From: Pseudaminobacter soli (ex Zhang et al. 2022)
GTDB taxonomy: Bacteria > Pseudomonadota > Alphaproteobacteria > Rhizobiales > Rhizobiaceae
Reading direction: 5' to 3'
Assembly (NCBI RefSeq): GCF_014595955.1
Contig: NZ_JABVCF010000004.1
Span: 124,001 to 188,000 of the forward strand
Length of the DNA stretch: 64,000 nt
The notes beneath the pieces were generated by a model that saw nothing but the letters and a program-made list of their open reading frames with translations, searched no databases and was not told the origin of the DNA. Of the stretch, positions 1 through 64,000 are shown in pieces. A program made the translations under genes and the position numbers. Positions within the stretch are counted from its first letter, which is position 1; every line of letters starts with the position of its first letter.

Positions 1-616
1 GGCGAATGTTCATGTCGCCGCGCACGCGGCCATGATTGCGGATGATGGCCGACAGGAACGCGATGCGCTGCCCCGGCGAGCCGTCGACATAGGCGAGCGG
101 GTCGATGACGGGATAGCCTTCGATGCACGGTCGCATCAGATGTGCGCCGGCCAGTCTCGGCTCGATCTCGTAGGTCTTGGCCAGAAACTCGACCGGCTTG
201 CCGACTACCGGAAGATCGAACTGATCACCCTTCAACAGCCGCGCCGCGATTTCCGTGGTGCCGATCGTCACGAAGTCGCCGGCCACGTAGTCGTAGACGG
301 TCCACAGATGATCGCCGTCGACAACGACAGACGCGCCGTCGCTGGTCATGACGCGATAGACCGGCAGGACACCGCGCTCGTGAATTTTGATGATGCGGTT
401 TGGAGAGCCGTCCGATCCGAAGACGTGGTCACCCTCACGCAGATCGCCGACCGGTCGGAATCCTGTCGGGGTCGGCAAAAGCTGCGTCAGGGGATGGCCC
501 TTGCCAAGGCCCGGCTGGTCGGCAATCAGCGTCCGCTTGCGCCGAAGCGCGTAGCGGATGCTGTTATGCTGAAAGTCTAGGTAGTTCTCGCCCTCGGGGC
601 GAATGAGGACTTGCAC
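1..616 (-). CDS. SNF2-like helicase, N-terminal part with intein-like insert (partial)
   Basis: The minus-strand reading frame starts at a GTG directly after the stop of the upstream gene and runs off the left edge. Residues 31-39 read IADQPGLGK, a Walker A motif typical of SNF2-family helicases in phages. The frame does not continue with Thr and an ATPase. Right after the P-loop lysine (codon at 500-502) it enters a Hint-type sequence: PTPTGFRPVGDLREGDHVFG, then a VDGDHLWTV segment like intein block B. The insert continues to the window edge, so its C-terminal splice site is not visible. The residue after the lysine is Gly, not the usual Cys or Ser, so the junction is non-standard or lies slightly elsewhere. 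Confidence 0.7.
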   Translation of the reverse strand, partial: MQVLIRPEGENYLDFQHNSIRYALRRKRTLIADQPGLGKGHPLTQLLPTPTGFRPVGDLREGDHVFGSDGSPNRIIKIHERGVLPVYRVMTSDGASVVVDGDHLWTVYDYVAGDFVTIGTTEIAARLLKGDQFDLPVVGKPVEFLAKTYEIEPRLAGAHLMRPCIEGYPVIDPLAYVDGSPGQRIAFLSAIIRNHGRVRGDMNIR

Positions 617-617
617 G

Positions 618-824
618 TTAGGTTCCGGTGCCGGAACCCGGTGCGGTAAGCTCTTCGCCAGTCAGCATGTAGTCGAAGTCGTGGAGAGGGGCCTGCTCCT
701 CGATCTTGGCGACGATGTTGTTGTGCATGGGATCGGAAGCGGCGAAGGCAAAGTTGCCGATGTCGGTGAACAACGCGACGCCGACACCCTCCTGCCGAAC
801 GGCAGCATATCCAAGCTGGGCCAT
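618..824 (-). CDS. hypothetical protein, 68 aa
   Basis: The ATG at 824 is preceded by a good ribosome site (AGGAG). The frame ends immediately before the GTG of the helicase gene, so the two are probably co-translated. The acidic protein (MAQLGYAAVRQEG...) has no recognisable motif. A minus-strand promoter region at about 840-900 contains the TGTCCAGA box and a GTTAACC half-site seen at many other promoters here. Confidence 0.7.
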   Translation of the reverse strand: MAQLGYAAVRQEGVGVALFTDIGNFAFAASDPMHNNIVAKIEEQAPLHDFDYMLTGEELTAPGSGTGT

Positions 825-954
825 GGGTACTCCTATGGTTAACGTCGGGCTGATAACCACAAGAAGCGCGAATGTCCAGATATTCTTAACAACGGCTCAT
901 GAGCCGGAGTACGAATCGGTTCGGGATCGGAGGAATGTGTGCTATGGTTTCCGC

Positions 955-1131
955 ATGCGCCCAGACGATCCCGAAATGCTTGATTGCACCTGCGTCCACC
1001 GTGCGTTGACGCGCGAGGAAGTCATTGAATTTCTTTGCCCGGACGGGACAGGCTTCCGGGTCGCCAAGGACTGTCCAGTGCACGGGATGATCGATCATAA
1101 AAAAGAGGGCTCAACTCCGGAAACGTATTGA
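955..1131 (+). CDS. small Cys-rich protein, 58 aa
   Basis: The frame from ATG 955 encodes CTC near residue 12, one further Cys, and DCPVHG near the end. This Cys/His spacing resembles small zinc-binding phage proteins ending in CPVHG. The start is not certain: an AGGA box lies about 20 bases upstream and other ATGs at 935 and 944 are out of frame. No function can be assigned. Confidence 0.5.
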   Translation: MRPDDPEMLDCTCVHRALTREEVIEFLCPDGTGFRVAKDCPVHGMIDHKKEGSTPETY

Positions 1132-1156
1132 CACGTCCAGAATTTCTGTCTAATTC
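1128..1156 (+). promoter_or_regulatory. sigma70-type promoter of the integrase gene
   Basis: TTGACA at 1128, a 17-base spacer and TAATTC at 1151. The spacer contains the GTCCAGAAT box. The transcript would begin just before the leader GTCAACACAACGGAG, whose end is the ribosome site. The same box and leader recur at dozens of promoters in the window. Confidence 0.75.
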
Positions 1157-1185
1157 TGTGCATGTCAACACAACGGAGTTAGGCC

Positions 1186-1842
1186 ATGAACATCGCAGTC
1201 CGCATCCCACCGCGCAAGAAGACCCGGCTCACCCCGGTCGTCACCAAGGTGCAGCCGTCGCATAGCGGCGCGCATGGCAAGGCCAAGATTCTCACCCCTG
1301 ACCAGTTGCAGACGGCGCTCGGCAAGTGCGACGAGTCGACGTTCCCGACGCGCGATCGCCTGATGCTGCTGCTGTCACACTATGCGGCGCTGCGTGCGCA
1401 GGAGATTGCCTATCTGGAGTATGAGGATATCTGCGACGTGGAAGGCCGGATCGTCGGCACGCTCCATGTATCGAAGAAGGCCGGCAAGTACGGCAAGGAG
1501 CGGGACATCCCGATGCATCCGGTCCTGCTCAAGGCGCTCAAGGCGTATTGCGCCGAGGCCGAGATCACCGATGGTCCGATCTTCTTCAGCCGCTTCGGTG
1601 AGCAGATGACGCCCAATGCGGTCCAGAAGCAAATCAAGGCGATCTACAAGGCCTGCAACTTCAAGGGCGCGTCGTCGCACAGCGGCCGGCGTGGTTTCAT
1701 CACCCGGCTGGCAAGGTCGGCCGGTCAGGAGGAATGCTCGCTGGTCGACGTGCAGAAGTTGGCCGGTCACGCGTCTCTGACGACGACTGCGCTCTATATC
1801 GACGCCAGCCCGCAGGCCAAGCGTCTGGTGATGGCCCTGTGA
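1186..1842 (+). CDS. tyrosine recombinase / integrase
   Basis: 218 aa with the full catalytic set of tyrosine recombinases: Arg in LRAQEIAYL, Lys in the beta-hairpin KAGKYGKERDIP, HSGRR (His-x-x-Arg), LAGHASLTTT (second His) and the nucleophile Tyr in ALYID. The N-terminus is short (about 35 residues before the catalytic domain), so a complete arm-binding or core-binding domain is missing. That is more like resolvase-type or mini-integrases than classical prophage integrases. It has its own promoter and ends just before the primase-helicase gene. It could act in lysogeny, in resolving genome multimers, or in cassette exchange; no attachment site was identified. Confidence 0.9.
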   Translation: MNIAVRIPPRKKTRLTPVVTKVQPSHSGAHGKAKILTPDQLQTALGKCDESTFPTRDRLMLLLSHYAALRAQEIAYLEYEDICDVEGRIVGTLHVSKKAGKYGKERDIPMHPVLLKALKAYCAEAEITDGPIFFSRFGEQMTPNAVQKQIKAIYKACNFKGASSHSGRRGFITRLARSAGQEECSLVDVQKLAGHASLTTTALYIDASPQAKRLVMAL

Positions 1843-1922
1843 TGGGCCATCGCCAAGATTCACTTTACGATTCCGTCAAGATTTGGTAGACACCGGGTTC
1901 TCCCAACGATAAAGACCCCGGA

Positions 1923-4900
1923 ATGCCCAGCGAACAGACCTTCCTCCAGACATGGCTCGGCGGAACCTTCGGCCACGTCGACGGTGACCTCGACTTCCTG
2001 AATGCAGATGGCTCAGCCATCGTCACGACCGGCGACTACGCCGAGATCGTCCAGTTTATCGAGGAGCAGGAAGAGGTCTTCATCGATCTGGTGGCCGGCG
2101 AACTGTTCGCCGGCTTCGCTCTCCAGTTCCCGGACGATGGAAATGTCGAGGCCGGCGTGTTCGCGCCGAGCTTCGCGATTCGAGGCAACGGCTATCGCTG
2201 GGATGTCTATCTTACCGACGCCTCGGACGGTGAGCTTCGTGGTCTGATCGACGAGCTTCAGCCGCAACAGGACGACACCTATACGGTTGAACGCCTGATC
2301 CCGCTACCCATCAACAATTTCGAGATGTCGGACGCGGACGCCGATCGCGCGACCGAAGGTTATCGGGTCTTCACTCTGGAGGAAATCGAGGCGGTCTTCT
2401 TCGCCCCTGTCGAGGAGCCGGCCGCGCCGGCGACCGAGCCGTCCGGCCACATCAACGACGCCGAAATCTGGGGCGACGTGACGCCCGAGATGCAGGCGCT
2501 CGAAGTCGCCATCTCCACCGCCAAGAATCGAGAGGCCAAGGAGTGGACGACCCACGACCCGAAGCCGTTCATGGACATCTTCCAGACCGTCTTCTCCAAG
2601 CACGTCGCCGGTAAGAAGGACGGCAACTCCGTCGTGCTGGGCGCGCTCGGGCAGCAGACCAAGCGGCGCACAAAGACCAACGTCATCCGCAATTCGATGA
2701 TGGGGCTCGACATCGACTCGGGTGCGTCCATGGAGGAGACCTTCCAGCGCGTCCGCAAGATGGGTCTGGCCGCGATCTTCTACACCACGCACAGCCATGG
2801 CTCGACCGAGATCGAGATCGCCTACGACAAGTTCTATCGCTGGGCGCTCAAGAATGAGATCGAGCCGTCCGAGTCGACGGAACTGATCCGCCGCTACATG
2901 CGCGAGGAGACCAACTACGTCTCCGACGTGTGCGACCATTCCGAGTTCGTGGAGAAGCGTCACGAGGACGGCATGAAGCTGATCCTGCGCACCCGGCCGA
3001 TCGACAAGTTCCGCGTGATCTTCCCGCTCAAGGAAGCCTTCGTCTACGCGCAGCAGCAAGGCGCGCATAAGGACGTGATCCATCAGTGGGAATTGAAGGT
3101 CCTCGGCATGGGCCGCTCGATCGGCGTCGAGATCGACCGCGTCGCGCGCGACCCGAGCCGCCTTTTCTACCTGCCGCGCCACGGTAAGGACTCTACCAAC
3201 CATCGCATCATGCTGACCTGCGGTAAGCTGGTCGCCTATGAGGATGTCCCGGCCGCGTCCACCACCAGCCGCGTCTCTGACGATCCGTTCGATCAAGCCG
3301 CCGCGATCATGGGCGGCACCATGCGTGGCCGCACCATGTCACCGACACTCGGCCTCGATCTCGGTCAGTGGGCGAAGGACCACGCGCACGAGTTCGACAT
3401 TGCCAGCGTCTTTCGCGATCATTGTTCGGATCGCATCCGCGTCGAGCAGACGCAGGACAAGCTAACGGTCGAGTGTCCGTTCGACGACGACCACTCCAAT
3501 CCCGGTGATCCCGACGATCCCGGCTGCTTCATCCAGTCGGCCGGCATGGAGGCGGAGAGCTTTGCTTTCCATTGCAGCCACGCCGGCTGCGCCGGCCGCA
3601 ACCGTCTGGTCATGCTCCAGAAGGCGATGCAGGAGGACTGGTTCCCCGACAACGTCCTCAACGACAAGGTCTATCTGGTCGAGAGCGAGGACGAGGAGGA
3701 GGAAAAGACCAAGGACGACGCCGGTCCGGATGCGGATGACGACGAGGTCGAGGACAAGGCCTATTCCGACCGTCATCAGGAGGCGGTCGAGGCCATCTCC
3801 AAAATCTCGAAGGAGGCCAAGCGCTCGCAGATCAAGGAGGTCTACGAACTGGTTGCGACACTCAACCGGTCGGACCGTGGTCAGTTGGCGAAGACGCTGG
3901 CGAAGAAGCTCGGACTCGTCAAGGATGACGTGATCGCCCACATCAACAGCCTGCGTTCCAGCGGCGCGGTCGAGGTTGATGACGAGACGCCGGACCCTGC
4001 CTCCGTGGTCAAGAATCTGAAGCGCAGGTACAAGGCGTTCAAGAACTCGAAGAAGCCGATCGTGCCGCAGATCGACGCCAACATGAAAGGCTCGATCGAC
4101 TATTTCGTAGACACGGTCAGCACGGTGAACGATCAGAAGCCGATGCTCTTCCTGTACGGCTCGGAGAAAATCCGCTGCGTCCGGTCGACCAATAACGAGT
4201 TCCATCCCGAGACTCTGTCCAAGCCGGTGATGCGATCGGTGGCGATCGAGGAACTGGACGTGGTCGAGATCACGGCGGATGGGACCGTGAATCGAAAGGC
4301 CGTCAATGACGTGATGGCCGAGCAGGCTTGCATGTCGACCCGGTTGAAGCTGCACAAGCTCGACGGCTATTCCGACCTGCCCTACTTCACCCGTGAGGGC
4401 AAGCTGGTCACCACGCCCGGCTATGATCGCGACGGCCGGCGTATCCTGCGCCTCTCCGAGAATGCGGAAAGCGCCTATGCGCCGGACAAGTTGCTCCCGG
4501 TGACGGCCGAGAACCTGCGCTTGGCCAAGGATGAAATCCGCTACGTGTTCTCCGACTTCCCGTTCAAGGATGCGGAAGTCGGCGACGGCGGCGCGTCCTC
4601 CTATTGCCACCTTCTGGCAATGATGCTCCAGCCGCTGGTCCGATCCATGTTCGACGGCAACAGTCCGTTCTACATGGTCAACAAGCCGATGGCCGGCACA
4701 GGCGCGACGCTCATGGTCACCACGGCGATGCACATCGCCACCGGCACCAATCCTGGCACCGTGGCGATGTCGCACAATGACGAGGAGCTTCGCAAGGCGA
4801 TCACGGCCCGGTTCCAGACCGGAACCAACGTCACCTTCTTCGACAACCTGACCCAGCCGTTGAGCAGTCCGCATCTGGCGAACCTCGCGACTTCGGCGGA

Positions 4901-5672
4901 ATGGGAGGATCGCATCCTCGGCCAGACGACGATGACCAAGATTCCGAACCGGATGCAGGTGATCGTCGCCGGTAACAGCGTGCGGACCTCGGAGGAGAAC
5001 ACACGCCGCGTGCTGCCGATCTTCCTCGATACGCTCGACGATCCGACCGAGCGTAAGGGATTCAAAATCAACGACCTCAAGGGTTATGTCGAAGAGAACC
5101 GCGAGGAGCTTTTCAAATACCTTATCTTGTTGGTCCAGTATTGGCTCCAGAACCGCCCGGCCGGCTGGGACTATCGCAACTGGAAGGGTTTCAAGCTGCC
5201 GTCGTTCGAGCAGTATTGCGCCGTCATGGGCTCCATCATGGAGACGATCGGTGTCGAAGGCTTTGGCGTCAATTGCAAGTACGTCCGTGCCGAGAACTCG
5301 GACCGGCAGGCGTGGAACGTCTTCCTCGGCGAGGTCGCCTCGAAGGCCAAAATTACCGCACTCGTACCGTTCGTCGAGTCGAAGCCGTTCACCCAGCACC
5401 AGATGGCCGGCTGGTTCGTCGACTGGGAGAACAAGATGGAGCTTCGCGTCAACGGACAGGCGCGACCGCTTCAAGGTATCGACGTGGACGATGTCAACCG
5501 CGATTTCTCGCGTCTCGTGCCCGGCATCCAGAACAACATCTTCAAGATCATGTGGGAGGAAGCGCGCGACCACCATGTCGAGGTCAAGGTCCGCTTGCAC
5601 GTCGGCAAGGACGCCAAAGGCGCGCCGCTCTTCACTCTGCGGCGGGTCGGCGAGAGCGCCGAGGCAGCCTAA
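1923..5672 (+). CDS. primase-helicase fusion (phage replication protein)
   Basis: 1249 aa. The middle part has a primase-polymerase-like core: LDIDSG near residue 260 (Asp-x-Asp), then YTTHSHGS and a downstream KFRVIFPL. It is followed by a Cys/His cluster (C-P-F-D-D-D-H ... HCSHAGC near residues 520-560) like a CHC2-type zinc site, an acidic linker, and an ATPase region from about residue 910. There NKPMAGTGATL sits where a D5/SF3-like Walker A would be, and NVTFFDNL is a plausible Walker B. The P-loop lacks the catalytic Lys (GTGAT instead of GTGKT). It is the largest gene in the window and is followed by a strong terminator, so it ends the transcript. Function as replicative primase and helicase is inferred from domain order. 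Confidence 0.8.
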   Translation: MPSEQTFLQTWLGGTFGHVDGDLDFLNADGSAIVTTGDYAEIVQFIEEQEEVFIDLVAGELFAGFALQFPDDGNVEAGVFAPSFAIRGNGYRWDVYLTDASDGELRGLIDELQPQQDDTYTVERLIPLPINNFEMSDADADRATEGYRVFTLEEIEAVFFAPVEEPAAPATEPSGHINDAEIWGDVTPEMQALEVAISTAKNREAKEWTTHDPKPFMDIFQTVFSKHVAGKKDGNSVVLGALGQQTKRRTKTNVIRNSMMGLDIDSGASMEETFQRVRKMGLAAIFYTTHSHGSTEIEIAYDKFYRWALKNEIEPSESTELIRRYMREETNYVSDVCDHSEFVEKRHEDGMKLILRTRPIDKFRVIFPLKEAFVYAQQQGAHKDVIHQWELKVLGMGRSIGVEIDRVARDPSRLFYLPRHGKDSTNHRIMLTCGKLVAYEDVPAASTTSRVSDDPFDQAAAIMGGTMRGRTMSPTLGLDLGQWAKDHAHEFDIASVFRDHCSDRIRVEQTQDKLTVECPFDDDHSNPGDPDDPGCFIQSAGMEAESFAFHCSHAGCAGRNRLVMLQKAMQEDWFPDNVLNDKVYLVESEDEEEEKTKDDAGPDADDDEVEDKAYSDRHQEAVEAISKISKEAKRSQIKEVYELVATLNRSDRGQLAKTLAKKLGLVKDDVIAHINSLRSSGAVEVDDETPDPASVVKNLKRRYKAFKNSKKPIVPQIDANMKGSIDYFVDTVSTVNDQKPMLFLYGSEKIRCVRSTNNEFHPETLSKPVMRSVAIEELDVVEITADGTVNRKAVNDVMAEQACMSTRLKLHKLDGYSDLPYFTREGKLVTTPGYDRDGRRILRLSENAESAYAPDKLLPVTAENLRLAKDEIRYVFSDFPFKDAEVGDGGASSYCHLLAMMLQPLVRSMFDGNSPFYMVNKPMAGTGATLMVTTAMHIATGTNPGTVAMSHNDEELRKAITARFQTGTNVTFFDNLTQPLSSPHLANLATSAEWEDRILGQTTMTKIPNRMQVIVAGNSVRTSEENTRRVLPIFLDTLDDPTERKGFKINDLKGYVEENREELFKYLILLVQYWLQNRPAGWDYRNWKGFKLPSFEQYCAVMGSIMETIGVEGFGVNCKYVRAENSDRQAWNVFLGEVASKAKITALVPFVESKPFTQHQMAGWFVDWENKMELRVNGQARPLQGIDVDDVNRDFSRLVPGIQNNIFKIMWEEARDHHVEVKVRLHVGKDAKGAPLFTLRRVGESAEAA

Positions 5673-5678
5673 AGAAAA

Positions 5679-5704
5679 GGCCCGGTCAATGCCGGGCCTT
5701 TTTG
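5679..5704 (+). terminator. intrinsic terminator after primase-helicase
   Basis: GGCCCGG-TCAAT-CCGGGCC-like hairpin followed by a T run, directly after the stop codon of the 1249-aa gene. Confidence 0.9.
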
Positions 5705-5706
5705 AT

Positions 5707-5904
5707 TCATTCGCTCTTGAAGAGAAAAGCGCGGACCGCCGCGTCCTTGGCTTCGAGGAGTTTTCGGAGTGCCACGGTGCGCTCGGGGTTGCGCGGCAGC
5801 GTGTCGACGATGCTCTTGGCCATCTCGCCGAACGGGCGAGAGATGTCCTGCAAGTGCGCCGGAAGATGCTCGTAGGCGAAGAACTGAAGGATTGCTTCCT
5901 GCAT
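5707..5904 (-). CDS. Acb2/Tad1-like hairpin protein (candidate cyclic-nucleotide sponge)
   Basis: 65 aa. The C-terminal helix reads PERTVALRKLLEAKDAAVRA, which fits the ER-x-x-A-[LI]-RKL-x-EA-x-x-A pattern of the small two-helix family that includes the anti-CBASS protein Acb2. Members form hexamers that bind cyclic di- and trinucleotide alarms of CBASS and some Thoeris signals. The N-terminal part (HLPAHLQDISRPFGEMAKSI) would be the first helix of the hairpin. The match is by pattern memory only; many unstudied phage proteins share it. It has its own leader and ribosome site (ACGGAG) and sits just downstream of the tmRNA terminator. The neighbourhood is rich in other likely counter-defence genes. 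Confidence 0.5.
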   Translation of the reverse strand: MQEAILQFFAYEHLPAHLQDISRPFGEMAKSIVDTLPRNPERTVALRKLLEAKDAAVRAFLFKSE

Positions 5905-5927
5905 AAAGACTCCGTGCTGATGTTGAA

Positions 5928-5957
5928 AAGAAAAAGCCCGGCTGGAGCCGGGCTTTC
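5928..5957 (-). terminator. intrinsic terminator (of tmRNA; works in both directions)
   Basis: Perfect GCCCGGCT-CCAGC-type hairpin. On the minus strand it is followed by CTTTTTC, which would end the tmRNA transcript; on the plus strand it is followed by TTTC. Confidence 0.85.
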
Positions 5958-6291
5958 TTCCCCTGTTCTGTTTACAGGCCGGGGATGCCCAGTGGGTTAC
6001 GCCGCGAGGCGGTTGGCCACAGGGAAATTGTCGTTTGCGACAGTTTCTAGGTTCGGACGATAACGGTGTACCTCACCGGGTCGCGTGTCCCCTTGCTCAC
6101 AGCAGTCGATCCTATTTCGCCCCCATCATAACCACACTGAGCGCTGCCGTCTTGTGGAAGGCGCGGCCGTTGCCAGTGACGCCCACAGGCGTGATATCTA
6201 ACCCCAAACGCGGGCCAGTGTGGTTATGGTGGAGGCGGCGGGTTCCGCCCCCGCGTCCTGCATGCAATCCAGTTTCCCGGATTACGACCAT
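5958..6291 (-). ncRNA. ssrA: tmRNA, circularly permuted two-piece (alphaproteobacterial type)
   Basis: Gene order on the minus strand is acceptor piece, spacer, coding piece. The acceptor piece ends GGACGCGGG-loop-CCCGC then CGCCTCC-A-CCA (3' end at 6227). The coding piece starts GGGGGCG at 6124, followed by a conserved AAATAGGATCGAC-like stretch. GGGGGCG pairs with CGCCTCC to form the acceptor stem. The spacer continues the pairing (TAACCACACTG with CAGTGTGGTTA), giving one long precursor hairpin of about 22 bp, as expected for permuted pre-tmRNA. The tag frame at 6038-5997 encodes ANDNFPVANRLAA then TAA. GC-rich pairings after the tag are consistent with a pseudoknot. Odd: the 7-base T-loop is GGCGGAA instead of TTC-type. 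Outer ends are estimated from the promoter and terminator. Confidence 0.88.
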
Positions 6292-6297
6292 GCGACG

Positions 6298-6327
6298 TAC
6301 ATACTCCGAAGACCGAGGTGCTGTCAA
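6298..6327 (-). promoter_or_regulatory. promoter of tmRNA
   Basis: Minus-strand TTGACA (6322-6327) and TATGTA 18 bases downstream, immediately upstream of the tmRNA acceptor piece. Confidence 0.6.
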
Positions 6328-6338
6328 GTGTTTCTTGC

Positions 6339-6638
6339 CTAGCCGGTCAAAATTTTCTGCGCCTGTGTGGTCAGGCCTCCATGCTCCACGATCGCCGCGA
6401 AGATGAAGTTGATGAGGTCCTGCGGATCAGTTTTTGGCTTCCGCTTCCCGAACTCCACCTGCTCGTACTCCTTCCAACGCTCATTGAGGGAGTCGGCGCA
6501 GGCCTTCGCCTTCGCCTGCGAAGCGAAGACGATCTCGACGCCGGGGAACTCCGCATCCTTCCAGAAGAGAATCGTGCGGCCCTTGCGATGGCAGAGCCGC
6601 CACGACTTGTCGTCATGCTGTCGCGCGCCGAAGGCCAT
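6339..6638 (-). CDS. hypothetical protein, 99 aa
   Basis: Basic and aromatic N-terminal half (MAFGARQHDDKSWRLCHRKG) and a helical C-terminal half. It overlaps the stop of the upstream ADP-ribosyltransferase-like gene (ATGA-type join at 6638), so both are on one transcript. No family was recognised. It ends just before the tmRNA promoter. Confidence 0.75.
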   Translation of the reverse strand: MAFGARQHDDKSWRLCHRKGRTILFWKDAEFPGVEIVFASQAKAKACADSLNERWKEYEQVEFGKRKPKTDPQDLINFIFAAIVEHGGLTTQAQKILTG

Positions 6639-7372
6639 CAGCCGTCCTCCAGTCCTGCCAAGGTCTCGCGAATCGTGGCGAGGCGCGTCGTGAAACCCAA
6701 CGGCTCAAGAAACTCCTCGGATTTCCGCAGGTGGGTGACGATAGCCTCCTTCGTGATGGCTCCGTCCTTGATCCGCTTGTGGAAGTATTCGGCCGGCGTC
6801 AGGTTCTCAAGCGCGTGAGGACCCTTGGCCTGAGCGACGATCTGGAATCGCCTGAGCTTGATGTCCGCCTCCGAGGGAGGATGGTGATCGTCGATCCGAT
6901 CGACCTCGACCATTTCCGGGAAAGCAATGACTTCATTTTCGTCCGACAGGAACAGCAGGACATTCGGCACCGGTAGGCGTCCGACCGTCACCGTGGGTTG
7001 GTGGGAGCCGGAGAGGTTGGCGAACTGCTCGGCGCGGGCACGCTTGGTCGTCCACGAGAAGCCTGTGTGGTTGAGTGCAGAGCCTCCGCGATAGACCTTC
7101 AGAGGGGCATCGCGCCGCGCCGCCCGCTTGATGAAGTCAAGCTCCTCGGCACTCATCGCCATGAACCGGGCCGGCGACTGGATGCGCGCCAGAGTCAGCA
7201 TGTTCCTGATCTCAACTCCATGCAGGAAGAGAGATTCCGATTCACGCCAGACCCTGCGGAACAGGGACCAGAACGCCTCATCGGTAAGCTCCTCATGAAT
7301 ATCGTGCAGGGCGGAAACCCGCTCGAATTTGTCGTGCATCGTGAAGATGGCACGGACGAGATCGTCCAACAT
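6638..7372 (-). CDS. ADP-ribosyltransferase-like protein
   Basis: 244 aa from the ATG at 7372, which has a GGGGAGG ribosome site. The central part has the order of motifs of the R-S-E class of ADP-ribosyltransferases: VYRGG (Arg, near residue 140), GFSWTTKRARAEQFA (Ser-Thr and following helix), and ENEVIAF (Glu). The fold uses NAD+ to modify a target, which would fit a phage that also rebuilds NAD+ (NadV and NadM at 12.9-15.3 kb). No target can be inferred. The N-terminal 130 residues are helical and unrecognised. The stretch coding for ALNHTG in the middle carries the dispersed TCTGCACTCAACC repeat. Confidence 0.5.
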   Translation of the reverse strand: MLDDLVRAIFTMHDKFERVSALHDIHEELTDEAFWSLFRRVWRESESLFLHGVEIRNMLTLARIQSPARFMAMSAEELDFIKRAARRDAPLKVYRGGSALNHTGFSWTTKRARAEQFANLSGSHQPTVTVGRLPVPNVLLFLSDENEVIAFPEMVEVDRIDDHHPPSEADIKLRRFQIVAQAKGPHALENLTPAEYFHKRIKDGAITKEAIVTHLRKSEEFLEPLGFTTRLATIRETLAGLEDG

Positions 7373-7399
7373 GTTTTTTGCCTCCCCGTAGAGTTTTGA

Positions 7400-7428
7400 T
7401 TGACACAATCGGCAAGGAAATCTATACG
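7400..7428 (+). promoter_or_regulatory. promoter of rtcB
   Basis: TTGACA at 7400, a 17-base spacer and TATACG at 7423, about 60 bases before the rtcB start. Confidence 0.75.
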
Positions 7429-7489
7429 GACTGCGATCGCGACAATCAATAGACTCTGTCGCGTTTTAACAAGGGATAAGTGGGGCAAC

Positions 7490-8719
7490 ATGTCCGATTT
7501 CGAGTTTATCGCCCAAGAGGGCAAGATGAGGTCCCATATCAAGGCGTGGAACAGGGGCGTCGAGTTCGACGAGGGCACCTATGCCCAACTTAGAAACATC
7601 GCCAGCCTGCCATTCATCCACAAGCATGTGGCCGCTATGCCAGATGCACATGTCGGCATCGGAGCGACGGTCGGTTCGGTCATCGCCACCAAGGGCGCAG
7701 TGATCCCGGCAGCGGTCGGAGTCGACCTCGGCTGCGGAATGATGGCGTGGCGCATCTCCCTGAAGGAGAGCGATCTGCCCGACTCGCTTGGCCACATCCG
7801 CGCCGAGATGGAGCGCGCGACGCCGCACGGTCGCACCAACAACGGTGAGAAGGGTGATCGCGGCGCGTGGGATAACGCTCCGACCTCTGCACTCAACCGC
7901 TGGAATGGTCTCTTCGATCGTTACGAACAGATCATCGCCAAGCACCCGAAGGCCAAGAGCTACAACGGCCTCAACCATCTCGGCACGCTCGGCACCGGCA
8001 ACCACTTCATCGAGCTTTGCGGTGACGAGAATCAGGACCTCTGGGTCATGCTGCATTCCGGCTCGCGTGGCATCGGCAACAAGATCGGCTCCTACTTCAT
8101 TGAGCAGGCGAAGAAGGAGATGGAGCGCTACCACGTCACCGAGTACCTGCCGAATGCGGACTGCGCCTATCTGGTCGAACACACCGAGCTTTTCCAAGAC
8201 TATGTCGAGGCGGTTAGCTGGGCTCAGGACTTCGCGTGGGAGAACCGCAAGCAGATGATGCACCAGACCATTATGGCCCTGCGGAAGGTGCTGCCGCCGT
8301 TCGCTGTAACCCAAGAGGCGATCAACTGCCATCACAACTACATCTCTCGCGAGCATCATTTCGGCGAGAACGTGATCGTCACGCGCAAGGGCGCTGTCCG
8401 GGCGCGCGAAGGTGATCTCGGGATCATCCCCGGCTCCATGGCAACCGGCTCCTACATCGTGCGCGGCAAGGGGAATCACGATTCCTTCTGCTCGTGCTCG
8501 CATGGTGCCGGCCGGCGCATGAGCCGTGGTCAGGCCTTCAAGGCGATCAGCCTCGAAGACCACATCAAGGCGACCGAGGGGGTTGAGTGCAGAAAGGATG
8601 CCGACGTGATCGACGAGAGCCCGGCAGCCTACAAGGACCTCGGCGCGGTGCTCGCCGCCCAGTCCGATCTCGTCGAGGTCGTGCACCGGCTGCGGACGCT
8701 CGTGAACGTCAAGGGTTGA
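7490..8719 (+). CDS. rtcB: RtcB-family RNA-splicing ligase
   Basis: 409 aa. Motifs of RtcB in order: AMPDAHVGIGATVGSV, VGVDLGCGM (metal-binding Asp and Cys), GTGNHFIE, LHSGSRGIGN, NCHHNY, IPGSMATGSYIV and CSHGAGRRMSR (guanylated His). RtcB joins RNA 2',3'-cyclic phosphate ends to 5'-OH ends using GTP and Mn. In a phage with a large tRNA array it most likely heals tRNAs cut by host anticodon nucleases. The start ATG was chosen because MSDFEF matches the family start and follows GGGG. The stop TGA lies inside the dispersed element GGTTGAGTGCAG. Confidence 0.95.
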   Translation: MSDFEFIAQEGKMRSHIKAWNRGVEFDEGTYAQLRNIASLPFIHKHVAAMPDAHVGIGATVGSVIATKGAVIPAAVGVDLGCGMMAWRISLKESDLPDSLGHIRAEMERATPHGRTNNGEKGDRGAWDNAPTSALNRWNGLFDRYEQIIAKHPKAKSYNGLNHLGTLGTGNHFIELCGDENQDLWVMLHSGSRGIGNKIGSYFIEQAKKEMERYHVTEYLPNADCAYLVEHTELFQDYVEAVSWAQDFAWENRKQMMHQTIMALRKVLPPFAVTQEAINCHHNYISREHHFGENVIVTRKGAVRAREGDLGIIPGSMATGSYIVRGKGNHDSFCSCSHGAGRRMSRGQAFKAISLEDHIKATEGVECRKDADVIDESPAAYKDLGAVLAAQSDLVEVVHRLRTLVNVKG

Positions 8720-8725
8720 GTGCAG

Positions 8726-8899
8726 ATGGGCGACCGGCTGCTCCTTGAGTGGAGCAAGAAAGGCATCTGGTACGGTTCGACAGACCCAAAGTACGTCGAA
8801 CCGTACCGTGAATGGGCTCTGGAAGCCCTATCCAAAACATCCGAGCGCTACGTCTATCTGCACGGCAGGGCTCGGATTTCATTCTACGAGGGATGTTGA
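8726..8899 (+). CDS. hypothetical protein, 57 aa
   Basis: The ATG is supplied by the dispersed element GGTTGAGTGCAGATG that also holds the rtcB stop. Aromatic-rich protein (MGDRLLLEWSKKGIWYG). The stop overlaps the next start (ATGTTGA). Function unknown. Confidence 0.65.
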   Translation: MGDRLLLEWSKKGIWYGSTDPKYVEPYREWALEALSKTSERYVYLHGRARISFYEGC

Positions 8900-9081
8900 C
8901 GGTAATGGAATCTGTTGTCGTTGAGTTCCCGACTGGGCGGCGCGAAGTCGCCGCCTATCTCGACACGTCGCGAAGGCGTGCGCTCCAGCTTCCAGTGGTC
9001 ACGCCAGCACCGATTCCCGGCTATCGCTTCGAGCAGTCGATCGCCGGAGACTGGTACGCCTTTGAAACATGGAGGGACTAA
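8893..9081 (+). CDS. hypothetical protein, 62 aa
   Basis: The ATG at 8893 overlaps the upstream stop (a second in-frame ATG is at 8905). MLTVMESVVVEFPTGRREVA continues to a WYAFETWRD end. No known family. Tight coupling on both sides places it in the rtcB operon. Confidence 0.65.
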   Translation: MLTVMESVVVEFPTGRREVAAYLDTSRRRALQLPVVTPAPIPGYRFEQSIAGDWYAFETWRD

Positions 9082-9491
9082 TGTCTGATCCTTCTCCGTG
9101 GGCCAACCCGCCTAAGAACGTTCCGGAACCTCGGCGTCCACAGGCCTTCGTCGCGATCTCATCAGTCGAATATGACCGGGTCTGTGAGCACCTGATCCGG
9201 GTGGCGGCTGGTCTTAGACGCCTTGCCGGTAAGAAGGTCGCCCTTGGTTTTGGCTGGACCACCATGCCGGCGTTGAAGCTCGACGATAGTCAATTGCGGG
9301 AGCGGGTCGTCATCAACAACGACATTCCGCAGCGGTACGGACGCCTTCTCGACGATAGGGGTGAATGGGCTGAAGCACCCCTTACCAATCTCTTTCCCTC
9401 GATCGAGGACAGGTCGAAGGAAGACGATGAGGTAGGTCAGTGGACCTACTTCTTTGTGGACTGGTTCGAAAGGCCGGCGTGCCATGGGTAG
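9081..9491 (+). CDS. hypothetical protein, 136 aa
   Basis: Strong ribosome site GGAGGGACTA before ATG 9081, with one-base overlap to the upstream stop. Pro-rich N-terminus and an acidic, Trp-rich C-terminus. No recognised domain. Confidence 0.75.
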   Translation: MSDPSPWANPPKNVPEPRRPQAFVAISSVEYDRVCEHLIRVAAGLRRLAGKKVALGFGWTTMPALKLDDSQLRERVVINNDIPQRYGRLLDDRGEWAEAPLTNLFPSIEDRSKEDDEVGQWTYFFVDWFERPACHG

Positions 9492-9645
9492 CGCGGCCGA
9501 CGACCTGTTCGACGCGGTGCTGCGTGAGCAGGAGATGCGACATATCCTGCGCACCGCCTGCCCCTGTCACAATGAGAGCAACTGGTTCCGCAACGACGAT
9601 GGCGTGATGGAATGCCGTCAATGCGGGGAAATGGTGGATGAATAG
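9484..9645 (+). CDS. zinc-ribbon-like small protein, 53 aa
   Basis: Contains CPCHN and 22 residues later CRQCG, a treble-clef or zinc-ribbon pattern. Its start overlaps the upstream stop, and its end overlaps the Nudix gene start region. Role unknown. Confidence 0.65.
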   Translation: MGSAADDLFDAVLREQEMRHILRTACPCHNESNWFRNDDGVMECRQCGEMVDE

Positions 9646-9646
9646 G

Positions 9647-10108
9647 ATGAGTGCAGAGCCTCAATACAAGAACATTCCAACGGTCTGCGTCACCGTCGTG
9701 CCGTTGACCACTGACAACAGGTTCAGCGGCATATTGCTGGTGAAGCGCGGTCTCAAGGACGATTGGCACGGTAAGTTGGCGCTACCGGGCGGCTATCAGG
9801 AGTTTGGCGAGACGTGGCAGGAGGCAGCCGCGCGCGAAGTTCGCGAGGAGACCGGGCACGAGGTCGAGATCGCGAGCAGGCCTTTTGCAGTCATGACGGT
9901 TCCGTCCGGCCACAACCTAATTTTCGGCGTGGCTTATCCGATCCCGTTCGACCAGCATGCCAACTACGAGCAGGTCGAGACGCTGGAGATCATGGCCGGC
10001 CGGGAGCCGTTCGAGCTTGCCTTTCCAGCGCACACCCAGATTTACAATACGTGCCTGAGATTCCTCCGACAATCGCTGGACCTGAGCCACCTTTTCAGTA
10101 AAACTTGA
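9647..10108 (+). CDS. Nudix hydrolase
   Basis: 153 aa with an intact Nudix box: GGYQEFGETWQEAAAREVRE continuing with ETGHEV (G-x5-E-x7-REUxEExGU). Nudix enzymes cleave nucleoside diphosphates linked to another moiety, for example ADP-ribose, NADH or damaged NTPs. A start at 9638 (three residues earlier) is possible. The start overlaps a GGATGAGTGCAGA variant of the dispersed element. It is the second Nudix domain in the window besides NadM-Nudix. Confidence 0.9.
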   Translation: MSAEPQYKNIPTVCVTVVPLTTDNRFSGILLVKRGLKDDWHGKLALPGGYQEFGETWQEAAAREVREETGHEVEIASRPFAVMTVPSGHNLIFGVAYPIPFDQHANYEQVETLEIMAGREPFELAFPAHTQIYNTCLRFLRQSLDLSHLFSKT

Positions 10109-10133
10109 CAGATACGTCCAGAATATCTAACCG
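10105..10133 (+). promoter_or_regulatory. promoter with GTCCAGAAT box
   Basis: TTGACA, a 17-base spacer containing GTCCAGAATATC, and TAACCG. It overlaps the end of the Nudix gene and reads into the small membrane protein gene. Confidence 0.7.
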
Positions 10134-10156
10134 AGAACGTAAATGGGAGTGTACTC

Positions 10157-10324
10157 ATGAACGCCTTCTTCGCCCTCGCCTTCTGGCTCACCATGCTCGC
10201 GTCGTGGCTGACGCACTTCTACGTCTCGATCGTCGACGACAGGATCGCCCTCCTCTTCCTTGGGACGTTTGTCCCTCCGATCGGCTGGCTGCACGGCCTC
10301 GGCGTCTGGGTGGGTCTCTTCTGA
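10157..10324 (+). CDS. small membrane protein, 55 aa
   Basis: Two hydrophobic segments: FFALAFWLTMLASWLTHFY, and LLFLGTFVPPIGWLHGLGVW. The pattern WLTH...PPIGWLHGLGVW is one seen in small phage inner-membrane proteins of unknown role. It has its own promoter just upstream. The stop overlaps the next start (TGATG). Confidence 0.75.
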   Translation: MNAFFALAFWLTMLASWLTHFYVSIVDDRIALLFLGTFVPPIGWLHGLGVWVGLF

Positions 10325-10566
10325 TGGCCCAGCCGGTCGCGTTTGCCGGTCAGACGGACATCCTCGGCGCACCAAAGGGGAGTGCCGGCGTCAAGCCCCT
10401 CCCCTGCTATATGGACGGATCACAGGTGATCTCGGCGTGGCAACTTTCGCCTGAGGAGATCGAGGAGGTCCTGCGCACGGGCATCGTCTGGTGCTTCGTC
10501 ATGAGCAGCAACCAGCCGCCAGTTTACCTTACCGGCACGAACCCGTTTCCCAAGACACAAAACTGA
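10324..10566 (+). CDS. hypothetical phage protein, 80 aa
   Basis: Starts within the TGATG overlap with the membrane protein gene. It has LGAPKGS, ISAWQLSPEEIEEVLRTG and VYLTGTNPF, a layout I associate with a common but uncharacterised phage family. No catalytic motif. Confidence 0.75.
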   Translation: MAQPVAFAGQTDILGAPKGSAGVKPLPCYMDGSQVISAWQLSPEEIEEVLRTGIVWCFVMSSNQPPVYLTGTNPFPKTQN

Positions 10567-10600
10567 CGACAATGAGCCTCTGTCATGCTATCTCTTTGAC

Positions 10601-10807
10601 ATGACAGAGATTCAGAAGCTTGAGCGCGCAATCAACCAAGTCCTCGCCGAGGCAAAGCCCGGTGACGTATTCCTGTGTTGCGCGCAGCACGTAGGCGACT
10701 GCCCGCACTATGCCGAGCAGACCTGCGACTGTCCCATGATCACGATCACCGAGGAGACGACGGCCGCTGAGGTCGTCGCCCTCTATCAGCAGCAGCCGAA
10801 GCACTGA
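10601..10807 (+). CDS. small Cys-rich protein, 68 aa
   Basis: Contains CC, C, C-D-C in FLCCAQHVGDCPHYAEQTCDCP, suggesting metal binding. The helical start looks like a coiled segment. The ATG follows CTTTGAC with no strong ribosome site. It converges with the minus-strand operon at 10808. Confidence 0.65.
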   Translation: MTEIQKLERAINQVLAEAKPGDVFLCCAQHVGDCPHYAEQTCDCPMITITEETTAAEVVALYQQQPKH

Positions 10808-11080
10808 TCATTCCGTCGTCGTGAACTTGGTGCGGTGCTTGACACAGAACGGGCACTGCCATCCGTACTTGCGCGTTCTCTTGTAGCCACGCGCTCTCGC
10901 TTCCTCGGCCGATCGCTTCATCATCCAGTCCGGCCGCTGCCCAGTCCTGAACAGGAGACCTGAGTTTTCCGCGTCTTGCGTGGCGCACGACATCATCCCA
11001 TAGGGCGGAGCCTTGCGCCAAATACTGTCCGGCACATCCTCAGCCGGCGTGTCGCAGTGTATTTCAATCCAGACAGCCAT
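10808..11080 (-). CDS. hypothetical protein, 90 aa
   Basis: Start MAVWIEIHCDTP at 11080 with AGGAG upstream, overlapping the end of the SLOG gene by 17 bases. The C-terminal WQCPFC plus an earlier CAT and CD suggest a zinc site. Last gene of the 15.3-to-10.8 kb minus-strand operon. Confidence 0.7.
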   Translation of the reverse strand: MAVWIEIHCDTPAEDVPDSIWRKAPPYGMMSCATQDAENSGLLFRTGQRPDWMMKRSAEEARARGYKRTRKYGWQCPFCVKHRTKFTTTE

Positions 11081-11549
11081 TCCAAATCTCCTCGGTATCA
11101 ATGACCGGAAAACCCTGCTGGCGCGACCGGCAGACCATGTCGGCCGTCCCGGAGCCTCCGGGCATGGCCACGACGGCATGTGGGCGCGGCTGGCTGTCCA
11201 GTATGGCTTGGTTGCGGCGAGGCCCTGCGGCCTTCCTGAAGCGCTCCCAGTCGGCCTTGGTGATCGGCAGTGCACGCTCGCCGACTGAGTTCGATCGAGC
11301 CCAGAAGCCGAGCAGCTTGTCGGCACCTGTAGCGTTCCCGTGGGTGATGAAGCTCGGGTTGAGGATGGACTTGATCGGCTGCATCGAGAGATCGAGGAAC
11401 TTCAAGTTAAGGAAATTCCGTCCACCGGTCCCGGCAATGACAATGCGTTGGAGAGGACCCCAGCGCTCGATGATCTCAGTTAGAGCGGCGCGCGCCTCGG
11501 CTATCAGCGCGCGCCGGTATCTCTCCAACACCTTATCCGTCGTCGTCAT
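11064..11549 (-). CDS. SLOG-family nucleotide-binding protein (DUF2493/YspA-like)
   Basis: 161 aa. RIVIAGTGGRNF near residue 35 is a Rossmann-like start. Then THGNATGADKLLGFWAR, PITKADWERF and MPGGSGTADM follow; the GG-S-GT segment is the nucleotide-phosphate loop of SLOG folds. Related domains sense or process nucleotide-derived signals, including NAD-derived ones in defence systems. A role in NAD or nucleotide signalling is inferred only from the fold and from the neighbouring NAD+ salvage genes. Confidence 0.7.
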   Translation of the reverse strand: MTTTDKVLERYRRALIAEARAALTEIIERWGPLQRIVIAGTGGRNFLNLKFLDLSMQPIKSILNPSFITHGNATGADKLLGFWARSNSVGERALPITKADWERFRKAAGPRRNQAILDSQPRPHAVVAMPGGSGTADMVCRSRQQGFPVIDTEEIWNGCLD

Positions 11550-12228
11550 TGGACGCTTCGATCTGGAGCGGCAGCGGGCCGGACTGGAGAGCGGTGATGC
11601 CGGCGCGATTGATCACGTTCTGCATGTAGCCGTGTATTTCCTGTTTGGCCTTCTCGACGACCTCTTCCGTGTACTCGGCGAAGGATTTTGCGAGGAAAGG
11701 ATAGTTGGCGGTGAGGTCCTGAATGACCATATCAAGAGCGTCCTTGATCTCAGCCGTCTTACCCTTCGGCAGGTTCATGCTGTCGATCCTCTCCTGCACC
11801 GTCTTGATGCGTCCGACCGTCCGCTTCGAGGCTTCCTTGAACTCCTCGGCAGACTGCTTCGTCCGAGCTTCCGGATCAGGAAGCGCAGGGATGATCTCTC
11901 CACCGATGTAACGGATCGTGCACTGAGTTCCGTCGCCGACGTTAGGCGACGAGATCAGCGTCGCCCACTGCGCCTCGGACATATCGATCTCGATCAACTG
12001 TCCACGAGCATGTGGTCGATCGTGATAGAGGCTGCGGTGAAGCTCGCTGCGCGCGATCCTGAGACGGATGGTGGCATTGTGTTGGAAGTCAGAGCCATAG
12101 AGGCTGGCACGCCCTCCGGTCATACGACTGACACCAACCTGCCCGAAGGCAGGATGTGTGGTGACAGTCTCTCTGTCTCTGCCGGGTCCCACGGCCGCTA
12201 CGGTCTTCGGCTCTTCAACTGGTCTCAT
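11533..12228 (-). CDS. hypothetical phage protein, 231 aa
   Basis: Starts MRPVEEPKTV at the TGATG overlap with the upstream gene. The N-terminal half has GQVGVSRMTGG and IDMSEAQWATLISSPN; the C-terminal half is a long helix with charged heptads (about residues 130-215), probably a coiled coil. I recognise it as a widespread uncharacterised phage type. Confidence 0.75.
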   Translation of the reverse strand: MRPVEEPKTVAAVGPGRDRETVTTHPAFGQVGVSRMTGGRASLYGSDFQHNATIRLRIARSELHRSLYHDRPHARGQLIEIDMSEAQWATLISSPNVGDGTQCTIRYIGGEIIPALPDPEARTKQSAEEFKEASKRTVGRIKTVQERIDSMNLPKGKTAEIKDALDMVIQDLTANYPFLAKSFAEYTEEVVEKAKQEIHGYMQNVINRAGITALQSGPLPLQIEASNDDDG

Positions 12229-12638
12229 CAGAACAAAACCTCTCCCCAATTACGCCGCGACCTGATTGCGGCTTCGTCAATCATCGACTGTTTCCACTTG
12301 ACCCGGCCGACGACTACCACGTCCTCGATCGGGTAACAGCATCCGGCCACGCCGGAGCCACAGACGTACTCAGCTTGGGTCTCGTCGCACCATGCAAGGC
12401 GCGTCTTACCCTTGCCTGTATCGAACTCGCGGCACGACTCTTCGAGGATGTCTGCGATGATGGCCTCGAATCCAGTCAGTTTCGACGGCTTTCGCACATG
12501 TGCCTTCATGTAGCCCGTGACGCGCCACGTGTAGGGTCGCTGTCGCCACTTGGCATCCTCCACCGCTCTAGGATGATCCTCGCGCAGTTGGATGATATCG
12601 CCGATCCGAGGCACAAAACGAACAAGGGCGGTGCCCAT
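12228..12638 (-). CDS. hypothetical protein, 136 aa
   Basis: First gene of the 12.6-to-10.8 kb minus-strand transcript. A promoter-like TTGACT-N17-TAAATC lies at about 12665-12695, followed by a leader close to GTCAACACGACGGAG and the ATG. Contains CGSGVAGCC and basic patches. No family was recognised. Confidence 0.75.
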   Translation of the reverse strand: MGTALVRFVPRIGDIIQLREDHPRAVEDAKWRQRPYTWRVTGYMKAHVRKPSKLTGFEAIIADILEESCREFDTGKGKTRLAWCDETQAEYVCGSGVAGCCYPIEDVVVVGRVKWKQSMIDEAAIRSRRNWGEVLF

Positions 12639-12717
12639 GAATCTATCTCCGTCGTGTTGACGTTGATAGATTTACTAGACACCACCCGTCAAGTCAATCT
12701 GGACAGTTCAGGCAAGG

Positions 12718-12909
12718 TTAATGCTGGACGCCCTGAACCTGTTTTCCGCAGCCGGGGCAGACGATATACCAGACGGTGTCTCTACCGCCACCGTAGTCGG
12801 TGTAGCTGAGGGTCTGGACTTCCGACCGGGTGTAACGGAGCCGGGAGGCGCACGAGCGGCAGGTGCATTCGAACACCTGCGACTCGTCCCGACCGACAAT
12901 CTGAACCAT
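12718..12909 (-). CDS. zinc-ribbon protein, 63 aa
   Basis: Two Cys pairs, CTCRSC and CPGC, separated by about 30 residues, form a likely zinc ribbon. The ATG overlaps the NadV stop (TGATG), so it is translated with NadV. Role unknown. Confidence 0.75.
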   Translation of the reverse strand: MVQIVGRDESQVFECTCRSCASRLRYTRSEVQTLSYTDYGGGRDTVWYIVCPGCGKQVQGVQH

Positions 12910-14327
12910 CAAAGCCCCCTGTACTGTGCCCGCTCTCGAACCTCGGCGAAGTTCCAGTGCTTGATCATCGGCACGGTGCTACGATCATCCATCCGGTAGA
13001 CCGTCTGGAGGAGATCGCCGGGGACGGTGTATGGTCCTTCCGTGGGGATGGTTACGATGCCTTCGGTGCCGGGCATCCGGATGACATGCTGCACGCCGGC
13101 CTTTGACGCCTTCGACGGGTCGGTCTTCGGCTTCTTCTGGACGCTGTACCACGAGCCATCCGTGCGACCGATCGCCGAGGCCTTCATGGCGAAGCGCAGC
13201 GTGTCGCGGTTGACGTGCTGAAGCAGGCCGGCACCCATGCCGAAGGCGACGTTGTCGAGCGACCAGCCGTTTCCGATCATGGCGTCGACGATCTCGGTCA
13301 GGCTCTCGCGATCGATGCCGTCGCCCTGAATGAGGCGGACCTTCGGGTGCAGGACCTTGTAGCCCTTCGAGTTGGTGGTGAAGCCCCATTCGTCGGCAAG
13401 CATCTCCAGCGACGACAAGACCAGATCAAGCGGATCGCCGCTGTCCGGGCGGATCACCAACGTCCCCTCGCGCGCATTCACGAGAGCACTCAGGTCACGA
13501 CTCCAAATCTTCTGGAGTGCGTTCCAGTAGTCGTAGCTGTCGGAGACGACGGCGACGAGTCCACGCGGGAACTTCTCCAGCATGTTGCGATAGGCGTCGT
13601 TCTCGCGATCCGCACCCCACGACGTGATCGTGCTGTGCTCGGCGGCCGGGATCGAGAAGCCAGCCATGCCAGCATGGTAGTAGCGCTGGGCGAAGTACGC
13701 ACCCATCATGGTGTCAGTGCCCTTGAAGTTCACCAGATGCGCCGCGCCGCCGATGCCGGCCTGCTCATTTGCACCCGTACCACGCGCGCCGAAATCATGG
13801 AGCTTGAACGGGGCCTGCCCGGCAGGATCATCGGACGACCGCATCAGCGCGTCGACGATCACCTTCTTGATCTCGCGCGAGTTGGTGGCCACGGTCGACG
13901 GATACCAGACCGCGCGCAGCAGCGCCGTCTCGACGTAGCTGGTCAGCCACGGCAGGCGCGGATCGGTGTTGACAACCTGCACCATCGGAGTCCCGGTTGG
14001 CACCACCGTGCCCTCGGAAAGCGCCTTGATCTCTAGTGGTAGATATCCGTCGTATTCGTGAGCGATGATCTCCCAGCCGGTGCGATTGAACGGTACGCCG
14101 TGCGCCTCGCAGAAGGCCTCAGCCTCATCGATCACATTGGCGGTGACCTGCGGACCCCACAGCAGATATTCCTTGATGAACATCTGGAGGCCGAAGAAGA
14201 CGACCTCGTCGTAGCCCTCCACCGGCCGCGCCTCGATGTAAGAGTTCACGAAGGCCGTCTCAGGCGGGTACTGGAGGAAGTGCGAAGTCTTGTAGCTGTC
14301 GGTATTCAGAATCGGATTGATCTTCAT
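12909..14327 (-). CDS. nadV: nicotinamide phosphoribosyltransferase
   Basis: 472 aa, full length for the Nampt/NadV family. Family motifs include NTDSYKTSHFLQYP at the N-terminus, HDFGARGTGANEQAG, AAEHSTITSWG, VSDSYDYWNA, VIRPDSGDP, LIQGDGID and AFGMGAGLLQ. The enzyme makes NMN from nicotinamide and PRPP. Two bases separate it from the NadM gene upstream, so the pair forms the two-step NAD+ reconstitution route described in phages (Nampt plus NMN adenylyltransferase), which overcomes NAD+-depleting defences such as Thoeris, DSR and SEFIR-type systems. Confidence 0.95.
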   Translation of the reverse strand: MKINPILNTDSYKTSHFLQYPPETAFVNSYIEARPVEGYDEVVFFGLQMFIKEYLLWGPQVTANVIDEAEAFCEAHGVPFNRTGWEIIAHEYDGYLPLEIKALSEGTVVPTGTPMVQVVNTDPRLPWLTSYVETALLRAVWYPSTVATNSREIKKVIVDALMRSSDDPAGQAPFKLHDFGARGTGANEQAGIGGAAHLVNFKGTDTMMGAYFAQRYYHAGMAGFSIPAAEHSTITSWGADRENDAYRNMLEKFPRGLVAVVSDSYDYWNALQKIWSRDLSALVNAREGTLVIRPDSGDPLDLVLSSLEMLADEWGFTTNSKGYKVLHPKVRLIQGDGIDRESLTEIVDAMIGNGWSLDNVAFGMGAGLLQHVNRDTLRFAMKASAIGRTDGSWYSVQKKPKTDPSKASKAGVQHVIRMPGTEGIVTIPTEGPYTVPGDLLQTVYRMDDRSTVPMIKHWNFAEVRERAQYRGL

Positions 14328-14329
14328 GA

Positions 14330-15343
14330 TTACAGTCCCAACATGTCCTGAATGATGCTGAAGTGATCTTCGAAGAACTCACCGCGCTCCAGTGAGTCGA
14401 CCGGGTGCCAGTTGGCACTCTCGGCGTCGTCCGCGCCGTTCACCCGCCACAACGGCTTGGCGTCCGGCAGACGGAACAGGAAGGCGTGCGTTACCGTCCG
14501 ACCGCGAGTTGACCGATAGGGATTGTCGAAGACCTTGCTCTCGGTGATGTACGTGTCTAGCCGGCCGGGAGGGATGCGTCCGCGCCCGTCCGCGATCTCC
14601 GTCTCCTCGCGCAGTTCACGCACGGCCGCTGTACGGATGCGCTCGTACTGGTCGATGAAGCCGCCCGGCAGTGCGAGCAGACCCTTGCCGGGATAGTCTC
14701 CGCGCCGGATCAGGAGGATGTGGCCGGACTGGACGACGACGGCGTCGACCGTGATGAAGGTCGGCGGGAAGGGTGCCGCCTCCCACGAGCGCCGGTAGCG
14801 CGAGATCGACTCGTGCTCGTAGTGGAGATTCCAATAGAAGTCGGAACTTACCCAGTCGTTCAGATATTGCCCGACTTCAGCAGGCATGGCCGTCGCGTCG
14901 ATCTTCTTGAGGAAGGAGAAATAGGCGTTACGAATCGTGGTCGCGTCGAGCGTTCTGCGCGTCGACTGGATGTCGAGCGAGCCCCAGTCCGGGAAGAGCT
15001 TCAGATAGAAACTCGACTGATCCTTCGAGTAGCCGACCAGAACGATGTCGTCGCCATAGGCGTTTTCGTTCACGCTGTTGCGGACCTCAGCGATCCAGCG
15101 CTCATCGCTGGGATAGTCGCAGATCGGCAGGAACTCGACCCGGCCGATCTCCTCGTCGGACAGGGTGCGGCTGATCATCTGCACCCGTTCATGGAACAGC
15201 CACGGGTTGCGCGTCGACCGCGCCGCGCCGGCCGAGCCGACGAGGATCAGAAGTTTGTCGAGTTGGGAAAGAGATTCGCGGACGATCTGGAGATGGCCGC
15301 AGTGAAAGGGCTGGAAACGCCCTATAAAGACGCCAGTGCGCAT
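14330..15343 (-). CDS. nadM: bifunctional NMN adenylyltransferase / Nudix hydrolase
   Basis: 337 aa. The N-terminal half is a nucleotidyltransferase: GVFIGRFQPFHCGHL (HxGH-type motif) and SRTL near residue 60. The C-terminal half is a Nudix domain with GGFIDQYERIRTAAVRELRE then ETEI. The first domain joins NMN and ATP to give NAD+; the Nudix part typically cleaves ADP-ribose, the product of NAD+-consuming effectors. First gene of the pair with nadV. The Nudix box spacing (GGFIDQYERIRTAAVRELREE) is intact. Confidence 0.95.
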   Translation of the reverse strand: MRTGVFIGRFQPFHCGHLQIVRESLSQLDKLLILVGSAGAARSTRNPWLFHERVQMISRTLSDEEIGRVEFLPICDYPSDERWIAEVRNSVNENAYGDDIVLVGYSKDQSSFYLKLFPDWGSLDIQSTRRTLDATTIRNAYFSFLKKIDATAMPAEVGQYLNDWVSSDFYWNLHYEHESISRYRRSWEAAPFPPTFITVDAVVVQSGHILLIRRGDYPGKGLLALPGGFIDQYERIRTAAVRELREETEIADGRGRIPPGRLDTYITESKVFDNPYRSTRGRTVTHAFLFRLPDAKPLWRVNGADDAESANWHPVDSLERGEFFEDHFSIIQDMLGL

Positions 15344-15431
15344 GAGACACCCTCATGATGTTGAAGAGGTCACGCCCACCGCGTGACCATGCTCTTACTA
15401 CTCCGATCGGAGTCGTTTGTCAAGAATTAGT

Positions 15432-15971
15432 TTACATCGCCAGAACAGGACTGAGTTCGGCAAGCCGCTGCAACGGCATCCGCTGGTCGGCGATCATGCG
15501 GTAGAGCGGCATCTGTTCGCGACCACCTTGGAAGAAGGTCATCATGAAGAAATCGAACTCGTCGATGTGCTTGCCGGCCCAGATCGGATCGCGCGTCAGA
15601 AGGTCATGCTGGTGGTGGCAGTAGCGATCGGCGAGCTTGACCAGCGACGCCCGTGGATCGGACGCAGCGCGCGGCAGTGAGATGGCCTTGGCTTCGCTCC
15701 GGGACAATCCCTCGGGATCGGTCACGAGGTCGACGATCCGCGCAATCTCGTTGCCGTAGGCGTAGCGGATGTCCTCGCTCTCGACATCGGTATCCTCGAC
15801 GATGTCGTGCAGCCACGCCGCCGCGATGGTCTCCTGATCGGTCGTGAACAGTGCCACCATCCCGGCGACGGCCGTCAGGTGGTGCGTGTAGGGAAGATTG
15901 CCGTAGGTCTGGTTGCGGTGATGCTCGACCGCGAGCGCACGCGCCGTATCGGCGACAGTTCGGTTTTTCAT
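15432..15971 (-). CDS. HD-domain hydrolase, RelA/SpoT-like (small alarmone hydrolase / MESH1-like)
   Basis: 179 aa. HH at LPYTHHLTAV, then AAWLHDIVEDTDV (HD plus ED), and KLADRYCHH further on match the metal site of the ppGpp 3'-pyrophosphohydrolase family. No synthetase or ACT/TGS domain is present, so it is a stand-alone hydrolase. Such enzymes remove (p)ppGpp; the MESH1 branch also dephosphorylates NADPH. The start MKNRTVADTA has AAGGAGA upstream. A TTGACA box lies at 16049-16054 (minus) and two TGTCCA boxes flank it. Confidence 0.85.
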   Translation of the reverse strand: MKNRTVADTARALAVEHHRNQTYGNLPYTHHLTAVAGMVALFTTDQETIAAAWLHDIVEDTDVESEDIRYAYGNEIARIVDLVTDPEGLSRSEAKAISLPRAASDPRASLVKLADRYCHHQHDLLTRDPIWAGKHIDEFDFFMMTFFQGGREQMPLYRMIADQRMPLQRLAELSPVLAM

Positions 15972-16081
15972 ACAGGTCTCCTTGAGCCGGTCAGAGGTAA
16001 TCCTTGACCTCCCGGACTGTCCAGAGTATCTGTCCAAGACTGCGCGACTGTCAAGCGTATCTTTTCACTCTTATGGTTAAC

Positions 16082-16156
16082 GACGTGGTGGCGGAGTGGC
16101 TTACGCGCCGGATTGCAACCCCGGTCACGCCGGTTCAATTCCGGCTCACGTCTCCA
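16082..16156 (+). tRNA. tRNA-Cys(GCA)
   Basis: Plus strand, unlike the main array. Acceptor GACGTGG/TCACGTC, anticodon loop TTGCAAC, T-arm GCCGG-TTCAATT-CCGGC, discriminator T as usual for Cys, and encoded CCA. It lies directly upstream of glutaredoxin. Confidence 0.9.
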
Positions 16157-16170
16157 ACTCCCCTGAGCAA

Positions 16171-16395
16171 ATGCGGCATTTCAAGATCATCACTCAAGAC
16201 GACTGCAAATACTGTGACCGCGCGAAGGCGCTGATTCGGGAGATGGGTGATACCTTCTCCGAGATCAATCTTTCGACATTCACTGAGGAGGCGCGGGGCG
16301 CGTTCAAGAAACGCTACGGGACCGTTCCGCAGGTCTTCCTCGAAACGGTGCGCATTGGCGGCTCCGACGATCTTGCGGCATGGTACGCTACTTAG
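16171..16395 (+). CDS. glutaredoxin
   Basis: 74 aa. CKYC active site at residues 12-15, the cis-proline segment GTVPQVF, and GGSDDL near the end, the standard glutaredoxin order. Likely electron donor for ribonucleotide reductase or a general thiol reductant. It starts 15 bases after the encoded CCA of tRNA-Cys. Confidence 0.9.
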   Translation: MRHFKIITQDDCKYCDRAKALIREMGDTFSEINLSTFTEEARGAFKKRYGTVPQVFLETVRIGGSDDLAAWYAT

Positions 16396-16855
16396 CCGAC
16401 TCCTTGACGTGGTAGGCGTCGCCTTCCTTGTCCTTGACCAGTATTCCCCTCTTGGCCATCTCGGACAGAGCGGCCCATACCGTCTGCTTGCGGATACCAT
16501 CACCGAGCGCTGCGATGATCTCGGCGCTCGTCATCGGACGTTCCTGACCAATTAATATGGTTGTGATTTGCTGCTTTATCGGCGGTTTTTTCTCGATAAC
16601 GGCCGACATGAAATCCTTTGCGGCGCGCTTCGTAGATGGTGGGTTTACCGGGCCATTCGATTTTCGAGTCTTGGGAGCGGCGTGCGATTCCGTTTGTCGT
16701 TGCTGGTCGGCTTTCTTGAAGGAGTGGTAGGCCCCGGCCTCGATCGGCTCTCGGAGAGATTCGATCGTGTTTCTGACATCCTCCAATTTGTTTATTCTGA
16801 TTTTTAATGCTTCGATCTCGCGGTCGATCTGGGCGCACATCGCATCGATGTCCAT
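16388..16855 (-). CDS. coiled-coil protein with C-terminal winged-helix-like domain
   Basis: 155 aa. Residues 1-40 form a coiled coil (IDREIEALKIRINKLEDVRN). A basic linker follows. The C-terminal 60 residues (PMTSAEIIAALGDGIRKQTVWAALSEMAKRGIL) read like a winged helix-turn-helix. A DNA-binding regulator is inferred. Its end overlaps the glutaredoxin stop on the opposite strand. Confidence 0.7.
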   Translation of the reverse strand: MDIDAMCAQIDREIEALKIRINKLEDVRNTIESLREPIEAGAYHSFKKADQQRQTESHAAPKTRKSNGPVNPPSTKRAAKDFMSAVIEKKPPIKQQITTILIGQERPMTSAEIIAALGDGIRKQTVWAALSEMAKRGILVKDKEGDAYHVKESAK

Positions 16856-17098
16856 TAACGACTCCCTGTCCCCTTGGTTTGTTGTTGCTGCGGTTCTCCG
16901 CAGACGATTACCTCACCCAAGGTCAGACCTTATCTGAAATATGGCATCATGGGTATAACTCGTGCGTTAAGGAGGCTGGAAATTAACGGACGAAATCATA
17001 AGTCATTATGTCGCATAATTCGTCGGCTTTTAAGCCGGGTGGGTGCACCATCTAGGGTGCTTTCTGAAGGCGGGCAAGCGACTCATACGTGTACGCAT
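16856..17098. other. gene-free stretch upstream of the winged-helix gene
   Basis: About 240 bases between two minus-strand genes. A plus-strand open frame exists, but it has no ribosome site and a Cys-run start, so it is not believed. The stretch holds the leader of the 16388-16855 gene. Confidence 0.5.
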
Positions 17099-17131
17099 GA
17101 AAAAGCCCCGACCGCTATCGGCCGGGGCTCT
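17099..17131 (-). terminator. intrinsic terminator
   Basis: GCCCCGGCCGATAGCGGTCGGGGC-like hairpin (given here by position) followed on the minus strand by TTTTTC, just after the 105-aa gene. Confidence 0.85.
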
Positions 17132-17138
17132 GTACTCA

Positions 17139-17456
17139 TCACATTTTGTCGAAATCGACAGCGTCATTGACCGGGATTAGAAGCTCTTCGAGATCGAGCA
17201 TCACGTCCTCGTACTTCTTGATGAAGGCCTTGGTCACCTGCACGTCCGGGAGCGCGACGCTGTTGGGCTGGGCGTAGAGGGTGCCGAGCCCATCGACGTA
17301 AGCATCCTTGTTGACCTGCCTGACGCGGAGGGTCGTGTCACCCTTCGGGCGCTCATGCTTGAACCAGTTCCAGAATGCCTTGTCGACATCCTCGGCCTTG
17401 CCCCACGAATTTCCTCCGACCACGATAAAGTGGTTGAGCGGCTGTTGCTCACTCAT
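17139..17456 (-). CDS. hypothetical protein, 105 aa
   Basis: Starts MSEQQPLNHFIVVGGN with leader GGAGTGTCAAC. A soluble alpha/beta-looking protein with no recognised family. Monocistronic, with its own leader and terminator. Confidence 0.75.
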   Translation of the reverse strand: MSEQQPLNHFIVVGGNSWGKAEDVDKAFWNWFKHERPKGDTTLRVRQVNKDAYVDGLGTLYAQPNSVALPDVQVTKAFIKKYEDVMLDLEELLIPVNDAVDFDKM

Positions 17457-17697
17457 GTTGACACTCCTATAAGGTTTTCAAAGAACATTCCGCCTCATTG
17501 GCAGCATCTATATCATAGCATATCTGGTTGATATTGCAACAACTTTGTTCTTTGTAAGAATACTTGCGAGACAAGACTAGGTTGAGTGCAGACTAACTTT
17601 GAATACTACTGCAAACACGAAAAAGGCCCGGTGGGAGACGGGCCTTGATGGTTAGGGGTTGAGTGCAGAGACTAACATCGCAGGAATGATGACGATC
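17457..17697. other. intergenic stretch with two dispersed elements and a terminator
   Basis: Gene-free. It has GGTTGAGTGCAGA at about 17580 and 17657, and a GGCCCGGTGGGAGACGGGCC hairpin at about 17624-17645, which would terminate the tRNA array on the minus strand. Confidence 0.6.
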
Positions 17698-17790
17698 TGG
17701 AGGAGAGCGGCTGGTCTTGATCCGCAGACCTCTCCCGAGGTCCCAACCGTTTTCGAGACGGTGCCGGCGCGCCTGTCCGGTTCACTCTCC
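17698..17790 (-). tRNA. tRNA-Ser(CGA)
   Basis: Acceptor GGAGAGT/GCTCTCC, anticodon arm ACCGT-CTCGAAA-ACGGT, long variable arm, encoded CCA. Odd: the T-loop is ATCAAGA (no T54), the T-stem hardly pairs, and the discriminator is T. Confidence 0.8.
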
Positions 17791-17795
17791 ATAAC

Positions 17796-17880
17796 TGGTC
17801 CGAGGGGAGAGAATTTGCACTCCCACAGTCTAAGACGGCCGCTTTACAGGCGGTTAGGCTCACTCGTGCCCAGCCCTCGG
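17796..17880 (-). tRNA. tRNA-Tyr(GTA)
   Basis: Acceptor CCGAGGG/CCCTCGG, anticodon loop CTGTAAA, long variable arm, A73, CCA. Odd: the D-loop lacks GG and the T-loop begins TGC (G at position 55) and seems to have eight bases. Confidence 0.8.
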
Positions 17881-17926
17881 ATGCGCGATCGCGTATAAAG
17901 CGAGTTTATCCGGAATCGCGTATAAA

Positions 17927-18013
17927 TGGCGGAAGGCGGTGGCCCTGATCCACTAACCCGTGCGGGTCTCATCCGTTTAGCAAACGGAGCCGGCCCGAGC
18001 CGGTTCACCTTCC
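17927..18013 (-). tRNA. tRNA-Ser(GCT)
   Basis: Acceptor GGAAGGT/GCCTTCC, anticodon arm TCCGT-TTGCTAA-ACGGA, long variable arm, G73, CCA. T-loop ATCAGGG, without T54 and with G in place of A58. Confidence 0.85.
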
Positions 18014-18145
18014 AGAAATGAAATGGAGGAGACGGAGAGCAGGCCAGTATCGCTCGCGCTCGATTACGGGCGCGCCGGCCTGTCTCCTAGCCCTCTTACT
18101 CGCGCCATCCTATCGAGCCAACAGGACCGCTTCGGCAGGGCATCT

Positions 18146-18231
18146 TGGCGGAGAGCGGAGAACTCGAATCCCACACCTTGCGGTGCGCTTCGCCTTCCAA
18201 GCGGGCCGGGAACCTATCCCGTTCACTCTCC
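18146..18231 (-). tRNA. tRNA-Ser(GGA)
   Basis: Acceptor GGAGAGT/GCTCTCC, anticodon loop TTGGAAG with a weak stem (two mismatches), long variable arm, T-loop TTCGAGT (normal), G73, CCA. Confidence 0.85.
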
Positions 18232-18235
18232 ATAC

Positions 18236-18310
18236 TGGTCCCAGCGGCAGGATTCGAACCTGCGACCTCTCCCTTATGAGGGGAAAGCACTACCGCCGTG
18301 CTCCACTGGG
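18236..18310 (-). tRNA. tRNA-Met(CAT) or tRNA-Ile2
   Basis: Acceptor CCCAGTG/CGCTGGG, anticodon loop CTCATAA, T-arm GCAGG-TTCGAAT-CCTGC, A73, CCA. It lacks the GGG/CCC pairs of initiators. A CAT anticodon could also be lysidine-modified for Ile. Confidence 0.85.
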
Positions 18311-18787
18311 TTAATCGCGTCGGACCACCTGAATGGGGCCGTCCGACAGAATGTCGTGCTTGATGCAGACCTCGACGGCGCGCTCGGCCGTCGCGCCCAT
18401 CTCCAGAGCACCCACGGCGATCATGTCGCCGGAGCCGAAGACGTGCCATTCGCTCTCGACCTCGTAAGGTGGATCGTCCCCCTCGAAGCGGATGCAGACG
18501 CCGTCCGGCTTGATCACGAAGCCGGTGCAGTTGTCGTCCTTCCCAGTCGGCTCGATCCGAGGACTGCTGTACTCCAGATTCTGGAGGAACTTGGGGAAGT
18601 TGTCCGAGCGGCACCAGCGGATGAACTTGGCGACGTAGGGCGCTTCGCCGGTCCCACCGACGAGGTAGGCTTCACCATCGACATCGACGCGAGCGATCTT
18701 CTCGGCGTGGCCGAGCACGTTCCAGTTGCGTCGGATCAACTGAGAATCCGACGCAAGGACACCGTCACGATAGACGAGGACAGTCAT
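18311..18787 (-). CDS. Ntn-hydrolase, HslV/proteasome-beta-like
   Basis: 158 aa. Begins MTVLVYRDGVLASDSQ, the family start in which removal of Met exposes a Thr nucleophile. FGSGDMIAVGALEMGATAERAVEV near the C-terminus is the conserved GSG...A..A...GA...AV helix. No ATPase partner (HslU) is next to it. It lies inside the tRNA array between tRNA-Met and tRNA-Gln. A peptidase or amidase function is inferred from the fold. Confidence 0.75.
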   Translation of the reverse strand: MTVLVYRDGVLASDSQLIRRNWNVLGHAEKIARVDVDGEAYLVGGTGEAPYVAKFIRWCRSDNFPKFLQNLEYSSPRIEPTGKDDNCTGFVIKPDGVCIRFEGDDPPYEVESEWHVFGSGDMIAVGALEMGATAERAVEVCIKHDILSDGPIQVVRRD

Positions 18788-19170
18788 CAGTAGCGCGCCG
18801 CGCCGAGCGAACGGGAAGGCGCAGCGCCCAGACCGGTCTCGGTGGACTTCTTGCCCTTCTTCTTGTTGTCGTCGAAGAACTTGTCGAGCGACTGGACCTG
18901 CACCGCCTTGACGATCAGGCGAACGATCGCGACCGGGTAGGTATTGGCCGAGGCCGAAACATCTCCGAAAGTGGCGATCGACGACTCGGTGTCGCCATTG
19001 CCGATCTTCCCGCCGACATCCCCCTTTCCGAGGATCGAATTGACGGCCGCAGCCGCCTTGGTCACGTCGGTGAGGTCGGTGCCGAGGAGATTGTTCGCTG
19101 CTGCGAGCGCCGCGTCCTCGTCGTTGAGCTTGCTGATTTCGACCAGCTTCTCGAAGTCGTTTCTGTCCAT
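18787..19170 (-). CDS. hypothetical protein, 127 aa
   Basis: Ala- and Asp-rich N-terminal helices and a Lys-rich stretch DDNKKKGKKS near residue 100. Its stop overlaps the start of the Ntn hydrolase, so the two are coupled. The upstream leader has GGGAGTTCCGGGC. No family was recognised. Confidence 0.75.
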   Translation of the reverse strand: MDRNDFEKLVEISKLNDEDAALAAANNLLGTDLTDVTKAAAAVNSILGKGDVGGKIGNGDTESSIATFGDVSASANTYPVAIVRLIVKAVQVQSLDKFFDDNKKKGKKSTETGLGAAPSRSLGAARY

Positions 19171-19242
19171 GCCCGGAACTCCCTTGTGGTTAGGCTTGCG
19201 GGATTCCGTTTAGGGGTTCTTTACGGCAGTGTCAAGAAAAAC

Positions 19243-19316
19243 TGGATGCCCTGCCACGACTCGAACGTGGACTCATCGCTTCAAAGGCGCGCGTCCTACC
19301 TTTAGACGACAGGGCA
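19243..19316 (-). tRNA. tRNA-Gln(TTG)
   Basis: Acceptor TGCCCTG/CAGGGCA, anticodon loop CTTTGAA, T-arm CCACG-TTCGAGT-CGTGG, CCA. Standard elbow. Confidence 0.85.
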
Positions 19317-19326
19317 GGAGTGAGGG

Positions 19327-19399
19327 TGGCTCGGCAGGTACGGGTCGAACGTACATCGGCTGATTCAGAGTCAGCGTGCTTACCATTAGCGACTGCCGA
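19327..19399 (-). tRNA. tRNA-Gln(CTG)
   Basis: Acceptor TCGGCAG/CTGCCGA, anticodon arm GCTGA-CTCTGAA-TCAGC, T-loop TTCGACC, G73, CCA. Confidence 0.92.
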
Positions 19400-19405
19400 A
19401 TAAAC

Positions 19406-19482
19406 TGGTGCCAAGGGGAAGTTTCGAGCTTCCGACCTCCGGGGTTTCAATCCGGCGCTCTAACCATCTGAGCTACCAAGGC
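19406..19482 (-). tRNA. tRNA-Phe(GAA)
   Basis: Anticodon arm CCGGA-TTGAAAC-CCCGG, A73, CCA. Odd: the acceptor strands GCCTTGG and CCTTGGC give two T-T mismatches at pairs 4 and 5, and the T-loop is CTCGAAA. Confidence 0.8.
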
Positions 19483-19490
19483 ATAAAAAT

Positions 19491-19576
19491 TGGCTCGCGA
19501 GGGAGGGATCGAACCTCCGCCCCCTTCGGGGTCCACCGGTTAACAGCCGGGAACATTACCACTCTGCCACTCGCAA
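19491..19576 (-). tRNA. tRNA with Asn anticodon (GTT) and long variable arm
   Basis: Acceptor TTGCGAG/CTCGCGA, anticodon arm CCGGC-TGTTAA-type with GTT, G73, T-loop TTCGATC, CCA. A long hairpin variable arm (GACCCC-GAA-GGGGGC) is not expected for Asn. Confidence 0.75.
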
Positions 19577-19585
19577 TCATAACAC

Positions 19586-19673
19586 TGGAGAACCGGGTGG
19601 GGATCGAACCCACGGTGGGCTTTCGCCATCGGATTAAAAGTCCGCGCCCTTCGACCAACTTGGATACCGGTTC
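19586..19673 (-). tRNA. tRNA with Lys anticodon (TTT) and long variable arm
   Basis: Acceptor GAACCGG/CCGGTTC, anticodon loop CTTTTAA, T-loop TTCGATC, CCA. Class II variable arm (TGGCGAAAGCCCA) and discriminator T, both atypical for Lys. Confidence 0.75.
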
Positions 19674-19679
19674 ACGATC

Positions 19680-19754
19680 TGGAGCCCTGCTCGGGGACCG
19701 CACCCGCTTCTACCGCTTACAAGGCGGCTGCTTCACTCTCAAAGCTTTCAGGGC
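19680..19754 (-). tRNA. tRNA-Thr(TGT)
   Basis: Acceptor GCCCTGA/GCAGGGC, anticodon arm GCCGC-CTTGTAA-GCGGT, CCA. The D-loop TGAGAGTG lacks GG and the T-loop TGCGGTC has G at position 55. Confidence 0.8.
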
Positions 19755-19760
19755 ATTGTC

Positions 19761-19835
19761 TGGAGCCTCGGTCGGGAACTGCACCCGCTTCTGACCGGTA
19801 CGAACGGCCTGCTTCACTCGCAAAGCTTTCGAGGC
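19761..19835 (-). tRNA. tRNA-Thr(CGT)
   Basis: Acceptor GCCTCGA/CCGAGGC, anticodon arm GGCCG-TTCGTAC-CGGTC, CCA. D-loop TGCGAGTG and T-loop TGCAGTT show the same altered elbow as tRNA-Thr(TGT), so the two are probably duplicates. Confidence 0.8.
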
Positions 19836-19846
19836 ATAATAAATAA

Positions 19847-19934
19847 TGGAGTACCCGGCTGGATTCGAACCAGCGGTGTGCTTTCGCAGGCGGATTAAGA
19901 GTCCGACGCCATCGACCAACTCGGCCACGGGTAC
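19847..19934 (-). tRNA. tRNA with Lys anticodon (CTT) and long variable arm
   Basis: Acceptor GTACCCG/CGGGTAC, anticodon loop CTCTTAA, class II D-arm and variable arm, T-loop TTCGAAT, discriminator T, CCA. Closely related to the TTT tRNA at 19586. Confidence 0.78.
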
Positions 19935-19940
19935 ATTAGC

Positions 19941-20014
19941 TGGAGCCGACACGTGGAATTGAACCACGGCTCCGTCCTTACCACGGACGGCGTCTACCAC
20001 TGACATATATCGGC
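19941..20014 (-). tRNA. tRNA-Thr(GGT)
   Basis: Acceptor GCCGATA/TGTCGGC, anticodon arm CGTCC-GTGGTAA-GGACG, D-loop with GTGG, T-loop TTCAATT, CCA. Standard elbow, unlike the other two Thr tRNAs. Confidence 0.9.
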
Positions 20015-20099
20015 AAAATTTAACTGTCTCGATTAATCGAGCCGCAACTTGTCCTTGCTACAACCGCTGTGCTGATCACAACACCACGAGGCAACAGAC

Positions 20100-20282
20100 A
20101 TGATGAAACTGCTGAAGCGCTTCCAGAGCGATGAGTCTGGAGCAACTGCAATCGAATACGGCCTGATCGCTGCTTTGATCGCGCTGGCGATCGTCGTCGG
20201 CGCTGGCGCACTCGGCGAGAACCTGAACGCCAAGTTTCAGGCAATCAGTGACCAGTTGGCGGGTACGCCGGAGGGAGAATAG
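20100..20282 (+). CDS. Flp-family type IVb pilin
   Basis: 60 aa. ESG-ATAIEYGLIAALIALAI is the complete Flp prepilin signature: a short basic leader, a Gly before the cleavage site, Glu at +5, Tyr at +6 and a hydrophobic helix. The size equals that of host Flp pilins. It is on the plus strand inside a minus-strand tRNA array, with its own leader (CACGAGGCAAC) and a strong terminator. Host prepilin peptidase could process it and it could enter or block the host Flp pilus. Whether it helps adsorption, blocks superinfection or was simply captured from a host cannot be told. Confidence 0.9.
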   Translation: MMKLLKRFQSDESGATAIEYGLIAALIALAIVVGAGALGENLNAKFQAISDQLAGTPEGE

Positions 20283-20317
20283 AGTTCCTTGTCCGCGTTA
20301 CAGCAACGACAAGCAAC

Positions 20318-20350
20318 TGACCGCCCTCCGGGGCGGTTTTTTTTTTTTGG
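20318..20350 (+). terminator. intrinsic terminator after the pilin gene
   Basis: CCGCCC-TCC-GGGGCGG hairpin followed by a long T tract. Confidence 0.92.
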
Positions 20351-20425
20351 TGGAGACGGTGAGAATCGAACTCACAACAGCCTGCTTGCAAGGCGGGCTC
20401 GCTAACCCTTAGAACATGCGTCCCC
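20348..20425 (-). tRNA. tRNA-Ala(TGC)
   Basis: Acceptor GGGGACG/CGTCTCC, anticodon loop CTTGCAA, T-loop TTCGATT, A73, CCA. Confidence 0.88.
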
Positions 20426-20438
20426 AAACTCTGAAAAA

Positions 20439-20540
20439 TGATCCGGCAGGCGGGCGAGTGTCCCCGCGTCATCTCCCCGGCTAGACAGCACCGAGGTTTT
20501 GCAGCCACGCCTTGTCTAAGGGCGGGTCGCTATGTCCGGA
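20439..20540 (-). other. possible degenerate tRNA-Cys-like element
   Basis: Weak acceptor pairing (TCCGGAC with TGCCGGA), a four-pair D-like stem, a loop containing CTGCAAAA, a long variable segment, a GCGGG...CCCGC T-like stem without TTC, discriminator T and only CA at the end. It could be a decayed or highly divergent tRNA; it may also be only spacer. Confidence 0.25.
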
Positions 20541-20602
20541 AGGTCACGTTATTCCACGCCAGACCATCCGCTGCTCGTCGCGTTCTGAGCTACTGCCGAA
20601 AC

Positions 20603-20679
20603 TGGACCTTCCGGCTGGGATCGAACCAGCGCCCTCCAGCTTCGGAGGCCGGCGCTCTTGTCCGCTGAGCTACGGAAGG
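20603..20679 (-). tRNA. tRNA-Arg(CCG)
   Basis: Acceptor CCTTCCG/CGGAAGG, anticodon arm CCGGC-CTCCGAA-GCTGG, T-loop TTCGATC, discriminator T, CCA. Confidence 0.88.
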
Positions 20680-20682
20680 AAT

Positions 20683-20757
20683 TGGAGCGGGTAGCGAGGG
20701 TCGAACTCGCGCCTCTAGGCTGGCAACCTAGTGCTCTACCAACTGAGCTATACCTGC
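20683..20757 (-). tRNA. tRNA-Gly(GCC)
   Basis: Acceptor GCAGGTA/TACCCGC (one A-C mismatch), anticodon arm CTAGG-TTGCCAG-CCTAG, T-loop TTCGACC, T73, CCA. Confidence 0.9.
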
Positions 20758-20944
20758 AATTTCGCGGGGTGGGGCTCAGGTCATCACTCCTGTCCCCTGA
20801 GCGGGTGATGATCCGGTTTGGGGCCGGTCCCTCTCCCCCTGCTCGGAGAGCCCGAAGGCTCAATCCTTGGAAACTCTCGACAGGGGTCACCTGTCGCTAG
20901 GCAAGGCTCTGAAGGTTGACGAGACCTTCGCCCTTGCGTGCCTA
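20758..20944 (-). ncRNA. hairpin-rich spacer, candidate structured RNA
   Basis: No gene. Several clean hairpins: CTCAGG...CCTGAG, CGACAGG-tgacc-CCTGTCG, GAGCC-TTCG-GGCTC, and GAAGGT-CTCGTCA-ACCTTC nested within GCAAGG...CCTTGC. It is part of the same minus-strand transcript as the flanking tRNAs. Confidence 0.45.
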
Positions 20945-21022
20945 TGGCCTCCCCGGAGAGATTCGAACTCCCGACACGGGAGGTAGAAGCTCCCTGCTCT
21001 AGGTCCACTGAGCTACGGAGAG
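20945..21022 (-). tRNA. tRNA-Arg(TCT)
   Basis: Acceptor CTCTCCG/CGGGGAG, anticodon arm GGGAG-CTTCTAC-CTCCC, T-loop TTCGAAT, G73, CCA. Confidence 0.9.
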
Positions 21023-21469
21023 GAGATCGCTTTTGGAGGGAGGCCAGCAGGCCATCGTTAGATGGAGTGTCAACACAACGGAGTCGCAAGACTTGCCGAA
21101 GCTGCCGACCTCCCGCCAAAGGCGATCTAGGTGCCGAAAGCGTGAGACTACCGCTTTCGATGACGACCTTCCCGCATTATCCGACGCCTTGCGAGCGTGG
21201 TTCTCGGGATGTCCACGCCGAGCATATTGCTATGTCTCGACGTATTCGTCAATGCCGCCTTTTTTAGCGCGTGGCGTTTCGCGCGTCGCTGCGTGCTATT
21301 CGGCGTCTCGTCGACCGTGAGCCTTGCGGGCTCTTCGCGGCTGCTACACCGCTACGATCTCTTCCTCACCGACACCCTCCAGCTTGCGACCTTCAGGTGA
21401 CCCAGTTCCCCGCAGGGCTGGGCATTAGGCATCTTTCACACGCAACCGGGACAGGCTTTGCGTTTTGTT
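21023..21469 (-). other. gene-free, structured stretch in the tRNA array
   Basis: Begins with a long inverted repeat (AGATCGC-type arm near 21022-21045 pairing with 21110-21131). It holds an exact plus-strand copy of the early leader GTCAACACAACGGAG near 21067, and many GC-rich hairpins. No tRNA or convincing open frame was seen. Confidence 0.45.
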
Positions 21470-21542
21470 ATCGTGAGGCCGGATTTGAACCGGCGACCGA
21501 TGGCTTAGAGGGCCATTGCGCTACCAACTGCGCTACTCGCAA
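21470..21542 (-). tRNA. tRNA with TCT (Arg) anticodon and C33
   Basis: Anticodon arm ATGGC-CCTCTAA-GCCAT, T-arm GCCGG-TTCAAAT-CCGGC, D-loop with TTGG. Odd: position 33 is C instead of the universal T, the acceptor TTGCGAG/CTCACGA has one mismatch, and no CCA is encoded. Confidence 0.65.
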
Positions 21543-22075
21543 CCCACCGAGACGTGCTGCCCCAGTTGCTCCAAGCCCTTTTGGGACCCAGAATACAACA
21601 CGCCTGCTGCTACCTTTCGCGCTGCTAACGCTACTCGATCATGCTTCGAGATCACGGGTCATTTCAGCCCGAGACCTTGCCACATTGCCAGACGCCCTCG
21701 GCCGCTAAGCCTCGAACCTTCTGACTACCCTTCATCATCGGCCATCGATCAGTTTGCGTGCCGGGCGCGCTTTGCGAGCGCTTGAGGGCCACCATCGGCT
21801 ACCCTCTTATCCAACCTTGCGGGTCGGACCCTGCCTGATCTTCGGGCCTAGCCCACCTTCCGGTAAGCCGGGTGTCCCCGTGACTGGGCTTGCATGGCTG
21901 GACGCGGTTACCCGCGTGGAGGTTTATGGGAAACCCTCCTTTGGGCCGGTTGCCCGGCTTACCCTGACGACGCCATGCCGCCAAACTCTGCTCCGGTTCT
22001 CGTCGCCGATCGCCGTCGCCTTGTTGTCCTCTAACTACTTCACGACTGCGCCGCCCGTCAAGCATTAATTTGCAA
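21543..22075 (-). ncRNA. candidate large ornate structured RNA
   Basis: About 530 bases without a gene. On the minus strand: GGTAAGCCGGG pairs with CCCGGCTTACC about 95 bases away; GCCGG-GCAA-CCGGC and CGCGG-GTAA-CCGCG are GNRA tetraloop hairpins; GGAGG...CCTCC; TCCGACC-CGCAA-GGTTGGA. A possible promoter (TTGACG-N17-GTAGTT) lies at 22033-22061. Position and style resemble the large phage RNAs GOLLD and ROOL, which also sit in tRNA arrays. Homology is not shown. Confidence 0.5.
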
Positions 22076-22100
22076 TCGTGTTAAGATTTTTTCGACATAC

Positions 22101-22180
22101 TGGAGCGCACGGCAGGGGTCGAACCTGCATCTTCCTCCATTACCTTACTCTCGGTTCGTAGCCGAGGGGGTTACGTGCGC
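22101..22180 (-). tRNA. tRNA-Arg(ACG) lacking a D-arm
   Basis: Acceptor GCGCACG/CGTGCGC (perfect), anticodon arm CTCGG-CTACGAA-CCGAG (perfect), T-arm GCAGG-TTCGACC-CCTGC (perfect), CCA. Only seven bases (TAACCCC) join acceptor and anticodon stems, so there is no D-arm; the variable region is 21 bases. Confidence 0.75.
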
Positions 22181-22185
22181 ATAAA

Positions 22186-22261
22186 TGGCGAGCCATAAGG
22201 GAGTCGAACCCTCCTTCTCCGATCGACAGTCGGAGCCCTTCACCACGACGGGAAATGGCCC
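22186..22261 (-). tRNA. tRNA-Asp(GTC)
   Basis: Acceptor GGGCCAT/ATGGCTC, anticodon arm TCCGA-CTGTCGA-TCGGA, D-loop with GTGG, T-loop TTCGACT, G73, CCA. Confidence 0.9.
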
Positions 22262-22269
22262 ATTGAAAA

Positions 22270-22344
22270 TGGAACTGGGAGCCCGGCTCGAACGGGCGAT
22301 TCCGGGGACACAACCCGGCCGGTTACCTCTACCGTCATCCCAGC
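22270..22344 (-). tRNA. tRNA-His(GTG)
   Basis: Acceptor GCTGGGA/TCCCAGT, anticodon arm CCGGG-TTGTGTC-CCCGG, T-loop TTCGAGC, CCA. The encoded base before position 1 is T and discriminator is T, unusual for His (G-1, C73). Confidence 0.85.
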
Positions 22345-22352
22345 ATAGTGTT

Positions 22353-22424
22353 TGGAGCGGACTGCCGGGATCGAACCGGCCTTGGGAGATTGGAAGCCTC
22401 TTAACTCACCGAGAGCAAGCCCGC
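22353..22424 (-). tRNA. tRNA-Gly(TCC)
   Basis: Acceptor GCGGGCT/AGTCCGC, anticodon loop CTTCCAA, T-loop TTCGATC, T73, CCA. Confidence 0.88.
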
Positions 22425-22429
22425 ATGTC

Positions 22430-22511
22430 TGGTACGCCTAGCAGGACTTGAACCTGCACGCCGAAGCACGGGCATCTCAGTCCCGCGTGTCTACCTTTCC
22501 ACCATAGGCGC
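22430..22511 (-). tRNA. tRNA-Leu(GAG)
   Basis: Acceptor GCGCCTA/TAGGCGT, anticodon loop CTGAGAT, long variable arm TGCTTCGGCGT, T-loop TTCAAGT, A73, CCA. Confidence 0.9.
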
Positions 22512-22660
22512 ATGTTTGTTTGGCGGGGCCGAACACCTGTCGACCCGATCCGGACGCGATCCCGGACCCTGCACGATTACCCTCTCGCCGATCGCGCGGC
22601 CGTTCATGACCGGCCTTTGTTCTCGGGCGATTTTGATGAAGAGAGTCGCCGTCGCCAATC
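22512..22660 (-). other. gene-free spacer in the tRNA array
   Basis: GC-rich stretch with short hairpins (for example GGCCG...CGGCC). No complete tRNA could be folded by eye; a divergent tRNA is not excluded. Confidence 0.3.
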
Positions 22661-22743
22661 TGGTGTCCGAGGGGAGACTTGAACTCCCACGCCGAAGCTC
22701 TGCGGTCTGAGCGCAGTGCGTCTTCCGATTCCGCCACTCGGAC
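22661..22743 (-). tRNA. tRNA-Leu(CAG)
   Basis: Acceptor GTCCGAG/CTCGGAC, anticodon arm CTGCG-CTCAGAC-CGCAG, long variable arm, T-loop TTCAAGT, A73, CCA. Confidence 0.93.
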
Positions 22744-22748
22744 ATGTC

Positions 22749-22859
22749 TGGTGGAGTGTGACCGGATTTTTACCGGAGCCCATAGGGACAGGTGTACGGC
22801 CTGTTCGGGATAGGCAGTCCCGCTCGCAGACCTCTAGCGGTCCGCTTAATCACAACTCC
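22749..22859 (-). tRNA. unusual tRNA-like gene, Gly anticodon (GCC), oversized arms
   Basis: Ends GGAGT... and ...ACTCC-A-CCA pair as acceptor. The first arm has a seven-pair D-like stem GCGGACC/GGTCTGC with loop GCTAGA. The anticodon arm is CGGGA-CTGCCTA-TCCCG (GCC). The variable region has two hairpins (ACAGG...CCTGT and CCC-TAT-GGG). The T-like arm is CCGG-TAAAAAT-CCGG. The layout recalls SelC-like or allo-tRNAs. Function uncertain. Confidence 0.45.
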
Positions 22860-22864
22860 ATAGA

Positions 22865-22943
22865 TGGTGCCTCGCCCCGGATTCGAACCGGGAGGATGTC
22901 GCCGGGTTTGAGCCGACCGCGTCTTCCGTTCCGCCAGCAAGGC
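22865..22943 (-). tRNA. tRNA-Leu(CAA)
   Basis: Acceptor GCCTTGC/GCGAGGC, anticodon arm GTCGG-CTCAAAC-CCGGC, long variable arm, T-loop TTCGAAT, A73, CCA. Confidence 0.92.
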
Positions 22944-22947
22944 ATTG

Positions 22948-22996
22948 ATACGTTTAGAGGTATAGAGCGCGCGGCTCTATACGTCTAAAGGTATCA
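22948..22996. repeat. long inverted repeat (hairpin)
   Basis: Two 22-base arms (GATAC...GAGC and GCTC...GTATC) with two mismatches around a five-base centre, between tRNA-Leu and tRNA-Trp. It may guide precursor processing. Confidence 0.75.
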
Positions 22997-23001
22997 GATC
23001 G

Positions 23002-23076
23002 TGGCAAAGGCTGAGAGATTCGAACTCCCGCCGCAGGGTTTTGGAGACCCGCATGCTACCGCTACAACAAGCCGAT
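23002..23076 (-). tRNA. tRNA-Trp(CCA)
   Basis: Anticodon arm CGGGT-CTCCAAA-ACCCT, T-arm GGGAG-TTCGAAT-CTCTC, G73, CCA. The acceptor ATCGGCT/AGCCTTT has mismatches at pairs 2 and 3. Confidence 0.8.
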
Positions 23077-23084
23077 CCACGAGC

Positions 23085-23118
23085 CCCGGCCGGACGGATT
23101 CCCGGCCGGGGTTTCTGA
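23085..23118. terminator. intrinsic terminator-like hairpin
   Basis: CCCCGGCCGG...CCGGCCGGGG, followed on the plus strand by TTTCTG. Confidence 0.6.
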
Positions 23119-23171
23119 TGTCATCATTCCTACGATGTCAAAGAACGGGACCCTAACTAAGGTCCAAATGC

Positions 23172-23207
23172 AAGAAGGCCCCGGAGATTTCTCGCCGGGG
23201 CCTTCTG
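23172..23207 (-). terminator. intrinsic terminator
   Basis: AAGGCCCCGG...CCGGGGCCTT hairpin, with a CTTCTT tract on the minus strand; ends the candidate RNA upstream of it. Confidence 0.7.
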
Positions 23208-23485
23208 ATCGATCCGAGGATGGTACTGTTAGAATACAGTACCTCCGTCGCCAGAAGACCCCATGATACCGAACAGATTGGTATCAAGCAGACGCAAGGA
23301 GGCGCGGCGCGACTGCGCCGTCCCACTCGTCATTTGATGCCAATACTGCTGTTTCACAGCGGTCTTCCTTGTTCACGTCCCTCAGGAGAGCGGATATCCG
23401 CTGGTCGACTCCGAGGGCTCATTCCGAAATTCTGTTGCGGTCCCCATACGGTGAACCTGAGAGCGGCGTCAGCCAAGCTCAGCGC
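23208..23485 (-). ncRNA. candidate stand-alone structured RNA
   Basis: Gene-free stretch between a minus-strand promoter-like TTGACA (23511-23516) and the terminator at 23172-23207. Clean hairpins on the minus strand: GGTACTG...CAGTACC, GATACC...GGTATC, GCTGT-gaa-ACAGC, CCCTC-GGAG...CTCC-TGAGGG, CGGATATCCG. About 280 nt. No known class was recognised. Confidence 0.5.
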
Positions 23486-23690
23486 GAATGATGAACAATC
23501 CTGAGACGTTTGTCAAGCAAGAAAATCATCCGTCTCAAGAAAAAGTTTACATCGGAAAAGGTTGACGATCGAGTCACGAGGGCTAGATGTCGGGCTGTTA
23601 CGAAGTCGGAGCATGGTGCTCTGATCATTTTTGAGAGGGAGCAATCTCAAGAGTGAAAGTGGACTCTTCCCAGACTTGACCATGAGTCTA
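23486..23690. other. intergenic stretch with promoter-like sites
   Basis: Holds the minus-strand TTGACA at 23511-23516 and a plus-strand TTGACG at about 23563. No gene was seen. Confidence 0.4.
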
Positions 23691-23717
23691 GCCCGCTTCG
23701 GCGGGCTTCTTTTTTGG
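23691..23717. terminator. intrinsic terminator
   Basis: AGCCCGC-TTCG-GCGGGCT with a T run on the plus strand. Confidence 0.8.
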
Positions 23718-23718
23718 A

Positions 23719-23793
23719 TGGCAGCCCATGACGGTTTCGATCCGTCTTCTCCTGATTGAGAATCAGGTGTCCTATCCACTAGACGAATGGGCC
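23719..23793 (-). tRNA. tRNA-Glu(CTC)
   Basis: Acceptor GGCCCAT/ATGGGCT, anticodon arm CCTGA-TTCTCAA-TCAGG, G73, CCA. T-loop ATCGAAA (A at position 54). Confidence 0.88.
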
Positions 23794-23797
23794 AAAT

Positions 23798-23877
23798 TGG
23801 TCGGGCGGACGGGGCTCGAACCCGCATCGCAACGCTTGAAAGGCGCGCCACCTAGTCCAGTTTAGAAGGACCGCCCG
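23798..23877 (-). tRNA. tRNA-Glu(TTC)
   Basis: Acceptor CGGGCGG/CCGCCCG, anticodon loop CTTTCAA, T-loop TTCGAGC, A73, CCA. Confidence 0.87.
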
Positions 23878-23953
23878 TGGTCCTCGACCGTGGTTTCGAT
23901 CCACGTGCCTCCGGCGTGTCGTGCCGGCGCTCTCCCGAGTGAGCTAGTCGAGG
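23878..23953 (-). tRNA. tRNA-Val(GAC)
   Basis: Acceptor CCTCGAC/GTCGAGG, anticodon arm CCGGC-ACGACAC-GCCGG, A73, CCA. Odd: C at position 33 and T-loop ATCGAAA. Confidence 0.83.
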
Positions 23954-23954
23954 T

Positions 23955-24030
23955 TGGTTGACCCTGCCGGTTTCGATCCGGCTGCCTCCTGTGTGTAAGA
24001 CAGGCGCTCTCCCGAGTGAGCTAAGGGTCT
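23955..24030 (-). tRNA. tRNA-Val(TAC)
   Basis: Anticodon arm CCTGT-CTTACAC-ACAGG, T-loop ATCGAAA, A73, CCA. The acceptor AGACCCT/AGGGTCA leaves pair 1-72 as A-A. Confidence 0.85.
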
Positions 24031-24034
24031 GAAC

Positions 24035-24108
24035 TGGTTGTCCCACTGAGAATCGAACTCAGATCAACCGCTTATCAAGCGGACGCTCTACCGTTGAGCT
24101 ATGGGACG
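24035..24108 (-). tRNA. tRNA-Ile(GAT)
   Basis: Anticodon loop TTGATAA, T-loop TTCGATT, A73, CCA. The acceptor CGTCCCA/TGGGACA has a C-A mismatch at 1-72. Confidence 0.87.
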
Positions 24109-24150
24109 ACACCGGGCCGAGGCTTGCGCCCCGACCCGATGGGGCTTGTT

Positions 24151-24224
24151 GGTCTGGGTGCGGAGTTCCGCCCTCCGGCATCCGGCTTCCAAGGCCGGTA
24201 CTCTTCTGCACGAGCTTCACCCAG
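24151..24224 (-). tRNA. tRNA-Pro(TGG)
   Basis: Acceptor CTGGGTG/CACCCAG, anticodon arm CCGGC-CTTGGAA-GCCGG, A73, CCA. T-arm CGGAG-GGCGGAA-CTCCG has the same odd loop as the phage tmRNA; the D-loop GTGCAGAA lacks GG. Confidence 0.83.
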
Positions 24225-24240
24225 TTATCAGGCAAAAAAG

Positions 24241-24268
24241 AAGGCCCGGTTTTCACCGGGCCTTTGAA
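24241..24268. terminator. intrinsic terminator-like hairpin
   Basis: AAGGCCCGG-TTTTCA-CCGGGCCTTT, symmetrical for both strands. Confidence 0.7.
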
Positions 24269-24293
24269 GTTGCCAACAGAACTCTTGATTGGT

Positions 24294-24371
24294 TCAGTCG
24301 CGCAATACCTTCCGGCCCGATTCCTCGGTCGGTTCAATGATCTCCACGACGGGGACGATCAGGTTGCGCAC
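24294..24371 (-). CDS. possible 25-aa peptide
   Basis: GTG start with AGGAGAACACCA upstream; VRNLIVPVVEIIEPTEESGR... then TGA just before a terminator-like hairpin. Lies between tRNA-Pro and tRNA-Met. Small size makes it uncertain. Confidence 0.35.
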   Translation of the reverse strand: MRNLIVPVVEIIEPTEESGRKVLRD

Positions 24372-24391
24372 TGGTGTTCTCCTAACGAAAT

Positions 24392-24470
24392 TGGTTGCGG
24401 CGGCTGGATTTGAACCAGCGATCTTCTGGTTATGAACCAAACGAGATTGACCGGGCTTCTCTACACCGCA
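24392..24470 (-). tRNA. tRNA-Met(CAT), first gene of the array
   Basis: Acceptor TGCGGTG/CGCCGCA, anticodon arm TTTGG-TTCATAA-CCAGA, T-loop TTCAAAT, A73, CCA. Confidence 0.88.
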
Positions 24471-24483
24471 TCAGTCGGAGCGA

Positions 24484-24512
24484 ACTCTCTCACAGGTCGG
24501 AGGTTGTGTCAA
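24484..24512 (-). promoter_or_regulatory. promoter of the tRNA array
   Basis: Minus-strand TTGACA (24507-24512), 17-base spacer, GAGAGT. A GTCCAGAAA box lies about 30 bases upstream, as at other phage promoters. Confidence 0.6.
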
Positions 24513-24550
24513 CTCTTTTTTAGCGGCTCAATAAACTTTTTCTGGACACA

Positions 24551-24583
24551 CAAAAGCCGGCGAGGGTGTCGCCGGCTTCTTTA
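24551..24583 (-). terminator. intrinsic terminator after the SPFH operon
   Basis: AAGCCGGCGA...TCGCCGGCTT hairpin with TTTTG on the minus strand. Confidence 0.85.
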
Positions 24584-24601
24584 GTGAGGGTTGAGTGCAG
24601 A

Positions 24602-25453
24602 TCAGTTCGGAGAGAGATTGACGAACGGCAGGGCTCCGCCCGGCACCATGGTGGCCGGAAGCTGGCCGTTCCACGTCTCCACCTTCACGAGATCGATGAC
24701 AGTCGGATTGTCGCGCAGCGCCTTGCCGCGTGCCGCGATCGCCGAGGCGTCGGCGTCGCCCTTCAGTCGGATCGCATCGGCATCGGCCTGCGCCTTCTTA
24801 CGAATCGCGTCGGCATCAGCCTGCGCCTTGGCGACCGTAATCTCGTTGCGTTCGGCCTCCTGCTTCTTCTCCTGCTTGAGGCGTTCGACCTCATTCTCGG
24901 CGAGCATGCGCTTCTCGATCGACTTCTCGTAAGCGTCGGAGAAGTTGACATCCTCGATCTGAACCGACTCGATCAGGATGGGGCCGGCGATGTTCTCGGT
25001 CATGGCCTTGGCGACTTCGACGCCGAGACGTTCGCGCTCGGTGATGGCGGTCGCGGCCGTGAACGTGCCCATGACCTCCTTCAGTTCCTTCTTCACACGT
25101 CGGTCGACGAGTCGCGTCAGGACGCCCTCCTCGCCGCCATATTCGGAATAAATCTGCGCGATCTTGTCAGCCGCGAGCTTGTAGGTGACCGACACCGTCA
25201 TCGTCGCCGCCTGTCGGTCGGCCGAATAGAAGGGCTCGTCCTGATAAAGCCGCGAGTTGGTCCGGATGGAAATCGACTTGACGCTGTCGACCAGCGGGGT
25301 GATGAAGTTCATACCCGGCTCGGCGATCGACGAGTACGCACCGTTGCGCAGGACCACGCCGCGCTCGCCCTCATCGATCGTCTCGATACTGAGGAGCGCG
25401 CCGAACATAACGACCACTGCGATCGTCCCAATTGCTGCAAAAATTCCCTTCAT
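24602..25453 (-). CDS. SPFH/Band-7 (prohibitin-like) membrane protein
   Basis: 283 aa. An N-terminal membrane segment (AAIGTIAVVVMFGALLS), then the SPFH signature ERGVVLRNGAYSS, PGMNFITPLVDSV and TMTVSVTYKL, then a long charged helix (residues 185-250) containing the near-repeat KAQADADAIRKKAQADADAI. Such proteins form ring or cage assemblies at the inner membrane and bind proteases such as FtsH. In a phage it may protect the membrane or a late protein from proteolysis; that is inference. The stop lies inside the dispersed GGTTGAGTGCAGA element region. Confidence 0.88.
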   Translation of the reverse strand: MKGIFAAIGTIAVVVMFGALLSIETIDEGERGVVLRNGAYSSIAEPGMNFITPLVDSVKSISIRTNSRLYQDEPFYSADRQAATMTVSVTYKLAADKIAQIYSEYGGEEGVLTRLVDRRVKKELKEVMGTFTAATAITERERLGVEVAKAMTENIAGPILIESVQIEDVNFSDAYEKSIEKRMLAENEVERLKQEKKQEAERNEITVAKAQADADAIRKKAQADADAIRLKGDADASAIAARGKALRDNPTVIDLVKVETWNGQLPATMVPGGALPFVNLSPN

Positions 25454-25454
25454 G

Positions 25455-25559
25455 CTATTTCCTTTTTCCCTTCTTCACAGTTACGTTCTCGACGACCCAG
25501 TAGACGCCGAATGCTACGAGCGCGACGAGGACGGCCGCGCCCAGTATTTTCAGTCCCAT
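25455..25559 (-). CDS. single-span membrane peptide, 34 aa
   Basis: MGLKILGAAVLVALVAFGVY followed by a basic tail KKGKRK. AGGAGA precedes the ATG. The gene ends one base before the SPFH start, so it may be a partner of it. Confidence 0.65.
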   Translation of the reverse strand: MGLKILGAAVLVALVAFGVYWVVENVTVKKGKRK

Positions 25560-25572
25560 GACTTGTCTCCTT

Positions 25573-25851
25573 CTATGAAAGGACTTCCATGACGCCGCCC
25601 GGAACCAGACGGAGACGGACGATATTCTCGATCCAGTTGACGACCATCTGATCATCAAAATCCAGTCCGGGGAGGACGACGATCCGTTCGCAAGGCAGTG
25701 CTTGGAGCCCGCCGAACGTGCCGATCGTCCGCCACTCGGCTTCCGGCAGGCCAAAGGCCTTGCGGGCGCGGCGGGCGATCAGTTCGGTGCGGCCGACGAT
25801 GAGTTTGAAGGTGCGGCGGCTCGGGACTTCGATGGGGCGATCGAGCGACAT
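25573..25851 (-). CDS. hypothetical protein, 92 aa (paralogue of the gene at 33745)
   Basis: LIVGRTELIARRARKAFGL, then RTIGTF, ERIVVLPGLDF and RLRLVPGGV. The same order (LLVATSLMEARRIKRVLGL, KIVVIG, RSRLRPGGD) occurs in the protein at 33745-34011. Function unknown. Confidence 0.8.
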   Translation of the reverse strand: MSLDRPIEVPSRRTFKLIVGRTELIARRARKAFGLPEAEWRTIGTFGGLQALPCERIVVLPGLDFDDQMVVNWIENIVRLRLVPGGVMEVLS

Positions 25852-26358
25852 TCAGTCGACTCCCACCACGTCGAGGACATAGCGGACGCCCATGGCAGCG
25901 ACCTGCAAGGCCTCGGTCTGGGCCATCCGCGTACGTCCTTCATCGGGCCGCACCAGTTCCCAAAGCTCGTCGACCTCCTCGGCGATGACGCCGTAGGCCT
26001 CGAAGCCGGACACCATTGGTTTGTGCTTGAGAGTAGCCTTCCGGACTTCCTGCTCGACGGCGTCGAGCGCGACCTGAAGATCATCCTCTCCCGGCAGATG
26101 GGAGAGCGTGGTGAGATCGAGGACGTAGCGGACCGCCGCGCCGGACAGGTTGAGGCCATCGTGGAGTGGCTTCGTCGAGGAAGCGGCGGGATCGGTCACG
26201 CCCTTCCAAAGCTGCTCCATGGACGCGAAGATATAGGCATAGCCCTCATGCGGAGAGTTGAGCACCTTGGCCCGCTCGACCGCGTACGACACCTTCTTCA
26301 TCACCTTGGCGAGATCGGCGTCCAGCAATTCTGGACACGCTTTATAGTCTTTGGCCAT
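25852..26358 (-). CDS. duplicated helical protein, MazG-like NTP-PPase suspected
   Basis: 168 aa made of two similar halves: SPHEGYAYIFASMEQLW...AAVRYVLDL and SGFEAYGVIAEEVDELW...AAMGVRYVLDV. The EExxEL-type acidic motif is intact only in the second half. The pattern resembles all-alpha nucleotide pyrophosphohydrolases, but this is tentative. Confidence 0.6.
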   Translation of the reverse strand: MAKDYKACPELLDADLAKVMKKVSYAVERAKVLNSPHEGYAYIFASMEQLWKGVTDPAASSTKPLHDGLNLSGAAVRYVLDLTTLSHLPGEDDLQVALDAVEQEVRKATLKHKPMVSGFEAYGVIAEEVDELWELVRPDEGRTRMAQTEALQVAAMGVRYVLDVVGVD

Positions 26359-26370
26359 CCTGCCTCTTCC

Positions 26371-26547
26371 TCAGACCTTGAAGTTTCGCATGGCGCGATC
26401 CTCTAGCTCGCGGATGTGTCGGATCAGTTTGCGGCGCATGCGCCACGCCTTGATCTGGCGTGACCCTTCCTGCACCGCACGGATGCAGTGGGAAACGCCT
26501 ACGCCGAGGCCAAACCCGACTACCGCTGCAAAGATCACGTCTTCCAT
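26371..26547 (-). CDS. small membrane protein, 58 aa
   Basis: N-terminal hydrophobic segment (VIFAAVVGFGLGVGVSHCI) followed by a strongly basic helix. Its upstream region (26548-26660) carries divergent promoter signals including TGTCCAGAGGTTCTTTACA for the plus strand. Confidence 0.7.
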   Translation of the reverse strand: MEDVIFAAVVGFGLGVGVSHCIRAVQEGSRQIKAWRMRRKLIRHIRELEDRAMRNFKV

Positions 26548-26662
26548 ATCCGGCTCATTAACCTTACCAAGCGGAAATGTCCAGAGGTTCTTTACAAAAG
26601 TTAGGAACGTTTCTTGACAGCATCGGAGGTCAGGTATAGGTCTCAACGAAAAGGAGTCTCGG

Positions 26663-26893
26663 ATGGATTGGCCGATCGTAGTGAAGACCTTGCGCGCCAG
26701 CGCACAGAAGGATGCGTCGCGCTCCGCCGACATGCAGCGCACCGATCCGGCGTTCGCCATGGAGCTTCATCTTATGTCGCTGCTGTCGAACCGACTGGCG
26801 GAGGCTTTCGAGGCCGGGCATGTTGCGGCGGGGGTCGAGCCGGTTCCCGAGTCCGTGCCGGAAAAGCGCGGCCGGCCGCGCAAGGTCGCTTGA
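26663..26893 (+). CDS. hypothetical protein, 76 aa
   Basis: AAAAGGAG ribosome site before the ATG; helical body and a basic end EKRGRPRKVA that resembles an AT-hook (GRPRK). First gene of the 26.6-35.4 kb run of small genes. Confidence 0.75.
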   Translation: MDWPIVVKTLRASAQKDASRSADMQRTDPAFAMELHLMSLLSNRLAEAFEAGHVAAGVEPVPESVPEKRGRPRKVA

Positions 26894-26904
26894 GGAGGAG
26901 TCCG

Positions 26905-27183
26905 ATGCCTAGACATACCTACGAACAGGCACGTACCGATCACGAATATCTCTGGGCCTATGGCCCGGCCAACGACATGACCGGTGGGTATGTCGATCAG
27001 ACTGATTTGGCGAAGCTCTTGAAGAAGCCGACCAAGACGACGGCTCGCAATTGCTACATCGACCAGATCGAATACTGGTTCCAAGTCGGTCCGGATCGTA
27101 ATTTTCAGGGGATGTCGAAGGAATTAATCATCGAGACTGATCCCGCCGTCCGCGAAATCGGCGAACGCTATGGGTGCCTCTGA
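26905..27183 (+). CDS. hypothetical protein, 92 aa
   Basis: ATG after GAGGAGTCCG. Aromatic-rich (HEYLWAYGPANDMTGGYVDQ). The stop overlaps the next start (TGATG). Confidence 0.75.
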   Translation: MPRHTYEQARTDHEYLWAYGPANDMTGGYVDQTDLAKLLKKPTKTTARNCYIDQIEYWFQVGPDRNFQGMSKELIIETDPAVREIGERYGCL

Positions 27184-27434
27184 TGAATAATGAGAGACCA
27201 GCCACCACTAAGAAGCGATGCCCAAAGTGCCGCTCTCGCTCCTTCTACATTCACGAGACACAGGAAGTGCACCAGACATGGCGGGTCGAGGGCGGTAACC
27301 TCGATCGCACGCCCGGTGACACCATGTTTGGTAGCTTCGTCGGCGTCTCCGGTGAGTGTTTACACTGTGACCACCGTTGGACATTTCGCGCTCAGCAGAT
27401 CGACGACTTAGTGACGGAGAACGACGATGGATGA
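27183..27434 (+). CDS. zinc-ribbon protein, 83 aa
   Basis: CPKCRSRSFY at residues 13-16 and CLHCDHRW near residue 60 form a two-knuckle zinc ribbon. TGATG overlap with the upstream gene. Role unknown. Confidence 0.8.
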   Translation: MNNERPATTKKRCPKCRSRSFYIHETQEVHQTWRVEGGNLDRTPGDTMFGSFVGVSGECLHCDHRWTFRAQQIDDLVTENDDG

Positions 27435-27603
27435 AGCGCTGATCAGGCTTGTGTCCCTTTGGGACGATGTCGACAACGCTGCCGCGCGCGTCGAAACGTC
27501 CTTGCCCTTTCAGATGTCAGAAGCAATCGCCCGGTTGGAGGAGACCCGCAAGGTCTTTCGGATCGCGCTTCAGAGCTATGCCATGAGCAGGAATAAGCCA
27601 TGA
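27427..27603 (+). CDS. hypothetical helical protein, 58 aa
   Basis: MDEALIRLVSLWDDVDNAAA...; overlaps both neighbours by a few bases. Amphipathic helix throughout. Confidence 0.7.
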   Translation: MDEALIRLVSLWDDVDNAAARVETSLPFQMSEAIARLEETRKVFRIALQSYAMSRNKP

Positions 27604-27977
27604 ACAACATGACGCTGGAAGCGATCCTCGAAGAGCTTTGCCGCTACGGCCTACCGTCTCTGCATCCGTTCATGGCGGACCCCTACGATCGAGATCAAAC
27701 CAAGCCAACTAAGCCCGGTCTGTGGGACTGCCACATTCAGGTGCCCTACAACGACGCCTCCTATGAACTCAACCCGTATCGCCACGGTGAATGCTCGGGG
27801 ACGCGGGCATACGCACGCAAGTTCAAGCAGCAGGTCGGCTTCAATGGACGCGGCAAGACGGCGCGGGAAGCTGCGCAGCAGTGCCTCGATCGGGTCCTGC
27901 TCTATCAGGAATATGGCTGGCACTATCTGTGGCCGGCCGAAAAGAAACCCGCAGGAGTGCCCGACATTGCCGCGTAA
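27600..27977 (+). CDS. hypothetical protein, 125 aa
   Basis: ATGA overlap start. Middle part has GKTAREAAQQCLDRVL, like a small alpha/beta domain. No family recognised. Confidence 0.75.
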   Translation: MNNMTLEAILEELCRYGLPSLHPFMADPYDRDQTKPTKPGLWDCHIQVPYNDASYELNPYRHGECSGTRAYARKFKQQVGFNGRGKTAREAAQQCLDRVLLYQEYGWHYLWPAEKKPAGVPDIAA

Positions 27978-28170
27978 ATTGACCGTGACCGAAGCCCTTG
28001 CAGAGATGAAACAGAACGTGATCGACTGTGACGGCATTGAAGTCTTCAAGGCCGATTGGCCTCTGGGTGACAAGCTCGTCGCAGCCGGGGAGTGTGAGTG
28101 GATCGGCGATCCTCGCGGTCCCTATTTAGCGTGGAAGCGCCTCGGACTAGCAGGGAGTGTCCAGTCTTGA
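27967..28170 (+). CDS. hypothetical protein, 67 aa (TTG start)
   Basis: A TTG at 27967 lies nine bases after AGGAG, inside the end of the previous gene. Downstream GTG and ATG starts are possible. Ends LGLAGSVQS. Confidence 0.65.
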   Translation: MPRKLTVTEALAEMKQNVIDCDGIEVFKADWPLGDKLVAAGECEWIGDPRGPYLAWKRLGLAGSVQS

Positions 28171-28433
28171 AGACCTTTGAGATCGAAGTCCGCCAGACCG
28201 TCAAGGTCACGCTCGACGAGTCCAAGTTCACTGAACCGTTCATGGAGGAGTTCCGGGCGCACTTCTTCCCGTTTTATGACGTGGAAGACCACGCCAAGCA
28301 CATTGCTCAGCTTACCGCCCGCGAGGTCGCCGACTTTGGCCACAACCGGCATGAGTTCGTCGAAGGTTATGGGCCGATCGGCGACTTCGGCATCCGCGCC
28401 GAGGTCACCGACACCGAGATGGAGGTTCTGTAA
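28167..28433 (+). CDS. hypothetical protein, 88 aa (TTG start)
   Basis: The TTG overlaps the upstream stop (TCTTGA) and GGGAG lies upstream. KTFEIEVRQTVKVTLDESKF begins a beta-rich fold, with a FGIRAEVTDTEMEVL end. Confidence 0.7.
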   Translation: MKTFEIEVRQTVKVTLDESKFTEPFMEEFRAHFFPFYDVEDHAKHIAQLTAREVADFGHNRHEFVEGYGPIGDFGIRAEVTDTEMEVL

Positions 28434-28658
28434 ATGAGTGCAGCAACCTCAGCAGCTACGGCAGCAACCACCGCGTGTCTTGCAGTGATTCTGATCGAGG
28501 AAGATCGGCGTCGCCGGGAGAAAGAGGGAGAAATACCCTACTATCCTTATTATTCGAGCGACTACGTTGCGCCTTCACCGTGGTGGTGGCGTTTGTTTGT
28601 GCTCACGATGATCCTCTTCTGTGTTGGCGTGGCCGGCGTCGTCTGGGCCTTGTCATGA
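28434..28658 (+). CDS. membrane protein, 74 aa
   Basis: The ATG lies in AAATGAGTGCAGC, close to the dispersed element. Ala/Thr-rich N-terminus, PYYPYYSSDY, then one C-terminal membrane span (LFVLTMILFCVGVAGVVWAL). Confidence 0.7.
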   Translation: MSAATSAATAATTACLAVILIEEDRRRREKEGEIPYYPYYSSDYVAPSPWWWRLFVLTMILFCVGVAGVVWALS

Positions 28659-28843
28659 TCGACCCCGGAGAGCACGAACTGGTCACCATCGAGCAGCCTT
28701 ATGACAAGGTCGAAGAGGGGCTGCTGAGGAGGATTGAGGACCTGCGGCAGGAGTACATGCAGCGGATACAGCCTTTGGTCGACGAGTTCGTCGCACGCAG
28801 GGCCACAAAGGTGCCGAAGTATATTTTGGTGAGGAAGGGTTGA
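28655..28843 (+). CDS. hypothetical protein, 62 aa
   Basis: ATGA overlap. Acidic start then a long charged helix (EEGLLRRIEDLRQEYMQRIQ). Confidence 0.7.
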   Translation: MIDPGEHELVTIEQPYDKVEEGLLRRIEDLRQEYMQRIQPLVDEFVARRATKVPKYILVRKG

Positions 28844-28846
28844 TTG

Positions 28847-29074
28847 ATGGCATCGGTCAACGTTTCAGAAGCTGAGTTCATGGTCGTCGCACACGCTGCC
28901 TACGAGGCTCATGCGCATGGTGACACGGATTCGGCCAAGGTGTTGGATAAGCTCGCCCGCAAGATCAATGCGGCGCTGTCCAATGAGACCACGTCAAGGG
29001 CCACTCCTTTCGCCCGCGTGACAAAACCGGCGTCGTGGAAGGACATGCCGTCGACATTGGATAGGGAGGGTTGA
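28847..29074 (+). CDS. hypothetical protein, 75 aa
   Basis: MASVNVSEAEFMVVAHAAYE; helical. Its stop TGA is the TGA inside GGGTTGAGTGCAG at 29068-29080. Confidence 0.7.
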   Translation: MASVNVSEAEFMVVAHAAYEAHAHGDTDSAKVLDKLARKINAALSNETTSRATPFARVTKPASWKDMPSTLDREG

Positions 29075-29080
29075 GTGCAG

Positions 29081-29383
29081 ATGAAGTCGATCCTGAGCCC
29101 ACGTGAGACCGAATTTCTCGTCGATCTCTTCCGCAAGTCGAAGGGCGAGCCGTGGGAGCCGAACAATCCCAAGCACCCGTTCTTCGACAAGGCGATCAAG
29201 GCCGGTTACCTGCGGCGTGCAGACGGACGCTGCGGCTTCGAGCGGTTCAAGGACTCCTTCGTCGCGTGGACAGAGGCCGGGCACAATGCTCTAACCCTGT
29301 CCGAGGCGGTCATGGAGCCTGTCCGTCGCCAAGAGATCATTAGACACCGAGCAATGGGGATCGTGAATGCAGCTACCAATTGA
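29081..29383 (+). CDS. hypothetical protein, 100 aa
   Basis: The ATG is the one ending the dispersed element GGGTTGAGTGCAGATG. MKSILSPRETEFLVDLFRKS; possibly a small HTH-like helical protein. Confidence 0.75.
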   Translation: MKSILSPRETEFLVDLFRKSKGEPWEPNNPKHPFFDKAIKAGYLRRADGRCGFERFKDSFVAWTEAGHNALTLSEAVMEPVRRQEIIRHRAMGIVNAATN

Positions 29384-29822
29384 CGTGGCGCGGCAAGCGC
29401 CATTCAAGAAGCCAAAATACATCGACGAAGAGACGCCGATGCTCTCGCGATGGATGGTCTTCGGCTTCCGGCCCGAGGATCAGCACAAGCCCTACGCACA
29501 TCAACGCGTCGACGTGACCGATCCGAACGGCAGTGACATCTTCACGAACGTCACCGGAAAGCAGGCAGACGCGATCCTAAAGGCGCGAAACGACTTCGTC
29601 GACGCGATCCTCAAGATCATCAATCATCGCGTTCCTGAGGCGTGGCGGGTTGGGATGCGGGTCGAGTATATCCGCCAAATCTCGTGGGGACCAAGTACCG
29701 GCGACAAGGGAACGATCGTCGAAGTCAACGGCGTGAACGACTTCATCGTCATGCCCGACGAAAACGAGTCCCATCGGTTCTACACCACCACCGACGACGT
29801 GACGTGGTTGCCCGACGATTAA
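29367..29822 (+). CDS. hypothetical protein, 151 aa
   Basis: Starts within the end of the previous gene. The C-terminal third (VGMRVEYIRQISWGPSTGDKG) looks like an SH3-type beta barrel. Confidence 0.75.
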   Translation: MQLPIDVARQAPFKKPKYIDEETPMLSRWMVFGFRPEDQHKPYAHQRVDVTDPNGSDIFTNVTGKQADAILKARNDFVDAILKIINHRVPEAWRVGMRVEYIRQISWGPSTGDKGTIVEVNGVNDFIVMPDENESHRFYTTTDDVTWLPDD

Positions 29823-29897
29823 CCATGTCCAGTTTTTCTGTTTGATTTTGTCCAGAATCGGTGTAATTCTGTCTTCGTCAACACACGGAGATTACGC

Positions 29898-30416
29898 ATG
29901 ACGGACCTGCTCAAAGAACTCGCCGACGCTGAGGCTGAAGCTGCCCAGCGCGTCAGGCTGGAGAAGCGGCCGAAGCCCCAGTTCGGATATCGCAACATGT
30001 ACGCGGTCATGATCGACGGCGTGTACCGGGGCTTCGTTGCCATGCGGAACGGATGGGGCGGTCGCTGGGACTATCTGAACATCTATCAGCGGCGTCCTCA
30101 GAGCGCATTTCTTCCCTTTATCTACGACAAGGAAGGTGCGCCTCGACGCATCCTTGAAGCCTACACGAAGTATCCAAACGAATCGTTCTGGCGCAGCGTT
30201 GAGGAGATCGAGGCAGCGGAGTCCAAGAAGAAGGAAGAGGCCGAGCAGCGTGAGCAGGCTTGGAAGAAGGCTGCCGAAGAGCGGCGAGAGAAGAACGCGG
30301 CGACGCTGGAAGGTCTTATTTCCCTGCGCGACAATCACGACAGCCGGCGCTATACCAATCAGGAGTTCGCGGCGATTGTTGCGGCGATCGACTATTTCAA
30401 GGGGCAGGTAGGGTGA
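29898..30416 (+). CDS. coiled-coil protein, 172 aa
   Basis: Own promoter (TTGATT-N16-TAATTC with TGTCCAGAATC in the spacer) and leader GTCAACACACGGAG. A charged helix at residues 98-140 (EIEAAESKKKEEAEQREQAW). Function unknown. Confidence 0.8.
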   Translation: MTDLLKELADAEAEAAQRVRLEKRPKPQFGYRNMYAVMIDGVYRGFVAMRNGWGGRWDYLNIYQRRPQSAFLPFIYDKEGAPRRILEAYTKYPNESFWRSVEEIEAAESKKKEEAEQREQAWKKAAEERREKNAATLEGLISLRDNHDSRRYTNQEFAAIVAAIDYFKGQVG

Positions 30417-30655
30417 TGGCCGGCGATCAAAACTACGAGCGGTATCTGGAGGGTCGGCAGCTACGCCGCATGAAGGCCGACGATCGCTGGCTTGCCCGGC
30501 GCGAGCGGCTTGAGGCCAAGGCCGATCGGATGATCGGCGAACTCTGTCGCGACGGTAAGACCGTCCACTACGTCTTTCCAGTTGGCGGACGCTACAAGGA
30601 AGGAACGTGGGGAGAACTGGTCGACTACCTGATCCGTAACAAGTGGGTGCACTGA
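30416..30655 (+). CDS. hypothetical basic protein, 79 aa
   Basis: TGATG overlap with the coiled-coil gene. Arg-rich helix then a beta segment (VHYVFPVGGRYK). Confidence 0.7.
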   Translation: MAGDQNYERYLEGRQLRRMKADDRWLARRERLEAKADRMIGELCRDGKTVHYVFPVGGRYKEGTWGELVDYLIRNKWVH

Positions 30656-30840
30656 TGGGATACCCAAACGTCACCGCATTCTGCAAGGCTCTCGGGCATC
30701 ATGGAGTGTGTCCCGAGGGTCTGGAGGTCATGGGTAAGGTCGCGCACTTCCTCGACGAGGAGACGCGCGAGGAATACGACCAGATCATGCGCGATCTCCG
30801 GGCGATGTTCGCGCCGGTAGGCGAGTCGTCACAGGACTGA
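30655..30840 (+). CDS. hypothetical protein, 61 aa
   Basis: TGATG overlap. MGYPNVTAFCKALGHHG; last gene of this three-gene unit. Confidence 0.7.
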   Translation: MGYPNVTAFCKALGHHGVCPEGLEVMGKVAHFLDEETREEYDQIMRDLRAMFAPVGESSQD

Positions 30841-30920
30841 CGTTAACCACGTCCAGTTTTTCTGTTTGATTTTGTCCAGAATCACTGTAGATATGTGTAC
30901 GTCAACACACGGAGAGACCA

Positions 30921-31508
30921 ATGACCAACGAACCGAACATGCGCTCGATCGCGGACACCATCAACAAGGCGCAGGAAGGCTTGAGGGGCGTCCATGTGAA
31001 TGCCGTCCCACGCATGTCAAAGCTGCCTGAAATCACGATCAAGTGTGATTCCTTCGGATATACCTTCGAGCACGCACGATTCACCGCTAACTGGACGGAA
31101 GGGGACGCTCGTTTCCACGTCTGGATCAACAGCGACGGCGAAGTCGAAGAGACGATCCACAAGAATAGCATCGCGGACATGTGGATGGACACGCCGGACG
31201 GCCGTCGCGTGCACAATCCGGCGTATTATCCACATCGCACGCTTGACCTCACTGCGAAGAAGAATCAGCCCATTCGCGAAGCGATCCTCGAACTCATCAA
31301 GGACGGTGAAGTTCTACGATCCCTTCACGCGGCTGCCAAGCAGAAAAAGGACGATGAGGAGGCAGCCAAGCAGTCTGCCTACGCCGAGAAGATGCGCAAC
31401 GCGCTCCTGACCGAAGGCGCTACCCTCGGCGACGAGTTTGCGTCCTTGGTCAAGTCCCTGAGCGAGGAGCAGTTGCATACGCTCGCGAAGATAGTGCATT
31501 CAGCATGA
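30921..31508 (+). CDS. hypothetical protein, 195 aa
   Basis: Second copy of the same promoter type (TTGATT, TGTCCAGAATC, leader GTCAACACACGGAG). N-terminal beta-rich domain and C-terminal coiled coil from about residue 125. Confidence 0.8.
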   Translation: MTNEPNMRSIADTINKAQEGLRGVHVNAVPRMSKLPEITIKCDSFGYTFEHARFTANWTEGDARFHVWINSDGEVEETIHKNSIADMWMDTPDGRRVHNPAYYPHRTLDLTAKKNQPIREAILELIKDGEVLRSLHAAAKQKKDDEEAAKQSAYAEKMRNALLTEGATLGDEFASLVKSLSEEQLHTLAKIVHSA

Positions 31509-31867
31509 GCATCAGGAACATCATCGCCGGCCTCTTCGGCTATGGCAAGGCGAGGGTGAATGTCGCCCTCGCCGACGCCTTCAAGAACTGGGAGCGGCCG
31601 GCTGATGCCGGCGAGCTTCCCGACGATCAGTTGCGCTATATCTACGACGCCAGCAAATGTCCCTACTGCAAGTCCAAGCATGGACTTTTCGAGGGTCCAC
31701 GCGGCGGCGCGAGCGTCAACATGTTCTGCGGTGATCCGGACTGCGACAGCCGATTCAACGTCGTCGACGGGAAGATTTGGGGCTTTATCCCGTGGGGCGA
31801 GTTCACCGGCCGCTGTCCTCCTGAGTTCATCGAGCAGCGCCGGAAGGAGATCGCCAATGTGGTATGA
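31505..31867 (+). CDS. zinc-finger protein, 120 aa
   Basis: CPYCKSKHG at residue 52 and CGDPDC near residue 75: a two-Cys-pair zinc site. ATGA overlap with both neighbours. Confidence 0.75.
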   Translation: MSIRNIIAGLFGYGKARVNVALADAFKNWERPADAGELPDDQLRYIYDASKCPYCKSKHGLFEGPRGGASVNMFCGDPDCDSRFNVVDGKIWGFIPWGEFTGRCPPEFIEQRRKEIANVV

Positions 31868-32162
31868 TCAGTACCAGAACAAGCTCGTCGGCTTCGTCGT
31901 CGAGACCCGTCGCGGCATGTTCAAGCCGCTGATCGGGAAGTGCATCGAGAGCGACGGCGATGACGATTGCTTCATCAGTGTGATTGGCAACCAGCCGCCG
32001 CAGGAGACGCTTGATCAAGCGCTCGCTTTCTTTGCACCTGATCAGGACAAGTTTGTCCGCGTCTTCACCAAGCCAAACAAGTCGGGCGGGATGATGGGGC
32101 ATTGGCTGTGGGCGTTGATGTTCAATGAGGATGGCGTCAACCCGAGGAAGATCGCGACCTGA
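31857..32162 (+). CDS. hypothetical protein, 101 aa
   Basis: MWYDQYQNKLVGFVVETRRG; alpha/beta. Start overlaps the zinc-finger gene; stop overlaps the next start. Confidence 0.7.
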   Translation: MWYDQYQNKLVGFVVETRRGMFKPLIGKCIESDGDDDCFISVIGNQPPQETLDQALAFFAPDQDKFVRVFTKPNKSGGMMGHWLWALMFNEDGVNPRKIAT

Positions 32163-32386
32163 TGGACGACCTCGACCGCTTGATCCACCACATCCAAGGC
32201 ACCTGCCTGTCGATCGAGCAAGCCGTCGAGAGTCTTGAACTCGATCCCTCGATCGACTGGAAAGACAAGCTCCTCGACCGCAACATTGAATTGTGCGGCG
32301 TCTGTAACTGGTGGCACGAGTCCGGGGAACTGGAGTTCGATGAGCAGCGGAACTTCGGTGTCTGCGAACAGTGTCTCGACGATTAA
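32162..32386 (+). CDS. zinc-ribbon protein, 74 aa
   Basis: CGVCNWWHESGELEF then CEQC: a compact zinc ribbon at the C-terminus. TGATG overlap start. Confidence 0.75.
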   Translation: MDDLDRLIHHIQGTCLSIEQAVESLELDPSIDWKDKLLDRNIELCGVCNWWHESGELEFDEQRNFGVCEQCLDD

Positions 32387-32464
32387 CCATCGTCAAGATT
32401 TGCTTGACAAACCTCTTGCCGAGGAGGCGGGAGGCGTATAGGTTGGCGGAAAGGTTGAGTACAG

Positions 32465-32818
32465 ATGCAAACTCCTAGCCTCATGGATATCATCAGGGCC
32501 AACAAGAATGAGCCCTCGGGTCCGGAAAAGCCACTTAGTTTCGGAACGCATCTTCTGGGTTCGAGGGGTTGGGCCATTCTCGAAATCACAAGAATGGAGC
32601 CGGATTGGGCGATGACCAAGGTGGTCGACGCCTCGCGCGCCGACTGTATTGGCAACGTCATGCACATATCGGGGAACACCGGCTTCATCAAGCGCGCCCG
32701 CGCCAGCAGACGCGAGGATTTGAGGACCTTCAAGGTCGGCACCCGGATCACGATCGCGATGACCTATCGCGATAAATTTGGTCATCGTCTGGCCGAGATC
32801 GAGAAGGTTGAGGGATGA
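32465..32818 (+). CDS. hypothetical protein, 117 aa
   Basis: The ATG ends a variant element GGTTGAGTACAGATG. Upstream, CAAGATTTGCTTGACA resembles the phage promoter box. Beta-rich C-terminus (TRITIAMTYRD). Confidence 0.75.
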   Translation: MQTPSLMDIIRANKNEPSGPEKPLSFGTHLLGSRGWAILEITRMEPDWAMTKVVDASRADCIGNVMHISGNTGFIKRARASRREDLRTFKVGTRITIAMTYRDKFGHRLAEIEKVEG

Positions 32819-33009
32819 GCATCCAAGATGACATCTTTGACGTTGAGCATGCCCTGCGTCGCAATCCGGCGATGAAGAAGGCATTCGAGCGCATCGTCAC
32901 ACACCTTGCCGCCGTCGAGCGGAGAGAAGAGCAGGCACGGACACATCTGCTCCGTCTTGCTGATGGTGCGAAGGCCTTCAAGGAACTGGTCGATCTAGGT
33001 CGGGGTTGA
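32815..33009 (+). CDS. hypothetical helical protein, 64 aa
   Basis: ATGA overlap. Charged helix with RREEQARTHLLRL. Its stop is the TGA of the element at 33003. Confidence 0.7.
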   Translation: MSIQDDIFDVEHALRRNPAMKKAFERIVTHLAAVERREEQARTHLLRLADGAKAFKELVDLGRG

Positions 33010-33016
33010 GTGCAGA

Positions 33017-33334
33017 ATGAACCGCAAGGACCGCACCATAGCAGCCGGTCTGGCGGCGCGCTGGGAATGGGGAAGCACGAGCAGCGGTCCTGAGGCAGCG
33101 GCGAAGTATGCCTGCGCCAAGGACCTGATCGAGGAGCTTGCGATCCCGGCCGAGGACCTGTCCTTCGCGCGCGCTTGGGAGATAGCCGAGCGCATGCAGA
33201 TCAAGGACGACGAAGCGCTGATGGATGTCCTGAATGACATGGTGGACGACGACTACAAGGCCGTGGTCGACATGATCGAGGACTTTGGTTTCGACGGCCT
33301 GAAGCATGAGATCACGAAGAGGGCGACGGCATGA
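33017..33334 (+). CDS. hypothetical protein, 105 aa
   Basis: Start directly after GGGTTGAGTGCAGA. Helical, acidic; stop overlaps the next start. Confidence 0.72.
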   Translation: MNRKDRTIAAGLAARWEWGSTSSGPEAAAKYACAKDLIEELAIPAEDLSFARAWEIAERMQIKDDEALMDVLNDMVDDDYKAVVDMIEDFGFDGLKHEITKRATA

Positions 33335-33738
33335 TTGTCGAGTGGGACAAGGTCGACGCCGACTACCTGCGCAAGGTTCTGGCCGAGAACGATCCGGCCG
33401 CGTTCCGCAAGCTCTATCTGTGCGAGCCGGTGCCAGAGCCTTTTCCTGAGGTCTACTGGTTCTTCGCGCCGAGCTTCCGCGTCGCCGAGGCGGTCCTGTG
33501 GTCCGACTATGACATCCACCCGAAGCTACCGATCATCAAGATCGTGACCAAGTCTATAGACAGTCTGCGTAGCCTCAAGGCCGGATCGACCGTGACGATG
33601 TTTGATGACCCTGAATTTTCAGAGCGCATCCGCATGCGAGACCGTGAAGAGTTCTGGATGCTGGGCAGATATCGCGGCTGGCGTAACTGGGACAAGCGCG
33701 ACAGGGATTACCTTCGAGCTTTGACAAGACAGGGTTGA
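33331..33738 (+). CDS. hypothetical protein, 135 aa
   Basis: ATGA overlap. Trp/Phe-rich centre (EVYWFFAPSFRVAEAVLW). Stop is the TGA of the element at 33732. Confidence 0.75.
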   Translation: MIVEWDKVDADYLRKVLAENDPAAFRKLYLCEPVPEPFPEVYWFFAPSFRVAEAVLWSDYDIHPKLPIIKIVTKSIDSLRSLKAGSTVTMFDDPEFSERIRMRDREEFWMLGRYRGWRNWDKRDRDYLRALTRQG

Positions 33739-33744
33739 GTGCAG

Positions 33745-34011
33745 ATGACGGATCAGGCTAAAAGCACGCGCCTATTTACGTTTCCAGACAAACTTCTCGT
33801 GGCGACGAGCCTTATGGAGGCACGTCGAATCAAGCGCGTGCTTGGCCTCGGCGACGATTGGCGACCGGTTGGGTTGTACCAGAACATGGCTGGATTCCGT
33901 GCTTCCAAGATCGTGGTGATCGGCGTCAAGTTCTATAGAGGACTGGAGGTCGACTTGGTCGAGCAGCTTCGGTCGCGCCTGCGGCCGGGCGGTGATTTGG
34001 AGACCATTTGA
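33745..34011 (+). CDS. hypothetical protein, 88 aa (paralogue of 25573-25851)
   Basis: ATG ends GGGTTGAGTGCAGATG. Shares LLVA/LIVG, EARRIKRVLGL, KIVVIG and RLRPGG order with the minus-strand gene at 25.6 kb. Confidence 0.78.
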   Translation: MTDQAKSTRLFTFPDKLLVATSLMEARRIKRVLGLGDDWRPVGLYQNMAGFRASKIVVIGVKFYRGLEVDLVEQLRSRLRPGGDLETI

Positions 34012-34012
34012 G

Positions 34013-34183
34013 ATGACCACGGAAGAAGAGGTTGAATGGTGGGCTCCGATGCTCGCTTACCATAACGGCCGTAAGCATGCAGCTTGGGGCTGGCCTCGGC
34101 GGTATGGAGCCAACTGGCACCAGAAGCAGAAAGACGCCTACGATCGTGGCTGGAAAGAGACGGTGAATGGCCGAGGAAGCTGA
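34013..34183 (+). CDS. small protein, 56 aa, weakly RMF-like
   Basis: AYHNGRKHAAWGWPRRYG then AYDRGWKE: two Tyr/Gly-rich repeats spaced as in ribosome modulation factor-like small proteins. Tentative. Confidence 0.55.
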   Translation: MTTEEEVEWWAPMLAYHNGRKHAAWGWPRRYGANWHQKQKDAYDRGWKETVNGRGS

Positions 34184-34472
34184 AAGCGAACGCCTGCGCC
34201 GACTTGGCTGGGACTGGCTGCGAAAGACACGTCGGGACATCAGAGCCCGCGAAGCTGCCGAGGCTTTGCAGACCGACGCCGGTCTCCTGAAAGCCCTGCC
34301 GGCGATGATCCAAGTGCACCGCACGATCGCCGAGAACACGGACAACAACTACTATATCCGCGACCTGTCGGCGAAGACCTATCAGGTGATGGAGCACGCG
34401 GAACGGCGACTCAAGGAACTGCTCAAGGACGAGGCCCTGCGCCAGTGGGGAGAGTCCTCGAACTTCTCGTGA
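34167..34472 (+). CDS. hypothetical helical protein, 101 aa
   Basis: Starts inside the previous gene. Fully helical, Arg/Glu-rich. Confidence 0.7.
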   Translation: MAEEAESERLRRLGWDWLRKTRRDIRAREAAEALQTDAGLLKALPAMIQVHRTIAENTDNNYYIRDLSAKTYQVMEHAERRLKELLKDEALRQWGESSNFS

Positions 34473-34481
34473 TGGGTTGAC

Positions 34482-34712
34482 ATGTCTAAGCTGACACAGC
34501 GCCTACTCAACAGAGCCGCAGACCTCGCCGAGCTTCAGTCGAAGGTCCAGTCCGATCTTACCGAGGCCTTCCGAGAGCGCTACGGCACCACCTACTCCGA
34601 TGTCAACGCCGACGAAATCATAGATGTGCTTGACTATCATGGCGGACATATCACACTCAGTGATGTCGACGAAATCATGACAAAGGCCGGGTATCCGCCG
34701 CGAAAGGGTTGA
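34482..34712 (+). CDS. hypothetical protein, 76 aa
   Basis: MSKLTQRLLNRAADLAELQS; stop is the TGA of the element at 34706. Confidence 0.72.
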   Translation: MSKLTQRLLNRAADLAELQSKVQSDLTEAFRERYGTTYSDVNADEIIDVLDYHGGHITLSDVDEIMTKAGYPPRKG

Positions 34713-34718
34713 GTGCAG

Positions 34719-34997
34719 ATGGGTAGCTACACACTCCTCGAAAAGAACGGCCTCATGGTCGACCTCGACGAGGCGAAGAAGGACTTCACCTTGGCGATCG
34801 TCGCCGAGGAGCCAGCCATGCTCAAGGTGAGCACGCACTATCACCACCACGTCGAGATCATCGACCCGATGCTCTCGCCGGAGGACCTGATTCAGATCGG
34901 CATGCGGCTGATCAAGGTCGCGGCCGGACGGATGTCGCCGGAGGCCATCAAGGAGGCGGCTGGTGAGTTCGAGAAGATACTAGCCGTCAAGGAGTGA
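34719..34997 (+). CDS. hypothetical protein, 92 aa
   Basis: ATG ends GGGTTGAGTGCAGATG. His-rich THYHHHVEI and a C-terminal helix. Confidence 0.72.
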   Translation: MGSYTLLEKNGLMVDLDEAKKDFTLAIVAEEPAMLKVSTHYHHHVEIIDPMLSPEDLIQIGMRLIKVAAGRMSPEAIKEAAGEFEKILAVKE

Positions 34998-35006
34998 TCG
35001 CCGGCC

Positions 35007-35420
35007 ATGATCGCTCACTACATCCTGCGCGATCGCGAACCGGTCCCGGCCGAGTTGATGGAGTGGGCGCGGTGGTTCGAGACGGCCGATCGGCACGTCG
35101 CGCTCGCCGACACCCAGCTTCACACGGTCTCGACGGTCTTCCTCGGCATCGATCACAATTTCAGCCGCCACGGCCGGCCGCTGCTCTTCGAGACGATGGT
35201 GTTCGAGCGCTGGAAGGGGGAAGACCGACAGGATGAGCCCGAGCGCGACGGTTTACCAGACCGGGTCATCGACTGGATCGAGACTCTTGGCATCTGCCGG
35301 CGCTACCCGACATGGGGCGACGCCGAGGAAGGTCACCGCAAGGTCGTGGCCGAGGTCCTGCGCACTGAGATGGACGCCAATCACCAACTGTTCGAAGCGA
35401 TCCGCAAGCCCGCTCGCTGA
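35007..35420 (+). CDS. hypothetical phage protein, 137 aa
   Basis: PAELMEWARWFETADRHVA, VSTVFLGIDHNF and LLFETMVFERW follow the layout of a common uncharacterised phage family. Last gene of the long plus-strand run; it meets the next gene tail to tail. Confidence 0.8.
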   Translation: MIAHYILRDREPVPAELMEWARWFETADRHVALADTQLHTVSTVFLGIDHNFSRHGRPLLFETMVFERWKGEDRQDEPERDGLPDRVIDWIETLGICRRYPTWGDAEEGHRKVVAEVLRTEMDANHQLFEAIRKPAR

Positions 35421-36875
35421 TCACCGGACCTGATATTTCCGGTTTGCCTCATCCATCTCACGCTGGCGCTTCTGCCGGCTGCGCTCCCACATCACGTCCT
35501 CGACATCCTCAGGGCAGAATAGGTCGAGCGCTTCCTGCGTCAGCCGGCGATCGTAGGTCGTGACCTTCTCGATCCACGTGCCCTTGCCGTCGCCATAGCC
35601 TTTCGTCTCCCTGTTCAGACGCATGCGCGCGTAATGCGCGTCCGGGATCGTGCCGTGGAATTTCTGCCAATCCGGATGGAAGTCCCTGATGTCCTCCATC
35701 ATCCCGTTGAAGGTGAAAAAGGCATCCGGGCTGACCTGCTGGCGGAACGCCTGCCGGCGCATGAACTCGTAGAACCAGTCGACCAGATAGTTCTCCTTGA
35801 CATCGTAGTCGTGGAAAGCCTGCCGGCGCGGCCGGTAGAGTCCGTAACGCACGCGCTCAATTCGCGCTTCTCGATCGGTGTCGTCCGCACCCTTGCTCTT
35901 GGTTCGCCGCCAGCGTTCGAGATGGGTATCGATCGTGTGTGGGTTGGAGGGCTCACCGAAGACCTCGGGATCGGCCGTCATCCTGACCACGGTCTCTCGA
36001 TCGAAGACGGGGAAATGCTCCAGCTTGAGGAGGATGTCCTTCCACGTCCACATCCGCTCATTGCGCTTGGCCGAAAGCTTCTCGATGTTGAAGGCGGCGC
36101 GGCGCTCGCGGAACACGTCATAGACATCCGACCGGTTGATCCTGTCCAGAATCTCCGGCTGGATCATGAACTGGCCGGTCGATTTCGGCATGCGGCCGTT
36201 CGGAAGGGTCCGATGCTTGGCGAACATCTCCGCCTCGATCGGCGCAATCATGTGACGGGCCGACTCGATCGTATGTGGAGTGAACAGATACTTCTTGGCA
36301 ACGCGTCGGAAGAATGGCTCGCTCGGGTGATAGAAGGTCCGGCTCGGGTCCACGTCCATGGCGTAACGACCCATGGGACCGACACCCAACGTCTCGATCA
36401 TCTCGTCGGACCGCTCCAGCTTCTTGCGATATCCCTCGGGATCGGCGTCGAGATGGAACACGTCGGTGAAGCAGGAGGAGAAGAGCTTGCGGGTCATCCA
36501 CACCGCGCCCGGCCGGAAGTCGCGCTCCTGACTGTCGCGGGTGATTGTGAACGGGTTGCCGTCACTGTCGAGCACAGGCTTGCCGTCGATCAGGTATGGC
36601 GTCTCGATCGGCGGGTGGTAGATGCCCTTGTGATCGGTGTAGCCATAATACTCGCGCCGGGTCGCGGCCGGGAAGGGTGTCGCCCGGAGATAGGCGTCGC
36701 AGACCGCGCGCATCCATATCTCCATGGCGGTGAAGACGAACTCCTTGCCGTCCTCCTCGACCTCGAACAGATTCTGAAACCTCGGCGAGACGCGGCGCTT
36801 GCGGGCATTGCTACGAATGTTTCGGTTCTGCGACCGTCGCTCCTTCGAACGCCCGCTTCCCATCTTCAGCTTCAT
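35421..36875 (-). CDS. large hypothetical protein, 484 aa
   Basis: Start MKLKMGSGRS at 36875 directly after two copies of the TGAGTGCAGA element. Very basic N-terminus, then a soluble protein with many Arg/Tyr. No motif I can name. It is transcribed away from the terminase genes, alone on its strand here. Confidence 0.8.
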   Translation of the reverse strand: MKLKMGSGRSKERRSQNRNIRSNARKRRVSPRFQNLFEVEEDGKEFVFTAMEIWMRAVCDAYLRATPFPAATRREYYGYTDHKGIYHPPIETPYLIDGKPVLDSDGNPFTITRDSQERDFRPGAVWMTRKLFSSCFTDVFHLDADPEGYRKKLERSDEMIETLGVGPMGRYAMDVDPSRTFYHPSEPFFRRVAKKYLFTPHTIESARHMIAPIEAEMFAKHRTLPNGRMPKSTGQFMIQPEILDRINRSDVYDVFRERRAAFNIEKLSAKRNERMWTWKDILLKLEHFPVFDRETVVRMTADPEVFGEPSNPHTIDTHLERWRRTKSKGADDTDREARIERVRYGLYRPRRQAFHDYDVKENYLVDWFYEFMRRQAFRQQVSPDAFFTFNGMMEDIRDFHPDWQKFHGTIPDAHYARMRLNRETKGYGDGKGTWIEKVTTYDRRLTQEALDLFCPEDVEDVMWERSRQKRQREMDEANRKYQVR

Positions 36876-37590
36876 TCTGCACTCACTCTGCACTCAACCT
36901 GTTTGGGCCGGGTTTCCCTGTGTGCGCAAGCGCAGTCGCGCGGTCTCAATAGTGGACGATCTGGGTGCACCGGTCCCAACCCCTTCCTCTCCCTTTAAGC
37001 CAAGAGAAGGCGTAGCATTTATGGTTAGCGCCTATGCTTAATCCTGTCAATCGTATCTTTACACGTTCGGACATCCGTTCTGGACGCGTCGGCTCCTCCT
37101 CTCCCCTCGACGAGGCGGTAGCCGGTCGGTCAGACAGGGCGGTAGTTAGGGATTAGAGTTATTGGCTAATCTAAAATGCTACTGCTTCTCAAGGCTTTTA
37201 GGTAGGTTAAGGGGTAAGAGAAATTTAGAGGACCAGAAAACTAGAAGCTGAGAAAACCAGAAATCCATCAGTCGATCAGGTTGAGTTCAGAGCGTCTGCA
37301 CTCAACCCGAGATCAACGGACGGGCACGCCCCTTCTCACCGGACAGCCGCCGCGCCGGCCGCACTCGATCCAGCGCAGCACGATCCACTTGATCCAATTC
37401 TAAAAGGTTGAGTGCAGACCGGCACCATCCACGCCCAATCCCATCCTCTCCAAATCCCTTCTCCCAGCAGGATGAGTGCAGACCGGCACCATCCAAAACT
37501 CAGACTTACAAACACCGGGTTGAGTGCAGACGCGCTTCACAGCCCGATCGCTTTGTCAAGGTATTATAGTGAGCCACTGTCCAGAATTTC
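36876..37590. promoter_or_regulatory. gene-free hub with clustered dispersed elements (candidate origin or control region)
   Basis: About 700 bases without a convincing gene. Elements: two TCTGCACTCA copies at 36876-36898, a head-to-head pair at 37278-37308 (GGTTGAG...CTCAACC), and copies at 37406, 37470 and 37516; two of them extend to the longer repeat GAGTGCAGACCGGCACCATC. An AT-rich stretch spans about 37150-37270. The plus promoter of the next gene (TGTCCAGAATTTCTTGACA) starts at about 37577. Confidence 0.55.
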
Positions 37591-37635
37591 TTGACATTTA
37601 GCCTCCAGAAGTCGAGACTCCGCACATTCTCCAAA

Positions 37636-38175
37636 ATGCGTGCGGTGCACATGACTCTGACCCTCAAGCGGCCACGGCCGACCTTTGCGCAAGTCTTCGC
37701 GACGACCGCACATCCCGACGTTCTCCATTGGATTTCCAAAAGCGAAGCGCGCATCGGCCCGGACGCCTATAAGGAGTTCGTCGGCTCGCTCCCCTCCGAG
37801 CACACGCAGTTCCTGCACCTGCTCGAAGTGTCACTGCGACAGGGTCAGGGCAATCTCGACGGCTTTCGCGTCGCCTCCGATCTCAAATCCTATCTCGATT
37901 GGCCGGTCGATTCCGAACTGGTCAAGATCATCGACGACGCCGTGGACATGACCCAGCGCAAGAACCTGCGGCTGGCGACGATCGCATGGGTGATGGAGAC
38001 TGGCACCCGCTTCCACGCCAAACCCTCCGAGGAAGTCCAATATCGCGGCGAGACCTTTTCCGGCACACGCTCCGGCCGCGTCGTCGAGGTCGACAGGGTG
38101 ATCGCCTCTGGCACCGTCGCCGATGCCAATGACCAGCGCTGGACCGTACTCGGCGAAAATCTGGTGGCGGCATGA
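37636..38175 (+). CDS. hypothetical protein, about 179 aa
   Basis: Promoter TTGACA-N17 at about 37590. In-frame ATGs at 37591, 37636 and 37651. FAQVFATTAHPDVLHWISKS and a C-terminal beta segment. First gene of the RuvC-terminase operon; its stop overlaps the RuvC start. Confidence 0.7.
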   Translation: MRAVHMTLTLKRPRPTFAQVFATTAHPDVLHWISKSEARIGPDAYKEFVGSLPSEHTQFLHLLEVSLRQGQGNLDGFRVASDLKSYLDWPVDSELVKIIDDAVDMTQRKNLRLATIAWVMETGTRFHAKPSEEVQYRGETFSGTRSGRVVEVDRVIASGTVADANDQRWTVLGENLVAA

Positions 38176-38738
38176 AGTGGTCGGACAAAACCATCCGGCC
38201 GGGACCTGTCTGCGGCATCGATCCGGGCGTCGACGGCGCACTCGCCTTTCTCGATGTGACCGACTGGACGATCGAGATCGTCGACGTTCCGAAGATAAAG
38301 GTCATCGTCAACGGTAAGCCGCGTCATCACGTCGACCATGTCCGCCTCGCCGAGATCATCACGGCGCGCCGGCCGTGGATGATCGTCACCGAGCATCTGT
38401 GGTCGCGGCCCGGTCAGGACGCCAAGGGCCTGTTCTCGCTCGGCCGCTACACCGGACAGGTCGAAATGGCCTCCTCCATGCTCGGCTGTGACCTCCGGCA
38501 GGTGACGCCGCAGGAGTGGAAGTCCGACCTCGCCGTCTCCTCCGACAAGAACCTCAGCCGCGAACGCGCCGCGCAACTGATGCCGTGCCTCGCGCCGACC
38601 CTCACCCGCAAGGGCGACCACGATCGCGGCGAGGCCGCGCTGCTCGCCTTCTGGGGCGCGCTCAAGCTCGGCCGCATGCCCAAGCCGATCCGCCTCATCA
38701 ACCCACCCGCCCCTCCCAAGAGAAAGAAAGCAGCATGA
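38172..38738 (+). CDS. RuvC-like Holliday junction resolvase
   Basis: 188 aa. GIDPGVDGALAFLD (first catalytic Asp), VTEHLWSRPGQ (Glu), SLGRYTGQVE, VTPQEWKSDL and HDRGEAALLAFWG (last acidic site) follow the RuvC-like order. It would clear branched DNA before packaging, consistent with its place just upstream of the terminase. Confidence 0.88.
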   Translation: MKWSDKTIRPGPVCGIDPGVDGALAFLDVTDWTIEIVDVPKIKVIVNGKPRHHVDHVRLAEIITARRPWMIVTEHLWSRPGQDAKGLFSLGRYTGQVEMASSMLGCDLRQVTPQEWKSDLAVSSDKNLSRERAAQLMPCLAPTLTRKGDHDRGEAALLAFWGALKLGRMPKPIRLINPPAPPKRKKAA

Positions 38739-39130
38739 AGAAAATGAACTGGGACGACGAGATGCGTACCCACGTCCCGTCGATGTTCATCACCGAGGAT
38801 GACGACGACGAGGTCGAGTTGGTCGACACCGGCCGCGTCGACAAGGACGGCGTCCCGATCATCATCGCGCTCTCTCACAAGCAGGGCTTCGCCGGCTTCC
38901 TGCCGCCCGGAATGTACGAGCGTATCCAGCAGGCGAAGGAGGAGGCCGAGGCCAAGGCTGAGCTTACCGAGATGATCGAGGAGATCGTCACCGTCACGCT
39001 GAAGAAGATCGGCATCAAGCTCCCGCCGCCCGCGCCGGGGCCGGCTCCGGCTGTGATCCCGCGCATCAAGGAGAAGACTGTCAAGGTCTCGAACAAGAAG
39101 AAGGGATCGGCCGATGCCCGTCCTGAGTAA
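38735..39130 (+). CDS. hypothetical protein, 131 aa
   Basis: Overlaps RuvC stop and TerS start. Acidic cluster EDDDDEVELVD, helical middle and a Pro-rich linker (PPPAPGPAPA). No family recognised. Confidence 0.75.
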   Translation: MKKMNWDDEMRTHVPSMFITEDDDDEVELVDTGRVDKDGVPIIIALSHKQGFAGFLPPGMYERIQQAKEEAEAKAELTEMIEEIVTVTLKKIGIKLPPPAPGPAPAVIPRIKEKTVKVSNKKKGSADARPE

Positions 39131-39605
39131 CCCGAAATGGGAGGTCTTCGCCACCGGTCTGGCGGACGGCCTCACCGTTCTCGATGCCTATGAGCAGGCC
39201 GGCTACCCGCGCTCGGCCTCCTCGGCGTCGCAGTTGAAGAACCGGCCTGAGCTTCAGTCGCGCGTGCAGGAACTGATCTACGAGAAGCAGAGCGCCGCCC
39301 GGCGTGAGTCCGAGAATGATCCCGACATCAACCCGCACGAACTCAACCGTGCATGGTTGATCACCACGCTGATGAAGAATGTCGAGATCGCCCAGAAGGC
39401 GCAGCAGATCGCACCGGCCAACAAGGCGGTCGAGATGCTGGCCGAGATCATCGGCTACTCGCTCAAGAACCGTGGCGGCAAGAACGCCAACGACGACGAC
39501 CCCAACAAGGACGGCGAAGCGCCCGGCTTTGATTTCGACAAGGCCAATGACGCCATCGGCCGGCTCATGGAAGTGCTGCCGGACGCACCGACCGAGGGTA
39601 GCTGA
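39114..39605 (+). CDS. terS: terminase small subunit
   Basis: 163 aa. NPKWEVFATGLADGLTVLDA then AYEQAGYPRSASSASQL and RVQEL: the helix-turn-helix start typical of TerS, followed by a helical oligomerisation region and an acidic tail. It ends on the TerL start codon. Confidence 0.85.
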   Translation: MPVLSNPKWEVFATGLADGLTVLDAYEQAGYPRSASSASQLKNRPELQSRVQELIYEKQSAARRESENDPDINPHELNRAWLITTLMKNVEIAQKAQQIAPANKAVEMLAEIIGYSLKNRGGKNANDDDPNKDGEAPGFDFDKANDAIGRLMEVLPDAPTEGS

Positions 39606-42418
39606 TGGCCCGTCCCTACCCTTACGCGGATCGGGACCGGGTCTACGCGTTTCTCAAACAGGCCGAAGAGTTCGCCACTCTGGTCGAGAAGATCGCCGAA
39701 GGTCAGGCCGATCACAGTCCCGAGCTTCAGGGCGCGCTCGCCGCGCTCACCGGAGCCACCGACCTGCATCAGCAGCACAAGGCCGTCCAATACATGCTGG
39801 ATCGTGCCCGCAAGGAGCACGAGCGCCGGCTGATCGAGGCCGCGCCGAACGACTTCACCGCCTATGTCGAAGTGATCAATCCGGAGGAGCCGTGCGCCTC
39901 GAAGCTGCACCGCTTCCTCGGCGAGACGCTGATGGAGATGGAGGCCAATTCCGGCCTCAAGAAGGGCGTCTCGATGCCACCCGGCCACGCCAAGGACATG
40001 TGCGTGTCCACGCCTGTGATGTTGGCGGACGGCTCGATGAAGCCGCTCGGCGAGGTCCAGGTTGGCGACTTCGTCATCACCCACACCGGCAGCGCCCGCG
40101 AGGTTCTGGAGGTCCACGATCAGGGCAAGCGCCCGGTCATGCGTATGCGCACCCTCTGCGGCCGTGAGCTTTTTCCACATCCCGAGCATCCGTTCCTGAC
40201 GCCGGCCGGCTGGGTGCAGGCGCAATATCTGAAGCAGGGTGACGTACTGGCGCAGCAGCGCGAGTTCTCGATTCCCAACGGCTCCGGCCGGTCCCTCTAC
40301 GATTTCATTCTGGCCGGCTACATGATGGCGGCTGGCATGGTGCGCGGCCGGCATTACAGCCGCGTCTTCACCGTCGACCGCACCTTCCGCACCGACGATC
40401 CCGAGATCATGGCCGATCTCATCGACACGGCCAAGCGACTAGGATTCCGCGCGCGGATCGCCAAGAAGGGTAGCTACGGCAAGGAGATCGAGACCGCCCG
40501 GTTCGATGAGAAGTTCATCCACTGGCTGCGTGGCCAGCGCCTGAACGGCCTGCACCGCCATACCATGCGGGTCCCCGACTGGGTGTTCAAGGGTGGGCTG
40601 ATCGAGATCGCCGCCTTTGTCGGCGCGATCTTCTCGATGGACGCCAGTCTGGTGCCGACCTCCCACAAGCAGAGCCTGAACGCCCGCAAGATGGTGATCC
40701 GGCTGCGCAACGCCGGATTGGTTGGTGACATGCAGCGGCTGCTCGCCCGCCTCGGCGCGCGCTCGGCACTCGATAAGCATCTGGTCAACAACTACAACTA
40801 CGAGCCGACCGAGTTCTGGAGCCTGACGGTCTGGGACGCCGAGGATCAGTATTATCTCCAGCGCTCGATGCGCGTGCGTGGCGTCAACCAGCGCCTGTGG
40901 GCCGACCCGATCGTGCCGCGCGCCTTCTTCGACGGACGCTATGCCACCGACCGCATCATCGCGATCGACTATGACTGGGACGTGCGGGAGACCAAGTGCC
41001 TGACCGTCGACGAGGACCATTCCTTCCTCGCTGATGGCGTGGTGGTGCACAACTCCACCTATTGCTCGCGCCTGTTTCCGTCGTGGTGGATGGGCAAGCG
41101 CGAGAACAAGCGCTGGCTTCAGGCCGGCCACACCCAGCGTTTTGCCGAGAAGGAGTTTGGCAAGAAGACCCGCGACAACATCCTCGCCACGGCAGCCTAT
41201 CAGAAGGTGTTTCCGGGCGTCGGGGTCAGCACCGCCTCGCAGGACGAGATCATCCTGACCAATGGCTGCGCCTACAACGTCAAGGGCGTCGGACAGGGCA
41301 TCTCGGGTTACCGCTCGCACTTCAACAACGTCGACGACCCATACGCGACCCATGAGGACGCGATGAGCCCGACCATCCGCGAGAAGGTCTGGAACTGGTG
41401 GGCGAACGACTTCAGGACCCGTCGCCTGCCGGGCGCGGGCGAACTGATCATCGTGACGCGCTGGCACACCGACGACGTGGTCGGCCGTCTGGAGGAGATG
41501 ATCAAGAAAGGCGAAATAGAACCATGGGAGTTTATTAATCTACCCGCGTTTGCGGTAGAAGAAAACGATGTATTAAATCGCAAAATTGGTGACGTTTTGT
41601 GGCCGGAAGTATTCAAAAAAGAATTTCTTCTGGACATAAAAGGCACCAGTACGGAAGAAAACTGGTCCGCCCTGTACCAGTGTGCGCCAGTGTTGGAAAA
41701 GGGCAACATCCTCCAGCGTAACTGGATTAAATACTATAAACAACTGCCGCAGCGTAGTATTCGCCCGGCTGGTACTGTGCAGGCCGTGAACCGGGCTCCC
41801 GTGGCCGATCCGCGCCTCGTACGGGTGGACCCTTTGAAATTCAAAATCGGGGCCGAGGGACCCTCGGAATCGAAACCGGGGCCGGCCGATTCTGGAAATC
41901 AAAATTCGGTTTTTGCAATTCGAACCGTGGTTTCCGTCGACACCGCCGAAACGGATTCGGCAAGGGCCGACCGCTCGGCGCTTCAGGTCTGGATTTATGG
42001 ATCGGACCGCAACCACTATCTGGCGCATGCCTCGGTCGGCAAGTATCTGTTCCCCGACCTCGTCGAGGCGATCGAGACGACGGCGCTGGCATGGGGAGCC
42101 GATCTCGTGCTGATCGAGACCAAGGGCGCGGGTCTGCAATACATTCAGGCGCGCACCGGCCACTCGCAGACGCCGATCATCGGTTTCAACCCGAAGAACA
42201 TCGAGAAGTCGATGCGCTTTGACGGCACCATGGTGATGTGGCAGACCGGCACCGTGCTGCTGCCGGAGAAAGGGACATGGCTGGCCGACTATGTCGACGA
42301 GCTTCTGAAGTTCCCGTCTGGGCGTTACGACGACCAAGTCGACGCGACCAGCCAGTATTTGCACTGGCACCGGATCGACGGCGGCTGGGATCGCGGCATG
42401 AAGAAGATCAAGGGCTGA
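39605..42418 (+). CDS. terL: terminase large subunit with intein in the P-loop
   Basis: 937 aa in total. The extein ATPase begins SMPPGHAKDM and resumes after the intein with STYCSRLFPSWWMG; Walker B region is HFNNVDDPY. The nuclease domain has VSVDTAETDS, DLVLIETKG and YDDQVDATSQ (acidic metal ligands). The intein is residues 133-483: starts CVSTPVMLADGSMKPLGEVQ, block B LFPHPEHPFLTPAG, and ends DEDHSFLADGVVVHN before Ser +1. Its centre has two LAGLIDADG-like helices (ILAGYMMAAGM and AAFVGAIFSMDAS). The linker near residues 635-775 is AT-rich in its DNA and holds an unusual Pro/Gly insertion. Confidence 0.93.
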   Translation: MARPYPYADRDRVYAFLKQAEEFATLVEKIAEGQADHSPELQGALAALTGATDLHQQHKAVQYMLDRARKEHERRLIEAAPNDFTAYVEVINPEEPCASKLHRFLGETLMEMEANSGLKKGVSMPPGHAKDMCVSTPVMLADGSMKPLGEVQVGDFVITHTGSAREVLEVHDQGKRPVMRMRTLCGRELFPHPEHPFLTPAGWVQAQYLKQGDVLAQQREFSIPNGSGRSLYDFILAGYMMAAGMVRGRHYSRVFTVDRTFRTDDPEIMADLIDTAKRLGFRARIAKKGSYGKEIETARFDEKFIHWLRGQRLNGLHRHTMRVPDWVFKGGLIEIAAFVGAIFSMDASLVPTSHKQSLNARKMVIRLRNAGLVGDMQRLLARLGARSALDKHLVNNYNYEPTEFWSLTVWDAEDQYYLQRSMRVRGVNQRLWADPIVPRAFFDGRYATDRIIAIDYDWDVRETKCLTVDEDHSFLADGVVVHNSTYCSRLFPSWWMGKRENKRWLQAGHTQRFAEKEFGKKTRDNILATAAYQKVFPGVGVSTASQDEIILTNGCAYNVKGVGQGISGYRSHFNNVDDPYATHEDAMSPTIREKVWNWWANDFRTRRLPGAGELIIVTRWHTDDVVGRLEEMIKKGEIEPWEFINLPAFAVEENDVLNRKIGDVLWPEVFKKEFLLDIKGTSTEENWSALYQCAPVLEKGNILQRNWIKYYKQLPQRSIRPAGTVQAVNRAPVADPRLVRVDPLKFKIGAEGPSESKPGPADSGNQNSVFAIRTVVSVDTAETDSARADRSALQVWIYGSDRNHYLAHASVGKYLFPDLVEAIETTALAWGADLVLIETKGAGLQYIQARTGHSQTPIIGFNPKNIEKSMRFDGTMVMWQTGTVLLPEKGTWLADYVDELLKFPSGRYDDQVDATSQYLHWHRIDGGWDRGMKKIKG
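40001..41053 (+). mobile_element. intein with LAGLIDADG-type endonuclease domain (in terL)
   Basis: 351 residues from Cys (40001-40003) to the HN pair (41048-41053). Splicing motifs A, B, F (KCLTVDEDHSFLADG) and G (VVVHN/S) are all present. The first LAGLIDADG helix has Ala where the catalytic acid should be (GYMMAAG), while the second keeps Asp, so splicing is likely intact but DNA cleavage doubtful. Confidence 0.9.
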
Positions 42419-42451
42419 GCGGCGTTAACCTTACCTGCACAAGGTTAACGC

Positions 42452-42726
42452 CCGCGCCCGGCTCTGCACTCAACCCAGTTTCCCTAATGATTTCAAGGCT
42501 TTACGCCGGACTCCTACCAACTCCTAGAATGTACGAATTAGGAGTTGGGGAAAATTTGGATGATCATGGCCTCCAGATTTTGGATGAGCATGGTTTTGCA
42601 TGAGGTCTGGCATGAGCATGGTCGAATTTTTGGATGGGGGAGAATTGGAACACGCGCCTGCGCGAGCGCGCGCCCGGATCGCTCAGATTTTCGGAAAACT
42701 TGAGTAAAATTTGAAACAAGCCCGCC
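42452..42726. other. gene-free stretch after terL
   Basis: Contains one reversed dispersed element (TCTGCACTCAACCC at 42463), a perfect inverted repeat CCAACTCCTA...TAGGAGTTGG at 42516-42548, and direct repeats of GATGAGCATGG. No gene is supported. Confidence 0.6.
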
Positions 42727-42966
42727 GTTAACCATGCTCAGGTAAGGTTAACGCGCCTTGTTAACCATTCTCAGGTAAGGTTAACGGCCGGCGTTAACCA
42801 TGCGGGAGTAAGGTTAACGCCGACCGCCTCCACCCAGCCCGCCTCGTTAACCCTACCCGAGTAAGGTTAACAACGCCAGCCCCGGCGTTAACCTTGCTGG
42901 CGATCGCCACTTGCATTTCGTGCGCAATGCATTATTCTGTATCAGTCAACGCAACAGGAAAGAAAA

Positions 42967-43188
42967 ATGAGCAAGGAACCTCCCTTCCTCGACTGGGACG
43001 CGATCGAGACCGAGATCGCCGACACCAATCGCAAGGCGTGGGACGCCGAAAACACCCCGGAGAAGATCGCGGCGCGCAAGGCCAAGTCTGAAGCCGAGTT
43101 CGAGCGCGGAGTCCGTAACGGCTGGTGGGACAAGGACGGCAATTCCCTCCAGCCCGAGGAGCCGGACGAGGAGGAGGACGAGGAATAA
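42967..43188 (+). CDS. cassette protein, 73 aa, acidic tail
   Basis: Type 2 promoter and leader GTCAACGCAACAGG. MSKEPPFLDWDAIETEIADT; ends in an acidic run (PEEPDEEEDEE). No family. Confidence 0.75.
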   Translation: MSKEPPFLDWDAIETEIADTNRKAWDAENTPEKIAARKAKSEAEFERGVRNGWWDKDGNSLQPEEPDEEEDEE

Positions 43189-43325
43189 GACGCCGGCCGT
43201 TAACCATTCCGGGGTAAGGTTAACGCGTGCCGGCCGCGCCCGGCGTTAACCTTGCTGTCCAGATTCGCTTTACAAATCCGGAGGCGTCGCCTAAGGTGCT
43301 CTGGTCAACGCAACCGGAGGACCCC

Positions 43326-43652
43326 ATGAGCAAGCGATCCGACAAGGCAGCGGCCAAGCTGTTCCACCAACTGTTTCCCGGCGTCGGCTGGGATTACACC
43401 GACCACAAGGCCAAGCCGCTGCTGCGCGCCGCGTTCGCCCTTTACGAATCGGAGTGGAAGACCACCCAGCCTCAGGCGTTCAGGATTGAGCGCTGGGAGT
43501 GGCCGGCTAAGGCGTTCAAGAGCGACGATCCATATGTTTTCGACGCGCATGAGCCGTGGACGGTGCTTTTCCGCGAGGTCAAGATGCTGCACGACGCTCA
43601 CCGCGAGACAAGCGGATACCCGCGCACGCTGGCGGACCGGATGCCCCGGTGA
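43326..43652 (+). CDS. cassette protein, 108 aa
   Basis: Start after leader GTCAACGCAACCGGAGG. Trp-rich alpha/beta protein (RIERWEWPAKAFK). The last base overlaps the next start. Confidence 0.78.
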   Translation: MSKRSDKAAAKLFHQLFPGVGWDYTDHKAKPLLRAAFALYESEWKTTQPQAFRIERWEWPAKAFKSDDPYVFDAHEPWTVLFREVKMLHDAHRETSGYPRTLADRMPR

Positions 43653-43765
43653 TGACCTACGAAATCACCACGGCGCTTACCTTCCTGCTGATCCTCAAAG
43701 TGCCGCTGCTGCTCTGGATCGTCCAGTTCACGATGGACGTGGACTCCGGTCGCATCAAGCTCTGA
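43652..43765 (+). CDS. single-span membrane protein, 37 aa
   Basis: Start in GTGATGA overlap. TTALTFLLILKVPLLLWIVQ is one membrane span. Followed by a GCCGGGC...GCCCGGC terminator at about 43770-43799. Confidence 0.65.
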   Translation: MTYEITTALTFLLILKVPLLLWIVQFTMDVDSGRIKL

Positions 43766-43946
43766 AACGTCGAGGCCGGGCCAAGCGCCCGGCCTTTTTC
43801 GTGCCGGCCGGCGTTAACCATACCCGAGTAAGGTTAACGGCGAGCGCGCCGGCTGCTCCGAGGCATTAACCTTGCTGTCCAGAATCGCTTTACAAAAGCG
43901 GAGGTATGGCCTAAGGTCCTCTGGTCAACGCAACGGAGAGACCGAC

Positions 43947-44207
43947 ATGTTCAAAATGGAGTTCAGGACCGACAACGCCGCTTTCGTCGACGATCAGGCC
44001 GGCGAGATCGACCGGATTTTCCGCGAGGTCGCCGAGCGCGTCGCGGCGGCGGAAAAGGGCGGCACGATCCGCGATAGCAACGGCAACCGAGTCGGCCGCT
44101 GGGAACTGGAGGCCGAAGACGAAGAGGAGGAAAACCCCTTCGATCCCGAGAGCCCGGAGGGTCGCGCGTGGGAGCGCGGCGACCGTCACCTTGTGGGAGG
44201 CAACTGA
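43947..44207 (+). CDS. cassette protein, 86 aa
   Basis: Type 1 promoter with TGTCCAGAATC. MFKMEFRTDNAAFVDDQAGE; helical and acidic. Stop overlaps next start. Confidence 0.77.
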   Translation: MFKMEFRTDNAAFVDDQAGEIDRIFREVAERVAAAEKGGTIRDSNGNRVGRWELEAEDEEEENPFDPESPEGRAWERGDRHLVGGN

Positions 44208-44443
44208 TGACCAAGCGAGAGAAGCGCCGTTTCATCCGCGAACTGATCAGCGCTGTCCAGAAGTCAATTCTGGATCGTGTCCCAGACATGCCGGAGGAGT
44301 GGGACGGTCACGAACTGCGCGCCTATATCGCCGAGAAGTTCGGCGAAACCGTTGTGACGGTCGGCAGGACCGGGCACTATGGCAAGCCCTACGCCAAGCG
44401 GACCCGTGACTATCGCAACACCGTTATCGAGCGCAACCTATGA
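44207..44443 (+). CDS. hypothetical basic protein, 78 aa
   Basis: TGATG overlap start. MTKREKRRFIRELISAVQKS; C-terminal half Arg/Tyr-rich (YAKRTRDYRNTV). Stop overlaps the RMF-like gene. Confidence 0.75.
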   Translation: MTKREKRRFIRELISAVQKSILDRVPDMPEEWDGHELRAYIAEKFGETVVTVGRTGHYGKPYAKRTRDYRNTVIERNL

Positions 44444-44571
44444 CCCTATTCGTGGAAGGCTACGAGGCCGCGAGACGTGGCGTCAAATGGTGGCGCAATC
44501 CCTATCCCTCAGGCTCTGAGGACGCCTACACATGGGACAAGGGACACACGAGGTTCCGCACCATCGGCTGA
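44440..44571 (+). CDS. ribosome modulation factor-like protein, 43 aa
   Basis: EGYEAARRGVKWWRNPYPSG then AYTWDKGHTRFR: the G-[YF]-xA-xx-G-xxxx-NPY...W-x-x-G pattern of the RMF/CrpP-like family. RMF dimerises and silences 70S ribosomes; some family members have other roles. The gene is in a three-gene cassette with overlapping starts. The match is by pattern only. Confidence 0.6.
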   Translation: MTLFVEGYEAARRGVKWWRNPYPSGSEDAYTWDKGHTRFRTIG

Positions 44572-44882
44572 TGCTGCACCGCACAACACGATAAATCAGG
44601 AGGTCGGGCCGCGTGCCCGGCCTCTTTTGCATTGCGGTAAGAGATTGATCTGCAAGGCTGATCTGGTCCAACTCCGAAAAGGTGGAAAAGCGGAGATGTC
44701 CGAAATCTGCGGCAAAGTTCGGACCGGCCGGGCCTTAACCCTACCCGGTCAAGGTTAACCCGTCGACAGGCTCAGGACGCCCGGCCGCGCCACCTGCCGG
44801 CGTTAACCATGGCCGAAATCTCCGCTTGCAAATCATGCGGGATGCACTATTCTGATCCTGTCAACGCAACGGAGTTTTCGAC

Positions 44883-45116
44883 ATGGCAGTGCATTCCCTC
44901 GACACCTTCGGCCAGCCGGACGGCTCGACCCAGATCAAGGATCGGACCGGCGCACTGGTCGCCACCCTCGACTGGGACGGAGAGGCCAGCGCATGGAAGG
45001 TCACCCCGGACAACGACCCGATCGGCTTCCCGCGCCCGGCACACTTCGCCAGCCGCGTCGCGGCCGAGTTCTGGGTGCTGGCCTACGCCAACGAACTGGA
45101 GGCGACCGGGCATTGA
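44883..45116 (+). CDS. cassette protein, 77 aa
   Basis: Type 2 promoter and full leader. MAVHSLDTFGQPDGSTQIKD; beta-rich start and a C-terminal helix. Confidence 0.77.
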   Translation: MAVHSLDTFGQPDGSTQIKDRTGALVATLDWDGEASAWKVTPDNDPIGFPRPAHFASRVAAEFWVLAYANELEATGH

Positions 45117-45264
45117 GCCCGGTCTTTTCCTTGCCCGGCCGGCGTTAACCCTACCCGAGTAAGGTAAACGCGGCCGGCTGCGGCGTTAACCTTGCTGTCC
45201 AGATTAGCTTTACAAGAGCGGAGACCACACCTATGATGCTCTGGTCAACGCAACGGAGGACGTA

Positions 45265-45516
45265 ATGACTAAAGGCCCTATCATCCATGCACCTGTCGTG
45301 GTGCGCGAAGCATTCCGCATCGGCGATGAGATCATCGACGCCAACCCGATCAGCGGTTTCCATTTCTCCGTCGAGACGATCGGCGGCAAGGTCTACACCG
45401 GATGCCCGGAAGAGTACGCCGACAACGGCGTTCTAATTCTCGACTGCGTTGGCGGCACGCCGACGCCGATCATCGACGTTGCCAAGATCGCCGCCATCAC
45501 CGTGGTTGAGGTCTGA
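45265..45516 (+). CDS. cassette protein, 83 aa
   Basis: Type 1 promoter and leader. MTKGPIIHAPVVVREAFRIG; beta-rich. First of a three-gene cassette. Confidence 0.77.
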   Translation: MTKGPIIHAPVVVREAFRIGDEIIDANPISGFHFSVETIGGKVYTGCPEEYADNGVLILDCVGGTPTPIIDVAKIAAITVVEV

Positions 45517-45519
45517 ACT

Positions 45520-45735
45520 ATGACGCACTATCCCCTTACCCACGTCGACGGGAGCGCCGACAAGCGCTACTCGATCGCCAAGGAGTTTTGCGGCCACGCC
45601 GATCGCCGCTGGGTGCTCCGCTTCTGCGGCGAGTTCGTCAAGTCGTCGATCAGCTTTGCCAGCGTCGCCATCCGCGCCGCTGGTCACCGCTCGGCACTCA
45701 ACGGCCAAGTGATATTTGAGGAGGTCCGGGCATGA
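45520..45735 (+). CDS. hypothetical protein, 71 aa
   Basis: Three bases after the previous stop. MTHYPLTHVDGSADKRYSIA; WVLRFCGEFV beta hairpin. Stop overlaps next start. Confidence 0.74.
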   Translation: MTHYPLTHVDGSADKRYSIAKEFCGHADRRWVLRFCGEFVKSSISFASVAIRAAGHRSALNGQVIFEEVRA

Positions 45736-45926
45736 AGACCCAACTGCAACATTTTTGGGAAGCGCATCGCCGCATCGCCGATCTCAATGAAGCGATGCTC
45801 GATGCACTCTTCGGACCCAACCCGATCACCGACGCCGAGCTTCGCGCCTTGATCGAGAAGCGGCCGGAGCGTTACGGCCGCTTTGCCGGCTATCTCGGCA
45901 CCCGTCAGATGGAGCAGGCCGCGTGA
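45732..45926 (+). CDS. hypothetical protein, 64 aa, ends in Ala-Ala
   Basis: ATGA overlap. Helical. Ends MEQAA; the stop codon is within the terminator stem GGCCGCGTGAGCGGCC. Confidence 0.74.
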   Translation: MKTQLQHFWEAHRRIADLNEAMLDALFGPNPITDAELRALIEKRPERYGRFAGYLGTRQMEQAA

Positions 45927-45938
45927 GCGGCCTTTTCC
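45917..45938 (+). terminator. intrinsic terminator containing a stop codon
   Basis: GGCCGC-GTGA-GCGGCC then TTTTCC; encodes the last Ala-Ala and the TGA of the upstream gene. Confidence 0.85.
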
Positions 45939-46070
45939 TTGCCCGGCCGGCGTTAACCTAACCGAGATAAGGTTAACGCGGCGGCGCGGCCGTTAACCTT
46001 GCTGTCCAGATTTGCTTTACAGTCTCCCCGGCTCTGCTATGGTGTTCTGGTCAACGCAACGGAGAGACTC

Positions 46071-46313
46071 ATGTACGTGATCCGCACCCACACTGTCGAA
46101 CTGGCCGACAAGCGCTTCCTGTCCAGCGACACGCTGACGGAGATGACGGCGAAGGAACTGCGTACCGCCGAGGCCGAGAACCGGTCCGGCATCGAATACA
46201 ACATCGTCACCGCCGAGATGGCGCGCCGCTATGTCAAGCAAGGCATGGTCCATGAAACGGGACTCTGGGTCGACATGGACGGTAAGGTCCGATACGCCAA
46301 GGCCGGGGAGTGA
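46071..46313 (+). CDS. cassette protein, 80 aa
   Basis: Type 1 promoter and leader. MYVIRTHTVELADKRFLSSD; alpha/beta. Confidence 0.77.
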   Translation: MYVIRTHTVELADKRFLSSDTLTEMTAKELRTAEAENRSGIEYNIVTAEMARRYVKQGMVHETGLWVDMDGKVRYAKAGE

Positions 46314-46456
46314 TCCCGGCCAACCCTTCACGCGCGTTAACCATTCCAAGGTAAGGTTAACGGCCGCTCCGGCGTTAACCTTGCTGTCCAGAATCACTTG
46401 CATCTGGCGCAATCTCCGCTATTGTGAGACTGTCAACGCAACAAAGGAGATCGCTG

Positions 46457-46780
46457 ATGTACATGTTCAAGGACAAGAAGCTGGAGCAGGACCAACGCAA
46501 GGTCCAGTTCGGCGACGCCGACAAGTCCACCCTCGCCAACATCTGCATGGTCGCGGCCGAGCGCTTTCGGGAGAACGCGGCCGAGTTCCGCAAGTGTATC
46601 GACTACAAGCCGAAGGAAGGCGAGTTCCCAATCTTCCCGACCGGCGAGGCAGCCAAGCGGCTGGTCGAGCAGTTCGAGCGGCAGGCAGCCGAGGCGGAGA
46701 AGTTCCGCGACCTGTTCGACAACGTGGTTCAAATCCCGGACATGGTGACGTTTGTCGAGGAAGAGGAGGAGGCCGCGTAA
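46457..46780 (+). CDS. cassette protein, 107 aa, ends in Ala-Ala
   Basis: Leader GTCAACGCAACAAAGGAG. Helical; acidic end FVEEEEEAA, with the stop inside the terminator stem. Confidence 0.78.
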   Translation: MYMFKDKKLEQDQRKVQFGDADKSTLANICMVAAERFRENAAEFRKCIDYKPKEGEFPIFPTGEAAKRLVEQFERQAAEAEKFRDLFDNVVQIPDMVTFVEEEEEAA

Positions 46781-46792
46781 GCGGCCTTTTTC
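46771..46792 (+). terminator. intrinsic terminator containing a stop codon
   Basis: GGCCGC-GTAA-GCGGCC then a T run; the loop holds the TAA of the upstream gene. Confidence 0.88.
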
Positions 46793-46926
46793 TTCGCCCG
46801 CCATTAACCCTAACCGGTCAAGGTAAACGCGGCCGGCCCCGGCGTTAACCTTGCTGTCCAGATTCGCTTTACAGATGCCGGCGATCTGCTATGGTGCTCC
46901 TGTCAACGCAACGCAGGAGTCCTGAC

Positions 46927-47475
46927 ATGGATCATCTCGCTTTCCTCATGCCCATTTTCAATCGCCCAATGGGCGAAAGCTGGATCACCATGGTGATCGA
47001 TGTCGTGCAAAAGCGCGACGCCGAGGATCACCCGATCAACGGCGCAGATGTCGTCTCTTCCTATGAGACCGACAATCCCAAGCTGATCGGACATTCGCTG
47101 CGCGATCTGATCATCTCGGCACAGGCAAGCGTCACCGGACAAGAGGACTGGTACGCCATTCGCGTCGAATACCGCAACGCCAATACGGTCGACGCCAAGC
47201 GCGCCCGAGCCATGGTCAAGACGCTCACCGCGATCGAGAAAGCGGCCGAGAAACTGCGCGACAAGCAGGGGCTCGACTATCTCACCGCGATCCTGCTGGC
47301 CTTCGACAAGGTATTTCCGGGCATGCAACTGGCCGAGACTTCCGAGGGCGGCACAGTGCGCGGCTTCTACAATCGCCACAAGTGGCGGTGGACGCCGATC
47401 GGCGGCGCAGTCCGGGCAATCCGATCGAGCGCCGAGGAGGCGCTTGTCAGACACAGGAAGGAGAAGGCCGCGTAA
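46927..47475 (+). CDS. cassette protein, 182 aa, ends in Ala-Ala
   Basis: Type 1 promoter (TGTCCAGATTCGCTTTACA), leader with GCAGGAG. MDHLAFLMPIFNRPMGESWI; mixed alpha/beta. Ends KEKAA. Confidence 0.78.
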   Translation: MDHLAFLMPIFNRPMGESWITMVIDVVQKRDAEDHPINGADVVSSYETDNPKLIGHSLRDLIISAQASVTGQEDWYAIRVEYRNANTVDAKRARAMVKTLTAIEKAAEKLRDKQGLDYLTAILLAFDKVFPGMQLAETSEGGTVRGFYNRHKWRWTPIGGAVRAIRSSAEEALVRHRKEKAA

Positions 47476-47486
47476 GCGGCCTTTTC
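47466..47486 (+). terminator. intrinsic terminator containing a stop codon
   Basis: GGCCGC-GTAA-GCGGCC then TTTTCC. Confidence 0.87.
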
Positions 47487-47623
47487 CTTGCCCGGCCGGC
47501 GTTAACCCTACCCGGTCAAGGTTAACGCGGCCGACTCCGGCGTTAACCTTGCTGTCCAGATACGCTTTACAAATGCGGAGGTCGTGGTATGGTGCTCCTG
47601 TCAACGCAACAAGGAGTTCTGAC

Positions 47624-48001
47624 ATGACCCACATGGAAAACCGCATCGCCCGCGCCGAGGCGCTGCTGGCCGAGAAAGGCGTCAACGTCTCGACCAAGGC
47701 CAGCCTCAAGATCGCGATCGATCAGGCCGGCGTCGCCCGCGTCAAGCTGGCCGATGTCAAGAATCACCTCCATCTGGTCTCCATGGCGGTCGAACGTGTG
47801 CTGGAGACGGGTCATCGCCTGACCGCGCACGAGTTCAACGACGAACGATATTCCAAGGCGGTCACGGCCTGCGCCGCGATCGGTTTTCGCGAGGCGCTGG
47901 CCGCGCTCGATCGCGCGATCGAGTTCGCCGAACGCGATCTGGTCGCGTGGCGCGACGCGTGGAAGAACATCCGCACCATGACCAAGGAACGGGCCGCGTG
48001 A
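47624..48001 (+). CDS. cassette protein, 125 aa, ends in Ala-Ala
   Basis: Type 1 promoter and leader with AAGGAG. Helical (ARAEALLAEKGVNVSTKASL). Ends KERAA. Here the terminator stem has no T run and the next tiny gene follows. Confidence 0.77.
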   Translation: MTHMENRIARAEALLAEKGVNVSTKASLKIAIDQAGVARVKLADVKNHLHLVSMAVERVLETGHRLTAHEFNDERYSKAVTACAAIGFREALAALDRAIEFAERDLVAWRDAWKNIRTMTKERAA

Positions 48002-48013
48002 GCGGTCCGCCCC

Positions 48014-48076
48014 ATGGTCGCAGTCTTCCAACTGATCCTTGCACTTCTACTACTTTACATCCTCTGGCCGCTCTGA
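48014..48076 (+). CDS. 20-residue transmembrane microprotein
   Basis: MVAVFQLILALLLLYILWPL is almost wholly hydrophobic. A near twin at 52322 shares the end LYILWPL, so both are likely real. No clear ribosome site; the start lies 13 bases after the upstream stop, so it may depend on coupling. Confidence 0.6.
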   Translation: MVAVFQLILALLLLYILWPL

Positions 48077-48241
48077 CGAGCGGCCTTTGGCTTGCCCGGC
48101 CGGCGTTAACCCTACCCGGTCAAGGTTAATACTACCGCACCGGCCGCGACCTCGACGCGTTAACCTTACTACCGATCGCCGCTTGCAATTCATGCAGGAT
48201 GCACTATTCTGATCCTGTCAACGCAAACGGAGGTTTTCAAA

Positions 48242-48718
48242 ATGTCTGCATGGATGGTTTCTAACGCCCACGTCACCGCAATGATTTCTTGTGCGGTCGC
48301 ACTGTTCCGGGAGTCCGACTCCTTCTCCGAGTTCCGTCTTGCTAATGGCAAGACGGCCGCGCGCCACGCTTTGGCCACTGCCGATCTGACCGAGCTTGGC
48401 AAGCTCCTGCTTCAGGAGAACGCCAAGAGCCTCGACGCCCGCTATCCCGGCGATAAGGGGTCAAGCGATGGCGACATGTACCATCAAGAGGAGATCGACT
48501 CCTATGTCTACGCCCGCGACAGTCACGCGGCCGGTCAGGATGTCGGATTCCTTGCCAAGTTGATTAGCTGTTACGCTTATCAGTCCTGCGAACATGACGG
48601 CTGGGAGACCAGCGCGGCCAAGCAATGGTGCGACTGGGCGCAGGAGGTCGGCATCTCGGTCCTGCCGAGCTACAAGCGCGCACCATGGGGCTATGACGGA
48701 CCGCCCGCGCCGCGTTGA
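48242..48718 (+). CDS. cassette protein of a widespread unknown family, 158 aa
   Basis: Starts MSAWMVSNAHVTAMISCAVA, a family start I recognise from many phage genomes without known function. Type 2 promoter. Followed by a GCCGGGCC...GGCCCGGC-type terminator at about 48738-48766. Confidence 0.78.
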   Translation: MSAWMVSNAHVTAMISCAVALFRESDSFSEFRLANGKTAARHALATADLTELGKLLLQENAKSLDARYPGDKGSSDGDMYHQEEIDSYVYARDSHAAGQDVGFLAKLISCYAYQSCEHDGWETSAAKQWCDWAQEVGISVLPSYKRAPWGYDGPPAPR

Positions 48719-48903
48719 CACACACGCGGGCCAAAGGAGGCCGGGCCGATCGCCCGGCCTCTTTTTCGCGCCGCGCCGGCCGTTAACCCTACCCGAGTAA
48801 GGTTAACGCCGATCGCCGGCCGCGTTAACCTTTCTGTCCAGATTTGCTTGCATCTGGCACAATCTCCGCTATTGTGGAATAGTCAACGCAAACGGAGGCT
48901 CCC

Positions 48904-49302
48904 ATGCCGCTACCTTCTCACCTGTTCATCGCCGATGACGGCGCGCTCTACGACACCCGCGAACCAAACTGGGCGGAGCGCGCCCTTCGCCCGGTCTACA
49001 GAAAGACCGCCGTAACCATCCACGATGTCGCCGAACTGAAGGCGACCCTGCGCGTCGGTTCGCATGCATGGCCGGGTGGCTATCCCCTGTACATCGTATT
49101 GCAGGATGGATCGCCGATCACCCATGACACCGCGCGCAAGAATTTCCGCGAACTGGTCGCCGCAATGTGGGACGAGAACCTGCGCAACGACTGGCGACCG
49201 GTCGCCACGGGAATCAACTGGGAAGACCCGGACCTGTACGACGCGCACACAAATGAGCGAATCCCCTCGGCCTATGCCGAGCCGGAGGAGGAGGCGGCGT
49301 GA
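48904..49302 (+). CDS. cassette protein, 132 aa, ends in Ala-Ala
   Basis: MPLPSHLFIADDGALYDTRE; alpha/beta. Ends PEEEAA; the stop overlaps the GTG of the next tiny gene. Confidence 0.77.
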   Translation: MPLPSHLFIADDGALYDTREPNWAERALRPVYRKTAVTIHDVAELKATLRVGSHAWPGGYPLYIVLQDGSPITHDTARKNFRELVAAMWDENLRNDWRPVATGINWEDPDLYDAHTNERIPSAYAEPEEEAA

Positions 49303-49370
49303 TCCTGCTGGTCCGACTCTTCGGGCTGGCACTGGCGCTGCTGTTTGCCTTCATCGTCTTCCAACTATGA
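49299..49370 (+). CDS. 23-residue transmembrane microprotein (GTG start)
   Basis: Hydrophobic peptide ending FAFIVFQL with two Leu/Ala-rich turns. The GTG overlaps the upstream stop (GCGTGA). Confidence 0.5.
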   Translation: MILLVRLFGLALALLFAFIVFQL

Positions 49371-49553
49371 CCGGGCGCAAGCCCGGTCCTTCCCTCCCCG
49401 GCCGGCGTTAACCCTACCCGCGTAAGGTTAACGCGCCGAGCGCCGGCCGCACCTGTCGGCGTTAACCTTACCTGCCGGCCGGTCAAGTTTCCGCTTGCAA
49501 TTGTCCAGAATTACTTTACAACTCAAGGAGGTCAACGCAACGGAGTTTCCGCG

Positions 49554-50186
49554 ATGGAACGCATAAAACTTCCCAACGGCTGGTCCGCCGAAATTCATCA
49601 GGATGAGGACTGCGAACGTCCCTATCAGGACGATGACGCGGTGCGGATCGTCGTCCTGCACGGCCGTTACATCGATCCGGCCAAGGGAAACTGCGGATCG
49701 GACCCGGATGAGGTCGCGCGCTGGGTCAAGGAAAACGCCCGCGATTGGTTCGTGACCAATCTCTATCTGTACGATCATAGCGGCGTCGCCTATCGGGCCG
49801 GCGAACGCAATCCATTCTCCTGCCCATGGGATAGCGGGCAGGTTGGCATCGTCGCGCTCAAAAAGAGCGAATGGGGACGCGGCAAGGGCGAACGCAACGC
49901 CAAGCGGCTGGAATATGCCAAGTCCGTCGCCGAGGAGTATGGCCGCTGGGCCAATGGCGAATGCTATGGCTATGTGCTGCACGATCCCGAGGGCGAGGAA
50001 AGCGACTCCTGCTGGGGACACATCGGTTACGATTGGGTATGCGAGGCCGCGAAGGACGCGGCCGAGGCCGGCGAGAAAGCCCGGCAACGGAGATTGAAGG
50101 AGGAGCAGGAGGAACGGAGACTGGCCCGGCAATCCAGAACCAAAGCTTACATCCGCAACCACGTGCCGCTGGACAGGCGAGTCTAG
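49554..50186 (+). CDS. cassette protein, 210 aa
   Basis: Leader GTCAACGCAACGGAG. MERIKLPNGWSAEIHQDEDC; Trp- and Tyr-rich core and a charged C-terminal helix. A terminator (GGCCGGACA...TGTCCGGCC) follows at 50216-50244. Confidence 0.78.
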   Translation: MERIKLPNGWSAEIHQDEDCERPYQDDDAVRIVVLHGRYIDPAKGNCGSDPDEVARWVKENARDWFVTNLYLYDHSGVAYRAGERNPFSCPWDSGQVGIVALKKSEWGRGKGERNAKRLEYAKSVAEEYGRWANGECYGYVLHDPEGEESDSCWGHIGYDWVCEAAKDAAEAGEKARQRRLKEEQEERRLARQSRTKAYIRNHVPLDRRV

Positions 50187-50429
50187 GAGGTCGACAAATC
50201 CCACACATTGATTAAAAGGCCGGACAAACTGTCCGGCCTTTTTGCTTGTCCGGCCGGTGTTAACCTTACCTGATCAAGGTTAACGGCCGTCGACGAGGCC
50301 TCCGACCTCGACCTCCGCGTTAACCTTACCGTCGACATCGGAGTTCGATTTTTGAAAAATTAGCTTGCATCCGTCCAGAAAATCTGTACGGTCAGAGTTG
50401 TCAATGCAACGCGAAATGGAGATCGCACA

Positions 50430-51515
50430 ATGACCACTCTGATCAACGCCCACAACAATTGGGCGCGCCGCGCACCCGATGAACGCTTTTCGTCGGTCGC
50501 GGACCTGCACGCCGCAGCCCTCAACTACAAGAACGCTGCGCGGCAGACCTCGAACCTGCCCGCCACCCGGCTGGAGGCGAAGGCGACCGAGGACGGCGCA
50601 GTCGTCCTCAACGGGTCGATGACCGAAACTAAGCTCACTCACTGGAGCTTTGGCCAGCTTGCCAAGATCGCCGATGCGCCGGCCGGCTATCTTCAGGACC
50701 TGCCCGCGCCGCTTGCGGCCGACTGCCTGAACAACGGCCTGCGCAAGGCGGGCGGCAAGGTCAACCTGTTCTACAAGATGGATGATCCGACCGAGCCGGC
50801 CGGCATGCGCACGCTGCGCGCGCTGACCTCGAACCGCTATACCCGAATCTGGAATAGTGACATCACCCGCCGACTTGGCGAACTGGAGGCCGAAGGGCCA
50901 TGGCAGCCCGCGCCGGCTGCGTTTGACGGCAGCCGTGGGTTGTATCTCGGCGACCGCGACATGTTCGCCTTTATGGTTGACAATGATCGCCGTATCTTCG
51001 AGACTGGTCCTGCTGGAGGCCTAAGCCGTGGATTTTTCGTAGAAAACTCCGAAGTCGGCGCGGCCTCTTTCAAGTTCACCAGCTTCCTGTATGAGTTTGT
51101 ATGTGGCAACCACCGCGTGTGGGGCGCTTCCGAAGTCAAGGAGGTGCGCATCCGTCACGTGGGCGCGGCCGACGACTCCGCCTTCCGTCAACTGGAGGCC
51201 GAACTGGTCGCCTATGCCAATGCATCGGCGGCAGACGATGAACTGAAAATCCAGCGCATGCGCCGCTATACGCTGGGCAAGGACCTCGACGCCGTCATCG
51301 ATACCGTTATGGGCTTGCGAGTGCCCGGACTCGGCAAGAAGATGATCGAAGCAGGCTACGATCGCGCAGAGCAGTACATTGATTGGTACGGCGCGCCTAA
51401 CACCGCTTGGGCGCTGGCCGGAGGCCTGACGCAGATCGCCCGCGACATGCCGAACGCTAACGATCGGGTGGCGCTGGAGCGGGCTTCCTCGAAGGTCATG
51501 GAAATGGCCTTCTGA
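50430..51515 (+). CDS. DUF932-like protein, 361 aa
   Basis: SNLPATRLEAKATEDGA, YLQDLPAPLAADCLN, RALTSNRYTRIWNSD, GLSRGFFVENSEVG and FEFVCGNHRVWG-type segments match the layout of DUF932, common in phages and plasmids with no proven activity. It is the largest gene of the cassette array. Leader variant GTCAATGCAACGCG. Confidence 0.8.
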   Translation: MTTLINAHNNWARRAPDERFSSVADLHAAALNYKNAARQTSNLPATRLEAKATEDGAVVLNGSMTETKLTHWSFGQLAKIADAPAGYLQDLPAPLAADCLNNGLRKAGGKVNLFYKMDDPTEPAGMRTLRALTSNRYTRIWNSDITRRLGELEAEGPWQPAPAAFDGSRGLYLGDRDMFAFMVDNDRRIFETGPAGGLSRGFFVENSEVGAASFKFTSFLYEFVCGNHRVWGASEVKEVRIRHVGAADDSAFRQLEAELVAYANASAADDELKIQRMRRYTLGKDLDAVIDTVMGLRVPGLGKKMIEAGYDRAEQYIDWYGAPNTAWALAGGLTQIARDMPNANDRVALERASSKVMEMAF

Positions 51516-51742
51516 TCCGACCGGGCCGGGCGAAAAGCCCGGCCCTCCCCTCCCCGAACGGCCCGGTTTCGACCGGGCCGTTTTGATTCAAACTTTAATC
51601 GTCGGCCGGCCGAAATTAACCCTACACGATTAAGGTTAACGGAAATCGGAGCCGTCGACGACCTCCGACCGTCCATATTTTCCGCTTGCATCCGTCAAGA
51701 TTTCCTGTACAAATCAGGAGGTCAACGCAACGGAGATGAGAC

Positions 51743-52252
51743 ATGCCTGAGTTCATCATGGAAGGAAAGGAACTCCCTGAGTTCCGCAAACTCGATAGCT
51801 TCACACAGGGCTACATCCAAGCCCTATTCTTCACCGAATGCGAGCCTAACACCACGGCGGACGCCGGACAGGTCGACGACTTCATTCGGCTCTGGGACCC
51901 GGAAACGCAATCGAGCCTCCCCGGCGATGTCGGTTTCGCCGATCTCGACGCCGACTCGCTGGCGCGGATCATCAAGGCCTGTCAGGAGTTCCAAGCGATC
52001 TACGAAGCGGACCTCGATACCGTCGACGGCTACGCCCATGGCCGACGCGGTGAGACATATTGCCGGGAACACGCCGGCCATGACTTCTGGCTGACCCGCA
52101 ACGGCCATGGCGCTGGCTTCTGGGACCGCTACAAGTCCTCAGACGACCAGCCCGACGTGAAGGCGGCATTCGATCGCCTCAGCGATGCGGCCAAGGCCAA
52201 GGGCGAATGCTGGGCCACCTATGGCGATGACGGCAAGGTCTACCAGTCTTGA
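51743..52252 (+). CDS. cassette protein, 169 aa
   Basis: MPEFIMEGKELPEFRKLDSF; FTQGYIQALFFTECEP and HDFWLTRNGHGAGFWDR segments, the latter seen in several small phage proteins. No known function. Confidence 0.78.
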   Translation: MPEFIMEGKELPEFRKLDSFTQGYIQALFFTECEPNTTADAGQVDDFIRLWDPETQSSLPGDVGFADLDADSLARIIKACQEFQAIYEADLDTVDGYAHGRRGETYCREHAGHDFWLTRNGHGAGFWDRYKSSDDQPDVKAAFDRLSDAAKAKGECWATYGDDGKVYQS

Positions 52253-52321
52253 CGTGATTCCGTCCCGGTGACCGGCGCGACGCCGGGCCGGGATCATGCA
52301 GAGCGCGCCGCAAGGTGTTTT

Positions 52322-52384
52322 ATGCAAGCCGTGTTTTCGCTGATCCTATCGGGTCTATTCCTTTACATTCTATGGCCCTTGTGA
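52322..52384 (+). CDS. 20-residue transmembrane microprotein
   Basis: MQAVFSLILSGLFLYILWPL, twin of the peptide at 48014. Both lie after a cassette gene and before a terminator (here at about 52385-52416). Confidence 0.6.
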   Translation: MQAVFSLILSGLFLYILWPL

Positions 52385-52557
52385 GGCCGGGCCGGGGAAC
52401 CTCCCCGGCCTTTCTTTTGCGCCGCGCCGGCCGTTAACCCTACACCATTAAGGTAAACGCCGCGCCGGCCGCGCGTTAACCTTGCTGCGCGCAACGGCTT
52501 GCATCTGTCCAGCGAATCTGTACAAATCAGGAGGTCAACGCAACGGAGTTTCACACA

Positions 52558-53142
52558 ATGACCCGCAAGGAATTTGACCTGCACGGCTTCACCGCCGCAC
52601 TCGCCGCCGTCCTCGGCGGCAAAGATCAGTCCAATTCAGACCATTCGATGACGCGGCTTAGCGTCATGACTGGAGCGGTGGAGATGAGCCTGCGCACCGG
52701 CTACGGCTCGACATGGAACAAGGTGACGATCTGCCCCTATTTTCCATGCCAGCAAGGCTTGAACCACTATGAGCAAATCAAGGTCGACTCGATAACCGTG
52801 ACCGGCGATCGTGACATAGCGGCCGTGGCCAAGGACGTTAAGCGGCGCATTCTCGACGGCATCGAACCCAAGCTGGAGGAGGCGCGCGCCCGCGTCGCCG
52901 CCCGTGAGACGCTGAAAAGCAGCGTCGCCGAACGTGCGGCCGATTGGCAAAGGCGTTTCCCCGGACTGCAAGTGAAGATCAGCAGTGATGGAACGGGCGC
53001 AGATGTTTATTACAACCGCGCCGGCCGTTATCTCAACGGCTCAATGACCCGCGATGGTACGCTGAGTCTTCAGCGGGTGTCACTCGACGGGCCTGAGACC
53101 TCTGAGGCACTGCTGGCCTTACTGACCGCCGCGCCGCGTTGA
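52558..53142 (+). CDS. cassette protein, 194 aa
   Basis: MTRKEFDLHGFTAALAAVLG; alpha/beta with a helical middle (LEEARARVAARETLKSS). Leader GTCAACGCAACGGAG. Confidence 0.78.
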   Translation: MTRKEFDLHGFTAALAAVLGGKDQSNSDHSMTRLSVMTGAVEMSLRTGYGSTWNKVTICPYFPCQQGLNHYEQIKVDSITVTGDRDIAAVAKDVKRRILDGIEPKLEEARARVAARETLKSSVAERAADWQRRFPGLQVKISSDGTGADVYYNRAGRYLNGSMTRDGTLSLQRVSLDGPETSEALLALLTAAPR

Positions 53143-53387
53143 CATCTAAGCGCGGCAACGGCCGGGGATGAGCCAAGCTCTCCCCGGCCTTTTCACGCGT
53201 GCACCTGAGACCTGTTAACCATATCCGGGTAAGGTTAACGCCGTCCTAACGGGCCGGGACCCTTCGGAATCAAACTCCGGGCCTTTCGAATCGCTGGTTA
53301 ACTTTATCTCCGCTTTTGTACAGTTTCGCTTGACTTGTCGCACTCCGGCCCTATCCTCGACCCTGTCAACGCAATGGAGTTCATGAC

Positions 53388-54026
53388 ATGGCCAAGGAAA
53401 AGTTTTTGATCATCGCCGAAAAGATGATTCCGGACTGTTTCGGTGTCTTCTCGGAGACCGCCAATTGCGCGGCGATCGACGCCGGCACCGCTGACCCGTC
53501 CGATCCTTATAGCTGGATCGAGGCGAGCTTCGAGATCAAGCTGGTGCGCTATCGCGAGGCCACCCACATTTGCAGCCTCACCCCGTCCGCTTATTATGTC
53601 TGGCTGCAAAACCAGTTTGTCGGCGAGCCGAACGCCGCGTGGGATCGCGATGGTGATCCTGAGGGTCTGGAGTTCGAAAACGGTGGCGAATGTCACGGCT
53701 ATGGCACCTATCGCGATGAGTACGATCCGCGCTTCATTTGCGAGACCTTCACAATCGACACGATGAAGGACCTCCCCGATCCGATGCGCAAGCCGACCGT
53801 GCGCAACACCCTGTCACACCGCACCGACAAGGAACAGTCGGCGCTCGATCGCTATCACCGGGCAATCTGGAAAGCTGCCGAGGAGGCCGCGCGCGAGATG
53901 ATGTGCAATAGTCTCTGGTGCGACATCCTGAACGTCTACACCTATCGCCAGTGGGAGCGCGACAAGCTGGAGGCCACACGGCGGCGATCATTGGATGAGT
54001 CCAAGCGTGCATGGATGAGCCTGTGA
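53388..54026 (+). CDS. cassette protein, 212 aa
   Basis: MAKEKFLIIAEKMIPDCFGV; helical C-terminus. Leader variant GTCAACGCAATGGAG. No family known. Confidence 0.78.
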   Translation: MAKEKFLIIAEKMIPDCFGVFSETANCAAIDAGTADPSDPYSWIEASFEIKLVRYREATHICSLTPSAYYVWLQNQFVGEPNAAWDRDGDPEGLEFENGGECHGYGTYRDEYDPRFICETFTIDTMKDLPDPMRKPTVRNTLSHRTDKEQSALDRYHRAIWKAAEEAAREMMCNSLWCDILNVYTYRQWERDKLEATRRRSLDESKRAWMSL

Positions 54027-54278
54027 TCAGCATGTGATGAGATCGCGGGCGCTTCATCCCTCCCCCCGGAGCCGCGCGCCTGCGAGACGCGGGGACCTCC
54101 CGCCGAGGTCCCGGCGTTTTCGTTTGCCGGCCGGCGTTAACCATACCGAGGTAAGGTTAACGGCTACGCCTGCCCGCGTTAACCAAAGATGCCGGGGACC
54201 CTTCGGAATCAAAGATAGGGCCTTGCTATTATTGCAGAATGCAATATTCTGATCTGGTCAACGCAACGGAGTTTTCAC

Positions 54279-54563
54279 ATGTCCATCGAAGTCGATACCG
54301 TCACTGCGCCGGCCTACTGGGCTTCAGCCCTGATCAATGGTGATGAGTCCGGCATGGAGGACCACGAGATCAAGGCAATGGAGATGTGGCTGAAAGGTCT
54401 CGGCGACTTCTACGTCGTCGACGTTGCCCGCGATGAGGCCGGGGAGTCGCAGGAGGCGCGCTTCACTTGGAGCTATGAACTGTATGGCGGCACGGCTCAA
54501 GGTGGAGACGTTCTCGACTATGTGGTGCACCGAATCGTCAAGCAGGAGGCCGGCGCGGCTTAG
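54279..54563 (+). CDS. cassette protein, 94 aa, ends in Ala-Ala
   Basis: Preceded by a GGGACCCTTCGGAATCAAA repeat in the promoter region. MSIEVDTVTAPAYWASALIN; ends EAGAA. Confidence 0.77.
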   Translation: MSIEVDTVTAPAYWASALINGDESGMEDHEIKAMEMWLKGLGDFYVVDVARDEAGESQEARFTWSYELYGGTAQGGDVLDYVVHRIVKQEAGAA

Positions 54564-54790
54564 GCCGAGCCCTTTCCTATCGCTGATCTCGCTGGATGGC
54601 GGGAGCGCATGCAGAACCTGATCGAGGGCGGGCCGCGCAAGCGGCCCTTTCCTTGTGCGGCCGAGGCCGTTAACCTTGACCCGGTAAGGTAAACAAATGC
54701 ACCGGCCGGCGTTAACCATGTTTCCGAATGGGCCTTGCATTTAATGCAGGATGCAATATTCTGCACTGGTCAACGCAACGGAGTTACGAA

Positions 54791-55045
54791 ATGTCCATCA
54801 CCCAGACCAAAGGCGCGATCATCGCAACCGGCGAGGGCGTCAGCGTCTTTCAGGCGATCACGATCAAGACCGCCCTGAAGCTCTACGCCAAGACAGGCAT
54901 CAAGGCCAATCGGGCATACACGCCGAAGGCCATGATGACCATGGCCGAGAAGATCACGGGCCAGAAGTTCCGGGCACGGGATTACCTCGGCGCGGTCGCC
55001 GGGCTGGAGACGTGGATCGACGAGCGCAAGGAGGCAGGGGCGTAA
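54791..55045 (+). CDS. cassette protein, 84 aa
   Basis: Type 2 promoter and leader. MSITQTKGAIIATGEGVSVF; helical body. Confidence 0.77.
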   Translation: MSITQTKGAIIATGEGVSVFQAITIKTALKLYAKTGIKANRAYTPKAMMTMAEKITGQKFRARDYLGAVAGLETWIDERKEAGA

Positions 55046-55265
55046 GCCCCTCGACCTTGCCTAAAATTTTACCGAAATTTTTTACCGACCGTTAACCATA
55101 CTCAGGTAAGGTAAACGAAAAGTTAACGCGACCGGCGCAGGTCGAGGCCGCGCGCCGGCCGCGTTAACGCGCCGTTAACCATGTCCAGAATAGGTCGACA
55201 AAGGCGCTTGCAATTCATGCAGGATGCACTAATCTCCGTCATGTCAACGCAACGGAGATTTGGTC

Positions 55266-55427
55266 ATGAAAAAGAATGTTCTGCACTTCGGACTGGATAG
55301 CGGATTCAAGGCGATCGCCCGCGATCACAACGTGACTCGCCGGACTTTCAAGGGCGAATACGTCACGGTAAAGCCGAGCTTCGCCCGCGTCATCGTCGAC
55401 GCGATCAAAAACATTTTCGGCCTTTAA
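55266..55427 (+). CDS. cassette protein, 53 aa
   Basis: Type 2 promoter and leader. MKKNVLHFGLDSGFKAIARD; basic, ends IFGL. AAGGAGG after its stop serves the next gene. Confidence 0.7.
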   Translation: MKKNVLHFGLDSGFKAIARDHNVTRRTFKGEYVTVKPSFARVIVDAIKNIFGL

Positions 55428-55439
55428 GGAGGCCGAGAA

Positions 55440-55604
55440 ATGAAGCCGATCCGCTTCGATATCATCGATCGCCACACTGGAAAGAAGGTCGGCGAGGCGA
55501 CGACTCGGGCAGGGGCGAATCGCTCCGTTGATCGCCGCGATAACGCGTATGGCGCATATCGATACTCGGCAAAACCGATCTATGCCGAGGACAAGGCCGC
55601 GTAA
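55440..55604 (+). CDS. small basic protein, 54 aa, ends in Ala-Ala
   Basis: Strong AAGGAGG ribosome site. MKPIRFDIIDRHTGKKVGEA; ends EDKAA with the stop inside the terminator stem at 55595-55615. Confidence 0.7.
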   Translation: MKPIRFDIIDRHTGKKVGEATTRAGANRSVDRRDNAYGAYRYSAKPIYAEDKAA

Positions 55605-55615
55605 GCGGCCTTTTC
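55595..55615 (+). terminator. intrinsic terminator containing a stop codon
   Basis: GGCCGC-GTAA-GCGGCC then TTTTCTTTT. Confidence 0.87.
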
Positions 55616-55734
55616 TTTTGCCGATCGAGGCCGTTAACCCGGCGTTAACCATGTCCAGAATGGGTTTACAATCGTCCTTGCAATTCGTGCCGAATGCAAT
55701 ATTCTGTCCTTGTCAACGCAACGGAGTAAGCAAA

Positions 55735-55911
55735 ATGCGCTGCAAGATTTTCAATCTCTTCGAAGGCGAAATTCTTTTCCGAGTCGGCGAGGCGTTTCAC
55801 GTCCAGTTGGACAACGGAATCGAAGTCAAGGTCGACGCGGCCGATGTCGATTTCTTCGCCTACATGCCGACGATCGAACTGGTCGAAGTTGTGGAGTATG
55901 TCGCGGCTTAG
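55735..55911 (+). CDS. cassette protein, 58 aa, ends in Ala-Ala
   Basis: MRCKIFNLFEGEILFRVGEA; beta-rich. Ends EYVAA. Confidence 0.75.
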   Translation: MRCKIFNLFEGEILFRVGEAFHVQLDNGIEVKVDAADVDFFAYMPTIELVEVVEYVAA

Positions 55912-55941
55912 GCCGCGACATTTCAACCGAGGAGGTTTGAA

Positions 55942-56184
55942 ATGCAGCCTTTCACCCTTTCGATCGAAACCGATGCTGGCACCTATCGGCACGGATTCCA
56001 TCTCGGCACAATCGAGCGACTCGCGCGCGAACTGGCGGAGGAGATTTGTCTAAAGCGGAGGCCGCAACGCGGCACGCGAATCGTCACTGTCGCGCTTTGC
56101 CGCTTTGAGTCGATCGTCGACGTTTTCGACGGTAAAGACTGGTCAAATGCGCTGCTTTCCAAGTTCGCCGAGGAGGCCGCGTAA
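55942..56184 (+). CDS. hypothetical protein, 80 aa, ends in Ala-Ala
   Basis: GAGGAGG ribosome site. MQPFTLSIETDAGTYRHGFH; ends KFAEEAA with the stop in the terminator stem. Confidence 0.75.
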   Translation: MQPFTLSIETDAGTYRHGFHLGTIERLARELAEEICLKRRPQRGTRIVTVALCRFESIVDVFDGKDWSNALLSKFAEEAA

Positions 56185-56195
56185 GCGGCCTTTTC
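56175..56195 (+). terminator. intrinsic terminator containing a stop codon
   Basis: GGCCGC-GTAA-GCGGCC then TTTTCTTTT. Confidence 0.87.
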
Positions 56196-56304
56196 TTTTG
56201 TTAACTCGGCGTTAACCATGGCGAGGAGTGGTTTACAAAAGGACTTGCGGCAATTCGTGCGGCATGCAATATTCACATTGTCAACGCAACTGAGGAGTCA
56301 CCAA

Positions 56305-56535
56305 ATGCGCCGCTATCATCGTCCTGAAATGCTCCGCCAAGCCGCCCGCGTCCTCGGGCTGAATCGCACGCGCGATGGCGATCTCCGCCCCATGGTTTAT
56401 GCTCTCCGCATGCTGCCGCGCCTTAACACTCCTGAGGAGAATCAGCGACTCGATGCGGCCGTTTACGCAATGCGACATTGGACGGAATTTCAAAACTTGT
56501 GCGGCCGTGTTCGAACTGGTCGCGAAACACTCTAA
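56305..56535 (+). CDS. cassette protein, 76 aa
   Basis: Leader GTCAACGCAACTGAGGAG. MRRYHRPEMLRQAARVLGLN; basic helical protein, possibly nucleic-acid binding. Confidence 0.75.
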   Translation: MRRYHRPEMLRQAARVLGLNRTRDGDLRPMVYALRMLPRLNTPEENQRLDAAVYAMRHWTEFQNLCGRVRTGRETL

Positions 56536-56541
56536 AAGAAA

Positions 56542-56563
56542 GGCCGCGAAAGCGGCCTTTTTC
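56542..56563 (+). terminator. intrinsic terminator
   Basis: AGGCCGC-GAAA-GCGGCCT then a T run; same stem as elsewhere but placed after the stop. Confidence 0.88.
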
Positions 56564-56570
56564 TTTTACT

Positions 56571-56805
56571 GCACGCGATCGGCCGTCCTGCCGTCCAGAG
56601 GCGCGCCTGCACGCGATCGGCCGTCCTGCCGTCCAGAGGCGCGCCTGCACGCGATCGGCCGTCCTGCCGTCCAGAGGCGCGCCTGCACGCGATCGGCCGT
56701 CCTGCCGTCCAGAGGCGCGCCTGCACGCGATCGGCCGTCCTGCCGTCCAGAGGCGCGCCTGCACGCGATCGGCCGTCCTGCCGTCCAGAGGCGCGCCTGC
56801 ACGCG
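56571..56805. repeat. 38-bp tandem repeat, six full copies plus a partial
   Basis: Copies begin at 56571, 56609, 56647, 56685, 56723 and 56761; a seventh stops after GCACGCG at 56799. The copies are identical. Each contains CGATCG and GGCGCGCC palindromes and a GTCCAGAGG segment close to the promoter box. It lies between a terminator and the last cassette promoter. Confidence 0.97.
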
Positions 56806-56910
56806 TTAACCTCTTGTTAACCATGTCCAGTATTGGTTTACAAAAGGACTTGTGCCAAATCATGCGCCATGCAATAACACTCTTGTCAACGCAACTGAGG
56901 AGTTCAAGAC

Positions 56911-57147
56911 ATGGCCAGCCAAGTTTTCACCGTCACCGCAGAGTCCGAGGACTATCGCCCCTATCGCCTGACCTTCGTTCGTAGCAACTTCGGCGCTTTC
57001 CCCAAACTAACCAAAGTAGAGCGTCAGCAGGACAATGGCCGCAATACCTTCTGGACCCGTCATAACAATGCATGTCATGGTGAATTGCCCGGCATGATTG
57101 TGCAAGCAATCGCAATGCATAGGGATAGCCTACGGACCGCGCGCTAA
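56911..57147 (+). CDS. last cassette protein, 78 aa
   Basis: Leader GTCAACGCAACTGAGGAG. MASQVFTVTAESEDYRPYRL; beta-rich. Followed by a strong terminator at 57168-57197. Confidence 0.76.
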   Translation: MASQVFTVTAESEDYRPYRLTFVRSNFGAFPKLTKVERQQDNGRNTFWTRHNNACHGELPGMIVQAIAMHRDSLRTAR

Positions 57148-57165
57148 GCGCGGTCCACACTACAA

Positions 57166-57197
57166 AGGCCGAAAGCGAAAGCTTTCGGCCTTTTTGC
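57166..57197 (+). terminator. intrinsic terminator ending the cassette array
   Basis: AGGCCGAAAGC...GCTTTCGGCCT hairpin and TTTTT. Confidence 0.92.
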
Positions 57198-57358
57198 TTG
57201 AATGTTTCGGAAAATTTTAGTCAACGTCGACGGAGGGGACCCAAGGCCGTGGCCGGGGTGGGGTGGCCTACCGGCCCCTACTGTGTATGTAGTGGGTAAC
57301 TAAAGTCGGAGGCGGACTTTAGCTCCGGGGACCCAAGGGCCGGGGACCCTTGCAGGGG
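57198..57358. other. gene-free stretch with GGGGACCC repeats
   Basis: Holds GGGGACCCAAGG twice, GGGGACCCTTG once, and a hairpin AAAGTCC...GGACTTT. Related GGGACCCT repeats occur at 53267, 54194 and in terL. Confidence 0.6.
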
Positions 57359-57703
57359 CTAGGCTTTATTGGCAGCCCTACGCACCTTGATGCGCTCGGC
57401 AAGCTCCTGTGGTGACCTCTTCGGCTTCGCCGGCTTGTAGGGCCTCGCGATCGGCGTGAGTTCACCTTCAGCCGGCGCGACATCGGGCAGAGGTTCCCCT
57501 GCCCGCTTCAGACCGCAAAGTGCCTCCAGCGCCAGCGCGAAGGTTTTGGGCACTGGGACCTTCACCGTCATGTAGCGGTAGATCAGCGACAGGTCGCAGC
57601 CTAGCAGGTCCGACATCGGTCCGCGCCATTGCGGACCGAACAGGAACTCGCCCTTTGCCTCCAGATCGGCTGGCGAGAGGAAGGATTCGACGCGCTTGCT
57701 CAT
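57359..57703 (-). CDS. helix-turn-helix-like protein, 114 aa
   Basis: Residues 30-60 (DLLGCDLSLIYRYMTVKVPV) look like a Cro/XRE-type helix-turn-helix; the C-terminal half is basic and Pro-rich (ARPYKPAKPKRSPQ). Its start overlaps the stop of the DUF3846-like gene. A regulator of the neighbouring array is possible. Confidence 0.6.
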   Translation of the reverse strand: MSKRVESFLSPADLEAKGEFLFGPQWRGPMSDLLGCDLSLIYRYMTVKVPVPKTFALALEALCGLKRAGEPLPDVAPAEGELTPIARPYKPAKPKRSPQELAERIKVRRAANKA

Positions 57704-58047
57704 AGCTGATCCATCAGGCTCTTGTCGCCCCAGATGAACAGGACATCACCGACAAGCACGTCCAGATGTTGCCTTCTCGGATTGAACCCCTTCCCCTCAA
57801 GGCCGCGATACCAGCGCAGGGTCGCCTCGCGGTTTAGGTCCTTCTGCTTCCGCTTTCCGTCCTCGTCGCAAAATGCCACGCACTTGTGGATCGTGCCGTC
57901 GTGCTCGACCAGATCGAGAAGCGGAACGACCTCGATGTAGCCGCCCACGGCGGTTTGCATAAACTTCAGGTCAGGCGTCCGGTCGACCCAATCGCGAGTT
58001 TCGACCTCGCCAGTGGTCTTCACAGTCAGCGTTGTCAGTTTTGCCAT
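57700..58047 (-). CDS. DUF3846-like protein, 115 aa
   Basis: VGGYIEVVPL, FCDEDGKRK, LNREAT and VLVGDVLFIWG follow the order of DUF3846, a small phage and plasmid domain of unknown role. Minus-strand promoter with TTGCAATTCGTGC and ATGCAATATC (58070-58100), a reversed copy of the type 2 cassette promoter. Confidence 0.7.
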   Translation of the reverse strand: MAKLTTLTVKTTGEVETRDWVDRTPDLKFMQTAVGGYIEVVPLLDLVEHDGTIHKCVAFCDEDGKRKQKDLNREATLRWYRGLEGKGFNPRRQHLDVLVGDVLFIWGDKSLMDQL

Positions 58048-58370
58048 GTCTGGTCCTCGGTTGAGGCTCCAGTGATATTGCATCTTGCACGAATTGCAAC
58101 AGAAATTTTCGCACTGGTGTTTGCAACTTTTGCTTGACACCATGACAGCGTTTCTTTACCGCTTTGATCACTGGCGACCAAATCTCCTTATAGGGCCAGC
58201 GACAGAGGGCAGGCGCGGAGGAGTTCAGTTCCTTGTACTCCGCGTCTGCACTCAACCCGCTCCCTTGAAGACTACCGCCATGAAGTTTTGACGACTTGAA
58301 GTCGTGAAGTTTTGAAGACTTGAGGGCCTGACAACTAGAGGGCTCCACAACATGAGGCTGACTGGGGACA

Positions 58371-59147
58371 ATGGCTGTAGGGGCAATCAGGATTTCGGAA
58401 GATGTGCTGCGCGTGTTGAGTGCAGCGGAGATCACTGGCAATGCACTGGCGCTGACCGGCCAGCTTGACCGCAAGCTCTACGAGCAGACCAACAAGGTGC
58501 TCGATGCCGCTGGCGGGAAGTGGAACAGGAAGGCCAAGGCGCATCTCTTCGACGGTGACGCGGCCGAGGCCATCGAGCCGATCATTCTGACTGGCGAGTA
58601 CACCCGCACCAAGCAGGAGTTCGGCCAGTTCGACAGCCCGCCCGATGTCGTGCGCCGTGTGATCGAGCTTGCCGATATCCGGCCGGGCATGCTGGTTCTG
58701 GAGCCATCGGCCGGCGTCGGCAATCTGGCTCTCGCCGCCCACCACGAGGGTGGAATCGTCACGGCATGGGAGATCGATCCCAATCGTTTCGACAAGCTGA
58801 AGTCGCTCGACATCTGGAGCGAGACCGCCTGTCCCGTACTTGTCGACGCCCTCCAGCAGGACCCATATTTTGAATACGCGGAGCGGTTCGACCGGGTCGT
58901 CATGAACCCGCCGTTCGCTCGGCAGGACGACATTCGACACGTCATACATGCCGCCAATTTCCTGAAAGACGGCGGGAGACTGGTCGCGGTCATGTCCGCT
59001 AGCGTCCTGTTCCGCGACAATAAACTCACGACCGATTTCCGGGCCTTCGTCGAAGCGTGTGACGGAACGATCGAGCGCCTGCCGGAGGACTCCTTCAAGG
59101 AAAGCGGCACCTCCGTGAACACCTGCGTCGTGTCCTTCAACGTCTGA
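58371..59147 (+). CDS. N6-adenine-type DNA methyltransferase
   Basis: 258 aa. Motif I LEPSAGVGNLALAA, then an acidic WEIDP strand end, and catalytic motif NPPF. The N-terminal 70 residues (LDRKLYEQTNKVLDAAGGKW) precede the SAM fold as in other phage methyltransferases. The catalytic motif NPPF indicates amino-methyl transfer to A or C. It may protect phage DNA from restriction. The region before it holds the TCTGCACTCAACCC element at 58244 and several AAGTTTTGAAGAC-like repeats. Confidence 0.85.
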   Translation: MAVGAIRISEDVLRVLSAAEITGNALALTGQLDRKLYEQTNKVLDAAGGKWNRKAKAHLFDGDAAEAIEPIILTGEYTRTKQEFGQFDSPPDVVRRVIELADIRPGMLVLEPSAGVGNLALAAHHEGGIVTAWEIDPNRFDKLKSLDIWSETACPVLVDALQQDPYFEYAERFDRVVMNPPFARQDDIRHVIHAANFLKDGGRLVAVMSASVLFRDNKLTTDFRAFVEACDGTIERLPEDSFKESGTSVNTCVVSFNV

Positions 59148-59154
59148 GGTCCCC

Positions 59155-59331
59155 GTGATCTTCGTCAAGCTCAAAAGCACGCTGACCTTGTGGGAGGAGA
59201 CGGTCCAGCTACCGACTGTCCCACGCGTGGGCGAACGTCTCAAGCTCGTAGAGGATTCACACTTGAGGACGGTCACCGAGGTCGTGTGGGAGCCGAACGC
59301 TTCCCCGCGCGTCACCGTTTTCTATCGCTGA
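59155..59331 (+). CDS. small protein, 58 aa (GTG start), paralogue of next gene
   Basis: GAGGTCCCC precedes both this GTG and the next ATG. VQLPTVPRVGERLKL and VTEVVWEPNASPRVTVF match LPAVPRVGDLVAL and VENVAWGDGLDPQVYV in the neighbour, so the two arose by duplication. Confidence 0.68.
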   Translation: MIFVKLKSTLTLWEETVQLPTVPRVGERLKLVEDSHLRTVTEVVWEPNASPRVTVFYR

Positions 59332-59338
59332 GGTCCCC

Positions 59339-59797
59339 ATGCTCGTAATCATCGTAGAGCGCTTCCCCGAAAAAGGCGTCGCCAATTTCACGGGCATGAA
59401 CCTGCCCGCCGTACCACGTGTCGGCGATCTGGTAGCGCTCAATGAGACCATGAAGATGGTCGAGAATGTGGCGTGGGGCGACGGCCTCGATCCTCAGGTC
59501 TATGTCAAGGACCAGCCGGCCGAGCCGTCTGCACTCAACCCAGACGCCGCCCAGTTGACCGGTGCCAAGGTCCTCAATCTAAAAATGCCCGGCAACGACG
59601 CCGACGCCGAGACGATCAGGGACTACCTGAAAGCTCTGCTCAAAGCCTTGTGGGCTGAGGGCGAGGGTTTCAGTGGTAAGCGTCCGTTCGGCAATTCCGG
59701 CTGGGAGTACGATCTGTATCAAGTGCTCGAAAAGATCGGGTTCACTGATCGGGCCGTGCAGAACGCCTTCATCTTCGAAGCCATCAAGGCCCTGTGA
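59339..59797 (+). CDS. hypothetical protein, 152 aa
   Basis: N-terminal half is the duplicated beta domain; the C-terminal half is helical. The join codes for PSALNPD over a TCTGCACTCAACCC element, as if two modules met at the repeat. Confidence 0.75.
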   Translation: MLVIIVERFPEKGVANFTGMNLPAVPRVGDLVALNETMKMVENVAWGDGLDPQVYVKDQPAEPSALNPDAAQLTGAKVLNLKMPGNDADAETIRDYLKALLKALWAEGEGFSGKRPFGNSGWEYDLYQVLEKIGFTDRAVQNAFIFEAIKAL

Positions 59798-59804
59798 GGT
59801 ATCC

Positions 59805-60092
59805 ATGATCGTCGTCACCAAGGACACTGAACTGGAAAACGATCTGGTCCTCAAAATGGGCCAGAATCTCGACCCTGCCGTCGTGCAGGCTGCTGGCTCC
59901 GTGTCGGCCGCGATCAGCCTGAAGCGCATCGCCGACGTGCTGGATGAGTTCAGACCGGCGTTGAAGATCGCCAACATGATGGTCAACCAGATGATGGAAG
60001 AGGCCATGAAGGAGGCGGCGGATGCCGCGCTGAATCGGATGAGTGCAGAGATCACCAAGGGAGGAAAAGGTGAAAGCGTCCAAGCTGATTAA
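59805..60092 (+). CDS. hypothetical helical protein, 95 aa
   Basis: GAGGTATCC before ATG. Met/Ala-rich amphipathic helices. A GGATGAGTGCAGA element codes for RMSAE near the end. Confidence 0.72.
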   Translation: MIVVTKDTELENDLVLKMGQNLDPAVVQAAGSVSAAISLKRIADVLDEFRPALKIANMMVNQMMEEAMKEAADAALNRMSAEITKGGKGESVQAD

Positions 60093-60249
60093 GCTCTTGG
60101 AGGAAGAGATCAAGCGCCACGGTGATCTGGAGATCGTCGGCGGATACATTTCCGACGATCGCCCGCCGCGTCGGATCGCTCCGGTCACTGACTTCGGCTA
60201 CGAGCCCAAGCCCGGCGAGAAGGCGTCCGGCTTCTTTCTCGAAAGCTGA
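60070..60249 (+). CDS. hypothetical protein, 59 aa (GTG start)
   Basis: GTG after GGGAGGAAAAG, inside the end of the previous gene. LIKLLEEEIKRHGDLEIVGG is a pattern found in small phage proteins of unknown role. Confidence 0.7.
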   Translation: MKASKLIKLLEEEIKRHGDLEIVGGYISDDRPPRRIAPVTDFGYEPKPGEKASGFFLES

Positions 60250-60253
60250 GCCC

Positions 60254-60514
60254 ATGCAGAGCGTTCGAGAATGGTTGAAAATCGTCAACGTCTGCTACGG
60301 CAGCCTCGACGACTTCCCCGACGCACGAACCGTCCGCATCATGCGCGGGCAGGCGCTCAACTACATCGCCACGCAAGATCGCGTCATGGGCGAGATCAAG
60401 GACGACATCGGCCGCGCCGAGTATTTCGAGACCTTCGCCGCCGACATCTCCGAGGCCAAGAACCAGCTTGAGAAGCTGGACGACTGGCTGGCCAAGCGCG
60501 GACTGACGCCGTGA
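60254..60514 (+). CDS. hypothetical helical protein, 86 aa
   Basis: MQSVREWLKIVNVCYGSLDD; stop overlaps the next GTG start. Confidence 0.73.
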   Translation: MQSVREWLKIVNVCYGSLDDFPDARTVRIMRGQALNYIATQDRVMGEIKDDIGRAEYFETFAADISEAKNQLEKLDDWLAKRGLTP

Positions 60515-61026
60515 GTGACGCCGCTCCATACGCCAAAGGCGACCGCGTGAAATTCCTTTGCGACGGAAAACTGGCGACCGTCCGGCAATGCTGGAATGCG
60601 GTAGGTGGCTGGCGCGTCCTCGCTCAAGTCGATGACGAGCACCACACCCCGCATAAGGGTATGCGAGATTTCATGGCGACCGGCGTCGAACTCGCGCCGA
60701 ACGTCACCTGCGACAACCATAGGAATCCTCCCATGAAGACCGAACAGATCACCGTAGACCTCGGCAAGGCGCTTCAGCAGTTGCAGTCCGATCCGTCGCT
60801 TGCGGACAAGATCACTCAGATCGTCGCGCCGATGATCCCCGACCTGATGAAGAATGATGCTCTTCTTATCACTCAGCTTCAGACCGAGGTCGCCCAACTA
60901 CATCAGCGCTTGAAGGAACTGACCGAAGACCGTGATCGCCTGATCAATAAATGCAATCACCTGACGGAGCAGGTCGAGCGTGACCTTGACCGCGTGCGCT
61001 GGGACGCCAACCCGAGGCCGCTGTGA
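60511..61026 (+). CDS. hypothetical protein, 171 aa (GTG start)
   Basis: N-terminal beta barrel-like part (GDRVKFLCDGKLATVRQ) and a C-terminal coiled coil (residues 120-165). GTGA overlaps on both sides. Confidence 0.73.
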   Translation: MSDAAPYAKGDRVKFLCDGKLATVRQCWNAVGGWRVLAQVDDEHHTPHKGMRDFMATGVELAPNVTCDNHRNPPMKTEQITVDLGKALQQLQSDPSLADKITQIVAPMIPDLMKNDALLITQLQTEVAQLHQRLKELTEDRDRLINKCNHLTEQVERDLDRVRWDANPRPL

Positions 61027-61283
61027 GTAGACTTAAAACACTGCTGAAGGAAGTCGTAGAGCGCATTAGCTTCAAGCTCGCTCTACCCGACTATCCGACG
61101 CTCCACAACGTCGAGGAGTGTGTCGGTATCTTCGCACGTGACTACTCGATGTTCACCGACTTCGTCCACGTGCGTCGAGTCCACTTGAAGCGCTTCAGCA
61201 TCGTGCGCCGCGAAGAGTTTTTGATGACGCGTCAAGATTTTCTGACACTTTATGGCAACAGTCGCTGGAGAAAACTGTCGTGA
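61023..61283 (+). CDS. hypothetical basic protein, 86 aa (GTG start)
   Basis: GTGA overlap. Basic, aromatic protein. No family. Confidence 0.7.
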   Translation: MSRLKTLLKEVVERISFKLALPDYPTLHNVEECVGIFARDYSMFTDFVHVRRVHLKRFSIVRREEFLMTRQDFLTLYGNSRWRKLS

Positions 61284-61585
61284 GCACTCATCCAGTTGAC
61301 CGCGTCCTCGACGGCTGGTTTGGTGAGAGCGTTGAAGACGCCGAAGAGGGCCTTCGGCGTCTAAAATTTCTTTACCAGCCGTTGCGCGACATGTTCGACA
61401 AGAAGAGACCGGAGCAGCCGGTCAAGTATGAGTTCCGGGTCGAGATGCGCAGGCTGCCTCTCGATCTTCTTGCCGAGGCCCTGACCAAGGATTCCGCCGC
61501 AGGCTGGCAGACCGTCTCCGTCACCACCGATTGGACCGGCAAGTCTCTCGTGTCCGTCGTCACACAGCAGCGCCGCGCCGGCTGA
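61280..61585 (+). CDS. hypothetical protein, 101 aa (GTG start)
   Basis: GTGA overlap. Alpha/beta. End of this transcript; a new promoter follows (TTGACA-N17-TACCGT at about 61627, with GTCCAGAAAC upstream). Confidence 0.7.
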   Translation: MSTHPVDRVLDGWFGESVEDAEEGLRRLKFLYQPLRDMFDKKRPEQPVKYEFRVEMRRLPLDLLAEALTKDSAAGWQTVSVTTDWTGKSLVSVVTQQRRAG

Positions 61586-61675
61586 CGGGCGTTCCTAACT
61601 TTTTGCGCCGTGAGTCCAGAAACGCTTGACAGGCAGTTAAGGCTTTCTTACCGTCAGGCAAATTGTGAGGGTGAA

Positions 61676-61879
61676 ATGTTCGCTTTCCTGACCAGACACC
61701 AGTACGGCCTCGCACTCGCCGCAGCCATCGTCGCCTTCTTCGTATTCGCCACGCCAAGCTCGACGGTGACCGGCGTCCTGCTGTTCCTCCTGCTCTTGGC
61801 GGTCGCGATCTTCGCCCTGCTCAAGCGGGCCGGTGGTGATGACGACTGGTGGACGCCGGGTGGCCCGAGCCCACTCTGA
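61676..61879 (+). CDS. membrane protein, 67 aa
   Basis: Two membrane spans (GLALAAAIVAFFVFAT and VTGVLLFLLLLAVAIFALL) and an acidic tail. Own promoter just upstream. Confidence 0.75.
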   Translation: MFAFLTRHQYGLALAAAIVAFFVFATPSSTVTGVLLFLLLLAVAIFALLKRAGGDDDWWTPGGPSPL

Positions 61880-61893
61880 TTTCCGAGGACCCT

Positions 61894-62721
61894 ATGAGCA
61901 AAGAGCCAATGGCTCCAGCCTATCTGGAGCACATCAACCACCTCACCCGCACGACCATGTTCATGGAGAACACCCGCGTCATGCTGCGGCGATCTGCCGA
62001 GTTGCTGGAGAGGTCGAAGATTGCCCTCCCCGATGACGGCCAGCTTCGGGCCGAGATCGAGGCGGAGCTTGCCGCCCTGCGCAAGACCGGCATGATCCCG
62101 CACCCGGCACCTGACTGGTCGAAGCTTGCTTCTGGTGGACCCGTGTCGCCGCCGCTGCGAACGCCTAAAGAGCCGGCCGTTGTCTCGAAGCCAACGGCTG
62201 CTGAGATCGTCAGCGTCATGATTTTTCGACTGCGCAGCGACAAGCGGATGCCACACATTCCCAGCAACGATGGTTGGGACGATCTCCTGCCGCTGCGCGA
62301 GCGTTTTGCGGAAATCCTTGAGGCCGAGAGGAACAAGGCCGAGCAGGCGGTCATCAAATACACCCTACGGACGTATTTTGTCGGCCGCGTCACGGCTTCG
62401 ATCACGCCGTGGGAGCGCGACAACTCGTTCTCCCACATCAGCGCGGGCTCGATCCATGAACTGGTGAGGTGGACCTTCTCCTCGGTTGCCGACTCCACCC
62501 AGCCCTATCCGATCGACGGCGGGTTGAAGGAGCAGGTCCGCGTGCCCGAGGCGGCGCAGTCGGCGTTCGAGACAGTACGGCGCGAACTGGAAGAGAAGGC
62601 CAAGCAACATATTGCCGAGGCCCAGCGCCGCGAGATGGAGCGTCGCGAGACGCTGCCGTTCGATCCGAACGCCAAGGGCGAGCCCTACACCGAGGCTGAG
62701 ATTCGCGAGATGACTTCGTGA
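61894..62721 (+). CDS. hypothetical protein, 275 aa
   Basis: GAGGACCCT before ATG. Helical N-terminal region, Pro-rich linker and a charged C-terminal helix. No motif recognised. Stop overlaps the next GTG. Confidence 0.75.
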   Translation: MSKEPMAPAYLEHINHLTRTTMFMENTRVMLRRSAELLERSKIALPDDGQLRAEIEAELAALRKTGMIPHPAPDWSKLASGGPVSPPLRTPKEPAVVSKPTAAEIVSVMIFRLRSDKRMPHIPSNDGWDDLLPLRERFAEILEAERNKAEQAVIKYTLRTYFVGRVTASITPWERDNSFSHISAGSIHELVRWTFSSVADSTQPYPIDGGLKEQVRVPEAAQSAFETVRRELEEKAKQHIAEAQRREMERRETLPFDPNAKGEPYTEAEIREMTS

Positions 62722-63140
62722 AGCTCTGCACCCACCATCACTATGGCTGGCGCTCGCACAGCGCCGGCATGGAGCCCTTCGACGAAGCGGCGCTGATGTC
62801 GGCTCTGCACTCAACCCACACTTTCCTCAAGCACTACGAAGGAAAGTACCGGGCCGAGATCGTGAAGACCCCGCAGTGCAACTTCGACGGACAAGTCATC
62901 GTCTACTGGGATAGCGACGAGGTCAAGCAGCTTGTCGGCCGCTCGTTTCTGAGCAAGGGCGACCACTGGTTCAAGGCCTTCAACTTCAACTTCGTCGACG
63001 ACTTCGCCTGCCGGTACTGCGGCGGGACCGGCGTCGACCATTACAACCCATTAGTCTTCTGCTGGAACTGCGACGGGACCAAGAAACAGGTCCGCACGAC
63101 TCGGCCGCGAGACTACGAGCCGATCAGGAGGCCAGTGTGA
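62718..63140 (+). CDS. zinc-finger protein, 140 aa (GTG start)
   Basis: CRYCGGTG and CWNCDGTK form one DnaJ-type zinc module. His-rich start. The codons for SALHST lie on a TCTGCACTCAACCC element at 62800. Confidence 0.75.
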   Translation: MKLCTHHHYGWRSHSAGMEPFDEAALMSALHSTHTFLKHYEGKYRAEIVKTPQCNFDGQVIVYWDSDEVKQLVGRSFLSKGDHWFKAFNFNFVDDFACRYCGGTGVDHYNPLVFCWNCDGTKKQVRTTRPRDYEPIRRPV

Positions 63141-63487
63141 CCACGTCCTTCGTCAACATCGTATTCGGTCCACCGAAGGTTGAGAACGGCGTTGTCGTCG
63201 TACCCTTCCGGATCAACCTCACGGACGACATCGCAGAGGGTCCGGTCGACGAAGTAATCACCGCGTCCAACGGATTCGCCCTGACGCTCCAGACGATTGC
63301 GAAAGGTCGTGACGCCATCCGCGACTGCGTCGAGGAATGCTTCGAGGAGCGCCGACATGATTGGGGTGCGATCACATTCAACCGCTACCGCGACGCCATG
63401 GTCGAGCACCTTACCACACTCGATCTCAGCAGATTTGCGGCTCCGCAATGGGCCTCGGCCCATCCTCAGCATCCAAGAGTGCAATGA
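63137..63487 (+). CDS. hypothetical protein, 116 aa (GTG start)
   Basis: GTGA overlap. Beta-rich N-terminus (FVNIVFGPPKVENGVVVVPF). Helical end. Confidence 0.72.
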   Translation: MTTSFVNIVFGPPKVENGVVVVPFRINLTDDIAEGPVDEVITASNGFALTLQTIAKGRDAIRDCVEECFEERRHDWGAITFNRYRDAMVEHLTTLDLSRFAAPQWASAHPQHPRVQ

Positions 63488-63636
63488 TGTACGACGAAGT
63501 AGACCTCGACGAAGACGCGCTGCCGATGGCTCCGCCCGACATCTGCGGATGTTGCGGCGATCCCCTGCCGCTCGATTGCGAATCTCCTTTTTGCGAGGAG
63601 TGTGAAGAAAATCTGGACAAACTCGATGCACATTGA
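63484..63636 (+). CDS. small Cys-rich protein, 50 aa
   Basis: CGCCGD and CEEC form a likely zinc site in an acidic protein. ATGATG start overlaps upstream stop. Confidence 0.65.
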   Translation: MMYDEVDLDEDALPMAPPDICGCCGDPLPLDCESPFCEECEENLDKLDAH

Positions 63637-63751
63637 TGTCCTGACCCTCCTCGAAGCGGCCGTCGTGGTGATCAGCCTATCGGCGATCGGCGTCTGCGGA
63701 GCCGTGGCGCTTCGCGAGCAGATGCGACGGGTGAATATCAAATGGACCTGA
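63626..63751 (+). CDS. single-span membrane protein, 41 aa
   Basis: Hydrophobic segment LLEAAVVVISLSAIGVCGAV then a basic end. Overlaps both neighbours. Confidence 0.6.
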   Translation: MHIDVLTLLEAAVVVISLSAIGVCGAVALREQMRRVNIKWT

Positions 63752-63873
63752 CGCATTGGGCAGTCTTCCTCGCGGCCGTCGCTTGGGCCGTGTGGGTGCG
63801 CCGGCTTTGGTTCTCGAAACCAGCCAAGGATGACCCACCGCAGTGGTGGATGATCAAGGGGACAATCCGATGA
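63742..63873 (+). CDS. single-span membrane protein, 43 aa
   Basis: HWAVFLAAVAWAVWVRRLWF span then a polar tail. Overlaps both neighbours. Confidence 0.6.
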   Translation: MDLTHWAVFLAAVAWAVWVRRLWFSKPAKDDPPQWWMIKGTIR

Positions 63874-64000
63874 CGTTCACACTTTCTATCGACTGGTGGC
63901 TGCTGCCGCTGGCTGCCTCGGTGGCGGTCTGGATTTGGTTCTTCGTGGCGACCGCTGGAGAGAACATGAGAGGGTACGGCGGAGACATCGTCGGCCTGAT
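63870..64000 (+). CDS. membrane protein (partial, cut by window end)
   Basis: ATGA overlap. LLPLAASVAVWIWFFVA span. Third consecutive small membrane gene. Confidence 0.6.
   Translation, partial: MTFTLSIDWWLLPLAASVAVWIWFFVATAGENMRGYGGDIVGL

Follow-up and report, generated by a model that had tools for sequence, protein, structure and literature searches.

A circularly permuted tmRNA gene of the alphaproteobacterial type was located on the minus strand at about 6291-5931 of the window (the whole 64,000-nt stretch analyzed, bases 124001-188000 of the 391-kb contig C34 in a 6.1-Mb genome), and the gene lies inside an integrated prophage. Our data indicated that it probably encodes a working alpha-type two-piece tmRNA (ssrA) that uses the SmpB, AlaRS, and proteases of the host. 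The kind is already known from published phage two-piece tmRNAs: the relevant passages of PMC9004378 report tmRNA in 402 of 18,146 phage genomes and classify 53 of 133 structures as two-piece, and those of PMC11915505 list 79 unique tmRNA sequences from phages and a total of 11,946 permuted sequences. The less expected point is a structural contrast between viral and bacterial two-piece tmRNAs, which is testable. The occurrence of a host ssrA and a phage ssrA in one genome also makes the two comparable within one cell.

Layout, helices, and tag of the prophage tmRNA

In the Rfam scan of the window, two covariance models matched the gene above their gathering cut-offs: RF04321 over the full model length at 6289-5997 (101.6 bits; gathering, 47; E value, 1.2e-18) and RF01849, the alpha model, at 6308-5997 (89.1 bits; gathering, 50). 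With both models above cut-off, we kept the RNA in the permuted alphaproteobacterial tmRNA family, as a P2b variant. The outer ends of RF01849 (positions 1-39 and 271-355) were unmatched, and the score was far lower than that of the bacterium's own ssrA (89 versus 303 bits). ARAGORN, which listed 26 tRNAs in the window, did not call the tmRNA gene. From 5′ to 3′, the order is an acceptor piece, a 102-nt spacer, and a coding piece; the initial annotation had described a complete two-piece tmRNA in this order and had named a tmRNA model as the check, and the two Rfam matches bear it out. The acceptor piece (6227..6291, with an approximate 5′ end) comprises the P2 3′ strand, the T-arm, the acceptor 3′ strand, and A73-CCA in the Rfam alignment. 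The spacer occupies 6125..6226, and both of its ends lengthen the acceptor helix according to pairing counts. The coding piece (5957..6124) begins with G1 at 6124, and its 3′ end was drawn to the terminator from the Rfam alignment and a comparison with Mesorhizobium phage Cp1R7A-A1 (MT188704). These and all tmRNA features below are on the minus strand.

In the acceptor stem, GGGGGCG (6124-6118) pairs with CGCCTCC (6237-6231) at 7/7 positions, and G3-U70, A73, and CCA are present; the 3′ strand with its ACCA, which includes U70, spans 6227..6237 (Rfam alignment and structure parse). The pairing had been claimed to continue into the spacer, as it does: beyond the stem, counted from A73 with CCA included, 13/14 positions have partners among the 14 bases preceding G1. 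Among spacers of at least 28 nt, to which these counts are confined, pairing of at least 11 of the 14 end positions was found in 8/8 distinct named-phage spacers (16% with partners swapped between phages), in 69/76 virome spacers among the matches listed (swapped, 21%), and in only 10/29 bacterial spacers (swapped, 3%). The 370-nt precursor folded at −168.9 kcal/mol (z = −4.0), and none of 100 shuffles was as low. Structures were compared in rows from 17 named-phage, 120 virome, and 138 bacterial loci, with 1, 8, and 12 unparsed and 1, 12, and 0 duplicates, respectively; neither MT836065 nor a further copy of the host locus was included. G3-U70 is kept in 15/15 named-phage and 126/126 bacterial rows, as well as in 100/100 virome rows among the matches listed.

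Eight sequences were aligned, one from the resident bacterium and seven from phages, with CcrColossus dropped. Standard pairs filled 136/136 cells of the acceptor stem, T-arm, and P2a, and both partners had changed in 7/17 pairs (4/5 in P2a). None of 500 shuffles matched any of five measures, and slid structures were 31-49% paired. At the level of sequence, this indicates that the acceptor stem, the T-arm, and one inter-piece helix (P2a) are kept via compensatory changes. P2a joins the acceptor strand GGTCG (6285..6289) to its partner CGACC in the coding piece (6079..6083), and its strands across phages read GGUCG/CGACC, GAGCG/CGCUC, GCACG/CGUGC, and GAUCG/CGAUC. Four P2b pairs of RF04321 were non-standard in the Rfam alignments of both the prophage tmRNA and Cp1R7A-A1. 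At the site of the bacterial P2b strand, structure parsing and folding placed a 9-bp acceptor-piece hairpin with a GAAA loop (6264..6285), and in the predicted fold this local hairpin can take over the P2b strand of the prophage tmRNA; bacterial P2 was poorly predicted when the two pieces were cofolded, and cofold counts are indicative only. At the PK1 position, only a hairpin (CGGTG-AGGTA-CACCG, 6064..6078) is visible in the Rfam alignment and by folding. The T-arm (6238..6254; Rfam alignment and covariation) carries the loop GGCGGAA, which the initial annotation held to depart from all standard tmRNAs. This was mistaken, as the loop is one base off the alphaproteobacterial Rfam consensus GGCGGUA and is carried exactly by a bacterial tmRNA (L253).

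The tag reading frame noted earlier was parsed at 5997..6038 (Rfam alignment and tag parse) as ANDNFPVANRLAA followed by TAA, an intact frame of 13 codons with the Ala resume codon GCA and the end RLAA. The suggested comparison with the host ssrA tag, ANDNYAEARLAA, revealed host-like ends, namely ANDN... and ...RLAA. SspB-type adaptors and ClpXP would recognize the ANDN stretch and the terminal LAA. An ANDN start was found in 83/83 bacterial and 4/5 named-phage tags and, among the matches listed, in 80/92 virome tags, counts in which ANDN starts are partly built in by a parser that seeks GCN-AAY and in which 49/137 bacterial loci were unparsed. All 83 bacterial and all 5 named-phage tags, and 88/92 virome tags among the matches listed, end in AA. 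A second parser, which often starts too early and was unused for tag-start counts, gave frames ending in AA in 14/15 named-phage rows; the one exception, CcrColossus, was a misparse, its tag ending ...LLAA when read by eye. For the tags of Erythrobacter phage L02 (L147) and CcrColossus (L005), the resume codon appears to be Val rather than Ala (GUC AAC GAC AAC), a reading made by eye and, for L02, also parsed so. On the 3′ side of the tag, a CCTNNNAACAGAA element (5966..5978), read from alignments, is also present in the host's own tmRNA and in Cp1R7A-A1.

The initial annotation had also assigned the gene its own promoter and terminator, and the terminator part stood. An intrinsic terminator, consisting of a hairpin and a downstream T run, lies at 5931..5956 (terminator scan and Cp1R7A-A1 comparison), and its stem is kept in Cp1R7A-A1; the scan found three terminator-like hairpins in the 1.1-kb region against 1.1 expected. 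The promoter is a candidate, for which the conserved −35 box is only suggestive: TTGACA (6322..6327) is identical in Cp1R7A-A1, and a weak −10 box, TATGTA (6298..6303), was read by eye at 18-nt spacing. The candidate in Cp1R7A-A1 reads TTGACA-17-TATTCT. A promoter scan of the 1.1-kb tmRNA region returned no promoter-like site, the prophage TTGACA-18-TATGTA included.

Prophage setting and the host's own genes

A lower-GC block extends over about 100-225 kb of C34, and an identical 46-bp repeat occurs at 98194 and 226957, the left copy forming the 3′ part of a tRNA-Arg gene. At this end of the prophage, a 437-aa tyrosine recombinase (integrase; PF00589; E value, 6.6e-27) starts about 80 bases after the tRNA-Arg gene, and the length between the repeats is 128.8 kb. 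A viral record of 128,860 bp in IMG/VR contains the tmRNA-adjacent 1249-aa protein at 100% identity, and both ends of the 23.7 kb fetched from this record were located in C34. The window also encodes a terminase large subunit (39605-42418, plus strand, 937 aa). The att repeat, the integrase, the viral record, and the terminase together place the tmRNA inside an integrated prophage, so that the earlier description of a phage-encoded, permuted tmRNA can be made more specific. The terminase may contain an intein, with an Intein_splicing match at residues 167-483 below the Pfam cut-off.

Contig C20 carries the host's own ssrA, which matches the full model at 303.2 bits and has a 28-nt spacer. One smpB was found in the genome, on contig C2, outside the prophage contig; the genome search found no smpB on C34. 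An RtcB RNA ligase (7400-8719, plus strand; PF01139; E value, 3.5e-122) is one gene pair away from the tmRNA. ARAGORN placed the 26 tRNA genes of the window at 16082-24470, 25 of which are minus-strand genes within 18236-24470. A full-length GOLLD RNA match (21139-21605, minus strand, 205 bits) lies in this tRNA cluster, about 15 kb from the tmRNA, and a tRNA-Arg(TCT) at 21469-21543 falls inside the GOLLD span. At 12909-15343 (minus strand), a nicotinamide phosphoribosyltransferase (NAMPT-like) lies beside a CTP-transferase/NUDIX protein, and the two are likely a phage NAD-salvage pair. The 1249-aa neighbor of the tmRNA was matched in 10/297 family-sample genomes, its own included, with the best other match aligning 435/1249 residues at 56%; in the collection of genome contigs, none of six stretches was confirmed. 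A 22-base acceptor pattern gave no matches in that collection, and a related acceptor pattern in viral contigs matched only this prophage.

Function, rival explanations, and origin

We infer the transcription, processing, charging, use, and benefit of the prophage tmRNA along the following lines. Transcription would start near 6291 and run to the terminator, whose end is at 5931; the spacer would be excised from this precursor by host tRNA-processing enzymes, and pairing in the acceptor stem and P2 would keep the acceptor and coding pieces together. The AlaRS of the host would charge the RNA via G3-U70, and host SmpB and EF-Tu would bring it to stalled ribosomes, where the nascent protein would gain a tag with a host-type ANDN start and LAA end and be passed on to host proteases. 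The benefit would probably be additional ribosome rescue at times of message cleavage or translational stress in the course of phage growth, although the host already has an ssrA with a full-model match, which counts against such a benefit. The initial annotation had suggested phage control of ribosome rescue or a phage-specific way of tagging proteins. A supply of rescue RNA is plausible; a private pathway was not supported, because the tag ends are host-like and the sole smpB found is on another contig, so that the RNA should feed the host pathway. The RtcB, the 26 tRNA genes, the NAMPT-like and CTP-transferase/NUDIX proteins, and GOLLD would fit a kit that sustains translation under attack. 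It is proposed in passages of PMC9004378 that phage tmRNA helps to keep the hijacked machinery running or marks host proteins for recycling; for Bradyrhizobium phages, a passage of PMC12656738 proposes a role in dealing with stalled ribosomes.

A phage RNA of this kind might instead compete for host SmpB and AlaRS and dampen host trans-translation rather than perform it. The prophage contig, on which no smpB was found, and the rebuilt P2b are compatible with such a decoy, as are passages of PMC4131195 and PMC11915505, in which the tag-less tmRNA of mycobacteriophage DS6A, or a similar molecule, is reported as a tmRNA inhibitor. We nevertheless consider it unlikely, as a decoy needs no tag, yet AA-ending frames occur in 14/15 named-phage rows and in 88/92 virome tags among the matches listed; the prophage copy differs from the DS6A type in having a tag. 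The prophage gene could also serve as a back-up that replaces the host ssrA when this is lost or interrupted by other elements integrating there. According to passages of PMC11915505 and PMC12656738, ssrA is a frequent integration site. The prophage itself is integrated at a tRNA-Arg gene rather than ssrA, and an integrase is annotated in the record of its relative Cp1R7A-A1. The bacterium's own ssrA, however, matches the full model at 303 bits, and Cp1R7A-A1 is postulated to be virulent in a passage of PMC9437464, a lifestyle to which a lysogen back-up would not apply; this explanation therefore appears highly improbable.

The lower model score, the unmatched model ends, and the redundancy with the host copy would be expected of a non-functional remnant captured from a host. 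We give this reading very little credence, because the helices show compensatory changes, the tag frame is kept, and the terminator and layout are kept in Cp1R7A-A1, whose tmRNA is 72% identical and forms a sister pair with the prophage tmRNA at 100/99 support in three trees. With the mature pieces joined, the nearest of 147 other rows to the prophage tmRNA was likewise Cp1R7A-A1 (80.3%), compared with 73.6% for the best bacterial rows and 68.9% for the resident bacterium's own copy; capture from the resident bacterium was rejected on these values. Placement of the pair among bacteria varied with sampling, in trees built on few columns and with bootstraps unsettled at 48, 88, and 126 bacterial rows. 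With 48 rows, all bacteria fell on one side of a branch (100/97); with 88 rows they no longer did (2 changes); and with 126 rows (8 changes), a long branch carrying the phage pair arose within a cluster of 64 bacterial rows (96/98). In a subset of 111 rows from which the longest branches had been removed, the pair was unplaced, and a grouping of 44 same-order bacterial rows without the phage pair was unrejected (p-AU, 0.457). Given these conflicts, the 48-row tree was not used as evidence for an all-viral lineage. A working tmRNA that feeds the host pathway remains our preferred explanation.

Viral and bacterial two-piece tmRNAs compared

The acceptor strand of bacterial alphaproteobacterial tmRNAs carries a CUAUGGCGAUAAA-type stretch that is part of the Rfam consensus. 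A pattern for this motif, written after the sequences were seen, matched 102/126 bacterial rows, 0/15 named-phage rows, and 0/100 virome rows, so 0/115 viral rows among the matches listed. The prophage and Cp1R7A-A1 have the 9-bp GAAA-loop hairpin in its place. A hairpin score of at least 6 in a 38-nt stretch was reached in 9/15 named-phage and 43/100 virome rows (52/115 viral rows in all, among the matches listed) and in 16/126 bacterial rows, against 7-9% of shuffles; the bacterial fraction also exceeds the 7% shuffle rate. Hairpin positions clustered in one 3-nt bin for 7/9 named phages, in a different bin for 26/43 virome rows among the matches listed, and in a third for 8/16 bacterial rows. 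The 52 viral hairpins, among the matches listed, represent 33 distinct stems, in which partner swapping left 2.9/6 pairs on average, a figure qualified by the selection of these stems for pairing. A spacer of at least 60 nt was found in 14/15 named-phage rows versus 14/126 bacterial rows, and in 67/100 virome rows among the matches listed; these fractions are not free of bias, as selection relied on an exact coding-piece motif for virome rows and on Rfam hits for bacterial ones, the latter taken irrespective of prophage location. The exact 20-base coding-piece motif occurs in at least 120 viral stretches.

The named phages below the hairpin score were L02, CcrColossus, CcrSC, CcrBL9, RB23, and Bajun, and Phosso, unparsed in this count, has a 7-pair hairpin visible by eye. 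MT836065, an UNVERIFIED faecal scaffold that was Rfam-matched, lacks the hairpin, and its spacer measures 14 nt; it was left out of the later phage sets as bacterial-looking, and its inclusion would give a hairpin count of 9/16. In the passages reached by open-access literature searches, no description of an acceptor-piece hairpin was found. It is possible, if rather doubtful, that viral alpha-type tmRNAs form a structural class of their own, with the motif lost, P2b often replaced by a hairpin, and a long spacer, and that in this phage the tmRNA may join a translation-repair kit (26 tRNA genes, RtcB, and NAD salvage) that keeps ribosomes working while host defences cut tRNAs or messages.

Permuted tmRNAs scored above the Rfam cut-off in 7/7 phage loci (Cp1R7A-A1, DSS3_MAL1, MD18, CcrColossus, L02, RcRudolph, and RcSimone-Hastad) and in 10/10 further ones (Phosso, DSS3P8, V10, RcXuper, RpAliso, MT836065, CcrSC, CcrBL9, RB23, and Bajun), all 17 preselected by BLAST match. 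In the stretches viewed, tmRNA was annotated only in DSS3_MAL1 and Bajun, and the MT836065 record is without any annotation. Rfam matches above cut-off that lacked a tmRNA feature in the viewed stretch came from the published alphaproteobacterial phage loci L003, L005, L147, L148, L149, L150, L184-L188, and L190-L192; our analysis thus points to unannotated tmRNA genes in several published alphaproteobacterial phages. The Caulobacter-phage BLAST matches H9-H14 (one inspected) are limited to the terminator, at query bases 443-474; the tmRNAs of CcrSC, CcrBL9, and RB23 were found via a separate query.

Methylophage Melnitz and other marine phages likewise carry two-piece tmRNAs, placed with alphaproteobacterial ones in a passage of PMC9004378; the same source describes the Melnitz tmRNA with a glutamine riboswitch, and the Rfam scan listed none in the prophage window at the gathering threshold. 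DSS3_MAL1, MD18, DSS3P8, V10, and RcXuper resemble the prophage in having a permuted tmRNA with an acceptor-piece hairpin, one pair of which is C-G in DSS3_MAL1 and RcXuper and U-A in DSS3P8 and V10. GOLLD RNA adjoins the tmRNA in four of these five at the gathering threshold, RcXuper being the exception, whereas the prophage GOLLD is distant, and the hairpin, tag, and acceptor sequences of the group are unlike those of the prophage. The closest likeness is to Cp1R7A-A1, which has a permuted tmRNA (72% identity over 361 nt) with no tmRNA feature annotated and the same order of RtcB, two genes, tmRNA, and a large protein on the other strand, the two genes being matched by similar size rather than sequence. 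The hairpin, the −35 box, and the terminator are common to both, but the Cp1R7A-A1 tag is ANDNHFEARALAA, its P2a and spacer sequences are unlike those of the prophage, and it matches the full alpha model (1-355). Alphaproteobacterial permuted tmRNAs, including the host ssrA, share with the prophage copy the gene order, the acceptor stem with G3-U70, CCA, the T-arm, P2a, an ANDN...AA tag, the post-tag element, and pairing spacer ends. Compared with the host copy, the prophage tmRNA has a spacer of 102 rather than 28 nt, lacks the bacterial acceptor motif, and carries the 9-bp hairpin at the P2b strand.
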